Source of the DNA: Nevskia sp.
GTDB lineage: Bacteria; Pseudomonadota; Gammaproteobacteria; Nevskiales; Nevskiaceae
Reading direction: 5' to 3'
Assembly (NCBI GenBank): GCA_031291075.1
Contig: JARLJS010000159.1
Location: 1 to 47,127 of the forward strand
Length of the DNA stretch: 47,127 bases
Shown here piece by piece: positions 1-47,127 of the stretch. Each line of letters begins with the position of its first letter. The first letter of the stretch is position 1. The notes beneath the pieces were generated by a model that ran no database searches, was not told the origin of the DNA, and saw only the letters and a list, made by a program, of their open reading frames with translations. The translations under genes were made by a program, and so were the position numbers.

Positions 1-7
1 CGCTGCG

Positions 8-266
8 TTGGCCCCGGATTTGCGGCCAGGTCAGCCCCGCCCGCACCCACCTCGCTGCGCTCGGGCACCGTGGCGGGGCTTCCAGGCGCGAGGAGCGTAG
101 CGTACTGGGAGTACGTAAGCGACGAGCAACGCCGCCTGGCCGCAAATCCGGGGCCAACCCTTCGGGACGGGGGCTATTTTCGCGCATTGCCACGTCTCTC
201 GCTCCTTATGTACTTCCAGTACACCGCGTCGCTCGTTCCTTGCACTGCGCGAAAATAGACCCCGTC
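8..266. repeat. Two tandem long inverted repeats (intergenic element)
   Basis: Seen: bases 8-30 and 135-157 are a perfect 23-bp inverted repeat. Bases 166-186 and 246-266 form a second inverted repeat of 21 bp with one mismatch. Each loop contains a smaller dyad around GTAC-4 or 5 nt-GTAC (near 109 and 205) followed by a GCGACGAGCAAC-like or CGTCGCTCGTTCC-like stretch, so the two modules resemble each other. No convincing protein is encoded in the first 294 bases. Inference: a repetitive extragenic palindromic element or a small non-autonomous mobile element downstream of the hydrolase gene. It may also act as a transcript end, although neither module has a clear T-tract. Confidence 0.7.
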
Positions 267-294
267 GCAGCGTCAAAGTAATGGTCAACAGGCC

Positions 295-1074
295 CTAGCG
301 CGTCCCCTCGAGGATCAGCTCCGCCACGCCTGTGGGATCGTCCCACATGGGCACATGGCCCCAGCCGCGCGGGCGCAGCCAGCGCGTGTGCTCCGGCAGC
401 AGCTTGCGGTTCTGGCAGCGGCGCGTCAGCAGCCAGTCGCGGGTGCCGAAGGCCACCGTGAGGGGCACGGTGATGGAATGCGCGCCGGTGACGGTGCCCA
501 GCGAGGCGAAGGTTTCGTCGAAGGCGGGGGCGGCGACGAAGTTGCGCGCCGCATGCACCGCCTCTTCCGCGGGCATGCGCCAGCTCGCGGCCGACATCGG
601 CACCGCCAGCAGCATGGACCGCATCGGCGCCGCCCGCAGCAAGGCCTCGCTCAGCCGCGGTGCGCGGCGGATGGTCCGGCGCATCAGGTCGAAGCTCGCC
701 TTCAGACCCGGTGGCGTCCGGCCGGTCCACAGGCCGCCCGGCGACAGTGCCACCACGCTGCGCGCCAGGCCTTGCCTGGCCGCTTCGATCGCCAGCATGC
801 CGCCCATGGAATTGCCGGCGAAGTCGACCGGATCGGTGATGCCCAGGTAGCGCAAGGTGGCGCCAAGCGCCGCCACTAGGTTGTGCTGGTTCGGCGTGGT
901 GCCGGCGGGCAGGGGAGCGCTGCGGCCGAAGCCGGCCACGTCGAAGGCCAGCACGCGGCGCTGTTTCGCCAGCAGCGGAACGACCGGCTTCCAGGCGGCG
1001 TGCGACATGCCGATGCCGTGCAGCAGCACCAGGGGCCGGCCGTGGCCGGCCTCGATGCGGTGCCAGTGGCTCAA
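295..1074 (-). CDS. Alpha/beta hydrolase, TTG start
   Basis: A 259-residue alpha/beta-hydrolase-fold enzyme. Seen: the HG oxyanion element at residues 19-20 (LVLLHGIG), the nucleophile elbow GNSMGG with Ser89, a probable acid Asp213 (FGTRDWLL) and His240 (GWGHVPMWDDP). These form a full Ser-Asp-His triad in family order. The start is read as TTG at 1074, overlapping the TGA of the upstream acyl-CoA dehydrogenase (TTGA), with GGAG six bases before it; no ATG fits. It is the last gene of the acyl-CoA unit and is probably translationally coupled. The substrate cannot be read from sequence; an esterase or a thioesterase-like hydrolase of acyl intermediates would fit the context. There is no signal peptide, so it is likely cytoplasmic. 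Confidence 0.85.
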   Translation of the reverse strand: MSHWHRIEAGHGRPLVLLHGIGMSHAAWKPVVPLLAKQRRVLAFDVAGFGRSAPLPAGTTPNQHNLVAALGATLRYLGITDPVDFAGNSMGGMLAIEAARQGLARSVVALSPGGLWTGRTPPGLKASFDLMRRTIRRAPRLSEALLRAAPMRSMLLAVPMSAASWRMPAEEAVHAARNFVAAPAFDETFASLGTVTGAHSITVPLTVAFGTRDWLLTRRCQNRKLLPEHTRWLRPRGWGHVPMWDDPTGVAELILEGTR

Positions 1075-2288
1075 CGCAGCTCCGACGAGGTCTTGCCCAG
1101 CAGGCGCCGCGCCACGATCAGCAGCTGGATCTGCTGGGTGCCCTCGAAGATGTCGAGGATCTTGGCGTCGCGCGCCCACTTCTCCAGCAACTCGTTTTCG
1201 GTATAGCCCACGCTGCCGCACAGCTCCACGCACTTGAGCGCGATGTCGACGCAGGTACGGCCGGCCTTGGCCTTGGCCATCGAGGCCTGCAGCGAGTTGG
1301 GCTTGCGGTTGTCCGCCATCCAGGCCGCCTCCAGGGTCAGCAGCCGCGCCGCCTCGTAGTCCGCCTCCATCCGCAGGAACTCGGCGACGGCCGCGTGCTG
1401 CACCATGGCCGGCCGCGCATAGTCGATCTTCACGCCGGCGCGTTCGAGCTGCTTGCGCGTCTCGTCCAGGCAGGCGCGCGCCACGCCCACCGCCATGCCG
1501 GCGACCAACGGGCGGGTGTTGTCGAAGGTCTGCATGACACCGCCGAAGCCCTTCTCGACGTCGATCTTCGGATCGCCGAGCAGGTTTTCCTTCGGCACAC
1601 GGCAGTTGACCAGCGCGAACTGCGCCGTGTCGGAGGCGCGGATGCCCAGCTTGTGCTCCAGCCGCATCAGCTCGAAGCCGGGGGTGCCCTTCTCGACCAC
1701 GAAGGACTTGATGGCGGCGCGGCCGGCGGTGCGGTCCAGCGTGGCCCACACCACCACCAGCTCGGCGCGCTCCCCGGAGGTGACGAAGATCTTCTCGCCG
1801 TTCAGCACGTAGTGATCGCCGTCGCGCGTGGCGGTGGTGCGGATGGCGGCGGAATCTGAGCCGCAGCCGGGCTCGGTGATCGCCATCGCCGCCCAGCGGC
1901 CGTGGAAGCGCGCGAGCTGCTCCTCGTTGGCCACCGAGGCGATGGCGGAATTGCCCAGGCCTTGCCTCGGCATGGTCAGCAGCAGGCCGACGTCGCCCCA
2001 GCACAGTTCCATCACGCCCAGCACGGTGGACAGGTTGGTGCCGTTGCGGTTGGCGTCGCCGGTATCGGCCTTGGCGTCGCGGCGCACGCCGGCGGCGCCG
2101 GCACCACCGCCGTTGCCGCCGGCGGCGTTCATGCCGTCGAGCAGCGCGCCCAGCATGTCGAGCTCCTTCGGATAGGCGTGCTCGGCGCGGTCGTATTTGC
2201 GCGAGATCGGCCGGAAGATCTCGGCGGCGACCTGGCGGGCCTGGTTGACCAGGGGGACGAACTTCTTGGGGGTTTCCAGATTGATCAT
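1071..2288 (-). CDS. Acyl-CoA dehydrogenase
   Basis: A 405-residue flavoprotein of the acyl-CoA dehydrogenase family, which introduces the alpha-beta double bond in acyl-CoA thioesters. Seen: the FAD/substrate signature around residues 136-147 (MAITEPGCGSDS) and the C-terminal stretch IFEGTQQIQ, whose Glu382 aligns with the MCAD-type catalytic base. A Gly/Ala/Asp-rich stretch at about residues 54-82 is longer than in typical short-chain enzymes and probably forms a loop. The ATG start lies 25 bp after the preceding dehydrogenase gene, and the stop overlaps the hydrolase start. Family call is firm; chain-length or substrate class is unknown. Confidence 0.93.
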   Translation of the reverse strand: MINLETPKKFVPLVNQARQVAAEIFRPISRKYDRAEHAYPKELDMLGALLDGMNAAGGNGGGAGAAGVRRDAKADTGDANRNGTNLSTVLGVMELCWGDVGLLLTMPRQGLGNSAIASVANEEQLARFHGRWAAMAITEPGCGSDSAAIRTTATRDGDHYVLNGEKIFVTSGERAELVVVWATLDRTAGRAAIKSFVVEKGTPGFELMRLEHKLGIRASDTAQFALVNCRVPKENLLGDPKIDVEKGFGGVMQTFDNTRPLVAGMAVGVARACLDETRKQLERAGVKIDYARPAMVQHAAVAEFLRMEADYEAARLLTLEAAWMADNRKPNSLQASMAKAKAGRTCVDIALKCVELCGSVGYTENELLEKWARDAKILDIFEGTQQIQLLIVARRLLGKTSSELR

Positions 2289-2313
2289 GATTTCGATTCG
2301 GGTCGCGTCAGCG

Positions 2314-3648
2314 TCACACCAGCACCACGCCTTCCATCACCGCCGCCGCGCGCAGGTCGCGGTACCAGCGCTCCACCGGGTGTTCCTTGACGAAGCCGTG
2401 GCCGCCGAGCAGTTGCACGCCGTCGTTGCCGATGGTCATGCCCTTGTCGACGCACAGGCGCCGCGCCAGGGCCGTTTCGCGCCCGAACGGGCGGCCGCGC
2501 TCGGCCAGGCTGGCGGCGCGCCAGGTCAGCAGGCGCATGCCCTCCAGCTCGATGGCCATGTTGGCAACGTTGAAGGCCACCGCCTGGCGGTGGCTGATCG
2601 GCTCGCCGAACGCCACGCGCTCGTTGACGTAGGGGATGACGTAGTCCAGCACCGCCTGCGCCGCGCCCACCGACAGCGCGCACCAGCCCAGCCGTGCCAG
2701 GTCCACGCACTCGGCATAAATTTCGGCGCGCGCCTCGCCCAGTAGCGCCGAGGCCGGCACCCGCACGTTGTGCAGCAGCAGCCGGCCGGTGGAGGCGCCG
2801 CGCAGGCCCATCGCCGGTTCGGCCTCGATCGCCAGGCCCTGGGTGGAGGATTCCACGATGAACAAGGCCGGGCCCTTGCCCTCCAGCTCCGCGGCGACGA
2901 TGAACAGCTCGGCTTCCGCCGCACGCGGCACCAGCGACTTCAGGCCCTCCAGCACGTAACCGCCGCCGGCTGCATGGGCCCGGGTCTGCAGGGCGAAAGG
3001 ATCGAACAGCGGCCGCGGCTCCAGGACGGCCAGCGCAGCGGCCGGTGCCTTGTCGCCGGCGAACGCGTAGAGGTACTTGGCCTGCTGCTGTTCGTCGCCC
3101 CACAGCACCAGGGCGGTGCTCACCGCCGACGGCGCCAGGCAGGCCACGGCCAGGCCAAGGTCGCCCTGCGCCAGGGCCTCCGCCACCAGGACGTTGGTGA
3201 CGGCGGAACGCTCGGTGCCGACCCCGCCGAACTCCTCCGGCACGCCCATCAGTGCGATACCCAGCTCCGCGCTCTGCCGCAACAGCTCGGCGGGAGCGGC
3301 GCAGGCGTTGTCCGCGCCCGGGGCGGCGGTGCGCAGTTGCTCCAGCGCGAAGCTCATCACGCTGTCGCGCAGCATCTGCTGTTCCTCGGTCGGCGCCAGG
3401 TCGAACAGCTCCGGCTCGCCCGCGGACGACAGGCGTGCCGGCTTGAGCAGCTTGCGGGTGGCGACAAAGCCGCGGTTGAGGGCGGCGGCGGTGCGGAAGC
3501 CGGTGCGGGTGGCCTGGTAGAGCACCTTCTCGGAAGGTTTGCGCAGCCCCAGGCGGTCGACCAGCGGCATGCCGGCGAAGCGGTTGAGGACGCGCAGGCC
3601 GAGGCCCATCGCGTTATTGGCCATGCTCATGGACTTTGTGTTCTCCAT
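2314..3648 (-). CDS. Acyl-CoA dehydrogenase family protein
   Basis: A 444-residue second acyl-CoA dehydrogenase, clearly diverged from its neighbour. Seen: an N-terminal extension of about 75 residues before the first family-like helix, the C-terminal FAD-domain motif LLGGHGFVKEHPVERWYRD, and an abrupt end at MEGVVLV, where Glu439 takes the place of the usual catalytic Glu. The chain stops only five residues after this Glu, so the terminal helix found in MCAD-type enzymes is missing. Two dehydrogenases in tandem recall heteromeric enzymes such as those of sterol side-chain catabolism, but that pairing is inference. The gene sits between the SRPBCC gene and the 405-residue dehydrogenase. Confidence 0.88.
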   Translation of the reverse strand: MENTKSMSMANNAMGLGLRVLNRFAGMPLVDRLGLRKPSEKVLYQATRTGFRTAAALNRGFVATRKLLKPARLSSAGEPELFDLAPTEEQQMLRDSVMSFALEQLRTAAPGADNACAAPAELLRQSAELGIALMGVPEEFGGVGTERSAVTNVLVAEALAQGDLGLAVACLAPSAVSTALVLWGDEQQQAKYLYAFAGDKAPAAALAVLEPRPLFDPFALQTRAHAAGGGYVLEGLKSLVPRAAEAELFIVAAELEGKGPALFIVESSTQGLAIEAEPAMGLRGASTGRLLLHNVRVPASALLGEARAEIYAECVDLARLGWCALSVGAAQAVLDYVIPYVNERVAFGEPISHRQAVAFNVANMAIELEGMRLLTWRAASLAERGRPFGRETALARRLCVDKGMTIGNDGVQLLGGHGFVKEHPVERWYRDLRAAAVMEGVVLV

Positions 3649-3694
3649 GCGGAGTCGGGTCGTGTGATCGGGATGAAGGGATGGGGCGGCGGCT

Positions 3695-4198
3695 CTAGCC
3701 GCCGTGCTTTTTGGCGTGCCGCGCGGCTTTGCCCTTGATCAGGTCTTCGCGCGTCTGCTCGAGGAAGGTATCCACCATGCGGGTGAACTTGCCCTGGATG
3801 AAGGGCGGCGCCACCATGCGGTAGAGCAGGGGTATCGGCACGTCGCGCAACTCGCCCCAGACGCGGAAGCGCAGGTCGGTGTCGTCGCTGGACCGGGCGA
3901 TGCGGAAGTAACCCGAGATGAGGGCGTTGCCCTGGCCCGGCACCGGATCCCAGCGCAGCTCGCCGTGGTCGGCATTGACGTGGAATTTGGCGCCGAACGA
4001 AACGTCGTGGGCGATGTTGGCGAGGCGCGAGCCTACCGTGCGCATCTCCAGGCGATAGGTGTTTTCGCCCAGCTTGACCAGCCGCTTCAGCTTGGGCATG
4101 CGCCCGATGGTGGCCTCGGGGTTGCTCAGCAGCGGCTGCAGCTTCTGGTACGGCAGGGGCACCACGATGCTTCGTTCGATTTCGATGTTGACCTTCAT
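3695..4198 (-). CDS. SRPBCC (START-like) family protein
   Basis: A 167-residue protein read from the ATG at 4198, which has AAGGA six bases upstream. A longer in-frame extension to 4261 has no such site. Seen: a hydrophobic-ligand fold pattern with an opening strand (MKVNIEIERSIVV), a mid helix (PYQKLQPLLSNPEATIG), a central antiparallel sheet and a long C-terminal helix ending in a basic tail (KGKAARHAKKHGG). This is the SRPBCC/polyketide-cyclase-like layout. Its place inside an acyl-CoA operon suggests it binds or delivers a hydrophobic acyl intermediate. The fold call rests on pattern, not on catalytic residues, so the function is open. Confidence 0.72.
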   Translation of the reverse strand: MKVNIEIERSIVVPLPYQKLQPLLSNPEATIGRMPKLKRLVKLGENTYRLEMRTVGSRLANIAHDVSFGAKFHVNADHGELRWDPVPGQGNALISGYFRIARSSDDTDLRFRVWGELRDVPIPLLYRMVAPPFIQGKFTRMVDTFLEQTREDLIKGKAARHAKKHGG

Positions 4199-4345
4199 GG
4201 TCGGTCCTTGGGGTCTGCTCTCCGATGGCGCAGATTGGCAGCCGGGACCGCCGCTGACCATTGCCGCCTTGGCCTCAGGTCATGGCGGCATGGTCAATCG
4301 GCTCCGGCTTCGGTCGCGCGGAAAGATTGCGGGTGCAATGTTCCG

Positions 4346-4365
4346 GTACGGCCCTAGAGCCGTAC
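4346..4365 (-). terminator. Hairpin across the stop of the acyl-CoA synthetase gene
   Basis: GTACGGC (4346-4352) and GCCGTAC (4359-4365) form a perfect 7-bp stem with a 6-base loop that includes the TAG stop of the synthetase gene (4354-4356). No T-tract follows on the minus strand, so this is at best a weak or Rho-assisted stop, or a processing/stability element between the synthetase and the SRPBCC gene. Confidence 0.35.
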
Positions 4366-6159
4366 TTCACCCTTTTGAATCTTCTGGAAAATCTCGGGCG
4401 TGATCGGGCGATAGCCGTTGTCGGCGTCGAGCAGGGCGTACAGCGGGTCGGCGACCTGCGACGGGTCGAAGGCTTCGCGCTTGAGATCGACCTTGCGGTA
4501 CTTGAAGGTGCCGGTGGTCTCATGTTCGGGGCGCAGCCGCAGGAACAGCGGCACCGCGTAGGCCGGCAGCTGCCGGCGCAGGTGCTCGGCCAGGGCTGAG
4601 CCGTCCAGGTGCTCGCCGGCATAGCTCAGCGCCGCCATGCCGGCGCGGCCGTCGGCTCCGGGGACTGTCACGCCGTAGACCACCGCATGCTCGATGCCGG
4701 GAAACCGGTTGAGCGCGGCCTCGACCTCGGTGGTGGCGACGTTCTCGCCCTTCCAGCGGAAGGTGTCGCCGAGGCGGTCGACGAACTGGATGTGGCGCCA
4801 GCCCTGGTCACGCACCAGGTCGCCGGTGTTGAACCAGCAGTCACCTTTCTTGAACACATCGCGCAGCAGCTTGGCCTCGCTCGCCTTGCGGTCGGTATAG
4901 CCGTCGAACGGCGATTTCTCGCTGATCTCGGTGATCAGCAGGCCGGTGCCGCCGCGCTCCACCTTGCTCAGGAAGCCACCGCTGCCGCGCCGCGGCTGCT
5001 CCGCCTCGGCATCGAACTCGACGATGGCGAAGGACATCGGGCAGAAGCCGGCCGTGCGGGACAGGCCGAAGGCGTTGACGAAGGCCAGGTTGCTTTCGCT
5101 GGCGCCGTAGAACTCGTAGATCCTCTCGATGCCGAAGCGCTGCTGGAACTGTTCCCAGATTTCCGGGCGCAGACCGTTGCCGCAGATCAGACGCACCAGG
5201 TGGTCGCGGTCCTGCGGACTGGGGGGACGGTTGAGCAGGTAGCGCAACAGCTCGCCGATGTAGCAGAAGGCCGTGACGTCGTGACGGCGCACCTCGTCCC
5301 AGAAACGCGAGGCGCTGAACTTGCGCCCCAGCACCAGGGTGCAGCCGGCGCCCAGCACCGCGCCCCAGGACACCGTCAGCGCGTTGTTGTGGTAGAGCGG
5401 CAGGGGGCAATAGAACGCATCGTCCGGCTCCAGGCGCAACGCCAGCTGCCCGAGCCCCGCCATGCCGCGCAGCCAGCGGTAGTGGGTCATCACCGAAGCC
5501 TTGGGCAGGCCGGTGGTGCCGGAGGTGAAGATGAAGAAGCAGGGTTGCCGCGACAGCACCCTCTGCGTCTCCGGTGGATTGGCGGCGGATTGGCTGGCGG
5601 CGGCTGCCTGCAGGTCGAGGTAGCCGTCGGGCGCCATGCCGGGGCCGGTCCAGAAATACTGCCGGTCCGGGTCCGCATCGGGGTGATAGGGGGTGGATTG
5701 CAGAGTTTCCCGGCATTCGCCGCCCACCACCACCAGTTTCGGCGCGGTGAGCCTGATGCTGTGCGCCAGGACTTCGCCCTGCTGGTTGTGGTTGAGCATG
5801 GCGGCGACCGCGCCGAGCTTGACGGTGGCCGCCACGCAGGCCAGCACGTCCGGGCGGTTTTCCATCAGGATCGCCACGGTGTCGCCGCTGCCCACGCCGT
5901 TGGCGCGGAACACAGCCGCGATACGGTTGACCCAGCCGTTGAACTCGGCATAGGTCCAGCGCTGCTCGTCGAACACCAGGGCGGTGTGCGCCGGCGTGCG
6001 CTCCGCGACCCGCTCGAGCTGCAGCCCGATGGAGGCCGGCCGGTCCGGTGTCAGGCGCGCCAGGTTCCAGAGTCCCTTGCCGAGCGTCGGCGTTTGCGGC
6101 AGCAGGTGCAGCACGCCCCGCGCCAGGTCGCGCAGATGCACTTCGTCCTTGTGGGTCAC
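4354..6159 (-). CDS. Long-chain acyl-CoA synthetase (FadD6/FATP-like)
   Basis: A 601-residue adenylate-forming enzyme that activates fatty or other hydrophobic carboxylates to acyl-CoA using ATP. Seen: the AMP-binding P-loop FIFTSGTTGLPKASVMTH at about residues 209-226, the YEFYGASESN motif, the hinge region FNTGDLVRDQGWRHIQFVDR, and FRWKGENVATTEVE of the FACS signature. Length and motifs match the FadD6/fatty-acid-transport-protein-like branch. The start is GTG at 6159, with GGAG about ten bases upstream. It is the first gene of the minus-strand lipid unit and would feed the two downstream dehydrogenases. Substrate chain length cannot be told. Confidence 0.92.
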   Translation of the reverse strand: MTHKDEVHLRDLARGVLHLLPQTPTLGKGLWNLARLTPDRPASIGLQLERVAERTPAHTALVFDEQRWTYAEFNGWVNRIAAVFRANGVGSGDTVAILMENRPDVLACVAATVKLGAVAAMLNHNQQGEVLAHSIRLTAPKLVVVGGECRETLQSTPYHPDADPDRQYFWTGPGMAPDGYLDLQAAAASQSAANPPETQRVLSRQPCFFIFTSGTTGLPKASVMTHYRWLRGMAGLGQLALRLEPDDAFYCPLPLYHNNALTVSWGAVLGAGCTLVLGRKFSASRFWDEVRRHDVTAFCYIGELLRYLLNRPPSPQDRDHLVRLICGNGLRPEIWEQFQQRFGIERIYEFYGASESNLAFVNAFGLSRTAGFCPMSFAIVEFDAEAEQPRRGSGGFLSKVERGGTGLLITEISEKSPFDGYTDRKASEAKLLRDVFKKGDCWFNTGDLVRDQGWRHIQFVDRLGDTFRWKGENVATTEVEAALNRFPGIEHAVVYGVTVPGADGRAGMAALSYAGEHLDGSALAEHLRRQLPAYAVPLFLRLRPEHETTGTFKYRKVDLKREAFDPSQVADPLYALLDADNGYRPITPEIFQKIQKGEVRL

Positions 6160-6271
6160 CGCTTCGATACTCCAGGAAATATGGGTTGGCAGACCCTACA
6201 ATTTGCGGTGCCCGGGCGATTGCGGCAAGTGGCCGTCTGACAGCCGGCGCCGTCCCCGCAGTCCCGGATGG

Positions 6272-8524
6272 CTAGAACGAATAGGCCAGGCTGAGGGAGA
6301 TGTTATCGCGGTCGCGCATCAAGTTGTCCTGGCGTCCGCCGGTGTAGGCGTTGTATTCGATGTGTCCGCTGAGCTGCTGGGTGATGTCGATCTCGGTGGC
6401 GGCCCACAGCGAGGTGCGGCCGGCGATGAAGTTGGCGAACTGCAGCGGGTCGATGCCCTGGAAGTCATGCGACAGGATGATCTGCGGCTTGAAGCTCCAG
6501 CCGAAGATCAGGTCGTTGTATTCCATGCGCACGCCGGTGCGCAGGCCCCAGGCGAACGAAGTGACGTAGCCGTTGCTGTTGTAGGTGGGGTTGAGGGTGA
6601 GGCCGTCCACCCCCGGCGGCAGCCCGCCCGGCTGGCCGGTGCCGTCCTCGCCGGGGCTGCGGTGAGCGCCGATGTTGATGTCGCCGTACTGCTCCTGGTC
6701 CAGCGAGGGCAGGTTGAATACCTGGCAGAAGCCGAACTCCCCGATCAGGATCACCTGGTCGGCGCCGACGAAGTTGTTGTCCTTGGAGATGGCGCGCAGC
6801 GCGGTGAGGTCGAACTGGCCCACCTGCAGGCGGTCGTAGCCGCGCACGTACTGGTTGGGCTGGATCTCGGTGTGACGGTGGCCCTCGAGGTAGTCGGGCA
6901 GCACCACGTGCGCGGGAGGCACGCCGTAGGTGACGGTGCCCAGCGGCGGCTGGAAGGTGGGCAGCGTGAACTTGATCTCGTTGCGCGGAAACGCCGGCTG
7001 GGCGGCGGCGAAGAACAGGTCGGTGAGGTTGACCTGCACCGGCATGTTCGGGCGGAAGGAGTATTCGCCGGCCAGCGACCAGCCGAGCACGGTGGTGTTG
7101 AAGCTCAGGCCGTACATCTGGATGTTGGCCGGATATTCGATGGCCGGCAGCACGGTGTCCGCCGGCATCAGCTCCAGGCCAGGACCGGGGGAGCCGGCCA
7201 GGATGTTGACGATGCCGTCGGCCAGGCCGCGCACGATGGCGCTCTGGTCGAGCAGCTGGCCGAACGCGGCGACATTGGGTGCCTGCACCAGGTTGGCCAG
7301 GTCCTGGATCGGCTGCTGCCGCAGGGTGCCGGTGCCGCCCTTGCAGGCTCGCAGCAGCGTCAGCACGGTGCCGACGCCGGTGCCGCTGACGTTGCGGGCG
7401 CAGGATTCGTTGGCGGCGTAAAGGCTGATGTACGGCGCCCGGCTGTGGTAATTCATGAAATAGGCGCCGAGTTCGGTGCCGTCGTTGAGCCAGTCCGCCA
7501 GGTAGCTCAGGCGCACGCCGTACTGTCCCCCATCCGGCGGCATCAGTGTCGGACCGATCCTGAGGGTACGGGTGGAGCCGGACAGCGTGCTCAGGACGCC
7601 GTTGCTCAGGCCCGGGTTCACCTTGTACTGGCGGTTGGGGTCTTCCGACCACTGGCCGAAGCTGAGGTTGACGTAGTTCTGGTAGCCGGAAAGCAGGTTG
7701 TTGACCGAGTAGAAGCTGCCCACCGCGTCGGCGATGTCCGGCTTGAAGCCGAACTGGTAGAAGCCTTCCACCGTGGCGTGCTCGACCGGGTCGAACGACA
7801 GGTCGATCATCGGCACCGGCTGGAACACTTCGCCGATCTCGCTGCCCGGCATGTGCAGGATGGCGGCGTTGGGCGGGTTGATCTCGTTGATGCTGTTGAA
7901 AGCGACCAGGGTGCTTTCGCCCCAGTGCACGGTTTGTTCGCCGGCGGTGATGGTGCCGTTGTGGCCGTACACCTCGAAGCTGTACTGGGCATAGGCGTCG
8001 AGCAGCTCGGCGCCACGGGCGTACAGGTTGTTGTTGGCCTTGTTGCGCGGCGTGTGCGCCGGCTGGTACATCGTGTTGGGGTGGGTCTCCTCGAAATCGG
8101 CGTTGACCGGGTCGTAGTAGCCGACGCCGCGGGCGCGCAGCAGCCAGTTGTTCCAGGTCAGCGTCCAGTCCGAGTCGAACAGGTTGGTGGCGGCGGTGAT
8201 GTCGTACTGCTTGTAGTTGAGGTCACCCTGGCCGTAGAGATCGACGTAGGCACCCTTGGCGTTGACCAGGCGCTGGTTGGGGCGCGGATCACCGGTGAGG
8301 GACAGGCAGTCGTCCGGCGCGCACAGGTTCTGCTGCCCCGGCACGTTGAGCTTGTAGGTGAGATTGTTGTCGATCGGCTCCAGGCGCATCTGCACGCCGG
8401 TGCTGAAGCGGTTCTTCATCACCAGCGTCGCACCGTCTTCCAGGTCGTAGCTAAGCGCCACCGCCTTCCCGCTGGCCAGGCTTAGCGCGACCACGCCCCA
8501 TACCGGCAATTTGCGCACGGACAC
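6272..8524 (-). CDS. DUF1302 family outer-membrane protein
   Basis: A 750-residue secreted protein. Seen: a signal peptide (hydrophobic stretch followed by GKAVALSYD), many alternating aromatic strands, the DUF1302-type segments (VHWGESTLVAFNSINEINPPN; WGLRTGVRMEYNDLIFGW) and a terminal SLAYSF, whose last Phe is typical of Bam-inserted beta-barrels. DUF1302 proteins usually co-occur with DUF1329, YCF48 and RND proteins in degraders of hydrophobic compounds, and all four are within 12 kb here. The start is GTG at 8524 or, with better spacing to AGGAGG, GTG at 8518. A region near residues 370-450 (ACKGGTGTLRQQPIQDLANL onward) looks like a large extracellular or plug loop. The role is unproven. 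Confidence 0.88.
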   Translation of the reverse strand: MSVRKLPVWGVVALSLASGKAVALSYDLEDGATLVMKNRFSTGVQMRLEPIDNNLTYKLNVPGQQNLCAPDDCLSLTGDPRPNQRLVNAKGAYVDLYGQGDLNYKQYDITAATNLFDSDWTLTWNNWLLRARGVGYYDPVNADFEETHPNTMYQPAHTPRNKANNNLYARGAELLDAYAQYSFEVYGHNGTITAGEQTVHWGESTLVAFNSINEINPPNAAILHMPGSEIGEVFQPVPMIDLSFDPVEHATVEGFYQFGFKPDIADAVGSFYSVNNLLSGYQNYVNLSFGQWSEDPNRQYKVNPGLSNGVLSTLSGSTRTLRIGPTLMPPDGGQYGVRLSYLADWLNDGTELGAYFMNYHSRAPYISLYAANESCARNVSGTGVGTVLTLLRACKGGTGTLRQQPIQDLANLVQAPNVAAFGQLLDQSAIVRGLADGIVNILAGSPGPGLELMPADTVLPAIEYPANIQMYGLSFNTTVLGWSLAGEYSFRPNMPVQVNLTDLFFAAAQPAFPRNEIKFTLPTFQPPLGTVTYGVPPAHVVLPDYLEGHRHTEIQPNQYVRGYDRLQVGQFDLTALRAISKDNNFVGADQVILIGEFGFCQVFNLPSLDQEQYGDINIGAHRSPGEDGTGQPGGLPPGVDGLTLNPTYNSNGYVTSFAWGLRTGVRMEYNDLIFGWSFKPQIILSHDFQGIDPLQFANFIAGRTSLWAATEIDITQQLSGHIEYNAYTGGRQDNLMRDRDNISLSLAYSF

Positions 8525-8701
8525 CCCTCCTGATTTTTCTGATTATTCCGTCCCTTGCGGGTTACGGACATCAATCTAGTTATGTACCGGGTGAAGCTAG
8601 CAGCCCGGTGTTTTCTATCACATTGACCCTGAGGACATCATGCGGCGTCGCTCCGGCTAGTTCGACCACCAGGATTTACCAGGGAACCTCTGAATACTTC
8701 C

Positions 8702-11239
8702 CTAGGCCGCCGACTGGCTGGCGCCCTTCTGCAACAGGCCGAGCAGCCGGTTGCGCCGGTCCATCCGCAGCGAGTCGGCCAGCTCGGCGAGGGTTGCGGA
8801 CCAGGCGGGGTCGGAGCCGACGCTTTCGACCAGCCCGCCCAGTGCGGCGTCGTCCAGGGCGTCCAGCAGGTCCGCCAGGCGCTGCTTGCCGGCGGGGTTC
8901 ATCAGCGCGGTCAGGGGCAGCAGATCGGGCCATAGCCGGTTGCGGGCCGCCGCCTGCAGGATTGCGCTCAGCGAGGAGTCGCTGAGCGATTCGACCAGGC
9001 CGGCCACCCGCTTGCGGGCGGCCTGTCCCATCAGGCCGATCAGGGGCAGCAGGTCGTCCCAGTGCTGCCCCTGATCTGCAACGCGCAGGATCTCGGCCAG
9101 CGCCGGGTCGCTGAGGGACTCGGCCAGGTGGGCCATGCGCTGTCTGCCGGCCGCGTCCATGGTGCCGATCACCGGCAGCAGGTCGCTCCACAGGCGGGCG
9201 TCCTCGGCCGCGCGCAGCACCGCGCCGAGCGCCGGCTCGCTGAGCGAACCCACCAAGGCGCCCAGACGTTGCCGGGCCGGACGCTCCATCCCGCCGATCA
9301 GGGGCAGCAGGTCGTTCCACAGACCACGCTGGCCGGCCGCCTGCACGATACCGGCCAGGCCACCCTCGCTGAGCGATTCCACCAGCCCCGCCACGCGCTG
9401 CCGGGCGGCGGCGTCCATGCGTCCGATCAGGGGGAGCAGGTCGTTCCACAGCGCGTGCTGCTCGGCGATCCGCACGATCTCCGCCAGGGCGGTGCCGCTG
9501 AGCGAAGCGACCAGCCCGCTGAGCCGTTCCTTCGCGGCGGGCTCCATCAGCCCGAGCAGCGGGAGCAGTTTGTGCCACAGCCTGCCTCGTTCGGCCGCCT
9601 GCAGTACGCCGGCCAGGGCGGTATCGCTGAGCGATTCCACCAGTCCGGCGATCCGCTTGCGGGCGCCCGGCACCATGCGGCCGATGAGGGGTAGCAGGTC
9701 GCTCCACAAGCTGCCTTGCTCGGCCGCCTGCACCACGCCGGCGAGGGCGGCATCGCTGAGCGACTCGACCAGGCCGGTGACGCGCTGCCTGGCGGCGGGT
9801 TCCATCAGCTCGATCAGTGGCAGCAGATCGCTCCACAAGCTGCCCTGCTCGGCCGCCCGCAGTACGCCGGCCAGGGCGGCATCGCTGAGCGACTCGACCA
9901 GGCCGGCCAGACGCTGCCGCGCGGCCGGGTCCATGCGGCCGATGAGGGGTAGCAGGTCGCTCCACAAGCTGCCTTGCTCGGCCGCCTGCACCACGCCGGC
10001 GAGGGCTGTGTCGCTGAGCGATTCGACCAGGCCGGTGAGGCGTTGCCTGGCGGCGGGTTCCATCTGGCCGATCAGGGGCAGCAGGTCGTTCCACAAGCGG
10101 CCCTGTTCGGCCGCCTGCACGACGCCGGCGAGAGCGGTGTCGCTGAGCGACTCGACCAAGCCGGCCAGGCGCTGCCGCGCGGCCGGGTCCATGCGGCCGA
10201 TCAGGGGCAGCAGATCGCTCCACAATCCGCGCTGCTCCGTCGCCTGCACGATGCCGGCCAGCGCGGTATCGCTGAGCAGGCTCACCAGTCCGGTCACGCG
10301 CTGTTTGGCGGCAGCTTCCATCAAGCCGATCAGGGGCAGCAGATCGGGCCACAGGCTGTTGTCCTCGGCGGACCTGAGGATGCCCTGCAGCGCCTCGTCG
10401 CTGAGCGTCTCCACGAAGTGCGTGAGGCGCCGCTTGCCGGCGGTTTCCATCAGGCCGATCACCGGCAGGATCTCGTCCCACAGGTCGCAGTTCTGCGAGG
10501 AGACGATCATCTGCCTGACCGCGTCGTCCGGCAGCGCGGCGGCGATATTGGCCATCTTGCGCTGCCAGCCCAGGTCCACCTGGTTCATCAGAGACAGCGC
10601 CTCCGGCCATAGCTCGTCGCCCATCTGGGCGGCGGCGGCCACCAGGTGGCGCAGCCGTTGTTCCGGCAGCACCGCCACGATCTCGTTCAGGCGGGACGGG
10701 TCCTCGACGAAGAAGGCAATGCGCAACAGCGTCTCGTCGTCTTTCTCGGCCTCCAGCACCGCGCGGATCGATTTGAGCGGCACGCTGTTGACGAAGCGCC
10801 CCATCACGATGAATTCCTTGCGCCCGGACAACTCTGCGGCTACTCGCACGACCTCCTCGACCGGCGTGGCGGCGATCAGCTCGGTGGTCTGCCGCGGATC
10901 GAGCAGCACGCACACGTCGGCAAGAAACGGGGTGGGCAGGCGGCGTGTGATGTCCACCGCGCGCTCCACGTTCATCTGCCCGGCGACGCGCGCGCACAGC
11001 AGCGGGCCGAACACCTTCTCGGCAATGCGGGCGATCAGGGCTGCCGGCAGCAGACGGCTGGCCGAGGCCAGGTTGTGCAGCATCTTGCGATCGCCGTCGA
11101 ACAGGCTCGCGGTGGCCTGCTCGCGGAGGGCGCGGATGGCCAGGGCGTCAACGTGGGACAGGAATTCCAGCTGCTCGGGCGGCGTGCCGAGCAGGCGTGC
11201 CAGCTTCATGATTTCGGCGCGGCGGGCGAGGTGGCTCAT
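8702..11239 (-). CDS. Large 43-residue-repeat alpha-helical protein, unknown function
   Basis: An 845-residue protein that I do not recognise. Seen: residues 1 to about 230 are irregular amphipathic helices (MSHLARRAEIMKLARLLG; LLDPRQTTELIAATPVEEVV) without a signal peptide or membrane segment. The rest is about 14 tandem units of 43 residues (129 bp) of the form LVESLSDxALAGVVQAAEQxxLWSDLLPLIGxMxPAARQRLxG. Each unit is predicted to be three helices, so the protein should form an alpha-solenoid. Outer units are degenerate and central ones nearly identical. It lies 16 bp after a 72-residue gene and 177 bp before the DUF1302 gene, all on the same strand. The layout suggests a cytoplasmic scaffold or protein-binding factor for the envelope set; this is inference only. 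Confidence 0.85.
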   Translation of the reverse strand: MSHLARRAEIMKLARLLGTPPEQLEFLSHVDALAIRALREQATASLFDGDRKMLHNLASASRLLPAALIARIAEKVFGPLLCARVAGQMNVERAVDITRRLPTPFLADVCVLLDPRQTTELIAATPVEEVVRVAAELSGRKEFIVMGRFVNSVPLKSIRAVLEAEKDDETLLRIAFFVEDPSRLNEIVAVLPEQRLRHLVAAAAQMGDELWPEALSLMNQVDLGWQRKMANIAAALPDDAVRQMIVSSQNCDLWDEILPVIGLMETAGKRRLTHFVETLSDEALQGILRSAEDNSLWPDLLPLIGLMEAAAKQRVTGLVSLLSDTALAGIVQATEQRGLWSDLLPLIGRMDPAARQRLAGLVESLSDTALAGVVQAAEQGRLWNDLLPLIGQMEPAARQRLTGLVESLSDTALAGVVQAAEQGSLWSDLLPLIGRMDPAARQRLAGLVESLSDAALAGVLRAAEQGSLWSDLLPLIELMEPAARQRVTGLVESLSDAALAGVVQAAEQGSLWSDLLPLIGRMVPGARKRIAGLVESLSDTALAGVLQAAERGRLWHKLLPLLGLMEPAAKERLSGLVASLSGTALAEIVRIAEQHALWNDLLPLIGRMDAAARQRVAGLVESLSEGGLAGIVQAAGQRGLWNDLLPLIGGMERPARQRLGALVGSLSEPALGAVLRAAEDARLWSDLLPVIGTMDAAGRQRMAHLAESLSDPALAEILRVADQGQHWDDLLPLIGLMGQAARKRVAGLVESLSDSSLSAILQAAARNRLWPDLLPLTALMNPAGKQRLADLLDALDDAALGGLVESVGSDPAWSATLAELADSLRMDRRNRLLGLLQKGASQSAA
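8968..10770 (-). repeat. 129-bp tandem coding repeats
   Basis: The repeat protein's units recur every 129 bp. The block CGCTGAGCGA(C/T)TCGACCA, for example, recurs at 129-bp steps (near 9885, 10014 and 10143). Bases 9673-9748 are identical to 9931-10006 (76 bp, offset 258 = two units). This points to recent unit duplication or gene conversion, not ancient repeats under protein-level selection alone. Boundaries are approximate because the outer units are degenerate. Confidence 0.85.
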
Positions 11240-11255
11240 TGCGGGTCCATCCGGT

Positions 11256-11474
11256 TCAACTGTAGAAGATCTTGCGCACGGCGCCGCGCAGCAGCGCCGG
11301 CACGTGATGCAGTGCGCCTTCCATGGCCTGTTCGATCTGTTGACGCTGCAGGCGCCTGGCTTCGCCCAGGGCGGCGGTGAGCCGGTCGAGTTCCTGCGCG
11401 CCCAGCGCCGCGATCGGCCGTGGCGGCTCCGCGCCGAGCTCCTTGACCAGAGCCCGCAGGCTAGTATCGTTCAT
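11256..11474 (-). CDS. Small helical protein, partner of the repeat protein (unknown)
   Basis: A 72-residue protein read from the ATG at 11474. It looks wholly helical: an N-terminal segment (MNDTSLRALVKELGAE), a central charged helix (QELDRLTAALGEARRLQRQQIEQAMEGALHH) and a basic hydrophobic tail (LRGAVRKIFYS). No family is recognised and there is no signal peptide or membrane span. It is 16 bp upstream of the large repeat gene, so the two are very likely co-transcribed. Its only Shine-Dalgarno-like sequence (GGGGAA) lies within a 14-bp dyad just upstream. A longer reading to 11558 is less likely because that segment has no coding character. Confidence 0.7.
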   Translation of the reverse strand: MNDTSLRALVKELGAEPPRPIAALGAQELDRLTAALGEARRLQRQQIEQAMEGALHHVPALLRGAVRKIFYS

Positions 11475-11813
11475 CGATGTCGATTCCCCAGGGAATGTCC
11501 CCAAATGCCCGTTGCGTACGGGCGTTTTAGCATGGTGCGGCAGGCGGCGAGGGGCCAATGGGCCTCGCTCGAATCACCGGCCGGCTTGCGGGAACTTGCT
11601 GGTGATGATGGAAAAGCGTCATTGGCTGTGAAACTTCGTGCGTGTGTCCATACGGCATATCCACCGCGCGACGACGCCTGTTACAGTGCAGAAAATCACG
11701 CGTGGAACCGCGTTGCGCGGCGTTCCAGGTGACAACGATGCGGCGGCAGCTGCGCGGCCGGGGCCCGGATGTCCAGGGCAGCGGCATCCGCCCGACACAA
11801 GGAGGAGTACGAC
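11475..11813. other. Divergent intergenic region, 339 bp
   Basis: This separates the minus-strand small/repeat genes from the plus-strand YCF48/RND genes and should carry both promoters. Visible elements are a 14-bp dyad ATTCCC-CA-GGGAAT at 11483-11496 next to the small gene's start, a short hairpin GCCCGT/ACGGGC at 11507-11523 followed by GTTTT, and a possible minus-10 TTACAGT near 11690 for the plus strand. No protein or RNA gene is supported. Confidence 0.55.
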
Positions 11814-12890
11814 ATGGCTGCCTGCACGCGGGCGAAGGGGAATTGGGGGGCGGCGGCGTTGCTGCTGTCGCTGTTGGCGGGCGCAGGTCCGGCCCAGGCG
11901 ATCGATACGATGGTCCCCCGGCCGGCGGAACCCGCGCCCAAGGCGGCGCACTCGATCCTGCTCGACCTCGCTTTCACCGGCCAGCGTTACGTCAGCGTTG
12001 GACAGCGTGGGGATATCCTGGTTTCGGATGACGCGCGCGAGTGGAAGCAGGTGCCGGGGCCGGTGCGGCAGATGCTGAACCGCGTGCGCTTCGTCGACCA
12101 GCAATACGGCTGGGCGGTGGGCTACGACGGCGTGATCCTGAATACGCGCGACGGCGGCCTCACCTGGATCCTGCAGAACTTCGACCCGAAGGCCGGCCTG
12201 CCGTTCTTCGACGTGGCGTTCCTCGACCGCAGCCATGGTATCGCCGTGGGCGCGCGCGGGCTGCTCAAGCACAGCGACGACGGCGGCGCCAGCTGGCAGG
12301 ACATCAATGCCGACTTCGTCTCCCTGGGCCTGAATCTCTATTCCATCTGCCGTCTCAAGGACGGCACCCTGCTGATCACCGGCGAGCGCGGCATGCTGGC
12401 CCGCTCCGTCGACGGCGGCGCCACCTGGTCGATGCTGCAGTCGCCGTACGCCGGCTCGCTGTTCGGGGCGGTGCCGGACGGCGAGGCGGGGGCCGTGGTG
12501 TTCGGCATGCGCGGCAAGATCTATCGGGTCGAGCACGTTGCCACCGTCCCGACCGAGGATCCGAAGCACTGGGACGAGATGTCGTCGCAGGCCCTCACCG
12601 GCGCCGAGCGGCCTTCCGAGTCGGCGGCGGTGATCAGCGTACCCGGCTGGACGCCGCTGAACTGCCCGGTCAAGCAGGGCCTGTTCGGCGGCGTGCGCAC
12701 CGCCGGCGGCGGTATCGTGCTGGTGGGTGCCGACGGCACCGTGGTGACGGCGGCGGCCGGCGCGACGGAGTTCACCCTGCAGAGCAATCCAAGCAACGTG
12801 CCGTTCGCGGCGGTGCTGCCGCAGAAGGACGGTTTGCTGGTGGTGGGACGTAATGGCGTACAGCATCTGCAGTGGAGCGCGGTTCCATGA
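11814..12890 (+). CDS. YCF48/BNR-like beta-propeller protein
   Basis: A 358-residue exported protein. Seen: a signal peptide (GAAALLLSLLAGAGPAQA, cleavage about residue 29) and repeated blade motifs of the photosystem-assembly YCF48/BNR kind: SVGQRGDILVSDD, AVGYDGVILNTRDGGLTW, AVGARGLLKHSDDGGASW, ITGERGMLARSVDGGATW and FGMRGKIYR. The start is the ATG at 11814, eight bases after a strong AAGGAGG (11799-11805). Its stop overlaps the start of the RND transporter gene by four bases (ATGA). Homologues sit beside RND transporters of this type and probably act as periplasmic partners; the exact role is unknown. Confidence 0.9.
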   Translation: MAACTRAKGNWGAAALLLSLLAGAGPAQAIDTMVPRPAEPAPKAAHSILLDLAFTGQRYVSVGQRGDILVSDDAREWKQVPGPVRQMLNRVRFVDQQYGWAVGYDGVILNTRDGGLTWILQNFDPKAGLPFFDVAFLDRSHGIAVGARGLLKHSDDGGASWQDINADFVSLGLNLYSICRLKDGTLLITGERGMLARSVDGGATWSMLQSPYAGSLFGAVPDGEAGAVVFGMRGKIYRVEHVATVPTEDPKHWDEMSSQALTGAERPSESAAVISVPGWTPLNCPVKQGLFGGVRTAGGGIVLVGADGTVVTAAAGATEFTLQSNPSNVPFAAVLPQKDGLLVVGRNGVQHLQWSAVP

Positions 12891-15409
12891 GCAATACCCA
12901 GGGGCAGGCCCTTACGTTCACGCAGAAGATCCTGCGGTTCGTCGAGCCCATCATCTTCGGCCGGCGCCGGCTGATGCTGGTCGTGCTCGGCCTGATCACG
13001 CTGTTCTTCGGCGTGGAGGCGATGCAGGCGCAGATCGACGCCGGCTGGCTCAAGATGGTGCCGCTGAGCCATCCCTACATGCAGGTGTTCCGCAAGTACT
13101 ACAAGGACTTCGGCAGCGCCAACACGGTGCTGATCGAGCTGCACCAAAAACAGGGCGACATCTACAACGAAAAGTTCCTCAACGCCTTGGAGAAGGTCAC
13201 CGACGACGTGTTCCTGATGCCGGGCGTGGACCGCTCGCACGTGCTGTCGCTGTTCACACCCAACGTCTACTATCTCGAGGTCACCGAGGACGGCCTGGCC
13301 GGCTCCAACGTGATCCCGGCGAACTACCAGCCCAGCCCGGAGATGTTCGCCAAGGTACGCTCGAACGTGGCCAAGGCCAGCGTGATCGGCCGCCTGGTAT
13401 CCAAGGATGAGAAGGGCGCGATGGTGGTCGCCGAGCTGCTCGACGACGTCGACGCCAACAGCGCCCAGCCGACGTTGAAGGACTTCGTCGAGAAGGGCCA
13501 CCGTATCAACGCCATCCTGACCAGCCCCGAGCACAAGGGCCTGCGCGAAGTGGCTGGCCAGGTGTGGGACGTGGTGCGGGAGCCGCCCTCGGCCGGGGGC
13601 AAGCTGTCCTACCAGGCGGTGGCGCAGCGGCTGGAGCAGATCCGCCACACCTACGAGACCGACAACATCGAGATCCACATCGTCGGCTTCGCCAAGGTGG
13701 TGGGCGACCTGTCCGATGCCGCGCTGGAGGTGGTGGGCTTCTTCTTCGTCGCCCTCATCCTCACCAGCCTGCTGCTGTGGCTGTACGTCGGCTCTTTGCG
13801 GCTGGCCATGCTGCCGATGGGTTGCGCCATCGTCTGCATCATCTGGGAATTCGGCGCGCTGCGCGCGGCCGGCTTCGGCCTCGACCCGTTCGCCATGCTG
13901 GTGCCGTTCCTGGTGCTGGCGGTGAGCGTCAGCCACGGCGTGCAGTACGTCAATTCCTGGGCCGACGAGGTGGCCAAGGGCGAAAGCAGCTACAACGCCT
14001 CGCTCTACACCTTCCGCGCGCTCGCCATCGCCGGCACCATCGCCATCCTGGCCGACGTGGCGGGCGTGGCCACCATCTACCTGATCCCGATCGAGATCAT
14101 CCGCGAGATGTCGCTCAACGCGGTGTTCGGCATGCTGGCGATCATCATCACCAACAAGGTGCTGATGCCGATCTGGCTGTCATACGTCAAGCTCGGCGAC
14201 GTCGAGGGCTTCAAGCGCGCCCAGGCCAAGCGCGAGGCCTTTGGCGACACCTTGTGGCGGCGCCTGGCCAAGGTGACGCACCCGAAGCCGGCCCTGACCG
14301 TGCTGGTAATCTCCGGCGCGCTGCTGGGCTGGGCGGTGTGGATGTATCCCAAGCTGCAGATCGGCGACGTCCAGGCCGGCGTGCCGGAGCTGCGTCCCAA
14401 CTCGCGCCTGAACCAGGACGCGCGCGTGATCTCCGACAATTACGCCATCGGCATCGACATGTTCAAGGTCATCGCCGAAGGCAAGCCCGACGGCTGCGTC
14501 GACTACGACGAGATGGCCGAGATCGACCATTTCTCCTGGCGCATGGAAAACACCGCCGGTGTGCAGGGCGTGATGTCGCTGCTGACCTACGCCAAGGTGG
14601 CCAACAGCGGCCTCAACGAGATGCGCCTCAACGCCGAGGTGGTGCCGCGCAATCCGCATTCGCTGGTGGCGGCCACCTCGCTGCTGCCGCCCAACAAGGA
14701 TTTCGCCAACACGGACTGCAGCGCGCTGCCGGTGTTCATCTTCACCCAGGACCACCGCGCCCAGACCATCGCCCACATCGTCGACGAGGTGAAGCGCTTC
14801 AACGCTCAGAACAAGGCCGATGGCGGCGAGGTCAACTTCGCCCTGGCCAGTGGCAACGTCGGCGTGATGGCGGCGTCCAACGAGGTGGTGAAGGCGCAGG
14901 AATACCGCGTGGTGCTGTGGGTCTACGCGGTGATCATCGTGTTCCTGTTCCTGTCCTATCGCACGCTGTCGGGTGTCTTGTGCGTGATCCTGCCGCTGGG
15001 CCTGGTGTCCGCGCTCGGCTACGCCTTCATGATCCTGCTCGGCATCGGCATGAAGGTGTCGACCCTGCCGGTGGTGTCGCTGGCGGTCGGTATCGGCGTG
15101 GACTACGGCATCTACATCTACAGCATGCTGTCCGACGGTATCCGCCGCGGCCTGTCGATCGAAGAGGCGTACTACCAGACCCTGCGCCGCACCGGCAAGG
15201 CGGTGATCTTCATCGGCGTCGCCCTCGGCAGTACCGTCAGCACCTGGCTGTTCTCCAAGATCCAGTTCCAGGCCGACATGGGCGTGCTGCTGGTGTTCCT
15301 GTTCACCGCCAACATGTTCGGCGCGATCATCGTGCTGCCGGCGTTCGCGCACTACCTGGCGGACGAGGAGAAGAAGCACGCGGGCAAGCCTACGCTGATC
15401 GGGCACTGA
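12887..15409 (+). CDS. RND superfamily (MMPL/HpnN-like) exporter
   Basis: An 840-residue inner-membrane transporter with the duplicated RND plan. Seen: TM1 after a short N-terminus (RRRLMLVVLGLITLFFGV), a periplasmic domain of about 230 residues, a five-helix sterol-sensing-like bundle (VGFFFVALILTSLLLWLYVG through IEIIREMSLNAVFGMLAIII), then a second TM/periplasmic/five-TM half (VVSLAVGIGVDYGIYIYSML). It starts at ATG 12887 in a 4-base overlap with the YCF48 gene, with GGAG nine bases before. The size, half that of a full AcrB pair, fits hydrophobic-lipid exporters of the HpnN/MMPL class. It probably uses proton motive force to move a hydrophobic molecule across the envelope. Confidence 0.92.
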   Translation: MSNTQGQALTFTQKILRFVEPIIFGRRRLMLVVLGLITLFFGVEAMQAQIDAGWLKMVPLSHPYMQVFRKYYKDFGSANTVLIELHQKQGDIYNEKFLNALEKVTDDVFLMPGVDRSHVLSLFTPNVYYLEVTEDGLAGSNVIPANYQPSPEMFAKVRSNVAKASVIGRLVSKDEKGAMVVAELLDDVDANSAQPTLKDFVEKGHRINAILTSPEHKGLREVAGQVWDVVREPPSAGGKLSYQAVAQRLEQIRHTYETDNIEIHIVGFAKVVGDLSDAALEVVGFFFVALILTSLLLWLYVGSLRLAMLPMGCAIVCIIWEFGALRAAGFGLDPFAMLVPFLVLAVSVSHGVQYVNSWADEVAKGESSYNASLYTFRALAIAGTIAILADVAGVATIYLIPIEIIREMSLNAVFGMLAIIITNKVLMPIWLSYVKLGDVEGFKRAQAKREAFGDTLWRRLAKVTHPKPALTVLVISGALLGWAVWMYPKLQIGDVQAGVPELRPNSRLNQDARVISDNYAIGIDMFKVIAEGKPDGCVDYDEMAEIDHFSWRMENTAGVQGVMSLLTYAKVANSGLNEMRLNAEVVPRNPHSLVAATSLLPPNKDFANTDCSALPVFIFTQDHRAQTIAHIVDEVKRFNAQNKADGGEVNFALASGNVGVMAASNEVVKAQEYRVVLWVYAVIIVFLFLSYRTLSGVLCVILPLGLVSALGYAFMILLGIGMKVSTLPVVSLAVGIGVDYGIYIYSMLSDGIRRGLSIEEAYYQTLRRTGKAVIFIGVALGSTVSTWLFSKIQFQADMGVLLVFLFTANMFGAIIVLPAFAHYLADEEKKHAGKPTLIGH

Positions 15410-15457
15410 GAGAGGGGCAGCCGACCCGGACGCTGTCGTCCTGGTCCGATCCGCAGT

Positions 15458-15469
15458 AGTATGCATACT
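15458..15469. promoter_or_regulatory. 12-bp perfect palindrome upstream of the histidine kinase
   Basis: AGTATGCATACT is a perfect 12-bp palindrome in the 77-bp gap between the RND exporter and the sensor kinase. It could be an operator or part of an AT-rich minus-10 region. Nothing else in the gap looks like a terminator. Confidence 0.3.
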
Positions 15470-15486
15470 CCCGGCGTGCGGCCGGC

Positions 15487-16971
15487 ATGGTGTCGTGCCG
15501 ATGCCCGGGCGCGATGGTCCGTGTGTGCATGATCTGGCGAGCTTCGCAAGTGGCGGTTGAAGCCCCCTTGGGGGTCGGAGACATCGTCAGGCGTTACCGG
15601 TTGCGGGCGGTCGGCGTCATGCAGATCGCCTTCCTGCTCGGCGCAGCCACCGGCTGCCTGTTCTTCCTCGGCGATCCGGCCGTGTTGCGGATCACCGCCT
15701 TCGCCATGCTCTGCAGCACGGCTTCCCTGTTGCTTTCACGGCGCGGTCGCCTGTCGCTGGCGACTTTGTTGCTGGCCGTGCAGTTGTTGTACCTGCCGCC
15801 CCTGCTGGCGCTTCACGAAACCGGCATGTACGACGCGGCCATGTACCTGATGCCGGTGACGATGATGATGGTGGCGCTCACCGAGCGGCCGCGCTTCGTG
15901 TGGAGCTTCAACGCGGCCGTGTTCGCCAGCGCCTGTTTCGTCTTCTACGCCACGGTGCATGGGCTCAACGGGCAACGGCTGTCCGCCGATCCACCGCTGC
16001 ATTTTGGCCCGGACGGCTTCACCATCCTGATCATCATGGCGCTGTGTGTCTTCGTGACCGGCTATCTGTCGCAGATCATGCAGCGACTGCTGGATCGCGT
16101 GGTCGCGGACCAGGCCCAGCTCGAGCAGCGGGTGAGCGCGCGCACGGTCGAATTGAGCGAGGCGCTGGAACGCTTGAGGACGACCCAGGAGCAGCTCGTG
16201 CAGTCGGAAAAGCTGGCTTCTCTCGGCACGCTGGTGGCGGGCCTGGCGCACGAGATCAACACCCCGATCGGCGTCGGCGTCACCGCCGCCTCGCATCTGC
16301 AGGAATCGGCCGGGCGCCTGGCCTCGGCGCAGACGGCGGGAACGCTCACGCGTACGCAACTCGCCCAGTTCACCACCGACTGCGAAGCCGGCTCGAAGAT
16401 CCTGGTCAACAACCTGCAACGCGCAGCCGGGCTGGTGCAGAGCTTCAAGCAAGTGGCGGCGGACCAGGCCAGTGACGAACGCCGCACCATCGCGCTGAAA
16501 TCGTATCTGCAGGATGTGCTGCAATCGCTGCAGCCCCAGCTCAACAAGACACCTCATGCGGTCCAGCTCGACTGCGAGGAGGACCTGCAGATCGACACCG
16601 TGCCGGGCGCGCTGTCGCAGGTGGTGACCAACCTCCTGTTGAACAGCCTGCTGCACGCCTATGAACCCGGGCAGCGGGGTGCCATCCGCATTTCAGTGCG
16701 GAAGGGGGACGACTGGGTGCACCTGAGCTATGCCGACGACGGCCGGGGTATCCCGCCGGAGCATCTGGGCCGCATCTTCGAGCCGTTCTTCACTACCCGG
16801 CGTGGCCAGGGCGGCACCGGCCTGGGGCTGCACATCGTCTACAACCTGGTGCACGCGCTCCTGCGCGGAACGATCGTGGTCGGCAGCACGGGTGGCAAGG
16901 GCACCGTGTTCGACATCCGCCTGCCGCTGCGCCTGCCGGAGCCTGATCAGGCGCCCGCTGGTCCGGCGTGA
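15487..16971 (+). CDS. Membrane-bound sensor histidine kinase (orphan)
   Basis: A kinase of about 494 residues. Seen: about six hydrophobic helices between residues 42 and 195, a coiled-coil linker (QAQLEQRVSARTVELSEAL), the dimerisation/H-box LAHEINTPIG with His255, the N box (NLLLNSLLHAY), G1 DDGRGI, the F box FEPFFTT and the G2 GGTGLGLHIV. All catalytic elements are present, so autophosphorylation is expected. No response regulator is adjacent. The start is uncertain: ATGs at 15487, 15514 and 15529 all lack a clear ribosome site, and TTG at 15568 has GAAG five bases upstream. The residue numbers assume 15487. The sensed signal is unknown. Confidence 0.85.
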   Translation: MVSCRCPGAMVRVCMIWRASQVAVEAPLGVGDIVRRYRLRAVGVMQIAFLLGAATGCLFFLGDPAVLRITAFAMLCSTASLLLSRRGRLSLATLLLAVQLLYLPPLLALHETGMYDAAMYLMPVTMMMVALTERPRFVWSFNAAVFASACFVFYATVHGLNGQRLSADPPLHFGPDGFTILIIMALCVFVTGYLSQIMQRLLDRVVADQAQLEQRVSARTVELSEALERLRTTQEQLVQSEKLASLGTLVAGLAHEINTPIGVGVTAASHLQESAGRLASAQTAGTLTRTQLAQFTTDCEAGSKILVNNLQRAAGLVQSFKQVAADQASDERRTIALKSYLQDVLQSLQPQLNKTPHAVQLDCEEDLQIDTVPGALSQVVTNLLLNSLLHAYEPGQRGAIRISVRKGDDWVHLSYADDGRGIPPEHLGRIFEPFFTTRRGQGGTGLGLHIVYNLVHALLRGTIVVGSTGGKGTVFDIRLPLRLPEPDQAPAGPA

Positions 16972-16991
16972 AGCGATTGCCGTGCACCCCA

Positions 16992-17022
16992 TAAAAAAAC
17001 GGCGGAGCCGAAGCTCCGCCGT
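16992..17022 (-). terminator. Rho-independent terminator of the DUF1329 gene
   Basis: A 10-bp perfect stem (16999-17008 with 17013-17022). Read on the minus strand it has a TTCG tetraloop closed by C-G and is followed by seven T residues (ending near 16993). It lies 25 bp past the stop of the DUF1329 gene and also sits in the tail-to-tail gap after the kinase gene. On the plus strand the T-run would precede the stem, so it works mainly for the minus strand. Confidence 0.9.
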
Positions 17023-17046
17023 CCGGTCCGGCAACAGCCGGAATCG

Positions 17047-18747
17047 TCAGTGGTTCTGCCCCAAGCGGCGCAGGTTGGCCGGGTCGAAGTGGCTGTCCTC
17101 GAACGTGATGTTGAAGTCCAGGATCTGCGCCTCGTTGGTCAGGGTGGTGGCGAAATAACGCTTGCTCTGCAGGTCGTAGATCAGCTCCGGCAGCGCGCTC
17201 ACCGTCGGGATGAACGGCGCCGTGAGCAGGTGGCCCTCCTGCACTTTCCACAGCTGGTCGCGGTTGTCGTAGTTCTCCACCACCGCGATTGCCCAGCTGT
17301 CCTCGTCGATGTAGAACACGCGCTTCTTGAAGACGTGGCGCACGTTGGGCTTGAGGTCGGCTTCCACCACCCACACCCGGTGCAGTTCGTAGCGGCTGTT
17401 CTTCTGGTTGATGTGGAACGGCGTCAGCAGGGTCTTGTAGGTGAACGCCGGGCCGTTGATGAGGAAGGAGTTGTAGGGGATCAGCAGGTCCTTCTTGCCC
17501 AGCAGCTTCCAGTCGTAGCGGTCCAGGGCGCCGTTGAACATGTCCACCTGGTCGGTGAGCTGCTCGCCGTCGGTGCCCGGATAGGGGTTATCGTAGCCCA
17601 CGTCGGGAGCGCGGTTGACGCGGCCCAGGCCTGGGTCGTAGATCCAGGCGGCACGGTTGCCGATGAAGGGCTCGTGGGCCAGGATGATCTCGCCGGCCAC
17701 GCGCGGCGGCGACAGTACCTGCGACAGGTAGAAGGCGAAGATCTTGTTGCCCGGCGCCGGCGGCTCCCTCAGGTTGGCGTACTTGAACTTCACGTCTTCC
17801 TGCAGCTTGGTGATGACGAAGCTGCCGTCCGGCTTGACGATGGCCTGGTCGTTGTAGCGGCGCGCGGCCGAGCCGCGGAAGCGCAGCTTGTGGTTCCACA
17901 TCACTTCGGCGCCGTTCTTGGGGATCGGGAAGGGGAAGCCCAGCTTGGCGTCGAGCACGTTGTCGGTGCCTTCCAGGTGCGCGGCGGTGGCGTTCTTCAC
18001 CGTGGCCTCGTTCACCGCGTCGGGAAAGAAGGCCGTGCGGATCGACGGATACACCACCATCTTGTAGTCCGGGTAGGCCTTGAACAGCGCCTGGTGGCCC
18101 TGGCTGAGCTTGTCGGCGTACTGCGCCATGTTCGCCGGGGTGATGGTGTACAGCGGCTGGTCGGCATTGTTGAGCTTGCCCAGGACCTGCGACAGCTGCT
18201 GCTTGAACAGGGCGAGCAGGGCGTTGATTTGTTCCTCGCTGGCCTTTTCCGGATCGGTGTTCAGGTTCTCATGACCGACCAGCACGAAGGTCTTGCGCAG
18301 GTCGTTGAGCCTTTGCTTGTAGTCCGGAGAGAGTTCGGTGTAGTACTTCTTCCAGTTCGCCACCACGTCTTTCTGCGCCGCTTCCAGCCGGCCACGGATG
18401 TCCTTGGGTTCGCCGGCGACGCCGTCGTCGAGCATCTTGCGCAGTTCCGGCGGGCCGTTCTTCTGGAAGTCCTTGTACTGGTCCCACAGGTCCACCAGCA
18501 CCTGGCGCGAGATATTCCTCGGCGTGAGCTTGGTGCCCTTGTATAAGACCGGCAGGTCGACGTCGAAATTGGTCGAGCCGGTGTACTCGGGGATGGTGCC
18601 GTCGGCATTGCCGGCGCGGGTGGAGCCGACGTAGGTGAGATCCTTGCCCAGGCGCGCGGCCTCGTCGGCGGAAACCCCGGCCCAGGCCGAAGCCGTGGCG
18701 CAGAGGAAGGAAAAGGCGAAAACCGCCCTGACGCGGGTGTGCAGCAT
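17047..18747 (-). CDS. DUF1329 family exported protein with a large insertion
   Basis: A 566-residue periplasmic or outer-membrane-associated protein. Seen: a signal peptide (VFAFSFLCATASAWA), the DUF1329 opening (SADEAARLGKDLTYVGSTRAGNADGTIP), and later family segments (PFPIPKNGAEVMWNHKLRFRG; LGRVNRAPDVGYDNPYPGTDG; VFYIDEDSWAIAVVENYD). Family members known to me are about 450 residues. Here a charged helical stretch at about residues 75-195 (NISRQVLVDLWDQYKDFQKN to KQQLSQVLGKLNNAD) separates the first motif from TITPANMAQY. GAGGAG precedes the ATG by ten bases. It is the usual partner of DUF1302 and may pass a hydrophobic ligand through the periplasm; that role is unproven. Confidence 0.9.
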   Translation of the reverse strand: MLHTRVRAVFAFSFLCATASAWAGVSADEAARLGKDLTYVGSTRAGNADGTIPEYTGSTNFDVDLPVLYKGTKLTPRNISRQVLVDLWDQYKDFQKNGPPELRKMLDDGVAGEPKDIRGRLEAAQKDVVANWKKYYTELSPDYKQRLNDLRKTFVLVGHENLNTDPEKASEEQINALLALFKQQLSQVLGKLNNADQPLYTITPANMAQYADKLSQGHQALFKAYPDYKMVVYPSIRTAFFPDAVNEATVKNATAAHLEGTDNVLDAKLGFPFPIPKNGAEVMWNHKLRFRGSAARRYNDQAIVKPDGSFVITKLQEDVKFKYANLREPPAPGNKIFAFYLSQVLSPPRVAGEIILAHEPFIGNRAAWIYDPGLGRVNRAPDVGYDNPYPGTDGEQLTDQVDMFNGALDRYDWKLLGKKDLLIPYNSFLINGPAFTYKTLLTPFHINQKNSRYELHRVWVVEADLKPNVRHVFKKRVFYIDEDSWAIAVVENYDNRDQLWKVQEGHLLTAPFIPTVSALPELIYDLQSKRYFATTLTNEAQILDFNITFEDSHFDPANLRRLGQNH

Positions 18748-19012
18748 AATGATCGATCTCCTCGATACCCTAACCTAGGGATTCTTCTTCGTGGCCGGCG
18801 GTCGGCAGCGCGAAGCGATCCCCTCGCCGCCACGCCTGTCGGGTCCATAGCTCCAGCACCGCGACACAGGCCACTGGCCGAGCAATGATCATAGTCACTC
18901 GTCGCGCCTGCGTCATGGCCGGCCATCTTCGGAGCGGTGTCCCTGCGGTCACTCCGGGGCGTGCGCCGCGGCGGTGGTCAAAAAGCATGCAGCAAGGCCG
19001 CGGACCAGCCGC

Positions 19013-19018
19013 TATAAT
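19013..19018 (+). promoter_or_regulatory. Minus-10 box of the tRNA-Pro promoter
   Basis: A consensus TATAAT ends nine bases before the tRNA 5' end. No good minus-35 hexamer is visible at 16-18 bp, so the promoter call rests on the minus-10 and its position. Confidence 0.55.
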
Positions 19019-19026
19019 GCGGGCAT

Positions 19027-19103
19027 CGGGGCGTAGCGCAGCCTGGTAGCGCACCTGCCTGGGGGGCAGGTGGTCGCAGGTTCAAATCCTGTCGCCCCGA
19101 CCA
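19027..19103 (+). tRNA. tRNA-Pro(GGG)
   Basis: A 77-nt cloverleaf with encoded CCA. Seen: acceptor stem CGGGGCG/CGCCCCG, D arm GCGC...GCGC, anticodon stem CCTGC/GCAGG with loop CTGGGGG (anticodon GGG), and T arm GCAGG-TTCAAAT-CCTGT. The discriminator base A precedes CCA. Its 3' half is the attachment site of a lost integrative element; a 41-bp identical copy lies 1,021 bp downstream. Confidence 0.97.
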
Positions 19104-19116
19104 ATCAAATCAATAG
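19059..19116 (+). repeat. attL-like site in the tRNA-Pro 3' end
   Basis: This is the left copy of a 58-bp direct repeat (two mismatches) whose first 41 bp (19059-19099) are identical to 20080-20120. It runs from the anticodon loop to just past the CCA end. This is the usual target of tyrosine recombinases that use tRNA genes, and the remnant integrase starts right beyond it. Confidence 0.85.
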
Positions 19117-20120
19117 GTTGCTGAGGCTCTCTGGGATAGGCAACTGCTGGTTTCGGGGCCGGGGTAACAGCCGGCACTCGGCAGCTGCCGCGACAGCGCT
19201 CGCAGCTCGCTTTCGGTCAGATAGCGATCACGCTCGTGTTCCTGGCCGCCGACTTCCTTGCGGGTCAGGCCGAACGTCGGATCGCCGGAGACAATTTCGC
19301 GGATCGCTGCGAATCGGAACATCTGCCGCAGGTACTGCAGCAGCTGGTTAGCATACCGTCTGGCTCCGCGATCCTTGACCGCGTCGAGCACGTGCATGAC
19401 ATGCCGGCGAGTGATTTCGTCGGCGTACAGTCCGCCAATACCTGGCAGCACATCCTTTTCGAAGGCGCGGCGGATTTCGGCGCCCCGATCCTTGCGCTTG
19501 CTGGCTTCCTTGCTGTGCCACAGCTCGAACAATCCCAGCAAAGTGAGGCGGGCGGCCTGGGCCGCCGCCGCGGCCTTCGCAGACGCTTCGGTAGCGTCGC
19601 GGGCCGCGATGGGGTCGATGCGGTCGGCGATGCTGCTGCGCGCCTCCGTGGCTTTCTGGCGGGCACGTTCCAACGATACATCCGGGTAAGGGCCTACACC
19701 CATCTTGCGGCGCCGTCCGTTCAGCGAGTAGATGAACAGCCAGTCTTTACCGCTAGGTCGCACACGCAAATACAGACCGTCGCCGTCGGTTAAGAGCTGT
19801 TCTTTGCCATGGACGCGCGTCGTTCGGCATTTGATATCGGAGAGGAGTTTGGACCGCATCTGTTCCCCCGGATGGAGCCGCAGCGACCACCTATCATCGC
19901 GACCACCTGCCAGTTGCACGGGTGTTACCCTGAAAGTCCAGGGTAACAGTTGGGGGAACAGTTTAGGTTGGCTGTCCTCGGACGGCAACGGACGTGCTCG
20001 GATAAACAAGTTAATAGAAACAATATATTATGAATTGTGCTGGACGAGTACGGACCGCTTCGGATGACATCTGCATTATCTGGGGGGCAGGTGGTCGCAG
20101 GTTCAAATCCTGTCGCCCCG
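19104..20120. mobile_element. Remnant of an integrative element at tRNA-Pro
   Basis: About 1.0 kb lie between the attL-like and attR-like repeats. The only content is the truncated integrase and a short stretch of lower GC (about 19990-20050, including AATATATTATGAATT). Cargo has been lost. The structure of tRNA gene, integrase fragment and duplicated tRNA end is the classic signature of site-specific integration followed by decay. Confidence 0.85.
19110..19859 (-). pseudogene. Truncated tyrosine recombinase (P4-type integrase)
   Basis: A reading frame of 249 codons from ATG 19859. Seen: an N-terminal DUF4102/Arm-DNA-binding domain (QLLTDGDGLYLRVRPSGKDW; RRKMGVGPYPDVSLERAR) and a SAM-like core-binding domain (FELWHSKEASKRKDRGAEIR; HVMHVLDAVKDRGARRYANQ). 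The frame then ends about 20 residues after the start of the catalytic-domain motif RDRYLTESELRALSRQLPSAG. The whole catalytic domain with its R-HxxR-Y residues, about 150-180 residues, is missing, so it cannot recombine DNA. It reads toward the tRNA and lies between two copies of the tRNA 3' end. It is the remnant of a mostly deleted island; the deletion end is near 19175. Confidence 0.9.
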
Positions 20121-20137
20121 GCCAATTAAATCAATAG
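20080..20137 (+). repeat. attR-like duplicated tRNA-Pro 3' end
   Basis: The right copy of the 58-bp direct repeat; bases 20080-20120 are identical to 19059-19099. It begins within the anticodon loop, so it has no acceptor 5' half and no promoter and cannot make a tRNA. No gene is supported between here and 20283. Confidence 0.85.
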
Positions 20138-20283
20138 CTTGAAGGAACGCCTTCGGCTGTCTGCGACCCGTCACGGCGCAGGCGCGGGCGGTGCAGACCG
20201 CTCCTGTTTCTCCATAAAAGCCGCAGCGCTGCCGCCGCGGGCCGTCCGGGACTAGAATGAGGGTGGACGGCGGAGGATAGTTC

Positions 20284-20676
20284 ATGGATGAGTTCCCGGA
20301 GCAGGGCACCCACATCGCAGCCGAGGCGATGGAGGAACTCGAGCAGTCGATCGGCGCCGATGGCGCCGCGGAGGTGATCGAGGCTTACATCGAGTGGGCC
20401 GTCGCCATCGCCGGCCGTGCGATCCCGGATGCCGAGGCGCTCGGCCGCGCCGCCCATGCCCTGCGTTCCTCCGCCAGGATGCTGGGTCTGCGCAGCTTGG
20501 CCGATTTCTGCGAGGAGATCGACGCCGCGCTGAAGCGGGGAGACGCGGTCGACGTGGCCGCGGGCGTCGTGCACATCCGCGCCCTGGTGGCGGAAGCTTT
20601 GCCGTTCCTCAGGAGCAATCTGGCGCGGCTGCAGCCCGCGGTTCCGAGCGGCGGGGCCGCGACGGCGGAACAATGA
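20284..20676 (+). CDS. Histidine phosphotransfer (Hpt) domain protein
   Basis: A 130-residue protein that is essentially one Hpt four-helix domain. Seen: the phospho-accepting His58 in AAHALRSSARMLGLRSLADF, a good match to the HxLKGSSxxLG pattern, followed by an acidic helix (CEEIDAALKRGD). It starts at ATG 20284 eight bases after GGAGG. Its stop overlaps the start of a receiver-only response regulator (ATGA), so the two are translationally coupled. In a phosphorelay it would pass phosphate between a hybrid kinase and a receiver. No hybrid kinase is in this window. Confidence 0.9.
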   Translation: MDEFPEQGTHIAAEAMEELEQSIGADGAAEVIEAYIEWAVAIAGRAIPDAEALGRAAHALRSSARMLGLRSLADFCEEIDAALKRGDAVDVAAGVVHIRALVAEALPFLRSNLARLQPAVPSGGAATAEQ

Positions 20677-21062
20677 CCGATACCGCGCCGCGGATTTTCG
20701 TCGTCGACGACGATCCGGCCCAGCGTCAGTGCTTCTGCCTGCAGTTGCGCGTGCTCGGTTATGCGTATCAGGGTTTCGCCGACGGCATGGCCTATCTGGA
20801 AACGCTGAGGCGGAGCCGGCCGGACTGCGTGCTGATGGACCTGCACCTGGACGGCATGGGGTGTCCGCAGATCATGGCAGCCGCGCGCGCCATGGGCATG
20901 GACGCGCCGGTGATCGCGATCACCGGCGACGTCTTCGATTCCCCCGACGCCATGCGGGCACGCGCCGCCGGCGTGGTCGAAGTGCTGACCAAGCCGGTGC
21001 GCAAGTCCGAACTGCATTCCGCCATCGAGCGGCATCTGGCCTGCGCGGCCGCGGCGGGCTGA
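20673..21062 (+). CDS. Single-domain response regulator
   Basis: A 129-residue CheY-like receiver without an output domain. Seen: the acidic pocket VVDDDP (residues 10-15), phospho-acceptor Asp56 (VLMDLHLDGMG), Thr in IAITGDV and the conserved Lys in LTKPVRK, so it should be phosphorylatable. The start overlaps the upstream Hpt stop. It likely works as a phosphate shuttle or sink, or as a protein-binding switch with the Hpt protein. The gene ends 18 bp before the convergent extradiol dioxygenase gene. Confidence 0.92.
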   Translation: MTDTAPRIFVVDDDPAQRQCFCLQLRVLGYAYQGFADGMAYLETLRRSRPDCVLMDLHLDGMGCPQIMAAARAMGMDAPVIAITGDVFDSPDAMRARAAGVVEVLTKPVRKSELHSAIERHLACAAAAG

Positions 21063-21080
21063 CTGGATCCGTCGCCCCGG

Positions 21081-21971
21081 TCAGCGGAAGCCGATCGAGA
21101 AGTCGTGTCCCCACAGGCTTACCGCGGTGGACTCGAACACCTGGTGACGCGTCCAGTCGATGACCAGCCCGCCATAGCCGATTTCCAGGGCGAAGCTGGA
21201 CGGCGTGGCGACGTAGAACGACACCATCCGGTCGTTGACGTGACGCCCCAGCGTCGCCATCAGGCGAACGCCTTGCCTGAGCATGCGGTCGTAGGCGCGG
21301 CCGACCTCGTCCATCGACGGCAGCTCCACCATGGCATGCACGCAGCCGCAAGGTACCTCGCCTTCGAACAGGGCCAGGCTGTGGTGGCGGCCGTTGGCGC
21401 AGTGCGTGAAATAGATGCGCTGATCCGCTGAGGTGCCTGGCGCGCGGTGCCGGTAGAGATCGGCGAGCCCGAAGCCCAGGACGTCGCGGAAGAAGGCCCA
21501 GGTGGCGTCGAACTTCGGCGCCGGCAGCACCGTGTGGCCCATGCCGAGGGAGCCGGTGACGAAGGCCGGCACGCCGACCGGCGAAACCATGCGGGCGAAG
21601 TCCGTCCTGTGACCCCAACCCAGCTCGTGACGGTTGCCGGAGGGGTCGCGGAAGCAGAGCAGCTCCTGCATGCAGCGCGAGGCCGCCAGCGCATCGGAGT
21701 CGCGCTCGACCGGGACACGCGCCCTCGTCAGCGATTCCCGTACCGTTTCGAACGCCGCCTGGTCGGCGACCTCCCAGCCCGATGCGTAGTAGCGATCCTG
21801 GCCGCCGGCGACGACGGCGATGCGGAATGCCCGCTCGTCCATCTTCAAATGGGCGCCGCCGTCGGCGGTGGCGCTGGACGCCATGCCGACGACCTGTTCG
21901 CCGAAGCGCCGCCACCGCGGGACGTCAGTGCTTTCGACCACGATGTAGGCGAGCGCGTCGATCCTGACCAT
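21081..21971 (-). CDS. Type I extradiol ring-cleavage dioxygenase (BphC/HsaC-like)
   Basis: A 296-residue two-domain vicinal-oxygen-chelate enzyme that opens catechol-type rings with Fe(II). Seen in the C-terminal domain: His146 (GMGHTVLP), the RHH pair at 196-197 (CANGRHHSLAL) and Glu263 (FALEIGYGG) in the positions of the 2-His-1-carboxylate ligands, plus His244 and Tyr253 (GRHVNDRMVSFY), the usual second-sphere residues. The ATG at 21971 has AAGGGAG nine bases before it; a TTG six bases upstream is too close. It lies downstream of an HsaA-like monooxygenase, the same pairing as in steroid A/B-ring catabolism. The actual catechol substrate is not known. Confidence 0.9.
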   Translation of the reverse strand: MVRIDALAYIVVESTDVPRWRRFGEQVVGMASSATADGGAHLKMDERAFRIAVVAGGQDRYYASGWEVADQAAFETVRESLTRARVPVERDSDALAASRCMQELLCFRDPSGNRHELGWGHRTDFARMVSPVGVPAFVTGSLGMGHTVLPAPKFDATWAFFRDVLGFGLADLYRHRAPGTSADQRIYFTHCANGRHHSLALFEGEVPCGCVHAMVELPSMDEVGRAYDRMLRQGVRLMATLGRHVNDRMVSFYVATPSSFALEIGYGGLVIDWTRHQVFESTAVSLWGHDFSIGFR

Positions 21972-21998
21972 CGTCAAATTCTCCCTTCCGGCGGGTGA

Positions 21999-23195
21999 TC
22001 AAATGAAGAAATCAGTGTTGTCCTTGCCCAGCAGGACGCTCCCGTAGTTGCGCGCGAACAGGTCCGGGTTGTTGGCGTAGTGTCCGCGCCCGGCGTTGAT
22101 ATCCTGGAAATGGCGCACGATGGGGTAGTCGGCGAAGATGCCGCGCGCGCCCGAGGCGGCCATCAGCTTGGCGACGTGCTGGGAGCAGCGGTCGACGACC
22201 ATCGCCGCCTGGCAGCGGTAATGCAGGCGGTCCCGTATCTGCAAAGGCTGCCCGCTGCGGACCTGCTCGAGCAGCACTTCGAAATTGCGGCGCAGCACCA
22301 GCTTCATCTCGTCGATGGCTACCGCGGCCTCCGCGGCAGCGGTCTGCGCAAACCCCTGGTCCGCGGTGCGCGTTCCCATGTCGCCCACGCGGACGGCGGC
22401 GAATTCGATGAACGAGCTCAGCGCGCCCTGCAGTGCCCCGATCGCGGAAGAGGATACGGCGCGCACGAAGATCTGGCCGAAGGGCAGACGGTACAAGGGT
22501 GCATCGTTGACCGCCAGGCCTGGGCTGGTCCCGGCGAAGCCGTCCGCCGACTTGTGGGTGCGGTACTCCGGCACGAACGCGTTCTCCACCGTCACGTCCT
22601 TGCTGCCGGTGCCGCGCAATCCCATGGTGTCCCAGGTCTCCAGCACGGTGAAGTCCGCGCGGGGCACCAGGAAGGTGCGGTACTCGGGTGCGCCGGCGCC
22701 TCCGGCGGGAGGAACCAATGCGCCGAGCAACGCCCACTGGCAATGGTCGACGCCGCTGGAATAGCCCCAGCGGCCGCTCAGGCGGAAGCCGTCGTCGACC
22801 CGCGTCACCTTGCCTTTCGGCATGTAGCTCGACGCGATCAGCACCGAGCTGTCGTCGCGCCAGACGTCGTCGGTGGCGCGCTGGTCGAACAGTGCCATCT
22901 GCCAGTTGTGGACGGCGATGACGCCGTAGATCCACGCCGTGGACATGCAGCCCTCGGCCAGGGTCATCTGGATGTCGTAGAACGTCTGCGGATCCATCTC
23001 GTAGCCGCCATAACGTTTGGGCTGCAGCACGCGGAAGAAGCCGGCGCTCTGCATCTCGGCCACGGTGGAGGCGGGAACCCGGCATTGCTGCTCGGCGTCG
23101 CGTGCCCGCTGCGCCAGTACAGGCACCATCTCGCGAGCGCGTTGGAGAAGCGTGCGGGGGTTGCAGATCGAAGTGACGTGTTGTTGTGCTTGCAT
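21999..23195 (-). CDS. HsaA-like flavin-dependent monooxygenase
   Basis: A 398-residue member of the acyl-CoA-dehydrogenase-fold group that hydroxylates phenolic rings using reduced flavin supplied by a separate reductase. Seen: the N-terminal helix region with AEMQSAGFFRVLQPKRYGGY, YSSGVDHCQWALLGAL, TWDTMGLRGTGSKDV, and the C-terminal signature IVRHFQDINAGRGHYANNPD of the HsaA/p-HPA hydroxylase oxygenase branch. The ATG at 23195 gives a length close to HsaA (about 394); an upstream TTG reading adds 22 poor residues. With the dioxygenase 27 bp downstream it would make and then cleave a catechol. No matching flavin reductase is in the window. Confidence 0.88.
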   Translation of the reverse strand: MQAQQHVTSICNPRTLLQRAREMVPVLAQRARDAEQQCRVPASTVAEMQSAGFFRVLQPKRYGGYEMDPQTFYDIQMTLAEGCMSTAWIYGVIAVHNWQMALFDQRATDDVWRDDSSVLIASSYMPKGKVTRVDDGFRLSGRWGYSSGVDHCQWALLGALVPPAGGAGAPEYRTFLVPRADFTVLETWDTMGLRGTGSKDVTVENAFVPEYRTHKSADGFAGTSPGLAVNDAPLYRLPFGQIFVRAVSSSAIGALQGALSSFIEFAAVRVGDMGTRTADQGFAQTAAAEAAVAIDEMKLVLRRNFEVLLEQVRSGQPLQIRDRLHYRCQAAMVVDRCSQHVAKLMAASGARGIFADYPIVRHFQDINAGRGHYANNPDLFARNYGSVLLGKDNTDFFI

Positions 23196-23576
23196 GAGAG
23201 TGCAGGCTCCGCTTTGTTGATGGATCGGCGGCGCGGCCGCCGGGCAGATGCTGTTTCTCAAGAAAGCCCAGTGCCGGCCTCATCCGAAGTGACTACGTCC
23301 GCGCCGCGTTGCTGTCCGGTCGTCGCGCACGATGTGCTGAAAGTGCCCGTAAATAAAGGTGATTTGCGGGGTTTTGAACTGTTGCCGGCAAGGGCGCTTA
23401 CACCAGTGCGACCCGCACCGTCAATGACCTGCATCAACCGCAAAACAGGCCTTGTCACTCGAACGGATGATGTGACTGCGCGGTGCGCTGCGCAGAGTTG
23501 GCCGCACACGGCGATGCATCGTGGAGACGATGCCCGCGCAAGCCGCGGATGCCGGAAACGCAACGGAGGAACCATC
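23196..23576. other. Divergent intergenic region, 381 bp
   Basis: This lies between the HsaA-like gene (minus) and the P450 gene (plus), so it should hold both promoters and any shared operator. A weak dyad GTCAC-13 nt-GTGAC is at 23454-23476. An AT-richer stretch GTAAATAAAGGTGATTTG lies near 23349. No regulator gene, ORF with coding character or RNA is supported here. Confidence 0.5.
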
Positions 23577-24959
23577 ATGAATGTTGTGCAGTCCCTCGAA
23601 CGACGCGAATGTCCGCCGCCGCCATTCGTGCGAGGCGTGCCGTTGCTCGGCAACTTGCTGCAGTTCGCCAGGGATCCGGCGCGCTTCTTCCTGGACTCTT
23701 ACCGCAAGTACGGCCCGGTGTTCCGGGTGAGGGTGCTGGGCAACACCTATACCTGCATCGCGGGAGCCGAGGCCGCCACCTTCATGGGCACGCGCGAGGG
23801 CAAGGAGTGCCTGCGTTCGTACGAGGCCTGGAAGCCGCTGATGGACGAGTTCGGCGCCTCCAAGATGCTGAGCGCCGCCGACGGCGAGCTGCACAAGAAG
23901 CTGCGCGGCGTCATGAGGCATGGCGTGTCGAAGGACGCCATCAAGGGCAAGTACAACTTCATCCTCAAGATCACGGACGGCGCCATCGCCCGCGACTGGA
24001 AGACAGGCAGCCTGGTGCCGGTGGTGGAGGCGATGCAGTACATGGTGGTCGACCAGCTCGGCACCATCCTCACCGGCTCGGCTCCGCGCGAATACGTCAA
24101 GGATATCCGCACCACCATCCTCTACATTCTCAACGTGCTGGTGACCCGCCAGCGGCCGAAGTTCATGATGTGGATGCCCGAGTACAAGCGCGCCAAGGCG
24201 CGCATGTTCGAGCTGGGCCGCAAGATGATCGCCGACTACCGCGCGCAGGAAGCCAGGGGTGTGGTCAAGGCGCCGGAGGACCGGACCCTTATCGACGACG
24301 TGATGGACGCGCACAAGGCCGACCCTGATCTCGTTCCGGAGAGGGACCTGGTCATGCTGGTGACCGGCCCCTACGTCGCCGGCCTCGACACGGTTGCCAA
24401 CACCACGTCGGCGATCGTCTATACCGTGCTCAAGCATCCCGAGGTGCTGCGGCGCGTGCAGCAGGAGGTGGACGCGCTGTTCGAGCAGGGGCCGGTGAAC
24501 GAGGAGGAGTTCATGAAGAGCCTGCCCGCGCTCAACGGCGCGATCATGGAGACGATGCGGCTCTATCCCATCGCGGTGGCGCAGATCCGCACCGCGACGC
24601 GCGACTTCGTATTCGCCGGTCATCAGATCCACGAAGGCGACATGGTCTACCTCGGCACCAGCGTGCCGCATTTCCAGGGCGAATATTTCCGTGACCCGAA
24701 GCGGTTCGACATCGATCGCTACGGCAAGCCGCGCGAGGAGCACACGCAGATCGGCGCCTACTCGCCGTACGGGCGGGGGCCGCACACCTGCCTGGGCAAG
24801 AGTGCGGCGGAGGTGTTGCTGGCCCTGACCATGGCGCGGCTGTTCTACAAGCTCGATCTGGAGCTGGTTCCGCGTGACTACACGCTCAAGACCAAGACCG
24901 CGCCCACGCCGGGCCCGGCGATGAGCTTCAAGGTCAGGGTGAGGGGATGCCGTCACTGA
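23577..24959 (+). CDS. Cytochrome P450
   Basis: A 460-residue haem monooxygenase. Seen: an N-terminal Pro-rich lead (ECPPPPFVRGVPLLGNLLQF) without a clear membrane anchor, the I-helix motif AGLDT at 268-272, ExxR at 325-328 (ETMR), and the haem loop YGRGPHTCLG with ligand Cys405. The first loop position is Tyr where Phe is usual. The overall pattern (PERF-like RDPKRFDIDRY) recalls the CYP51-like class, not the soluble CYP101 type. The start is ATG 23577, with GGAGGA six bases before. It is divergent from the ring-cleavage genes and followed by an amidohydrolase. No ferredoxin or reductase lies nearby, so its redox partner is encoded elsewhere. Confidence 0.93.
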   Translation: MNVVQSLERRECPPPPFVRGVPLLGNLLQFARDPARFFLDSYRKYGPVFRVRVLGNTYTCIAGAEAATFMGTREGKECLRSYEAWKPLMDEFGASKMLSAADGELHKKLRGVMRHGVSKDAIKGKYNFILKITDGAIARDWKTGSLVPVVEAMQYMVVDQLGTILTGSAPREYVKDIRTTILYILNVLVTRQRPKFMMWMPEYKRAKARMFELGRKMIADYRAQEARGVVKAPEDRTLIDDVMDAHKADPDLVPERDLVMLVTGPYVAGLDTVANTTSAIVYTVLKHPEVLRRVQQEVDALFEQGPVNEEEFMKSLPALNGAIMETMRLYPIAVAQIRTATRDFVFAGHQIHEGDMVYLGTSVPHFQGEYFRDPKRFDIDRYGKPREEHTQIGAYSPYGRGPHTCLGKSAAEVLLALTMARLFYKLDLELVPRDYTLKTKTAPTPGPAMSFKVRVRGCRH

Positions 24960-25032
24960 GCGCCGGTGTGGAGCGCGGGTTTCAATCACCCGGGTCGTGA
25001 TGACCAAAGTGCACCGTGGGTGCGAATGCAAT

Positions 25033-25049
25033 GTCCCGCCCGGCGGGAC
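25033..25049. promoter_or_regulatory. 17-bp palindrome upstream of the amidohydrolase
   Basis: GTCCCGCC and GGCGGGAC flank a single C, giving a near-perfect dyad 33 bp before the GTG start of the amidohydrolase gene, in the 122-bp gap after the P450 gene. It could fold as a small hairpin or serve as an operator. No T-run follows, so it is not a terminator. Confidence 0.4.
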
Positions 25050-25081
25050 CACAAGCAAATGATGTTGACAGGAGAACTGCA

Positions 25082-26182
25082 GTGAACAGCGCAACAGTGG
25101 AACGTCTCGTATCGGTGGATTCGCACGTGCACTTCACCGACGAATGGGTGAAGGCGCGGCTGCGCAAGGAGCTGCAGCCGATCTGGGACGAGGCCAACAG
25201 GAAGGCGGAGGAGTACGCCGCCAAGGTCCTGCGTGGCGGGCAAAAGCAGCTGGAGCTTGAGGACTTCGTGGATCCCGAGGCATCCCAGGATCCCGGTCAC
25301 TTCGAGCCGAACGCCAAGCTCCAGGCGATGGACCGCGACGGCGTCTACGCCGAGGTCATCTTCCCCGAGCTGGCCGGCGCCAAGATCGCCAACCCGCAAC
25401 TGATGGGTAACGACTGGAAGGAAGTGTTCCAGGGCTACAACAACGCCATGGCGGACTTCGCCTCGGTCGACCCGGTGCGCCTGATGACGGCCTACCAGCT
25501 GCCGCTGTACGACATCGATTTCGCGGTGAAGGAGGTCAAGCGCCTGGCCAGGGACAAGAAGGCACGCTGCGTGCAGATCACGCCGTATCCGTCCGACCTG
25601 GGGCTGCCGGACGTCTACGACAAGCGCTACGAGCCGCTATGGGCGACGATCCAGGATCACGAGCTGACCATCCTTAATCACCTGGACCTGAAGATGAACC
25701 TGTGGGACGTGTTCCGCCGCGACCCGACCCCGCAGAAGGGGATCTTCACCGGCCTGGCCTGGACACCGCTGGCGGAGTCGATCTGCATGTGGATCCTCAC
25801 CGGCACGTTGGAGCGCTTCCCGCGGCTCAAGGTGCTCATCGTCGAGCCGGGCCTGGGCTGGCTGCCCTGGTTCTTCCAGGCCCTGCTGGATCCGCGCATG
25901 CACCAGCACTACGAGTTCCCGGGCGTGAAGCTGCTGCCGAGCGAGTACTTTAAGCGACAGATGGGCGCGACGTTCATGTACGAGCCGCAGGGCCTGAAGG
26001 CAGCCTATGACTATTTCGGCCCGGACTGCCTGTTCTGGTCGACCGACTTCCCGCACCCGGCGACCTGCTGGCCCAACTCGCGCCAGCAGGTGGTATCACA
26101 GTTCAAGGAGGCGGGCATTCCGGAGGCGGATCGCCGCAAGATCACCTCGGAGAATGGGCTGCGAGTGTTTGGCCTGAAATGA
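25082..26182 (+). CDS. Amidohydrolase 2 family (ACMSD-like) metal-dependent hydrolase
   Basis: A 366-residue TIM-barrel enzyme. Seen: the HxH metal motif at residues 15-17 (VDSHVHF), a His on the mid-barrel strand (TILNHLDLKMN), and the strand-8 Asp322 (FWSTDFPHP), the usual catalytic/metal position. Family members include decarboxylases and C-C or ring-fission hydrolases in aromatic and steroid pathways. The start is GTG at 25082, supported by AGGAGA eight bases upstream; upstream in-frame codons to 25016 overlap the palindrome and look non-coding. It follows the P450 gene on the same strand with 122 bp between. The exact reaction is unknown. Confidence 0.88.
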   Translation: MNSATVERLVSVDSHVHFTDEWVKARLRKELQPIWDEANRKAEEYAAKVLRGGQKQLELEDFVDPEASQDPGHFEPNAKLQAMDRDGVYAEVIFPELAGAKIANPQLMGNDWKEVFQGYNNAMADFASVDPVRLMTAYQLPLYDIDFAVKEVKRLARDKKARCVQITPYPSDLGLPDVYDKRYEPLWATIQDHELTILNHLDLKMNLWDVFRRDPTPQKGIFTGLAWTPLAESICMWILTGTLERFPRLKVLIVEPGLGWLPWFFQALLDPRMHQHYEFPGVKLLPSEYFKRQMGATFMYEPQGLKAAYDYFGPDCLFWSTDFPHPATCWPNSRQQVVSQFKEAGIPEADRRKITSENGLRVFGLK

Positions 26183-26190
26183 TGTGAGGC

Positions 26191-26260
26191 GGGAGGCGGG
26201 AGGCGTGAAAAGCAAAGGCGAAGGAGCGTCGGCTTTTCGCTGTTGCGCCTCCCGCCTCCC
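26191..26260. terminator. Long nested hairpin between convergent genes
   Basis: Bases 26191-26205 (GGGAGGCGGGAGGCG) pair perfectly with 26246-26260. Inside, GAAAAGC (26207-26213) pairs with GCTTTTC (26232-26238). The structure fills the 84-bp gap between the amidohydrolase stop and the convergent proline-rich gene. It may act as a two-way transcription stop, although there is no T-tract after either outer arm, or it may be a copy of a dispersed intergenic repeat. Confidence 0.6.
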
Positions 26261-26266
26261 GGCCGT

Positions 26267-27070
26267 TCAGTAAGACGGCCCGGGCGCTGGCGCCATCCTG
26301 TAGCGCGGTGGCTGGACCGGCTGGGGCGGCTGCGGATTGTGTGGCGGTTGCGGCTGCACGGGCTGCGGCTGTACGGGCTGTGGAACGGGCCGTGGCATGG
26401 GTTGCGGCAGGGGGCTGGATTGCGGCGGGAACCGGCCGCCGTCCCGTCCGTCGTGCTCGTCGTGATCGTGCCGGTGTTCGTGTTCGCGGTTCTGCTCCAC
26501 CACGATCACGGTCGGTTGCGCCGCCGTCGGTGCCACTGTTTCCGCCGTGTCGGGTGCAGAGGGCGGCGGCGGGGGTGCGGCCTGGGTGGACTGGGGCAGG
26601 GTGCCAGGGTCCCAGCCGCGCTGCGCGGCGAATTCCGCGTAGCGGCCGCAGGCTTCCGCCTGCAGTGCGGGGTAATCGCCGTTGCGGTTGTTGTCGGCGG
26701 CCTCGTAGCAATTCCTTTGCAGGGCGTAGTAGGTCGCCTGGTCCTGCGCCAACTGGATGTCTTCGGCCGACGGCTGTGGAGGTGCCGCCGGCGTTGGCGG
26801 TGGTGGCGCTGCCGCCGCGGCGGGCTGCGCAGGGGCTGCCGCCGGTTGCACCGGGGCCGCGCCGGCTGGCAAGGTCTTCGGCTCGGGCGGCGGCTGGGGA
26901 GCGACCGCGGCCGGGGCTGGCGGCTTTGGCGCTTGCGGCAACACGGCTTCCGCGGCAGGCGGGTGGGGATGGTAAAGCTGCCAGACGCCGTAACCCGCAC
27001 CGCCGAGCAAGGTCAGCGCGGTGACCGTATAAGTGAAGGAATCCAGCGCCAGCTTCAAAGCGGGTTTCAT
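26267..27070 (-). CDS. Proline-rich single-span membrane protein, unknown function
   Basis: A 267-residue protein that I do not recognise. Seen: one N-terminal membrane helix (TYTVTALTLLGGAGYGVWQL, no cleavage site obvious), a Pro/Ala-rich stalk to about residue 100, a small globular part with two cysteines (QRNCYEAADNNRNGDYPALQ; AEACGRYAEFAAQRGW), a His/Asp-rich patch (EHEHRHDHDEHDG) and a C-terminal tail of repeated QPVQP units. The layout suggests a periplasmic domain on flexible stalks, anchored in the inner membrane. The His/Asp patch might bind metal. It is the only gene between the long hairpin and the merR gene. Confidence 0.75.
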   Translation of the reverse strand: MKPALKLALDSFTYTVTALTLLGGAGYGVWQLYHPHPPAAEAVLPQAPKPPAPAAVAPQPPPEPKTLPAGAAPVQPAAAPAQPAAAAAPPPPTPAAPPQPSAEDIQLAQDQATYYALQRNCYEAADNNRNGDYPALQAEACGRYAEFAAQRGWDPGTLPQSTQAAPPPPPSAPDTAETVAPTAAQPTVIVVEQNREHEHRHDHDEHDGRDGGRFPPQSSPLPQPMPRPVPQPVQPQPVQPQPPHNPQPPQPVQPPRYRMAPAPGPSY

Positions 27071-27290
27071 CGCCGGACATCATGCGCGGCAGGTGCCTCC
27101 GCGGCAAGTCCCGATCTCATGCCCGTCCCGAGGAGAACATGGTGGCCGCGGCGGAGGGCACGGAGGAGATCACTCGGGACCCTGCCTGGCCCCGAAACCC
27201 TCCGCGGCGGCCGGTGATAATGACCGGTATAAAGCCGGGTGGTTCCCGCCAGTACCGTGACTTTACATGCGGCTGAAGGTAAAGATTCTG

Positions 27291-27707
27291 TTACACCGGC
27301 CAGCGCTGCAACAGGCGCTCGAGCTCGGACCGGATGTCCTGCAATTCCTGGCGCTTGCGTGACTGGGGCGCAGGGGTAGCGTCATGGTTCAGCGTGGGCG
27401 TTGCGGGTATCGCCAGCTTGGGCCTCTCCACCCGCGGCTGGTCCTTGAGGCGCTGGCGCGCGCCGCCGATGGTGAAACCCTGTTCGTACAGCAGGCTGCG
27501 GATATGCCGTACCATCAGCACGTCATCGATCTGGTAGTAGCGACGGTTGCCGCGGCGCTTGATCGGCTTGAGCTGCGGGAATTCCTGTTCCCAGTAGCGC
27601 AGCACGTGCGGCTTCACCGCGCACAGGTCGCTGACCTCGCCGATGGCGAAGTAGCGCTTGCGCGGGATTTCCGGCAGCGGCTGGGGCTGTTCAGCCGTTG
27701 TTTTCAT
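27291..27707 (-). CDS. MerR-family transcriptional regulator (ihfA-linked)
   Basis: A 138-residue regulator. Seen: the MerR winged-helix DNA-binding domain at about residues 17-86 ([20 protein letters not shown], then [14 protein letters not shown] and [17 protein letters not shown]). It has only a short C-terminal extension and no cysteine-rich metal site, so this is the conserved regulator found next to ihfA in many gammaproteobacteria and not a CueR-type metal sensor. It overlaps the end of ihfA by 17 bases and is surely co-transcribed with it. Its target genes are unknown. Confidence 0.93.
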
Positions 27708-27987
27708 CGACGCTCACCCGCAAACGCAGTTTCTGTCCGGGCCGGAACGTCACGACGCGGCGTGCCGAGATGGGAATCTCCTCGCCAGTTTTGGGATTGC
27801 GGCCGGGGCGCTGGTTCTTGTCGCGCAGCTCGAAATTGCCGAAACCGGACAGTTTGACCGGCTCGCCTTGTTCCAGCCGCCCGCGAATCTCTTCGAAGAA
27901 GAGATCGACGAACTCTTTCGCCTCGCGCTTGTTCAGCCCCAATTCGTCGAACAAGGCTTCAGCCAGCTCTGCTTTTGTGAGCGCCAC
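27691..27987 (-). CDS. ihfA: Integration host factor subunit alpha
   Basis: A 98-residue HU/IHF-fold DNA-bending protein. Seen: [28 protein letters not shown], then [30 protein letters not shown] with the RPGRNP arm tip whose Pro intercalates into DNA. Length and position after pheT match the alpha subunit. The start lies 15 bp after the pheT stop. Its partner subunit (ihfB) is not in this window. Confidence 0.98.
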
Positions 27988-28002
27988 GCTTTTGACCCCA
28001 CC

Positions 28003-30378
28003 CTATCCCCGAACGGAGGCCCCCAGTTTTGCGAGTACAGCGGCAGTCACGTCCCCAACCGCCGCTTCCACTTCCTGTATGTTAAGGGTGCGTGAATGCT
28101 CTTGAAAAATCAAGCCTAAGGCCATGCTTTTAAAGCCTTCCGGAAGACCGGGGCCGCGGTAGAGGTCGAACGGCAGGACCGTTTTCAGGAGCGCTCCGCC
28201 AGCGTTACGCACCACCGTGACCAGTTCTTCGGCGGTGACGGCCTCGGGCAATTCGAATGCCAGATCCCGCCGGGAATAGGGGTATTCCGGGATCGGTGCG
28301 GGCGCCGGCAGAGGCACGCCGCGGGCGGCGTCGGCGTCCAGCTCGAACAGGATCACTGGCTCGCTCAGGTCCAGCGGCTCCACCAGGCGCGGGTGCAGCT
28401 CGCCCAGCCAGCCCGCCGGGTTGCCGTCGCGCAGGATACGGGCGCAGCGTCCCGGATGCAGTGCCGGATGGCTGCCGCGCTCGAACGCGAAGCGGTCCAG
28501 CGCACTACCGAACAGCGCCGACAGATCGGCCTTGATGTCGTAATAGTCGACGATCCGTTCAGGTTTGCTGCCCCATTGCTCAGGCAGGGCGTTACCGGCG
28601 GCCAGCCCGCCCAGCCGCAGGGTCTCGCGGGTGCCGCCGTCGTCGGCGGGAGCGTAGCAGGCGCCGCATTCGAACAGGCGGGCGCGCTTCTGCTGCCGCT
28701 GGCGGTTGTACTGCCAGGTGGCGACCAGGCCGCTCCACAGCGAGGTACGCATGGCCGCCATGGTCTCGGCGATGGGGTTGTCCAGGTTCACCGCCGCCAC
28801 GCCGGGGTTGAGCTGGGCCTGCAGCCGGGGGTCGACGAAGCTGTAGGTCACCACTTCCTGGTAGCCGCGCGCGACCAGGCTGTCCCTGAGGCTGTCGATG
28901 GGGAGCTGGGTCTCCGGGGCGGCGAACGGCGTCAGCGACACGGCATAGGCGCGTGGGGCGATCCGCTCGTAGCCGTACAGCCGGCCCACCTCCTCCACCA
29001 GATCGGCCTCGATGCGCAGGTCGTAGCGGTGGGTGGGGACCCGTACGCGCCAGGTGCCGGCGGCTTCGGCCTGCGTCTCCAGCCCCAGGCGTGCCAGCAA
29101 CTCGGGCACCTCCAGCGCGGGAATCTGGCAGCCCAGCAGGCGCTCGATGCGCGGGTGCCGCAGGCGGATGGTGGCGGCGTACTGGGGGGCGCGGCCAACT
29201 TCGACCACGGGACCGGCTTCGCCGCCGCAGATCTGCTTGACCAGCGCGGTGGCCCGCTCCAGCGCGCGCCGCTGCAGGGCGGGGTCCACACCGCGCTCGA
29301 AGCGATGGCGGGAGTCGGACAGCACCTTGTGGCGGCGGCCGCTGGCGGCCACCGTTTCCGGGTCGAAGCAGGCGGCTTCAAGGAAGATTTCGGTGGTCGT
29401 GTCGGTCACGCCCGAGGCGGTGCCGCCCATCACCCCCGCCAGCACTAGCGGCCCGCTGTTGTCGGCGATGACCAGGTCGGCGGGGACCAGCGAGAGCGTC
29501 TGCTCGTTGAGCAGGGCCAGCTTCTCCCCGGCGCGGGCCCGGCGCACCCGCACCGCTCCGGCGAGCTGGGCACAGTCGAAGCCGTGCATGGGCTGGCCCA
29601 GTTCCAGCAGCACGTAGTTGGTGATGTCCACCACCGGGTGGATGGCGCGGATACCGGAACGGCGCAGGCGCTCGCGCATCCAGTCCGGGGTGCGGGCCTT
29701 GGGATTGAGGCCGGCGACCACGCGGCCCACGTAGTGCGGACAGCCCTGCGCGTCCTCGACGATGACGTCCTTGCCGGGCAGGCCGCTGACCACCGCGGGA
29801 CGGATCGCCGGCGGCTTGAGCGGCATGCTGTACAGGGCCGCGACTTCGCGCGCCAGCCCGGACACGCTGAGACAGTCGCCGCGGTTGGGGGTCAGCTCCA
29901 GGTTGAACAGGCGGTCTTCCAGCCCCAGGTGCTTTTCCAGCAGCTCGCCGGGCGATGCGGTGGCGTCCAGCTCCAGCAGGCCTTCCCCCTTGTCGCTCAA
30001 CCCCAGCTCGACGGCGGAGCAGAGCATGCCGCTGGATTCGACGCCGCGCAGCACGGCCTTGTCGATCACCTTGCCGCCGGGCAGGCGCGCGCCGGGCAGG
30101 GCGGCCGGCACCATGATGCCGGCGCGGGCGTTGGCCGCGCCGCAGACGATGGTGAGCGGCTGGTTGCCGCCGGCGTCGACCTCGCACACGCGCAGGCGAT
30201 CGGCCTGCGGATGCGGCGCGGCGCTCAGGATGCGCGCCACCACCACGCCTTCCGGCAGATCGGTCGACAGCGGCTCGGCCTCGCATTCGAGCCCGGCCAT
30301 GTTGAGCTTTTCGGCCAGGGCGGTGGCGCTCACCGGCGGGTTGACCCACTCGCGCAGCCAGTTTTCGGAGATTTTCAT
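28003..30378 (-). CDS. pheT: Phenylalanyl-tRNA synthetase beta subunit
   Basis: A 791-residue protein that pairs with PheS as an alpha2-beta2 enzyme charging tRNA-Phe. Seen: the start MKISENWLREWVNPPVSATA, the tRNA-binding OB-fold (VARILSAAPHPQADRLRVCEVD), the B3/4 editing domain, B5 and the FDX-anticodon-binding C-terminus (YPYSRRDLAFELPEAVTAEE; FQEHSRTLN). The ATG at 30378 is four bases after pheS. Length is standard for the bacterial subunit. Confidence 0.98.
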   Translation of the reverse strand: MKISENWLREWVNPPVSATALAEKLNMAGLECEAEPLSTDLPEGVVVARILSAAPHPQADRLRVCEVDAGGNQPLTIVCGAANARAGIMVPAALPGARLPGGKVIDKAVLRGVESSGMLCSAVELGLSDKGEGLLELDATASPGELLEKHLGLEDRLFNLELTPNRGDCLSVSGLAREVAALYSMPLKPPAIRPAVVSGLPGKDVIVEDAQGCPHYVGRVVAGLNPKARTPDWMRERLRRSGIRAIHPVVDITNYVLLELGQPMHGFDCAQLAGAVRVRRARAGEKLALLNEQTLSLVPADLVIADNSGPLVLAGVMGGTASGVTDTTTEIFLEAACFDPETVAASGRRHKVLSDSRHRFERGVDPALQRRALERATALVKQICGGEAGPVVEVGRAPQYAATIRLRHPRIERLLGCQIPALEVPELLARLGLETQAEAAGTWRVRVPTHRYDLRIEADLVEEVGRLYGYERIAPRAYAVSLTPFAAPETQLPIDSLRDSLVARGYQEVVTYSFVDPRLQAQLNPGVAAVNLDNPIAETMAAMRTSLWSGLVATWQYNRQRQQKRARLFECGACYAPADDGGTRETLRLGGLAAGNALPEQWGSKPERIVDYYDIKADLSALFGSALDRFAFERGSHPALHPGRCARILRDGNPAGWLGELHPRLVEPLDLSEPVILFELDADAARGVPLPAPAPIPEYPYSRRDLAFELPEAVTAEELVTVVRNAGGALLKTVLPFDLYRGPGLPEGFKSMALGLIFQEHSRTLNIQEVEAAVGDVTAAVLAKLGASVRG

Positions 30379-30382
30379 GGGG

Positions 30383-31390
30383 TCACCGGAACTGTTCGAG
30401 GAAGCGCAGATCGTTGTTGAAGAACAGGCGCAGGTCGTCCACGCCGTAGCGCAGCATCGCCAGGCGCTCCACGCCCATGCCGAAGGCATAGCCGGTATAG
30501 CGCTCCGGGTCGATACCGACCGCATCGAGCACGTTCGGGTGCACCACGCCGCAGCCCAGCAACTCCAGCCAGCGCGGTTCCTGGCCGGGCAGGGCCCAGC
30601 GCATGTGCACGTCGGCGCCGGGCTCGACGAAGGGGAAGTAGGACGGCCGGAACAGCGCTTCCACCGGGCGTTCGAAGAACAGCGACAGGAACTGCTGCAG
30701 GTCGTGCTTGAGGTCGGCAAGGCCGACGTTCTCCGCCACGTACAGTCCCTCCACCTGGTGGAACATGGGGCTGTGAGTACGGTCGAAGTCGACACGGTAG
30801 ACGCGGCCGGGGCAGATGATGCGGATCGGCGGCTGGCGCCGCTTCATGGTGCGGATCTGTACCGGGCTGGTATGCGTGCGCAGCAGGCGGGAGCCGTCCA
30901 GCACGTAGAACGTATCCTGCATGGCCCGCGCCGGGTGCGATTCCGGGATGTTGAGCGCCTGGAAGTTGTGCCAGTCGTCCTCGATCTCCGGCCCCTGCAC
31001 GCTTTCGAAACCCATCGAGTTGAAGATGGACTCGATGCGGCGGATGGTGCGCGTCACCGGGTGCAGCGCGCCCGGGGCCTCGCCGCGGCCGGGCAGGGTC
31101 ACGTCGATCGTCTGCGAGGCCAGCTTGCGGGCCAGCTCGGCCTCGCTCAGGGTCGTGGACTTGCGTTCCAGCCGGTCGGACAGGTCCTGCTTGACCCGGT
31201 TGACCTTCTCGCCGAAGGCCTTGCGCTGGTCGGGAGCCATGCCGCCGAGCTGTTTCAGCAGCTCCGTGACGCTGCCTTTCTTGCCGAGCAGCTCCACCCG
31301 CAGCTGCTCCAGCGCGCGTGCATCCGCCGCGGCGTCGATCTTCTCTGCCGCGGTCCCGCTCAACTGGTCGAGTTCTAGTTCCAGGTTCAT
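30383..31390 (-). CDS. pheS: Phenylalanyl-tRNA synthetase alpha subunit
   Basis: The catalytic subunit, about 335 residues. Seen: an N-terminal coiled-coil ([20 protein letters not shown]), motif 2 region ([38 protein letters not shown]) and motif 3 ([20 protein letters not shown]). ATG 31390 is chosen; a GTG directly before it is the alternative. There is no strong ribosome site. A terminator-like hairpin lies just upstream, after rplT. No Phe-rich leader peptide is visible before it. Confidence 0.97.
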
Positions 31391-31412
31391 CACGATGGCT
31401 TCGGGAGATGAC

Positions 31413-31456
31413 GCAACAAAAGCAAAGGGGGAGAGGCGCGAGCGCCGCTCCCCCTT
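31413..31456 (-). terminator. Intrinsic terminator between rplT and pheS
   Basis: AAGGGGGAG (31425-31433) pairs perfectly with CTCCCCCTT (31448-31456), and an inner GGCG/CGCC extends the stem. Read on the minus strand it is followed by TTTGCTTTTGTTG (to about 31413). It lies 30 bp after the rplT stop and 23 bp before pheS. It probably ends part of the infC-rplT transcripts and lets some through to pheST-ihfA. Confidence 0.8.
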
Positions 31457-31485
31457 GTCAAAGCGTACTGCTGGCTAAACGCGGA

Positions 31486-31845
31486 TCAGGCGGCGAGCTG
31501 GGCCTTGGCCTGGGTCACCAGCTGCGCGAACGCGGGCTTGTCGTGCACCGCGATGTCGGCCAGCACCTTGCGGTCCAGTTCGACGCCGGCAGCAGCGAGC
31601 CCGTGGATAAACCGGCTGTAGGACAGGCCGTGCTCGTTGGCGGCGGCGTTGATGCGCACGATCCACAGCGCGCGGAACTCGCGCTTCTTGGCGCGCCGGT
31701 CGCGGAAGGCGTACTGGCCGGACTTGATGACCTGTTGCTTGGCCGCGCGGTAGACGCGTGAGCGCCCGCCGTAATAACCCTTGGCCTTCTTCAGCAGCTT
31801 CTTGTGGCGGGCGCGTGCCGTGACGCCCCTTTTCACTCTTGCCAT
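31486..31845 (-). CDS. rplT: 50S ribosomal protein L20
   Basis: A 119-residue L20. Seen: [20 protein letters not shown], then [19 protein letters not shown] and the C-terminal domain [20 protein letters not shown]. It binds 23S rRNA early in large-subunit assembly and in E. coli represses its own operon through the leader RNA. It sits 112 bp downstream of rpmI. Confidence 0.98.
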
Positions 31846-31957
31846 TTCTCTATACCTCTTTCTCTAGTGTGTGTGTTCGCTGGGCGAATCTGGTTATGGT
31901 GGATAAAACGTTCCTGCCCTAGTACGGGGTTGCGCAGCAACCCCGCTGAGCAGTCAA

Positions 31958-32155
31958 TCATGCATATGGAAGCATCTGCCGCACCTCGGCATTGTCCGAG
32001 GCATGCACCATGGTCGGGCCGCGCAGGTCGCGGATGCGCTTGGCCGACTTCTTGGTCAGGATGTGGCGCTTGTGCGAGCTGCTGCGCTTGAACCCGCCCT
32101 TGCCGGTGCGGGCGAAGCGCTTGGCGGCGCCGCGGTTGGTCTTCAGTTTAGGCAT
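31958..32155 (-). CDS. rpmI: 50S ribosomal protein L35
   Basis: A 65-residue L35. Seen: [20 protein letters not shown], then [20 protein letters not shown]; a very basic small subunit protein of normal length. It sits between infC and rplT in the conserved order, with 61 bp to infC upstream. Confidence 0.98.
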
Positions 32156-32216
32156 CGTGTTGCTCCAGTAATGATTACGCCGGCATCGCGTGCCGGTGTT
32201 GAAACCCCTTGCTCTC

Positions 32217-32735
<519 letters not shown>

Positions 32736-32800
32736 AGGCAAATCCTCCGACGGACAAAATAAATGCCGGCGGCGCAGGGCGGCCGACAGAAAAGACGAGC

Positions 32801-32833
32801 ATTATAGAGAATGACTTGTGCCATGCACAAGTC
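32801..32833 (-). promoter_or_regulatory. Promoter of the infC operon with a palindrome over minus-35
   Basis: On the minus strand TATAAT (plus-strand 32801-32806) lies 18 bp from TTGTGC (32825-32830), about 60 bp before the infC start. The minus-35 is inside a perfect dyad of 9-bp arms GACTTGTGC and GCACAAGTC (32813-32821 and 32825-32833, 3-bp centre). The dyad could be an operator, or a short hairpin ending the upstream EAL transcript, though it has no T-run. Confidence 0.65.
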
Positions 32834-32847
32834 GCAACTGCCAGACC

Positions 32848-34158
32848 TTACAGGGACTTGCGCAGGATTTCAGCCGCCGCCTGGAGGGGGGCCGGCCGGC
32901 CGAAATAATAGCCCTGGCCGAGGTCCGCGCCCAGCTCCCGCAGGGCGTCGATATGTTGCGTGGTTTCAATGCCTTCCGCCACCACGTCCATGTCCAGCTC
33001 GTGCGCCAGGCGGATCACGGCCGCCACGATGCGGCGGCCGGCCTCGTTGGCGTCCAGCTGCAGCACGAAGGAGCGGTCCAGCTTGAGGCTGTCGACCGGC
33101 AGCCGGTGCAGGTAGGACAGGGAGCTGTAGCCGGTGCCGAAATCGTCCAGGGATACCCGCATCCCGCGGGCGCGGCAGGCTTCGAGCAGCGGCAGGCCGT
33201 CGTCCACCCGCTGCAGCAGCAGGGATTCGGTGATTTCCAGCTTGAGCTGGCCAGCCTCCACCGCGTGGCGCGCCAGTGCCCGGTCCAGCGCCGGCAGCAC
33301 CTGGGGGTCGTTGAGCTGCCGCCCCGACAGGTTGATGCTCATGAACAGCGAGGGATCCCGGCGCAAGGCGTTGAGCCGGGCCAGGGCGGCGCAGGCGCCG
33401 TCGATGATCCACAGGCCGATGCGGTTGATGAGCGCCGATTCCTCCGCCAGCGGGATGAATTCGCCCGGCGGCACCATGCCGCGCTGCGGGTGGTTCCAGC
33501 GCACCAGCGCCTCGTAGCCGGCGATGTGGCCGTCGCGCAGGCGCACGATCGGTTGCAGATAGAGCTCGAGCTCCTCCCGCTCCAGCGCCAGTGTGAGGTC
33601 CTGCTCGGCATGGACCCGGGCGTGGGCCAGCGCGCGGTCGGCGTCGTCGATCTCCGCCGCAAGGCCCTCGCTGCCCGATTCGCCGTTCAGCAGCTCGCGG
33701 CAGCGGCTGTTGAGCGTGCGCAGCAGGTGCCGCAGCATCGGATCGGCCGCGTGCAGCCGCTCCGTCAGGTAGTCGTGGGTCACCACGGTCAGGCTGGTGG
33801 CGGCCGCCGCGCGGGCGCCGGCGGAGCGGGTGTGCTCGCCGAACAGCGCCATCTCGCCGAAGATGTCCTGCACCCCGAGCAGCGCCAGCACATCCTCGCG
33901 CCCGCCTTCCTCGTGCAGGATCTCCACTGCGCCGCTCTCGATGATGTAGGCGCAGTCGCCGTGCTCTCCCTGCCGGAACAGCCGCTCGCCGGGGGCGAGC
34001 ATCCGTCTGAACCTGTCCATGGTGCCGACTCTCTCAAGCGTCGCCGCCGTGCTCCTGGACCGGCGGCGCGAAGCGGCGCGGCCGGCCGCCTGCCCCGTGG
34101 CGGCGATCGAATCCCTGGCAGCCGCCTTAGGATTCACCTCGGAACGGCTTTTGTCCAT
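32848..34158 (-). CDS. cNMP-binding domain fused to EAL phosphodiesterase
   Basis: A 436-residue cytoplasmic signalling protein. Seen: a low-complexity N-terminus (to about 46); a cyclic-nucleotide-binding domain at about 48-150 with the phosphate-cassette-like FGEMALFGEHTRSAGARA (Arg111); then an EAL domain from about 185. All catalytic landmarks are present: Glu216 in YEALVRW, INLSGRQL, EITES, DDFG at 338-341, Lys359 and EGIET at 395-399. It should therefore hydrolyse cyclic-di-GMP, with the N-terminal domain as a likely ligand switch. The ATG at 34158 is six bases after the DUF748 stop; a second Met at residue 47 is possible. There is no GGDEF domain. Confidence 0.92.
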   Translation of the reverse strand: MDKSRSEVNPKAAARDSIAATGQAAGRAASRRRSRSTAATLERVGTMDRFRRMLAPGERLFRQGEHGDCAYIIESGAVEILHEEGGREDVLALLGVQDIFGEMALFGEHTRSAGARAAAATSLTVVTHDYLTERLHAADPMLRHLLRTLNSRCRELLNGESGSEGLAAEIDDADRALAHARVHAEQDLTLALEREELELYLQPIVRLRDGHIAGYEALVRWNHPQRGMVPPGEFIPLAEESALINRIGLWIIDGACAALARLNALRRDPSLFMSINLSGRQLNDPQVLPALDRALARHAVEAGQLKLEITESLLLQRVDDGLPLLEACRARGMRVSLDDFGTGYSSLSYLHRLPVDSLKLDRSFVLQLDANEAGRRIVAAVIRLAHELDMDVVAEGIETTQHIDALRELGADLGQGYYFGRPAPLQAAAEILRKSL

Positions 34159-34164
34159 GGCGCG

Positions 34165-37100
34165 TCACTTCAGGCTGAACTCGACGCGGGTCGACGGACC
34201 CTTGTCGGCGATGCCGGCGGCGTCCATCCTGGGGGCCACCACGAAGATCCGCGACGCATCCACCTTGCCCTGGAACCAGCCCTGCACCGCGCCGGCGCGC
34301 TGCTGGGCCAGATTATTGAGGTCCAGTTCCCCGACCGTGACGTTGTCCAGCAGCAACTGCTTCATCTGGTCGGGCGGCAGACTCTTGGCCAAGCCTACGA
34401 AATTGCGGGGTTTCTTGATCGAGGCGTCGTCGTAGGCGCGCCGCAGGTACTTGTCATACTCCGCCGGCGCCAGCGTCACGCTCTCGACGTCCACGCTCTG
34501 GCCCTTGCCAACCAGGTCTTTCAGCTTCTGTCGCTTGACCTGGCGGTCCACCGCGGCCTGCTTCAGGCCCGGAGTGTCGAGGGCCGGATCGACCCGCGCG
34601 GTGAGGTCCAGCTTGATGCCCGGCCGGTCGCTCAGCGCCTTGGCCAAGGTGTCGAGCTTTTTCGTTTCGGTATCGCCCAGTGCGGCGGAGCCGGGCTGGA
34701 AGGCGACGTAGCCCAGTTCCTCCGAGCCTCCGAATGCGCCGGCCAGCAGGCTGAAGGGTGAGGTCACCGCTTTTTCGATGATGTTGAGGAAGGCGTGCCA
34801 GATCAGGCTGCCCGCGCTGAACTGGGGATCGTCCAGGGAGCCGGACACCGGCACGTTGACGTCGATCTCGCCGCGCGAATCCTTCAACAAGGAAATGGCC
34901 AGCCGCACCGGCAGGTTGGTCGCGGTGGGACTGTCGACGTGATCGCCGAAGGTAAGCTGGTCGATGAACAAGTGATTGTTCGCATTCAACCGGTTCTGGT
35001 CGAGCATATAGTGCAGGTCGACGTTGAGCTTGCCCTTGACGATCGGATAGCCGGCGTACTTGGTGGAGTAGGCGGTGAAGTTGCTGAGCTCCACGTCGCG
35101 CGTGGTCGCGGTCATGTCCAGGAACGGCGGCTTCACCAGCGGATTGACGCTGCCGTTGATCGATACCGGGCCGTTGCCGTTGAGCTTGGCCAGCACCGCC
35201 ACCCGTGCCGGCTGGGTCGATTCGGTGCCGAACGCACCGATATCGCCCTCGATCTCCACCAGGTGGGCGCTGAAATTGGGCTTGATGAAGCTATCGCTGT
35301 AGTCGATCTTGCCGACGTGCAGCAGGATCTGGCCGAAACCGAGATGCAGTGGCGGGGCGTTGCCGGCGGGCGAGGGGGCTGTCGGCTGTGGCGCGGCCGG
35401 GGCGGCGGGCGCGGCTGGTCCGTTGCTGCGCGTCAGCGAGGTGGTGGGGGCGTTCTCCTGGGCCATGAAATCGCTCAGGTTGAGACGGCCGTTGGCATTG
35501 AGGAGGATGCGGGCGTAGAAGTTGTTCAAGGCGATCCGGCCGAGCTGCACATCCGTGCCGCGTTCGTCGTAGGCCGCCTTGATCTTCGTCACGCTGAGCG
35601 TGCGCCAGCCCGCGAACAGGTCGGAGGTGGCTTTGTCGAGCATGCGTACGCTGCCCAGCCCCACGTCGCCGGCGTAACGGACCTTCCACTGCTGCCGGTC
35701 ACGGGCGAGATCGGCGGTGCCCTTCACGTCCAGCAAGGCGCTGGCGATCACCGCGTTGAGCTGGGCGTCGAAATACGGGGCCACCGCCGCCACGTCGAGT
35801 TGCTTGCCGTCGACCTGCAGGCTCAGCTTCAGCGGTTCGAGTGTGCCGCTGCCCTGCAGCTGCAGCGCGCCTTTTTGCTGCAGCTTGCCGGACAACTCGA
35901 ATTGCAGCGGCGTAGCGGTGTCGCTGCCGAAGTGCTGCAGCTTCGCCTGCAGCGCCGATACCGTGAGCGACACCGGCTGGCTGGTGCCGTGGTCGACGAA
36001 GCTGGCCCCGGATTTGTCCAGTTCGATGGCATCGACGCTGTAGTGCCACGGAGCTTGCGCCGGTGCGGTCGTGGCCGGCTTGCGCGGCTGCGCCGGGCGG
36101 TCGGGCGATTTTGCCGGAGCAGTCTTCGGCGCCGGCTGCTGCAGCAGGTTGATCGAGCCGTCGGGGGCACGCTCGGCATTCACCTGCAGTCCTTCCAGTT
36201 TCACGCTGGACACGCGGGCCTGCCTGGCGGCGAGGTCGAGCGCCTCCAGTGCCACGCCGGCGTGCCCCAGCGTGAGTTCCGGTGTGCCGCCATGTGCCGG
36301 CTCCAGCCGCAGACCGTCCAGGTGCAGTTCGCTGGTGCCCAGTTGCAGTCCGAATGCCGGCCCGGACCAGTCCGCCTTGGCCGCGACTTTGGCGCCGGCC
36401 GTGCCCTGGCTCAGCCGCGCCGCCAGGACCTGCGCGAGATAGGGCTGAAAGGCGTTGAGCGCCAGCTGCTCCAGGCTGAGGTCGGCGGCGAGCTGATGGT
36501 CCGCCAGGTTGAGCGTGCCCTCGGTTCCGATCGTGCCACCCTGGTCGAGCGCGACGTGCACCGTGTAGTGCGCGGGCGCATGCGCCTGCGTTGAAAGATC
36601 GCTCAGGTTCACCGCCAGCTGGCTCAGGCCAAGCCGCGCTCCGGCCTGCAGATCCTGCAGGTGCACCTCGCCGTTGTCGAGCGTGAATTGGTGCAGGCTG
36701 AAGTTGGGCGGCGGTGCGGCTTTGGTCGGGGCTGCCGCCGACGGCGCCGGCGCGGTCGACGGCGTCGTGTCGGATTGTGCGGGCTTGCTGCCGAGTTGGG
36801 CCAGGTTGAGCGTGCCGTCGGCGTTCCGCACCAGATCCACCACCGGGTGCTCGATGCGGATGTCGGCGAGCTGGAAGACGCCGCCCAGCGGTTCGATCGA
36901 GCCCGCCGCCAGGTGCAGCAGGTCGGCGGAGAACAGGGGGTTGCCGGCGGCATCCGCCAGCGCAAGCTGGCGCAGGTCGACGGTGCCGCTCAGCCGCACC
37001 GAGGCCTGCTGCGCGGTCTTGGCGAACTGGATGTCGAGATCGGTGGAGAGCCGGCCCTTGTTCAGTTGTACCGGCAGCTTGGCCGGCACGTAGCTGACGA

Positions 37101-37857
37101 GCTTTGGCAGGTCGAGCAGCTGCAGCTTGATCGCGATGTCCGAGGTCAAGGCGCTGGAGAAGGGCTTGGCCTCGCCGGTGATCTGCAGCGGGCTGCCGTC
37201 CACGCGCGCCTGCAGCTGCGGCTGGATGAACACGTCGACCTTCGATGGCAGGTTGGCGACGAACGGGACACCGATCTGCAGGCGGTCCACGACGTGGTGC
37301 TGGCCGAGCGCGCGGTCGTCGAAGTCGATCAAGCCGTTTTCGACGTGGATGTTGCCGACGTAGAACTGCAGCGGCTTGGCGTCCGGCTTCGGCGGTGTCG
37401 GCGAGGGTGCCGAAAATTTCTCCACCAGGTCCGAGAAATTGAAGGTCTGCGGATCCCTGCGCACGATGTGGATCTGCGGCGCGTCGAGCAGCAATTCGCC
37501 CATCACCGGCTTGAGCCGGAACAGGCTGCTCCAGGACAGGCGCACCACGAACTTGCCGAGATCGACGAAATCGCCGGTCCCGCCCGGCTCGCCGATGTGC
37601 AGGCGGTCGGCCTCCAGCCGCAAGGTGTAGGGATTGAACGAGATGCTGCCGACCGTCACCGGACGCGACAGCAGCCGGCTCAATTGCACCTCCAGCTGCC
37701 GGTGGATGATCGGCGGGGCCACGAACAGCCCCAGCGCTCCAAACACCAGCAGGAAGATGCCCAAGCGGATGACCCACTTGCGCGTGCGCGGCGCGGTCGC
37801 GACAGCGCGCAGCCGCGCCCGCGCAGGAGAGGGGAGGAGCTTGTCGAGCAGAGGCAT
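34165..37857 (-). CDS. DUF748 family AsmA-like envelope protein
   Basis: A 1,230-residue protein anchored by one N-terminal membrane helix (KWVIRLGIFLLVFGALGLFV) with the rest in the periplasm. Seen: the AsmA/DUF748 opening (VTVGSISFNPYTLRLEADRL), many repeating beta-strand segments (NGLIDFDDRALGQHHVVDRL; PFLDMTATTRDVELSNFTAY), Pro/Ala-rich linkers near 370 and 590, and a C-terminal part with YVAFQPGSAALGDTETKKLD, resembling an OmpA-like end. Long AsmA-like proteins form beta-taco bridges for phospholipid transport to the outer membrane. Which lipid this one carries is unknown. It is the first gene of a two-gene unit with the EAL protein. Confidence 0.9.
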   Translation of the reverse strand: MPLLDKLLPSPARARLRAVATAPRTRKWVIRLGIFLLVFGALGLFVAPPIIHRQLEVQLSRLLSRPVTVGSISFNPYTLRLEADRLHIGEPGGTGDFVDLGKFVVRLSWSSLFRLKPVMGELLLDAPQIHIVRRDPQTFNFSDLVEKFSAPSPTPPKPDAKPLQFYVGNIHVENGLIDFDDRALGQHHVVDRLQIGVPFVANLPSKVDVFIQPQLQARVDGSPLQITGEAKPFSSALTSDIAIKLQLLDLPKLVSYVPAKLPVQLNKGRLSTDLDIQFAKTAQQASVRLSGTVDLRQLALADAAGNPLFSADLLHLAAGSIEPLGGVFQLADIRIEHPVVDLVRNADGTLNLAQLGSKPAQSDTTPSTAPAPSAAAPTKAAPPPNFSLHQFTLDNGEVHLQDLQAGARLGLSQLAVNLSDLSTQAHAPAHYTVHVALDQGGTIGTEGTLNLADHQLAADLSLEQLALNAFQPYLAQVLAARLSQGTAGAKVAAKADWSGPAFGLQLGTSELHLDGLRLEPAHGGTPELTLGHAGVALEALDLAARQARVSSVKLEGLQVNAERAPDGSINLLQQPAPKTAPAKSPDRPAQPRKPATTAPAQAPWHYSVDAIELDKSGASFVDHGTSQPVSLTVSALQAKLQHFGSDTATPLQFELSGKLQQKGALQLQGSGTLEPLKLSLQVDGKQLDVAAVAPYFDAQLNAVIASALLDVKGTADLARDRQQWKVRYAGDVGLGSVRMLDKATSDLFAGWRTLSVTKIKAAYDERGTDVQLGRIALNNFYARILLNANGRLNLSDFMAQENAPTTSLTRSNGPAAPAAPAAPQPTAPSPAGNAPPLHLGFGQILLHVGKIDYSDSFIKPNFSAHLVEIEGDIGAFGTESTQPARVAVLAKLNGNGPVSINGSVNPLVKPPFLDMTATTRDVELSNFTAYSTKYAGYPIVKGKLNVDLHYMLDQNRLNANNHLFIDQLTFGDHVDSPTATNLPVRLAISLLKDSRGEIDVNVPVSGSLDDPQFSAGSLIWHAFLNIIEKAVTSPFSLLAGAFGGSEELGYVAFQPGSAALGDTETKKLDTLAKALSDRPGIKLDLTARVDPALDTPGLKQAAVDRQVKRQKLKDLVGKGQSVDVESVTLAPAEYDKYLRRAYDDASIKKPRNFVGLAKSLPPDQMKQLLLDNVTVGELDLNNLAQQRAGAVQGWFQGKVDASRIFVVAPRMDAAGIADKGPSTRVEFSLK

Positions 37858-38051
37858 TTGGTCTGGGTCTTCCTCGTTGGCCCCGCGGAAACCCGGTCGT
37901 GACGCCCGGCCCTGGGCTGGCCACCGGATTGTATATCCGGAAGCGGCCGGGGAACCCCCATGTGCGCGGTGCCCGCCGGTTTGCCCGCGAGGCGGTCGTC
38001 CAGATAAGCCAGTGTGTCGACGTCGGGCATGACGATGCTCCGCAGCCGCGC

Positions 38052-38083
38052 TTGACCCTGGAGCGCAGTCCAGGCCCTATGTT
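38052..38083 (+). promoter_or_regulatory. MerR-family metal-responsive promoter of the copper ATPase
   Basis: TTGACC (38052-38057) and TATGTT (38078-38083) are separated by an over-long 20-bp spacer (19 if CTATGT is taken). The spacer carries the dyad CCTGGA-6 nt-TCCAGG (38057-38062 and 38069-38074). Long spacer plus centred dyad is the mark of CueR/ZntR-class activators that twist the promoter. The predicted start of transcription, near 38090, is about 23 bases before the GTG start. No metal-sensing MerR gene is in the window. Confidence 0.8.
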
Positions 38084-38112
38084 GATGCCTGGTTTGTTGG
38101 CGAGGAAAGGCG

Positions 38113-40497
<2,385 letters not shown>

Positions 40498-40509
40498 CCG
40501 GGGCGCCCT

Positions 40510-41313
40510 TCAGGCGCTGCGCGAGGTCCGCCGGTGCTTGCGTCCGGAGGCGTTGAAGGCTTCGAGCAAGAGCGTCTGCGCTTTCGGCGGCGGCATCAGC
40601 AGCACATGTGGCGGCACACCGAAGGCGGCGGCCACACGGTCGACCGTGTCGACGCCCACGCTCAACTCCTCGCGCTCCAGCGCACTGATGTGGGTGCGGT
40701 GCAGGTCGCACTGGCCGCCCAGATCCTCCTGCGACCAGCTGAAGATCGCGCGCCCCATCTGGATGTTCCGGCCGATGGCCTGGCGCGGACCGGGCTCGGC
40801 GCCATCGGCGCGTGCGGGCTCCGCGACCGGGCCTGGCGCCGAGGACGCGGCCGGCGGCGCCGGCGTGGCGGCCGCAGGGTCTTCGGCGAGGTGCGGCTGC
40901 AATGCCAGCGCCTGGTGGATCGCGTCGAGCAGGTCCTGCTCGCGGAAAGGCTTCTGCAGGAACTCCACCGCGCCGCCCTTCATCGCGCGGACGCTCATTG
41001 GCACGTCGCCGTGCCCGGTGATGAAGATGATCGGCATGCGGTCGCCCGCCTTGTTGAGCTGCGCCTGCAGATCGAGGCCGCTCAGCCCCGGCAGCCGCAC
41101 GTCGAGCACCAGGCAGCCGGGGCCGGCGGCGGAGTGGCGGCGCTGCAGGAATTCCTGCGCGGAGTGGAACAGCTCCGCTTTCAGGCCCACCGAGCGCAAC
41201 AGGTTGCCGAGCGACTCGCGCACCGACAGGTCGTCGTCCACCACGAACACGGTCGGTTCACCGGGCGGGATGGGCGCCGTGCTGGAGGGTTCTTGCGTAG
41301 ACTTGCTCTTCAA
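40510..41313 (-). CDS. FixJ-type receiver fused to an XRE-type DNA-binding domain
   Basis: A 267-residue regulator read from TTG 41313. Seen: a receiver with VVDDD at 24-28, phospho-acceptor Asp71 (LVLDVRLPGLSG), Thr99 (FITGHGD) and Lys121 (LQKPF), close to FixJ/NodW. It then has a Pro/Ala linker (about 143-175) and, in place of the usual LuxR HTH, a Cro/C1-type HTH at 178-241 (GRNIQMGRAIFSWSQEDLGG; HRTHISALERE). A longer reading from ATG 41463 overlaps the kinase stop (ATGA) but adds 50 residues of poor character containing a sigma-70-like promoter, so the shorter form is preferred. It is the cognate partner of the upstream kinase. Confidence 0.88.
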   Translation of the reverse strand: MKSKSTQEPSSTAPIPPGEPTVFVVDDDLSVRESLGNLLRSVGLKAELFHSAQEFLQRRHSAAGPGCLVLDVRLPGLSGLDLQAQLNKAGDRMPIIFITGHGDVPMSVRAMKGGAVEFLQKPFREQDLLDAIHQALALQPHLAEDPAAATPAPPAASSAPGPVAEPARADGAEPGPRQAIGRNIQMGRAIFSWSQEDLGGQCDLHRTHISALEREELSVGVDTVDRVAAAFGVPPHVLLMPPPKAQTLLLEAFNASGRKHRRTSRSA

Positions 41314-41377
41314 GACGTTGACGCCTCGGCGTCGGCCGCGGGGTGCGGCTGGAATGGCAGCGGAAACTGCCGTGAAT

Positions 41378-41407
41378 TTTATACTATCCGAACGGTATTC
41401 TGGACAA
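41378..41407 (-). promoter_or_regulatory. Probable internal promoter of the receiver-XRE gene
   Basis: On the minus strand TTGTCC (41402-41407) and TATAAA (41378-41383) are 18 bp apart. The spacer holds a dyad-like ATAC...CCG-AA-CGG...GTAT pattern (plus-strand 41381-41398). It lies between the kinase stop and the TTG start at 41313 and would give the regulator its own transcript. Confidence 0.5.
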
Positions 41408-41459
41408 GCTGCACCGTATCTTGGCCGGGACGGGTCAGCCGACGGGCGGAGCACACGGT

Positions 41460-43040
41460 TCATAGGGGAGCCCCGCTGATCGACGCGCCCGCGGGGCCCT
41501 GCGCCGGCTCGCTGGTGCAGGGCAGGACGATCCGGAAGCGCATGCCCTGGTCTTCGTTCGGCAGCGCCAGCAGGTGGCCGGCGTGGTTTTCGATGATGGA
41601 TCGGCTGATCCACAAGCCCAGGCCGGTACCCTCGGGCTTGGTGGTGAAGAAGGCGGCGAACAGCTGCTCGAGGTTGTCTTTCGCCACGCCCGGTCCGTTG
41701 TCCGTGATCTCCGCCACGATGCCCGGCTCCTCCCCTGCCTGCGAAGCGGTACGGATGAAGAGCCGGTGAGGTCGCCCCTGCACGCCGGCCATGGCCTCGA
41801 TGGCATTGATCACCAGGTTGAGGAACACCTGCTGCAGCTGGATGCGTTCGCCCATCACGGTCGGCAGCGCGGGGTCGAGCTCGAGCTCGACCTCGACCTT
41901 GTGACGGGCGAGTTCGCTGCGCACCAGGTCCAGGCTGTCGCGCACGACGTCGTTGAAGTTGAGCGGCTCGAGCGGCTGCTCGGCTTTGCGCATCAGCGCC
42001 CGGATGCGGGCGATGACGTCGCTGGCGCGCTTGGCGTCGCGCATGATCCAGTTGATGGTGCTGCGCGCTTCCGCCAGGTTCGGCGTGGCGCCCGCCAGCC
42101 AGCGCAGCGCGGCGTTGCTGTTGGTGACCACCGCCGACAGCGGCTGGTTCACCTCGTGGGCGATGGAGGCGGCCAGTTCTCCCATCATGGTCAGGCGGGT
42201 GGCGTGGGCCAGGTCGGAGCGTGCCGCCAGCAGGGCTTCCTCGGCGTGCTTGCGCCCTGACATATCCTCGCAGAACGCGGTCAGGAAGCGCGGAAAGTCC
42301 GGTGTGCCGGGGACCACCGTGACGTGAGTGCGCAGCCAGAGCGGCGTGCCATTGCCGCCGCGGTGCGGCAGCTCCAGTTCCACCCGTTGCCTCTGGCCGG
42401 CGACCAGTTCGGCCAGCTGGCGGTTGAGCGACGTGCGCTGCGGTTCGGCCAAGTCGCCGGCGAGACTGTCGCCCGCGGTGTTCCCGTCGCCGCGGCCGAG
42501 CAGGGCGCGGTAGCGCTTGTTGCTGGCGATGATGCGGCCCTGCTCGTCCGCCAGCACCACCCCGACCACCGAGTTTTCGAACACCGCCTGCCAGCGCAAT
42601 TCGGCGATGCGGCGCTCGCGTTCCGCCTGTTCGCGGGCGCGGTTGGCGCGGATCAGCTCGTCGCTGCCCGCGCGGACACGCGACTCCAGCTCGGCCTGGG
42701 TGCGGCGCGCCGCGACATCAGTGCTCTGCCGCCAGGTGCCGAACCAGTTGCCGACGATCATCGACAGGGTGAAGGCGATGAAGTAGGGCGCGTCGGTGGG
42801 ATCGATCACCAGGCTGTAGAGCGGCCGGGTGAAAAAGTAATCCACCGACAGCGTGCTCAGGATCACGGCGATCCACCCGGAGATGCGCCCCCCGATCCAG
42901 GCCGAGGCGATCACGGCGATCAGGAACATGAACCAGAAAGGCACATTGGCCCACTGGCGCAGCAGCAAGGTGAAGAGCAGTGCCAGCGCCACCAGCGGCA
43001 GGGGTAGTGCCGCTCTCCAGGCGATGCTCTTCAATTGCAT
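41460..43040 (-). CDS. FixL-like PAS sensor histidine kinase with DUF4118 membrane domain
   Basis: A 526-residue kinase. Seen: four membrane helices of the KdpD-like DUF4118 kind at about 10-107 (WIGGRISGWIAVILSTLSVD); a coiled-coil linker; a PAS domain at about 150-262 (QAVFENSVVGVVLADEQGRI); the H-box with His295 (ASIAHEVNQPLSAVVTNSNA); N box (QVFLNLVINAIEAM); DNGPGV; FFTTKPEGTGLGL. The HEVNQPL box is typical of FixL/DctB-group kinases, which pair with FixJ-like receivers, and such a receiver follows directly. No haem-binding PAS histidine is evident, so oxygen sensing is not supported. The signal is unknown. Confidence 0.92.
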   Translation of the reverse strand: MQLKSIAWRAALPLPLVALALLFTLLLRQWANVPFWFMFLIAVIASAWIGGRISGWIAVILSTLSVDYFFTRPLYSLVIDPTDAPYFIAFTLSMIVGNWFGTWRQSTDVAARRTQAELESRVRAGSDELIRANRAREQAERERRIAELRWQAVFENSVVGVVLADEQGRIIASNKRYRALLGRGDGNTAGDSLAGDLAEPQRTSLNRQLAELVAGQRQRVELELPHRGGNGTPLWLRTHVTVVPGTPDFPRFLTAFCEDMSGRKHAEEALLAARSDLAHATRLTMMGELAASIAHEVNQPLSAVVTNSNAALRWLAGATPNLAEARSTINWIMRDAKRASDVIARIRALMRKAEQPLEPLNFNDVVRDSLDLVRSELARHKVEVELELDPALPTVMGERIQLQQVFLNLVINAIEAMAGVQGRPHRLFIRTASQAGEEPGIVAEITDNGPGVAKDNLEQLFAAFFTTKPEGTGLGLWISRSIIENHAGHLLALPNEDQGMRFRIVLPCTSEPAQGPAGASISGAPL

Positions 43041-43156
43041 ACGACTTCAGTGCGCCGCCGCAGGGATGCGCACCAGAAAGGCGCGTTGTGGCGCCGCGCC
43101 ACGGCCAAAATGGTGCGGCGCTTCAACTTTGGGCGCCCAATCGCTGGGCATCCGGC

Positions 43157-43444
43157 TCAAGTCTTGGCTTCCGCCGCATGGAAGTAGGCTTCGTAGAGTT
43201 GAACCTGGGCTTCGGCCCGTGGCATCAGCAGGACGTAGGCCGGCACCGAGAACGCCCGCGCGATCCGCTCCACCGTATCCACGCCCACGTTCAACTCCTG
43301 CCGCTCGATCGCGCTGATATGCGTGCGGTGCAGTTCGCAGCGCGCGCCGAGGTCTTCCTGGGAGAAATTGAAAATGGTGCGCCCGAGTTGAAGATTCCGG
43401 GCGATCGCCGAGCGGGACAGATTGTTGCTGGACGTCTTGGTCAT
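43157..43444 (-). CDS. XRE-family transcriptional regulator
   Basis: A 95-residue protein that is nearly all one Cro/C1-type HTH domain. Seen: RNLQLGRTIFNFSQEDLGAR, then CELHRTHISAIERQELNVGV and VERIARAFSVPAYVLLMP. By hand alignment about 44 of 62 positions match the C-terminal HTH of the receiver-XRE regulator, so the two are paralogues on either side of the kinase gene. Start ATG 43444; an upstream TTG reading is less likely. It is 116 bp upstream of the kinase gene on the same strand. It may bind the same sites as the receiver-XRE protein without phosphorylation control. Confidence 0.9.
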   Translation of the reverse strand: MTKTSSNNLSRSAIARNLQLGRTIFNFSQEDLGARCELHRTHISAIERQELNVGVDTVERIARAFSVPAYVLLMPRAEAQVQLYEAYFHAAEAKT

Positions 43445-43552
43445 GGCCTTGCGCTGCTGCGCATGTGATCCGGATGGCGGAACGATCAAGCTTATGCCAT
43501 CGCCGCGCGTAGTCCAATCCGCAAGCTTCCGGGATGGATCGCGCCGATTGGC

Positions 43553-43593
43553 ATGAATAGTGTGTACAGCGATGTGAATAGTAAATCATTCAT
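43553..43593. promoter_or_regulatory. Candidate XRE operator: phased TGAATAGT repeats
   Basis: TGAATAGT occurs at 43554-43561 and 43575-43582, starts 21 bp apart (two helical turns). An inverted ATTCAT follows at 43588-43593. These lie in the 199-bp divergent gap between the XRE gene and the 158-residue hypothetical gene, in an AT-rich setting unlike the flanks. Autoregulation by the XRE protein is a natural guess. Confidence 0.5.
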
Positions 43594-43643
43594 ATTGCAC
43601 AATCCGTGAACAAATCCTGCCATGGTGCGAAGGAAATGCGCCC

Positions 43644-44120
43644 GTGTTTCGCGTGGAACGCCGCGGCTTCCGCGGCAATCTGCCGGACGCGGCCGTGACG
43701 GAGGAGCAGGGGCCGGCCGATTTCGCCGTGTACCTCGCTCCGGGCACCGGTCCACTGTTACCGCGGGAGGCCGAGGTAATCCATTTGCAAGCTGCGGACC
43801 TGCTCGGCTGCGACCCGGAGGAGATCCGCCCGGTCTTCGTCGAATTGCACGACCCTGCCAAGGCCGAATTCTCCTGGATTCCCGAAACCGAGCAGAGTCG
43901 CGAGCCCTATCTCGCATTGGTCGCCTTGCTCCGCAGCGGTGCCCATGCAGTGGGCAATCGATGCTGCATGTTGGTGCACGATCTCGGTGCGCCGTTCCCC
44001 GCCTTGGAATATCTGAAGGGCTTGGCCGAAATCACCCGCCTGCCGGTGCTGCTGGGGGTATGCCGCAAATCCACCGGGAGCTCCGGCCAGCGCCAGATCC
44101 TGGTGCGCCGCCTGCGTTGA
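43644..44120 (+). CDS. Hypothetical protein, 158 residues
   Basis: I do not recognise this family. The start is GTG 43644, supported by AAGGA nine bases upstream. Seen: mixed alpha/beta character, no signal peptide, no membrane span, with two adjacent cysteines (NRCCMLVHDLG), an acidic middle (CDPEEIRPVFVELHDPAKAE) and a basic C-terminus (GQRQILVRRLR). It is divergent from the XRE gene and shares its intergenic region, so it may be controlled by that regulator. Confidence 0.65.
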   Translation: MFRVERRGFRGNLPDAAVTEEQGPADFAVYLAPGTGPLLPREAEVIHLQAADLLGCDPEEIRPVFVELHDPAKAEFSWIPETEQSREPYLALVALLRSGAHAVGNRCCMLVHDLGAPFPALEYLKGLAEITRLPVLLGVCRKSTGSSGQRQILVRRLR

Positions 44121-44273
44121 GGCAAGGCGTCTTTACGGGAATTTAATGCTGCGATGCCGCATATTTATGGCAGAATAATATAAATAACAAAATGAATGTC
44201 TAGAAACACAATGTGCCGAACTCCCATAATCTGCGCGTCGGGTATTGCGCAGGATTTACGTCAAAGGCGACTT

Positions 44274-44287
44274 GGCATGAAGGCTGC
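44274..44287 (+). promoter_or_regulatory. Sigma-54-like promoter before the secreted repeat protein
   Basis: TTGGCATG-4 nt-CTGCG, with GG at 44274-44275 and GC at 44286-44287 and the exact 10-bp gap of minus-24/minus-12 promoters. One departure is CT for TT before the GC. The predicted transcript start is about 75 bases before the ATG at 44373. An AT-rich TATAAAATATA overlaps just downstream and could instead serve a sigma-70 promoter. Confidence 0.45.
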
Positions 44288-44372
44288 GTATAAAATATAG
44301 GTCGGGACGTATAGATTAATGGTAGTAATGACGTCCTTGGTAGTCGGATGTTGGCAGAAGGGGATTGACGAA

Positions 44373-44783
44373 ATGAATGTGTTACTGCGCCGAAAGGCGG
44401 CGTTGCTAGCGGGATTGGTCGCGGTCGGCGGCTGGGCCGCACCTGCGCTGGCGAACAGCCAGGTCGCGGATCAGGGGGCGCGTCCCGGATCCTTCCAGGC
44501 CATCATGTCCACCAAGTCGCCGGGCACCTTCGGCCAGCCCCTGCTGGCGGCCAACGAAGAGCCGGCCACTCCGGGCGCCTCGTCCAAGCCCGGTTCCTTC
44601 GAAAGCATCATGTCCACCAAATCGCCGGGCACTTTCGGTCCGCACCTCGCCGCCGCCAACGCTCCCGAGACCCGGGTCGCCGGCAACGGCTGCCGGCCCG
44701 GCTCCTTCGCCGCGATCATGTCGGCCAAGCTGCCGCCGAATGCGCGGCCCGGCAATCCCGAAATGTACAAGGACTGCCGCTAG
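44373..44783 (+). CDS. Small secreted repeat protein, unknown function
   Basis: A 136-residue exported protein that I do not recognise. Seen: a signal peptide (LLAGLVAVGGWAAPALANSQ, cleavage near residue 28) and three copies of a motif PGSFxxIMSxKxPGTFG at about 37-54, 72-89 and 108-121, the last one degenerate (KLPP). The linkers are Ala/Pro-rich, and the two cysteines (107 and 135) bracket the last repeat, so a disulfide is possible. The start at ATG 44373 follows AAGGGG by ten bases; an upstream reading from 44319 is less likely. A strong terminator follows, so it is a single-gene unit. It lies 134 bp before an outer-membrane barrel gene. Confidence 0.75.
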   Translation: MNVLLRRKAALLAGLVAVGGWAAPALANSQVADQGARPGSFQAIMSTKSPGTFGQPLLAANEEPATPGASSKPGSFESIMSTKSPGTFGPHLAAANAPETRVAGNGCRPGSFAAIMSAKLPPNARPGNPEMYKDCR

Positions 44784-44812
44784 GGCCGCCCTTTACCAGA
44801 CTGCGTCAGGTT

Positions 44813-44847
44813 CGGCCGATAGCGACGATCTGTCGGCCGTCTTTTTT
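44813..44847 (+). terminator. Intrinsic terminator after the secreted repeat protein
   Basis: CGGCCGA (44813-44819) pairs with TCGGCCG (44833-44839), then TC and six T residues (44842-44847). It is 30 bp past the stop of the small secreted protein and upstream of the barrel gene. Confidence 0.85.
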
Positions 44848-44917
44848 ATACGGGGATCGTACAAGACGTTACTCGTCGAGTTGCTGCTGCACCTTCACTG
44901 AAACGGAGAACTTTTAA

Positions 44918-46651
44918 ATGAGTCGAAAGACAAACTTCATCGCGCTCGGCCTGGTACTAGCGGCCGCACCGGTGACTGGGGCGTTTGCGCAGGGGGCGGG
45001 GAGTTCTGGGAAAGTCTGCAACCCGTACGAGAATTATTCCTGTCTCGACACCTACCTGAACAAGGACGGCGATGACTGGTACGACCGTCTGATCAACTAC
45101 TACAAGCTGGAGTGGGGCCAGGCCGGTGCGCCGGTGGATCCCAATGCGCCCGCCGGGCGCCGCGAAGGCTGGCCGGATACTCCGGAGACCACCCCGCCGA
45201 TGCCCTTCACCGAGTGGCCCTACGGCGGCACCCAGAACCTGGGCGTGACGCGCCCCGCTTCGATCGACAGCCCGCTGATGATGGCTATTGCCAACACCTG
45301 GCTGGGCAAGGGCATGGCATCGCAGAACATGCAGTTCTACGGCTGGATCGACCCGGGTGGCAACCTCAGCACCAGCACCGCCGATTTTGGCGGCAACTCG
45401 CCGGCGGCTTACGACTACAACCCGAATTCGCTGCAGCTCGACCAGTTGGTGGTCTACCTTGAGCGCGTGCCGGACACGGTGCAGAAAGATCACATCGACT
45501 GGGGCTTCCGCTTGTCGATGATCTACGGCGAGAACTACCGCTATACCACCGCCTACGGCATCGCCAGCCAGCAGTTGCTGAGCCACAACAACGAGAACGG
45601 CGTCGACTTCCCGATGATGTGGATTGAGGCCTTTATCCCCTGGTTCGGCCATGCGGGGACCGACGTGCGTCTGGGCCGCTACATCTCACTGCCGGACATC
45701 GAGGCCCAGCTGGCGCCGAACAACTACATGTATACGCACTCCATTACGTATACGCTGGACAACTACACCAACTCGGGTCTGCAGTTCACCACCGGCCTGA
45801 CCGATAACTTCTTCCTGCAGTATGGCGTCAGCGTCGGCACCGAGGCGCCGCCCTGGCATCTGAACGAGGGCATCAGCAACCCGACCCAGACCGTGACGTT
45901 CACCGACCCGCTCTCCAATGCGACCGTCACCGAGACGAACCCGCTCTATCCGGGAGGCAGGTTCAGAAAGGATCCGGGCTCCAAGCTGTCCGGCACGGGC
46001 TGCTTCCGTTACAACTTCAACGGCGGCAAGGACAACATCAACGGCTGCGCCGACGCCCTCAACAACGGCAAGTGGGGCTACAACAACCTGCAGTGGTACG
46101 GCTTAACGTATTACCACAAGTGGAACGACCACTGGCACGTGGCCTACGAGTTCTACACCGAGCACGAGAACGGGGTGCCGAACAAGAGCAACTCGACCGT
46201 GGCGGGCTTGAACAATGCGTACGGCACGGATGGCGGCACGCCGTTCTCCTCGCTGCAGGGTATCAACTTCAACAACCCGAACGAGGCGTACTGCAGTGGA
46301 TCCAGCCTGGCCAGCTTCAATCAGCTTAGCAATAAAGTGCCCCTGACCTGCGGCGCCAGATCCTACGGCACGGTGGCATACTTCAACTGGTCGCCGAACC
46401 CGCTGAACAACTTCTCGATCCGTCCCGAGTTCTACTGGGACAAGCAGGGTCAGCGTACGGGTATCCCGACCCGTTACACGGAGTTGGGCATCGGCTGGCA
46501 GCACTGGCTGTCGCCGCAAGTCGAGCTGCGTCCGGAAGTCACCTACTACCGGTCGTGGAACGTCAACGCCTTCAACATCGGCCTCTATGACCAGTCGCAT
46601 CCGAAGAACAACGAAACCGTTCTGTCGGGCGACGTCATCTGGCACTTCTGA
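44918..46651 (+). CDS. Outer-membrane beta-barrel porin (BBP2-like)
   Basis: A 577-residue exported barrel. Seen: a signal peptide (FIALGLVLAAAPVTGAFA), a short N-terminal segment with two cysteines (KVCNPYENYSCLDTYLN), then many amphipathic strands with aromatic girdles (MQFYGWIDPGGNLSTS; HWHVAYEFYTEHENG; IRPEFYWDKQGQRTG) and a final VIWHF ending in Phe. The layout and YGWIDPGGN/GRYISLPDIEAQLAPNN-type segments suit the putative BBP2 porin family. GGAGAA precedes the ATG by seven bases. It stands alone between two terminator regions. What it lets through is unknown. Confidence 0.85.
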   Translation: MSRKTNFIALGLVLAAAPVTGAFAQGAGSSGKVCNPYENYSCLDTYLNKDGDDWYDRLINYYKLEWGQAGAPVDPNAPAGRREGWPDTPETTPPMPFTEWPYGGTQNLGVTRPASIDSPLMMAIANTWLGKGMASQNMQFYGWIDPGGNLSTSTADFGGNSPAAYDYNPNSLQLDQLVVYLERVPDTVQKDHIDWGFRLSMIYGENYRYTTAYGIASQQLLSHNNENGVDFPMMWIEAFIPWFGHAGTDVRLGRYISLPDIEAQLAPNNYMYTHSITYTLDNYTNSGLQFTTGLTDNFFLQYGVSVGTEAPPWHLNEGISNPTQTVTFTDPLSNATVTETNPLYPGGRFRKDPGSKLSGTGCFRYNFNGGKDNINGCADALNNGKWGYNNLQWYGLTYYHKWNDHWHVAYEFYTEHENGVPNKSNSTVAGLNNAYGTDGGTPFSSLQGINFNNPNEAYCSGSSLASFNQLSNKVPLTCGARSYGTVAYFNWSPNPLNNFSIRPEFYWDKQGQRTGIPTRYTELGIGWQHWLSPQVELRPEVTYYRSWNVNAFNIGLYDQSHPKNNETVLSGDVIWHF

Positions 46652-46680
46652 CGGGTTGATGGTTTACCCATGTGGTTCCG

Positions 46681-46712
46681 GTGCGGCAGTCCAGGGGAAC
46701 GGACTGCCGCAC
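46681..46712 (+). terminator. Perfect 12-bp hairpin after the barrel gene
   Basis: GTGCGGCAGTCC (46681-46692) pairs perfectly with GGACTGCCGCAC (46701-46712) around an 8-base loop, 29 bp past the porin stop. No T-run follows, so it may protect the 3' end or work with the next hairpin. Confidence 0.6.
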
Positions 46713-46750
46713 CCGGGGTCACCGGTCACGATTCTCCCAGTGGTCTTGGT

Positions 46751-46784
46751 CCTGCCGGGCGCAAGCGCCGGCAGGATTTCTTTC
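46751..46784 (+). terminator. Second hairpin with T-rich tail after the barrel gene
   Basis: CCTGCC and GGCAGG (46751-46756 and 46770-46775) close a stem that continues through GGCGC/GCGCC with one bulge. ATTTCTTTC follows. It fits an intrinsic terminator ending any read-through from the porin gene before the TolC-family gene. Confidence 0.65.
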
Positions 46785-46846
46785 ACGCCCCAATTCAAGC
46801 CGTATCCCCAGCAGTGTCCCGAACCTCATCGCCAGGCCGCTTCACC

Positions 46847-47127
46847 GTGCCCGCCGCAGCCATCGCCGGAGCCCGCCGTCTAACCTGCGGCCTGCTGATG
46901 ACGGCCGCGGCTTGCGCGGCGGCCGGCCCCGCCTCTGCCGATGTGGCGCCCGCGGATCCGGCCGGCGCTTCCGCCGCCCCGGCGGTCCCCCAGACCCTGC
47001 CGCAACTGGTGGAAGCGCTCAAGCACGGCAACCCCCAGCTCGAACAGGCCCGCCAGGCCTACCTGGCCGCCAGGCAACTGGTGCCACAGGTCAGCAGCCT
47101 GCCGGCGCCCCAGTTCAGCCTGCTCGA
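46847..47127 (+). CDS. TolC-family outer-membrane efflux protein (5' part, cut by window end)
   Basis: Only the first about 93 codons are present. Seen: a signal-peptide-like start (RRLTCGLLMTAAACAAAGPA then SADV), a Pro/Ala-rich lead, and the opening of the first TolC helical hairpin (LPQLVEALKHGNPQLEQARQ then AYLAARQLVPQV), the usual N-terminal pattern of OEP-family proteins. The start is uncertain: GTG 46847 or GTG 46814, neither with a good ribosome site. Homologues are outer-membrane channels of tripartite RND or type-I exporters, and the copper ATPase 6 kb upstream makes a metal-efflux role possible but unproven. The gene continues past the window. Confidence 0.7.
   Translation, partial: MPAAAIAGARRLTCGLLMTAAACAAAGPASADVAPADPAGASAAPAVPQTLPQLVEALKHGNPQLEQARQAYLAARQLVPQVSSLPAPQFSLL

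Follow-up and report, generated by a model that had tools for sequence, protein, structure and literature searches.

A conserved two-gene unit of a 43-residue-repeat alpha-solenoid protein and a small helical partner, possibly linked to neutral-lipid metabolism in bacteria

The analysed DNA, a stretch of 47,127 nt that is here called the window, carries a pair of genes on its minus strand that encode an 845-aa protein (REP) and a 72-aa protein (SMALL), the latter 16 nt upstream of the former. Pfam matches bore out the first-pass annotation, which had placed the pair between DUF1302 and YCF48/RND genes. The features of the locus are as follows.

8702..11239, minus strand: REP, 845-aa alpha-solenoid protein (ORF with ATG start; AlphaFold2 model)
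10595..11239, minus strand: REP N-terminal domain, residues 1-215 (alignment; the most conserved part of REP, with weak MgtE_N similarity)
8789..10594, minus strand: REP unit array, residues 216-817, 14 tandem 43-residue three-helix units
8705..8788, minus strand: REP C-terminal cap, residues 818-845 (model; pLDDT 57 in the last block)
11256..11474, minus strand: SMALL, 72-aa helical partner, its C-terminal helix basic and amphipathic (ORF with ATG start)
11475..11768: divergent intergenic region between SMALL and the YCF48 gene, 294 nt, presumed promoter region (gene layout)
6272..8524, minus strand: DUF1302 outer-membrane protein, AmeA-like, local neighbour (Pfam PF06980, E 7.8e-131)
11769..12890, plus strand: YCF48-like protein, AmeC-like, local neighbour (Pfam PF14870, E 5.6e-19)
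12872..15409, plus strand: MMPL/RND transporter, AmeD-like, local neighbour (Pfam PF03176, E 5.5e-22)
17047..18747, minus strand: DUF1329/LolA-like protein, AmeB-like, local neighbour (Pfam PF07044, E 1.5e-125)
4354..6159, minus strand: long-chain acyl-CoA synthetase, downstream on the same strand (NCBIfam NF006134, E 7.3e-252, above its cut-off)
2314-3648 and 1071-2288, minus strand: two acyl-CoA dehydrogenases, further downstream on the same strand
3695-4261, minus strand: 188-aa ORF without a name, further downstream on the same strand

A promoter scan of positions 8400-12000 returned just two weak consensus matches, which can be presumed promoters at best.

The repeat structure of REP was evident in both the protein and the DNA. 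Self-identity reached 43% at a lag of 43 residues and 44% at a lag of 86, the next best lag between 20 and 119 giving 13%, and the 14 units followed each other in exact register with a mean pairwise identity of 53% (maximum 91%). On the DNA, Tandem Repeats Finder reported a 129-nt period with 10.7 copies and 74% matches; the exact number of units, counted from a draft assembly, could be off. Where adjacent units are nearly identical, most differences fell in third codon positions, as expected of a translated array under protein constraint; units 4 and 5, for instance, differed at 4, 2 and 13 sites in codon positions 1, 2 and 3, respectively. More diverged neighbours gave no clear third-position excess, the counts for units 1 and 2 being 26, 14 and 22. 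The AlphaFold2 model of REP was all helix, with three helices per unit (mean pLDDT 91.6, pTM 0.72), and its 14 tandem units, wound into a predicted superhelix, have the form of an alpha-solenoid. Hydropathy in 19-residue windows peaked at 1.42 (Kyte-Doolittle), so REP has no obvious membrane span. Register, self-identity and model together agree with the first-pass description of about 14 helical 43-residue units, and hydropathy and model support its view of a helical, cytoplasmic-looking protein. The N-terminal domain that it had called distinct is present, but the model shows it as helical throughout and passing gradually into the units. An assembly artefact or a chance ORF was rejected, since the homologues, the codon-position pattern and the model speak against either.

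As the first-pass annotation had proposed, the proteins belong to no named family that we could find: Pfam, NCBIfam and profile searches gave a convincing match for neither REP nor SMALL. The N domain of REP shows a weak profile likeness to MgtE_N (PF03448), the cytoplasmic helical domain of MgtE magnesium transporters and a superhelix of short helices. Window REP matched it at residues 83-138 with 20.0 bits, under the curated cut-off of 25.9, and 27 of 32 REP N domains were matched at E up to 0.1 (best E 5.8e-6). Solved structures searched by sequence gave nothing significant (best E 0.064 for window REP and 0.016 for the N-domain profile); the two best matches of the profile were magnesium transporter chains (E 0.016 and 0.2). 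Both observations would fit a non-lipid role, in which the pair is a regulatory module that has to do with membranes or ions and is akin to the cytoplasmic N domain of MgtE. We consider such a role very improbable, as window REP stays below the MgtE_N cut-off, has no obvious membrane span and matched neither a CBS nor an MgtE transmembrane domain in Pfam, and helical superhelices easily match each other. Unlike MgtE, REP is without the transporter part and combines the 43-residue unit array with a separate partner.

The HEAT, ARM, PPR and TPR families gave no Pfam match to REP at E up to 1. Three unrelated Pfam families matched the repeat region at E below 1e-4, among them DUF3331 and CSN8_PSD8_EIF3K just above the cut-off; no single stretch passed for any of the three, and we judge them to be repeat-driven chance matches. 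The Foldseek matches of REP in PDB and viral models were all generic helical repeats of low TM-score, for which reason function was inferred from none of them. The PDB matches include karyopherins, PPR10 and FANCI, and REP resembles the HEAT/ARM/PPR class as an all-helical array; it differs in having three helices per 43-residue unit and in query-normalised TM-scores of just 0.07-0.28 among the 50 matches listed. For SMALL, Foldseek gave no match at E 0.001. A literature search, hampered by the missing family name and locus tag, recognised no publication on the REP/SMALL family.

Among 60 other genomes of the window's genus, family and order, 43 had REP matches. When the whole window REP was used as a single-sequence query of genome contigs no locus was confirmed, and five of the six patterns of this query fell within the repeats. 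Searching with an N-domain profile succeeded and yielded 77 loci in named genomes of several phyla, mainly of Gammaproteobacteria and Actinomycetota. The REP homologue of locus L066 is shorter, at 387 aa. Culturable environmental bacteria with the pair include Solimonas soli DSM 21787, Panacagrimonas perspica DSM 26377 and Alcanivorax hongdengensis A-11-3. Plasmid searches with the REP of Antrihabitans and the window N domain gave no match. SMALL lay directly upstream of REP in 75 of the 77 loci; these 75 include 18 of the 20 loci that had been left out of SMALL model building, and in 36 of them the two genes share 4 or 1 nt where REP begins. A similar small ORF also preceded REP in all 39 loci of the window's relatives with an N-domain match (23 by tblastn, 16 by eye). 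The distances of SMALL and of the REP N domain were correlated (r 0.84, 57 loci), a value reached in none of 500 permutations. The 72-residue gene flagged in the first-pass annotation is thus a real partner. That annotation would have given up its reading if homologues had occurred in unrelated contexts without the small protein; many unrelated contexts were seen, but the partner was there. That REP and SMALL form a dedicated, conserved two-gene unit is well supported.

The AlphaFold2 model of SMALL consists of four helices (pLDDT 88.7), in the same order as in the N-terminal part of the REP model. In hhalign, SMALL showed modest similarity to REP residues 1-90 (E 6.5e-5, probability 64%; 31% with another profile); the alignment scored 24.6, whereas none of 100 column-shuffled targets scored above 21.3, and the similarity was to the REP N terminus only. 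Given this likeness of profile and predicted helices, SMALL probably arose by partial duplication of REP, from its first ∼80 residues. Its C-terminal 20 residues had a mean hydrophobic moment of 0.325, against 0.162 (sd 0.010) in shuffles, and a net charge of +2.7 (58 sequences). Other segments of SMALL also exceeded their shuffles, though far less than the C-terminal helix. This amphipathic helix could equally be one that packs against protein.

Four neighbours of the pair in the window belong to the component families of the AmeABCD cassette described from Castellaniella (PMC6394551), and the first-pass annotation had proposed that the cytoplasmic-looking pair scaffolds this transport set or helps to assemble it, the set being an HAE3 RND cassette of DUF1302, DUF1329, YCF48 and RND genes. 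At least three cassette genes were found in the pair's locus, on the strand of the pair, in 12 of the 77 loci, and at least one in 21; locus L039 has the run FACL-ORF188-ACAD-ACAD-SMALL-REP-DUF1302-DUF1329-YCF48-RND, parts of which other loci carry. All 21 loci are of Nevskiales type. Of 45 genomes with the pair, 36 gave no DUF1329 match, Actinomycetota included, and across these loci and genomes the pair was not constantly accompanied by DUF1302, DUF1329, YCF48 and RND genes; it mostly occurs without the cassette. Moreover, the Castellaniella cassette is described with four genes and REP/SMALL is not part of it in that description (PMC6394551), and the description of a related set in P. putida likewise holds no REP-like protein (PMC10866462). 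The association is only local, and as a general account the transport scaffold lacks support and is improbable.

A wider association was found with WS/DGAT, the wax-ester/triacylglycerol synthase family, which was present in 44 of the 45 REP-bearing genomes; in the same genomes PhaC_N was present in 16 and DUF1329 in nine. In Gammaproteobacteria, WS/DGAT occurred in 15 of 276 background genomes and in four of five REP genomes (Fisher p 2.8e-5), and in Actinomycetota in 89 of 246 and eight of eight, respectively (p 2.4e-4), kinship being ignored in both tests. The two REP genomes without a WS/DGAT match were a 2.5-Mb Acinetobacter MAG (G376) and one with a divergent REP (G245). Polyhydroxyalkanoate storage was rejected as the shared trait, as just 16 of the 45 genomes matched PhaC_N, six of them with partial and low-scoring matches. 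In three of the 77 loci, in two phyla, WS/DGAT and SMALL are immediate neighbours in divergent orientation: L094, from an Alcanivorax bin, and L091 and L096, from Solirubrobacterales-type bins, the frame being incomplete in L096. These were the three cases among 121 stretches searched; WS/DGAT lay near the pair in none of the Nevskiales stretches and not in the window. In Moraxellaceae loci a patatin-like lipase gene adjoins REP, which likewise speaks for a lipid link. The neighbour survey used a home-made ORF picker, which in some cases chose the antisense frame; at L094 it gave one that had no Pfam match, and the WS/DGAT gene on the opposite strand was missed in this way.

Several host clades carry WS/DGAT commonly or universally with or without REP, so WS/DGAT does not need REP, and the link could stem from a common lifestyle or ancestry. 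Among the window's relatives WS/DGAT was found in 59 of 61 genomes and REP in 44 of 61. Within Acinetobacter the numbers were 108 and 18 of 109, respectively, and the test in this genus is uninformative because WS/DGAT is nearly universal there. The proposed link of the pair to lipids is drawn mostly from this correlation, together with the three adjacent loci.

The acyl-CoA synthetase and dehydrogenases beside the pair in the window allow another reading, in which the pair regulates or scaffolds general acyl-CoA or fatty-acid oxidation, or the use of hydrophobic substrates, and WS/DGAT merely marks a lifestyle. The acyl-CoA dehydrogenase and 188-aa ORF types recur near the pair in L031 and L039, and genes for acyl-CoA dehydrogenase, enoyl-CoA hydratase, alpha/beta hydrolase or patatin lie near several other loci. 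Such proximity is weak evidence, since acyl-CoA-type genes are probably abundant in these genomes (an assumption), and no gene family, those of enzymes included, was found to be a constant neighbour of the pair across lineages. The direct WS/DGAT adjacency in L091, L094 and L096 favours storage, and we regard the oxidation or substrate-use reading as possible but rather unlikely.

We tentatively favour a role of the pair in neutral-lipid metabolism, in which the two proteins would act together in the cytoplasm as a scaffold or a regulator, perhaps on lipid inclusions. REP and SMALL would be made together and would probably bind each other in the cytoplasm. The module would serve wax ester and triacylglycerol metabolism in WS/DGAT-bearing bacteria, and would most likely sit on lipid inclusions or on the inner membrane, on its cytoplasmic side. 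The basic amphipathic C-terminal helix of SMALL may touch the lipid surface, and REP, a long predicted alpha-solenoid scaffold whose length would vary by added 43-residue three-helix units, may hold or regulate acyl-lipid enzymes. In Nevskiales, the module would have been drawn into gene runs for the uptake or export and the activation of hydrophobic substrates. A more specific form of the proposal, in which REP and SMALL form, across phyla, a scaffold or coat module dedicated to bacterial wax ester and triacylglycerol inclusions, the length of REP being tuned by unit duplication and SMALL, the duplicate of its N terminus, acting as lipid-surface anchor or capping partner, is speculative, and we think it rather unlikely. 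With bacterial lipid-inclusion proteins the pair would share the proposed site of action and the WS/DGAT-bearing hosts. The nature and functions of inclusion-associated proteins are described as very little known in an article on mycobacterial and rhodococcal inclusion proteomes whose reference list names PspA- and PPE15-type proteins (PMC10699116); judged by the descriptions given there rather than by sequences, nothing resembling REP or SMALL was recognised among them. A regulator of lipid enzymes, also suggested in the first-pass annotation, comes close to the reading favoured here.

To our knowledge, few structural or scaffolding proteins have come to light from bacterial oil inclusions. 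REP and SMALL offer a concrete candidate that can be deleted: a cross-phylum pair without a named family that is, as far as sampled here, nearly restricted to genomes with WS/DGAT and sometimes lies directly beside it. Even without the lipid link, a predicted solenoid that grows in 43-residue steps, together with a partner resembling its own N terminus, merits a family name.

The pair consists of two adjacent genes on the minus strand:

11256-11474, minus strand: SMALL, the 72-aa partner gene upstream of REP
8702-11239, minus strand: REP, the 845-aa helical-repeat protein, starting 16 nt past the end of SMALL

REP comprises an N-terminal part (residues 1-215) and, at residues 216-817, 14 units that are each exactly 43 residues long; the consensus of the middle units is approximately PLIGxMxPAARQRLxGLVESLSDxALAGVVQAAEQxxLWxDLL. 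Self-identity was 43-44% at lags of 43 and 86 residues and at most 13% at all other lags between 20 and 119, and a 129-nt period in the DNA matches the 43-residue period of the protein. Most differences between the adjacent near-identical units 4-7 are at third codon positions. The AlphaFold2 model of REP (46 homologues aligned; mean pLDDT 91.6) showed helices all along the chain, three per unit, and REP is predicted to be a helical solenoid. The first-pass annotation had proposed such a solenoid of 43-residue repeats, which was borne out by the 14 units in register, the self-identity at lag 43 and the all-helix model. SMALL was modeled as four helices (pLDDT 88.7). An 865-aa open reading frame (9135-11732, plus strand) runs antisense over the repeat array and is, in our judgement, a by-product of the high G+C content.

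Searches of Pfam and NCBIfam returned no convincing family for either protein of the window, in agreement with the first-pass annotation, which had recognised no named family with this unit. A search of 47 REP N domains against NCBIfam at E up to 0.01 gave hits to three families, with a single member in each, and 45 SMALL sequences searched against Pfam (E up to 0.1) gave at most two members per family, with a best E of 0.0046. Two unrelated Pfam families scored just over the cut-off on the REP repeats; no stretch passed singly, and these were rejected as repeat-driven chance matches. The sole consistent signal was MgtE_N, in 27 of 32 N domains (best E 5.8e-6), its score in the window REP being below the cut-off. 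The N-domain profile likewise matched MgtE chains weakly among solved structures (E 0.016 and 0.2). Foldseek with REP found generic helical repeats, with a query TM-score of up to 0.28 among the matches listed.

Of the 60 further genomes searched in the genus, family and order of the window, 43 had a match to its REP (44/61 with the window's genome counted), and the N-domain profile identified 77 loci in named genomes, near-copies such as five from Nocardia cyriacigeorgica included. The gammaproteobacterial hosts were Nevskiaceae and near kin, Salinisphaerales, Alcanivorax and Moraxellaceae; those in Actinomycetota were Nocardia, Gordonia, Skermania, Antrihabitans, Hoyosella, Mycobacterium intermedium, Streptomyces, Yinghuangia, Actinokineospora and Solirubrobacterales, and further hosts were two bins placed in Myxococcota and one unclassified bin. 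The window and 57 of the 77 loci went into a SMALL profile, which, with E-values relative to upstream ORFs only, hit a short ORF directly upstream of REP in 75/77 loci, including 18 of the 20 kept out of the model. The partner noted in the first-pass annotation is a real and conserved one. SMALL overlapped the REP start in 36 of these 75 loci (by 4 nt in 32 and by 1 nt in 4). At one of the two misses (L104) REP sits at a contig end; at the other (L140, Acinetobacter) the partner is present with an interrupted reading frame and REP is open. A further Acinetobacter site (L133, the same as L152), counted among the 75, gave a weak partial match (E 3.8e-4) in a frame that stops early, again with REP open. 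Of 40 stretches fetched from relatives, one had no N-domain hit; the remaining 39 all carried a small ORF upstream (23 by tblastn, 16 by eye). SMALL and N-domain distances correlated with r 0.84 over 57 loci, a value reached in 0 of 500 permutations and in keeping with two genes that have remained linked. Members of the N-domain tree sorted broadly by phylum (4 changes for Pseudomonadota and 3 for Actinomycetota, shuffled means ∼25), the deep branches of the tree being weak. The pair is a real, widespread two-gene unit without a convincing family name.

REP measured 254-647 aa across the 77 loci and up to 527 aa in the 39 loci of relatives, and the window REP is the longest member seen. Of 117 family sequences, among which a number of genes are represented twice, 103 were hit by the unit profile derived from the window (i-E < 0.01). 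From these hits and the length spread, the 43-residue unit belongs to the family and the unit number changes; the array is expanded in the lineage of the window. Some genomes hold two REP copies far apart in the tree (Skermania, L095 and L135; Panacagrimonas, L069 and L092, L070 and L093), and two genomes, G021 and G032, gave 4 and 5 matches, some being fragments of a single gene. L067 carries the label Verrucomicrobia, which looks wrong: its N domain shares 85% identity with a Nevskia N domain.

SMALL is probably a partial duplicate of the REP N terminus. Its profile aligned to REP residues 1-90 in hhalign with E 6.5e-5 and a probability of 64%, and a rerun scored 24.6 against a maximum of 21.3 (next 17.0) in 100 column-shuffled targets. 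Reversed profiles scored 12.8 and 12.6, N-domain windows starting at position 41 or later at most 13.2, and the 32-member N-domain profile gave E 5.1e-4 (probability 31%). Predicted helix order agrees between SMALL (2-13, 19-22, 26-55, 60-71) and the REP front (3-17, 21-27, 32-48 with 51-63, 66-86). Over 58 sequences the last ∼20 residues of SMALL were basic (+2.7) and strongly amphipathic, with a mean moment of 0.325 versus 0.162 (sd 0.010) when shuffled; the excess was far smaller in the first 30 residues (0.118 versus 0.102) and in residues 26-50 (0.170 versus 0.135). Such an end fits a helix on a lipid surface, but equally a protein interface.

The wax-ester/triacylglycerol synthase family WS/DGAT (PF03007) was found in 44 of 45 REP-bearing genomes, the exception being a 2.5-Mb uncultured Acinetobacter MAG; PhaC_N was present in 16 and DUF1329 in 9. 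These 45 genomes derive from the 77 loci, the other 32 loci being mostly additional Nevskiaceae-type ones, those of further strains from species already included, or second copies in a genome. Among 276 genomes drawn evenly from Gammaproteobacteria, REP occurred in 5 and WS/DGAT in 15, with both in 4 of the 5 REP genomes (p 2.8e-5 in a test that ignores kinship, three of the four belonging to the window's own order). The fifth, G245, has divergent REP copies (138 bits) at two loci, one starting at a contig end (L147) and one without a recognised partner (L148). In Actinomycetota, REP was found in 8/246 and WS/DGAT in 89/246 genomes, with both in all 8 REP genomes (p 2.4e-4, kinship again ignored), one of which (G426) was counted from two partial matches only. 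Acinetobacter (REP 18/109, WS/DGAT 108/109) is uninformative, WS/DGAT being near-universal there. In the window's relatives WS/DGAT was found in 59/61 and REP in 44/61, both genomes without WS/DGAT also being without REP, and 9 WS/DGAT matches were counted in the genome of the window. In the samples tested, REP is nearly confined to genomes with neutral-lipid synthases and nearly implies WS/DGAT, not the reverse. The main threat to a lipid-storage reading is that WS/DGAT merely marks lifestyle, as lipid- or hydrocarbon-using bacteria often carry it; synthase genes directly beside the pair favour storage, and we consider this explanation less likely than the storage reading.

A tblastn search with three WS/DGAT proteins over 121 stretches (the window, L026-L142 and L146-L148) detected a gene at three loci: one from an Alcanivorax bin (L094), one from a Solirubrobacteraceae bin (L091) and one from an Actinomycetota bin (L096) that sits near L091 in the N-domain tree. 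The same search gave no WS/DGAT gene in the window or in any Nevskiales stretch. At all three loci the synthase gene is divergent from SMALL and immediately upstream of it, ∼90 to 260 nt off. Pfam recognised both domains in L091 (E 1.2e-48 and 4e-25) and L094 (E 2.7e-77 and 6.8e-37). The L096 frame (456-1499, minus strand) covers only the first 153 of 263 catalytic-domain positions (E 3.9e-40) and then runs into an MFS-like reading, by either a frame break or an assembly fault. The three adjacencies are probably two independent cases. A rough estimate of the chance expectation, assuming 2-4 copies per ∼3000 genes and two flanking positions at each locus, is ∼0.1-0.2 such neighbours for the 77 loci together.

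The genes for DUF1302, DUF1329, YCF48 and RND proteins near the pair in the window correspond to AmeA, AmeB, AmeC and AmeD, the four components of a monoterpene tolerance system (PMC6394551); PMC10866462 reports that growth on Tween 20 needs P. putida PP_0765/PP_0766 with PP_2018/PP_2019. A single run of genes at L039 contains the pair (long-chain acyl-CoA synthetase, ORF188, two acyl-CoA dehydrogenases, SMALL, REP, DUF1302, DUF1329, YCF48, RND), portions of which appear at L027 and L031. Across the fetched loci, which span up to ∼10 kb per side (some shorter), at least three cassette genes were found in 12/77 and at least one in 21/77. All were Nevskiales-type, a class taken to include L067 (labelled Verrucomicrobia), L077 (Lysobacteraceae), and L073 and L108 (labelled only Gammaproteobacteria). 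Six Nevskiales-type genomes contained 12-25 DUF1329 matches each, so some proximity to the pair is expected by chance; a 3.4-Mb Salinisphaerales bin (G342, locus L097) had 25. The role in the transport set proposed in the first-pass annotation fails as a general account, with DUF1329 in 9/45 genomes. Outside the Nevskiales-type loci no neighbour family was constant; lineage-specific neighbours include, for Moraxellaceae, a patatin-like lipase gene adjoining REP and, for Solirubrobacterales and Streptomyces, an alpha/beta hydrolase.

A 188-aa ORF of the window (3695-4261, minus strand), between acyl-CoA synthetase and acyl-CoA dehydrogenase genes, had no match in Pfam at 1e-5 or NCBIfam at E 1; it recurs close to the pair in L031, L032 and L039. 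In Actinokineospora a TIR-domain protein (L105:8144-9403, minus strand) adjoins the pair, and a same-cluster gene (cluster 45) lies beside the TIR gene. Elsewhere in the window a 1230-aa DUF748/AsmA-like protein (34165-37857, minus strand) adjoins an EAL protein with a cyclic-nucleotide-binding domain (32848-34158, minus strand), and a BBP2-type porin-like protein is encoded at 44918-46651, plus strand (PF07642, E 7.8e-21).

In passages on bacterial lipid inclusions from PMC10699116 and PMC11980559 no REP- or SMALL-like protein was recognised, which is weak evidence since the comparison could not use locus tags. The direct adjacency of the pair to a neutral-lipid synthase in three loci slightly raised our confidence in two readings. 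One, that REP and SMALL form a cross-phylum scaffold or coat module of bacterial lipid inclusions, is still doubtful. The other, which we favour tentatively and at somewhat less than even confidence, is that the pair is a cytoplasmic scaffold or regulator in neutral-lipid metabolism: REP and SMALL would bind each other on the cytoplasmic side of a lipid surface, where they may organise or regulate neutral-lipid enzymes.
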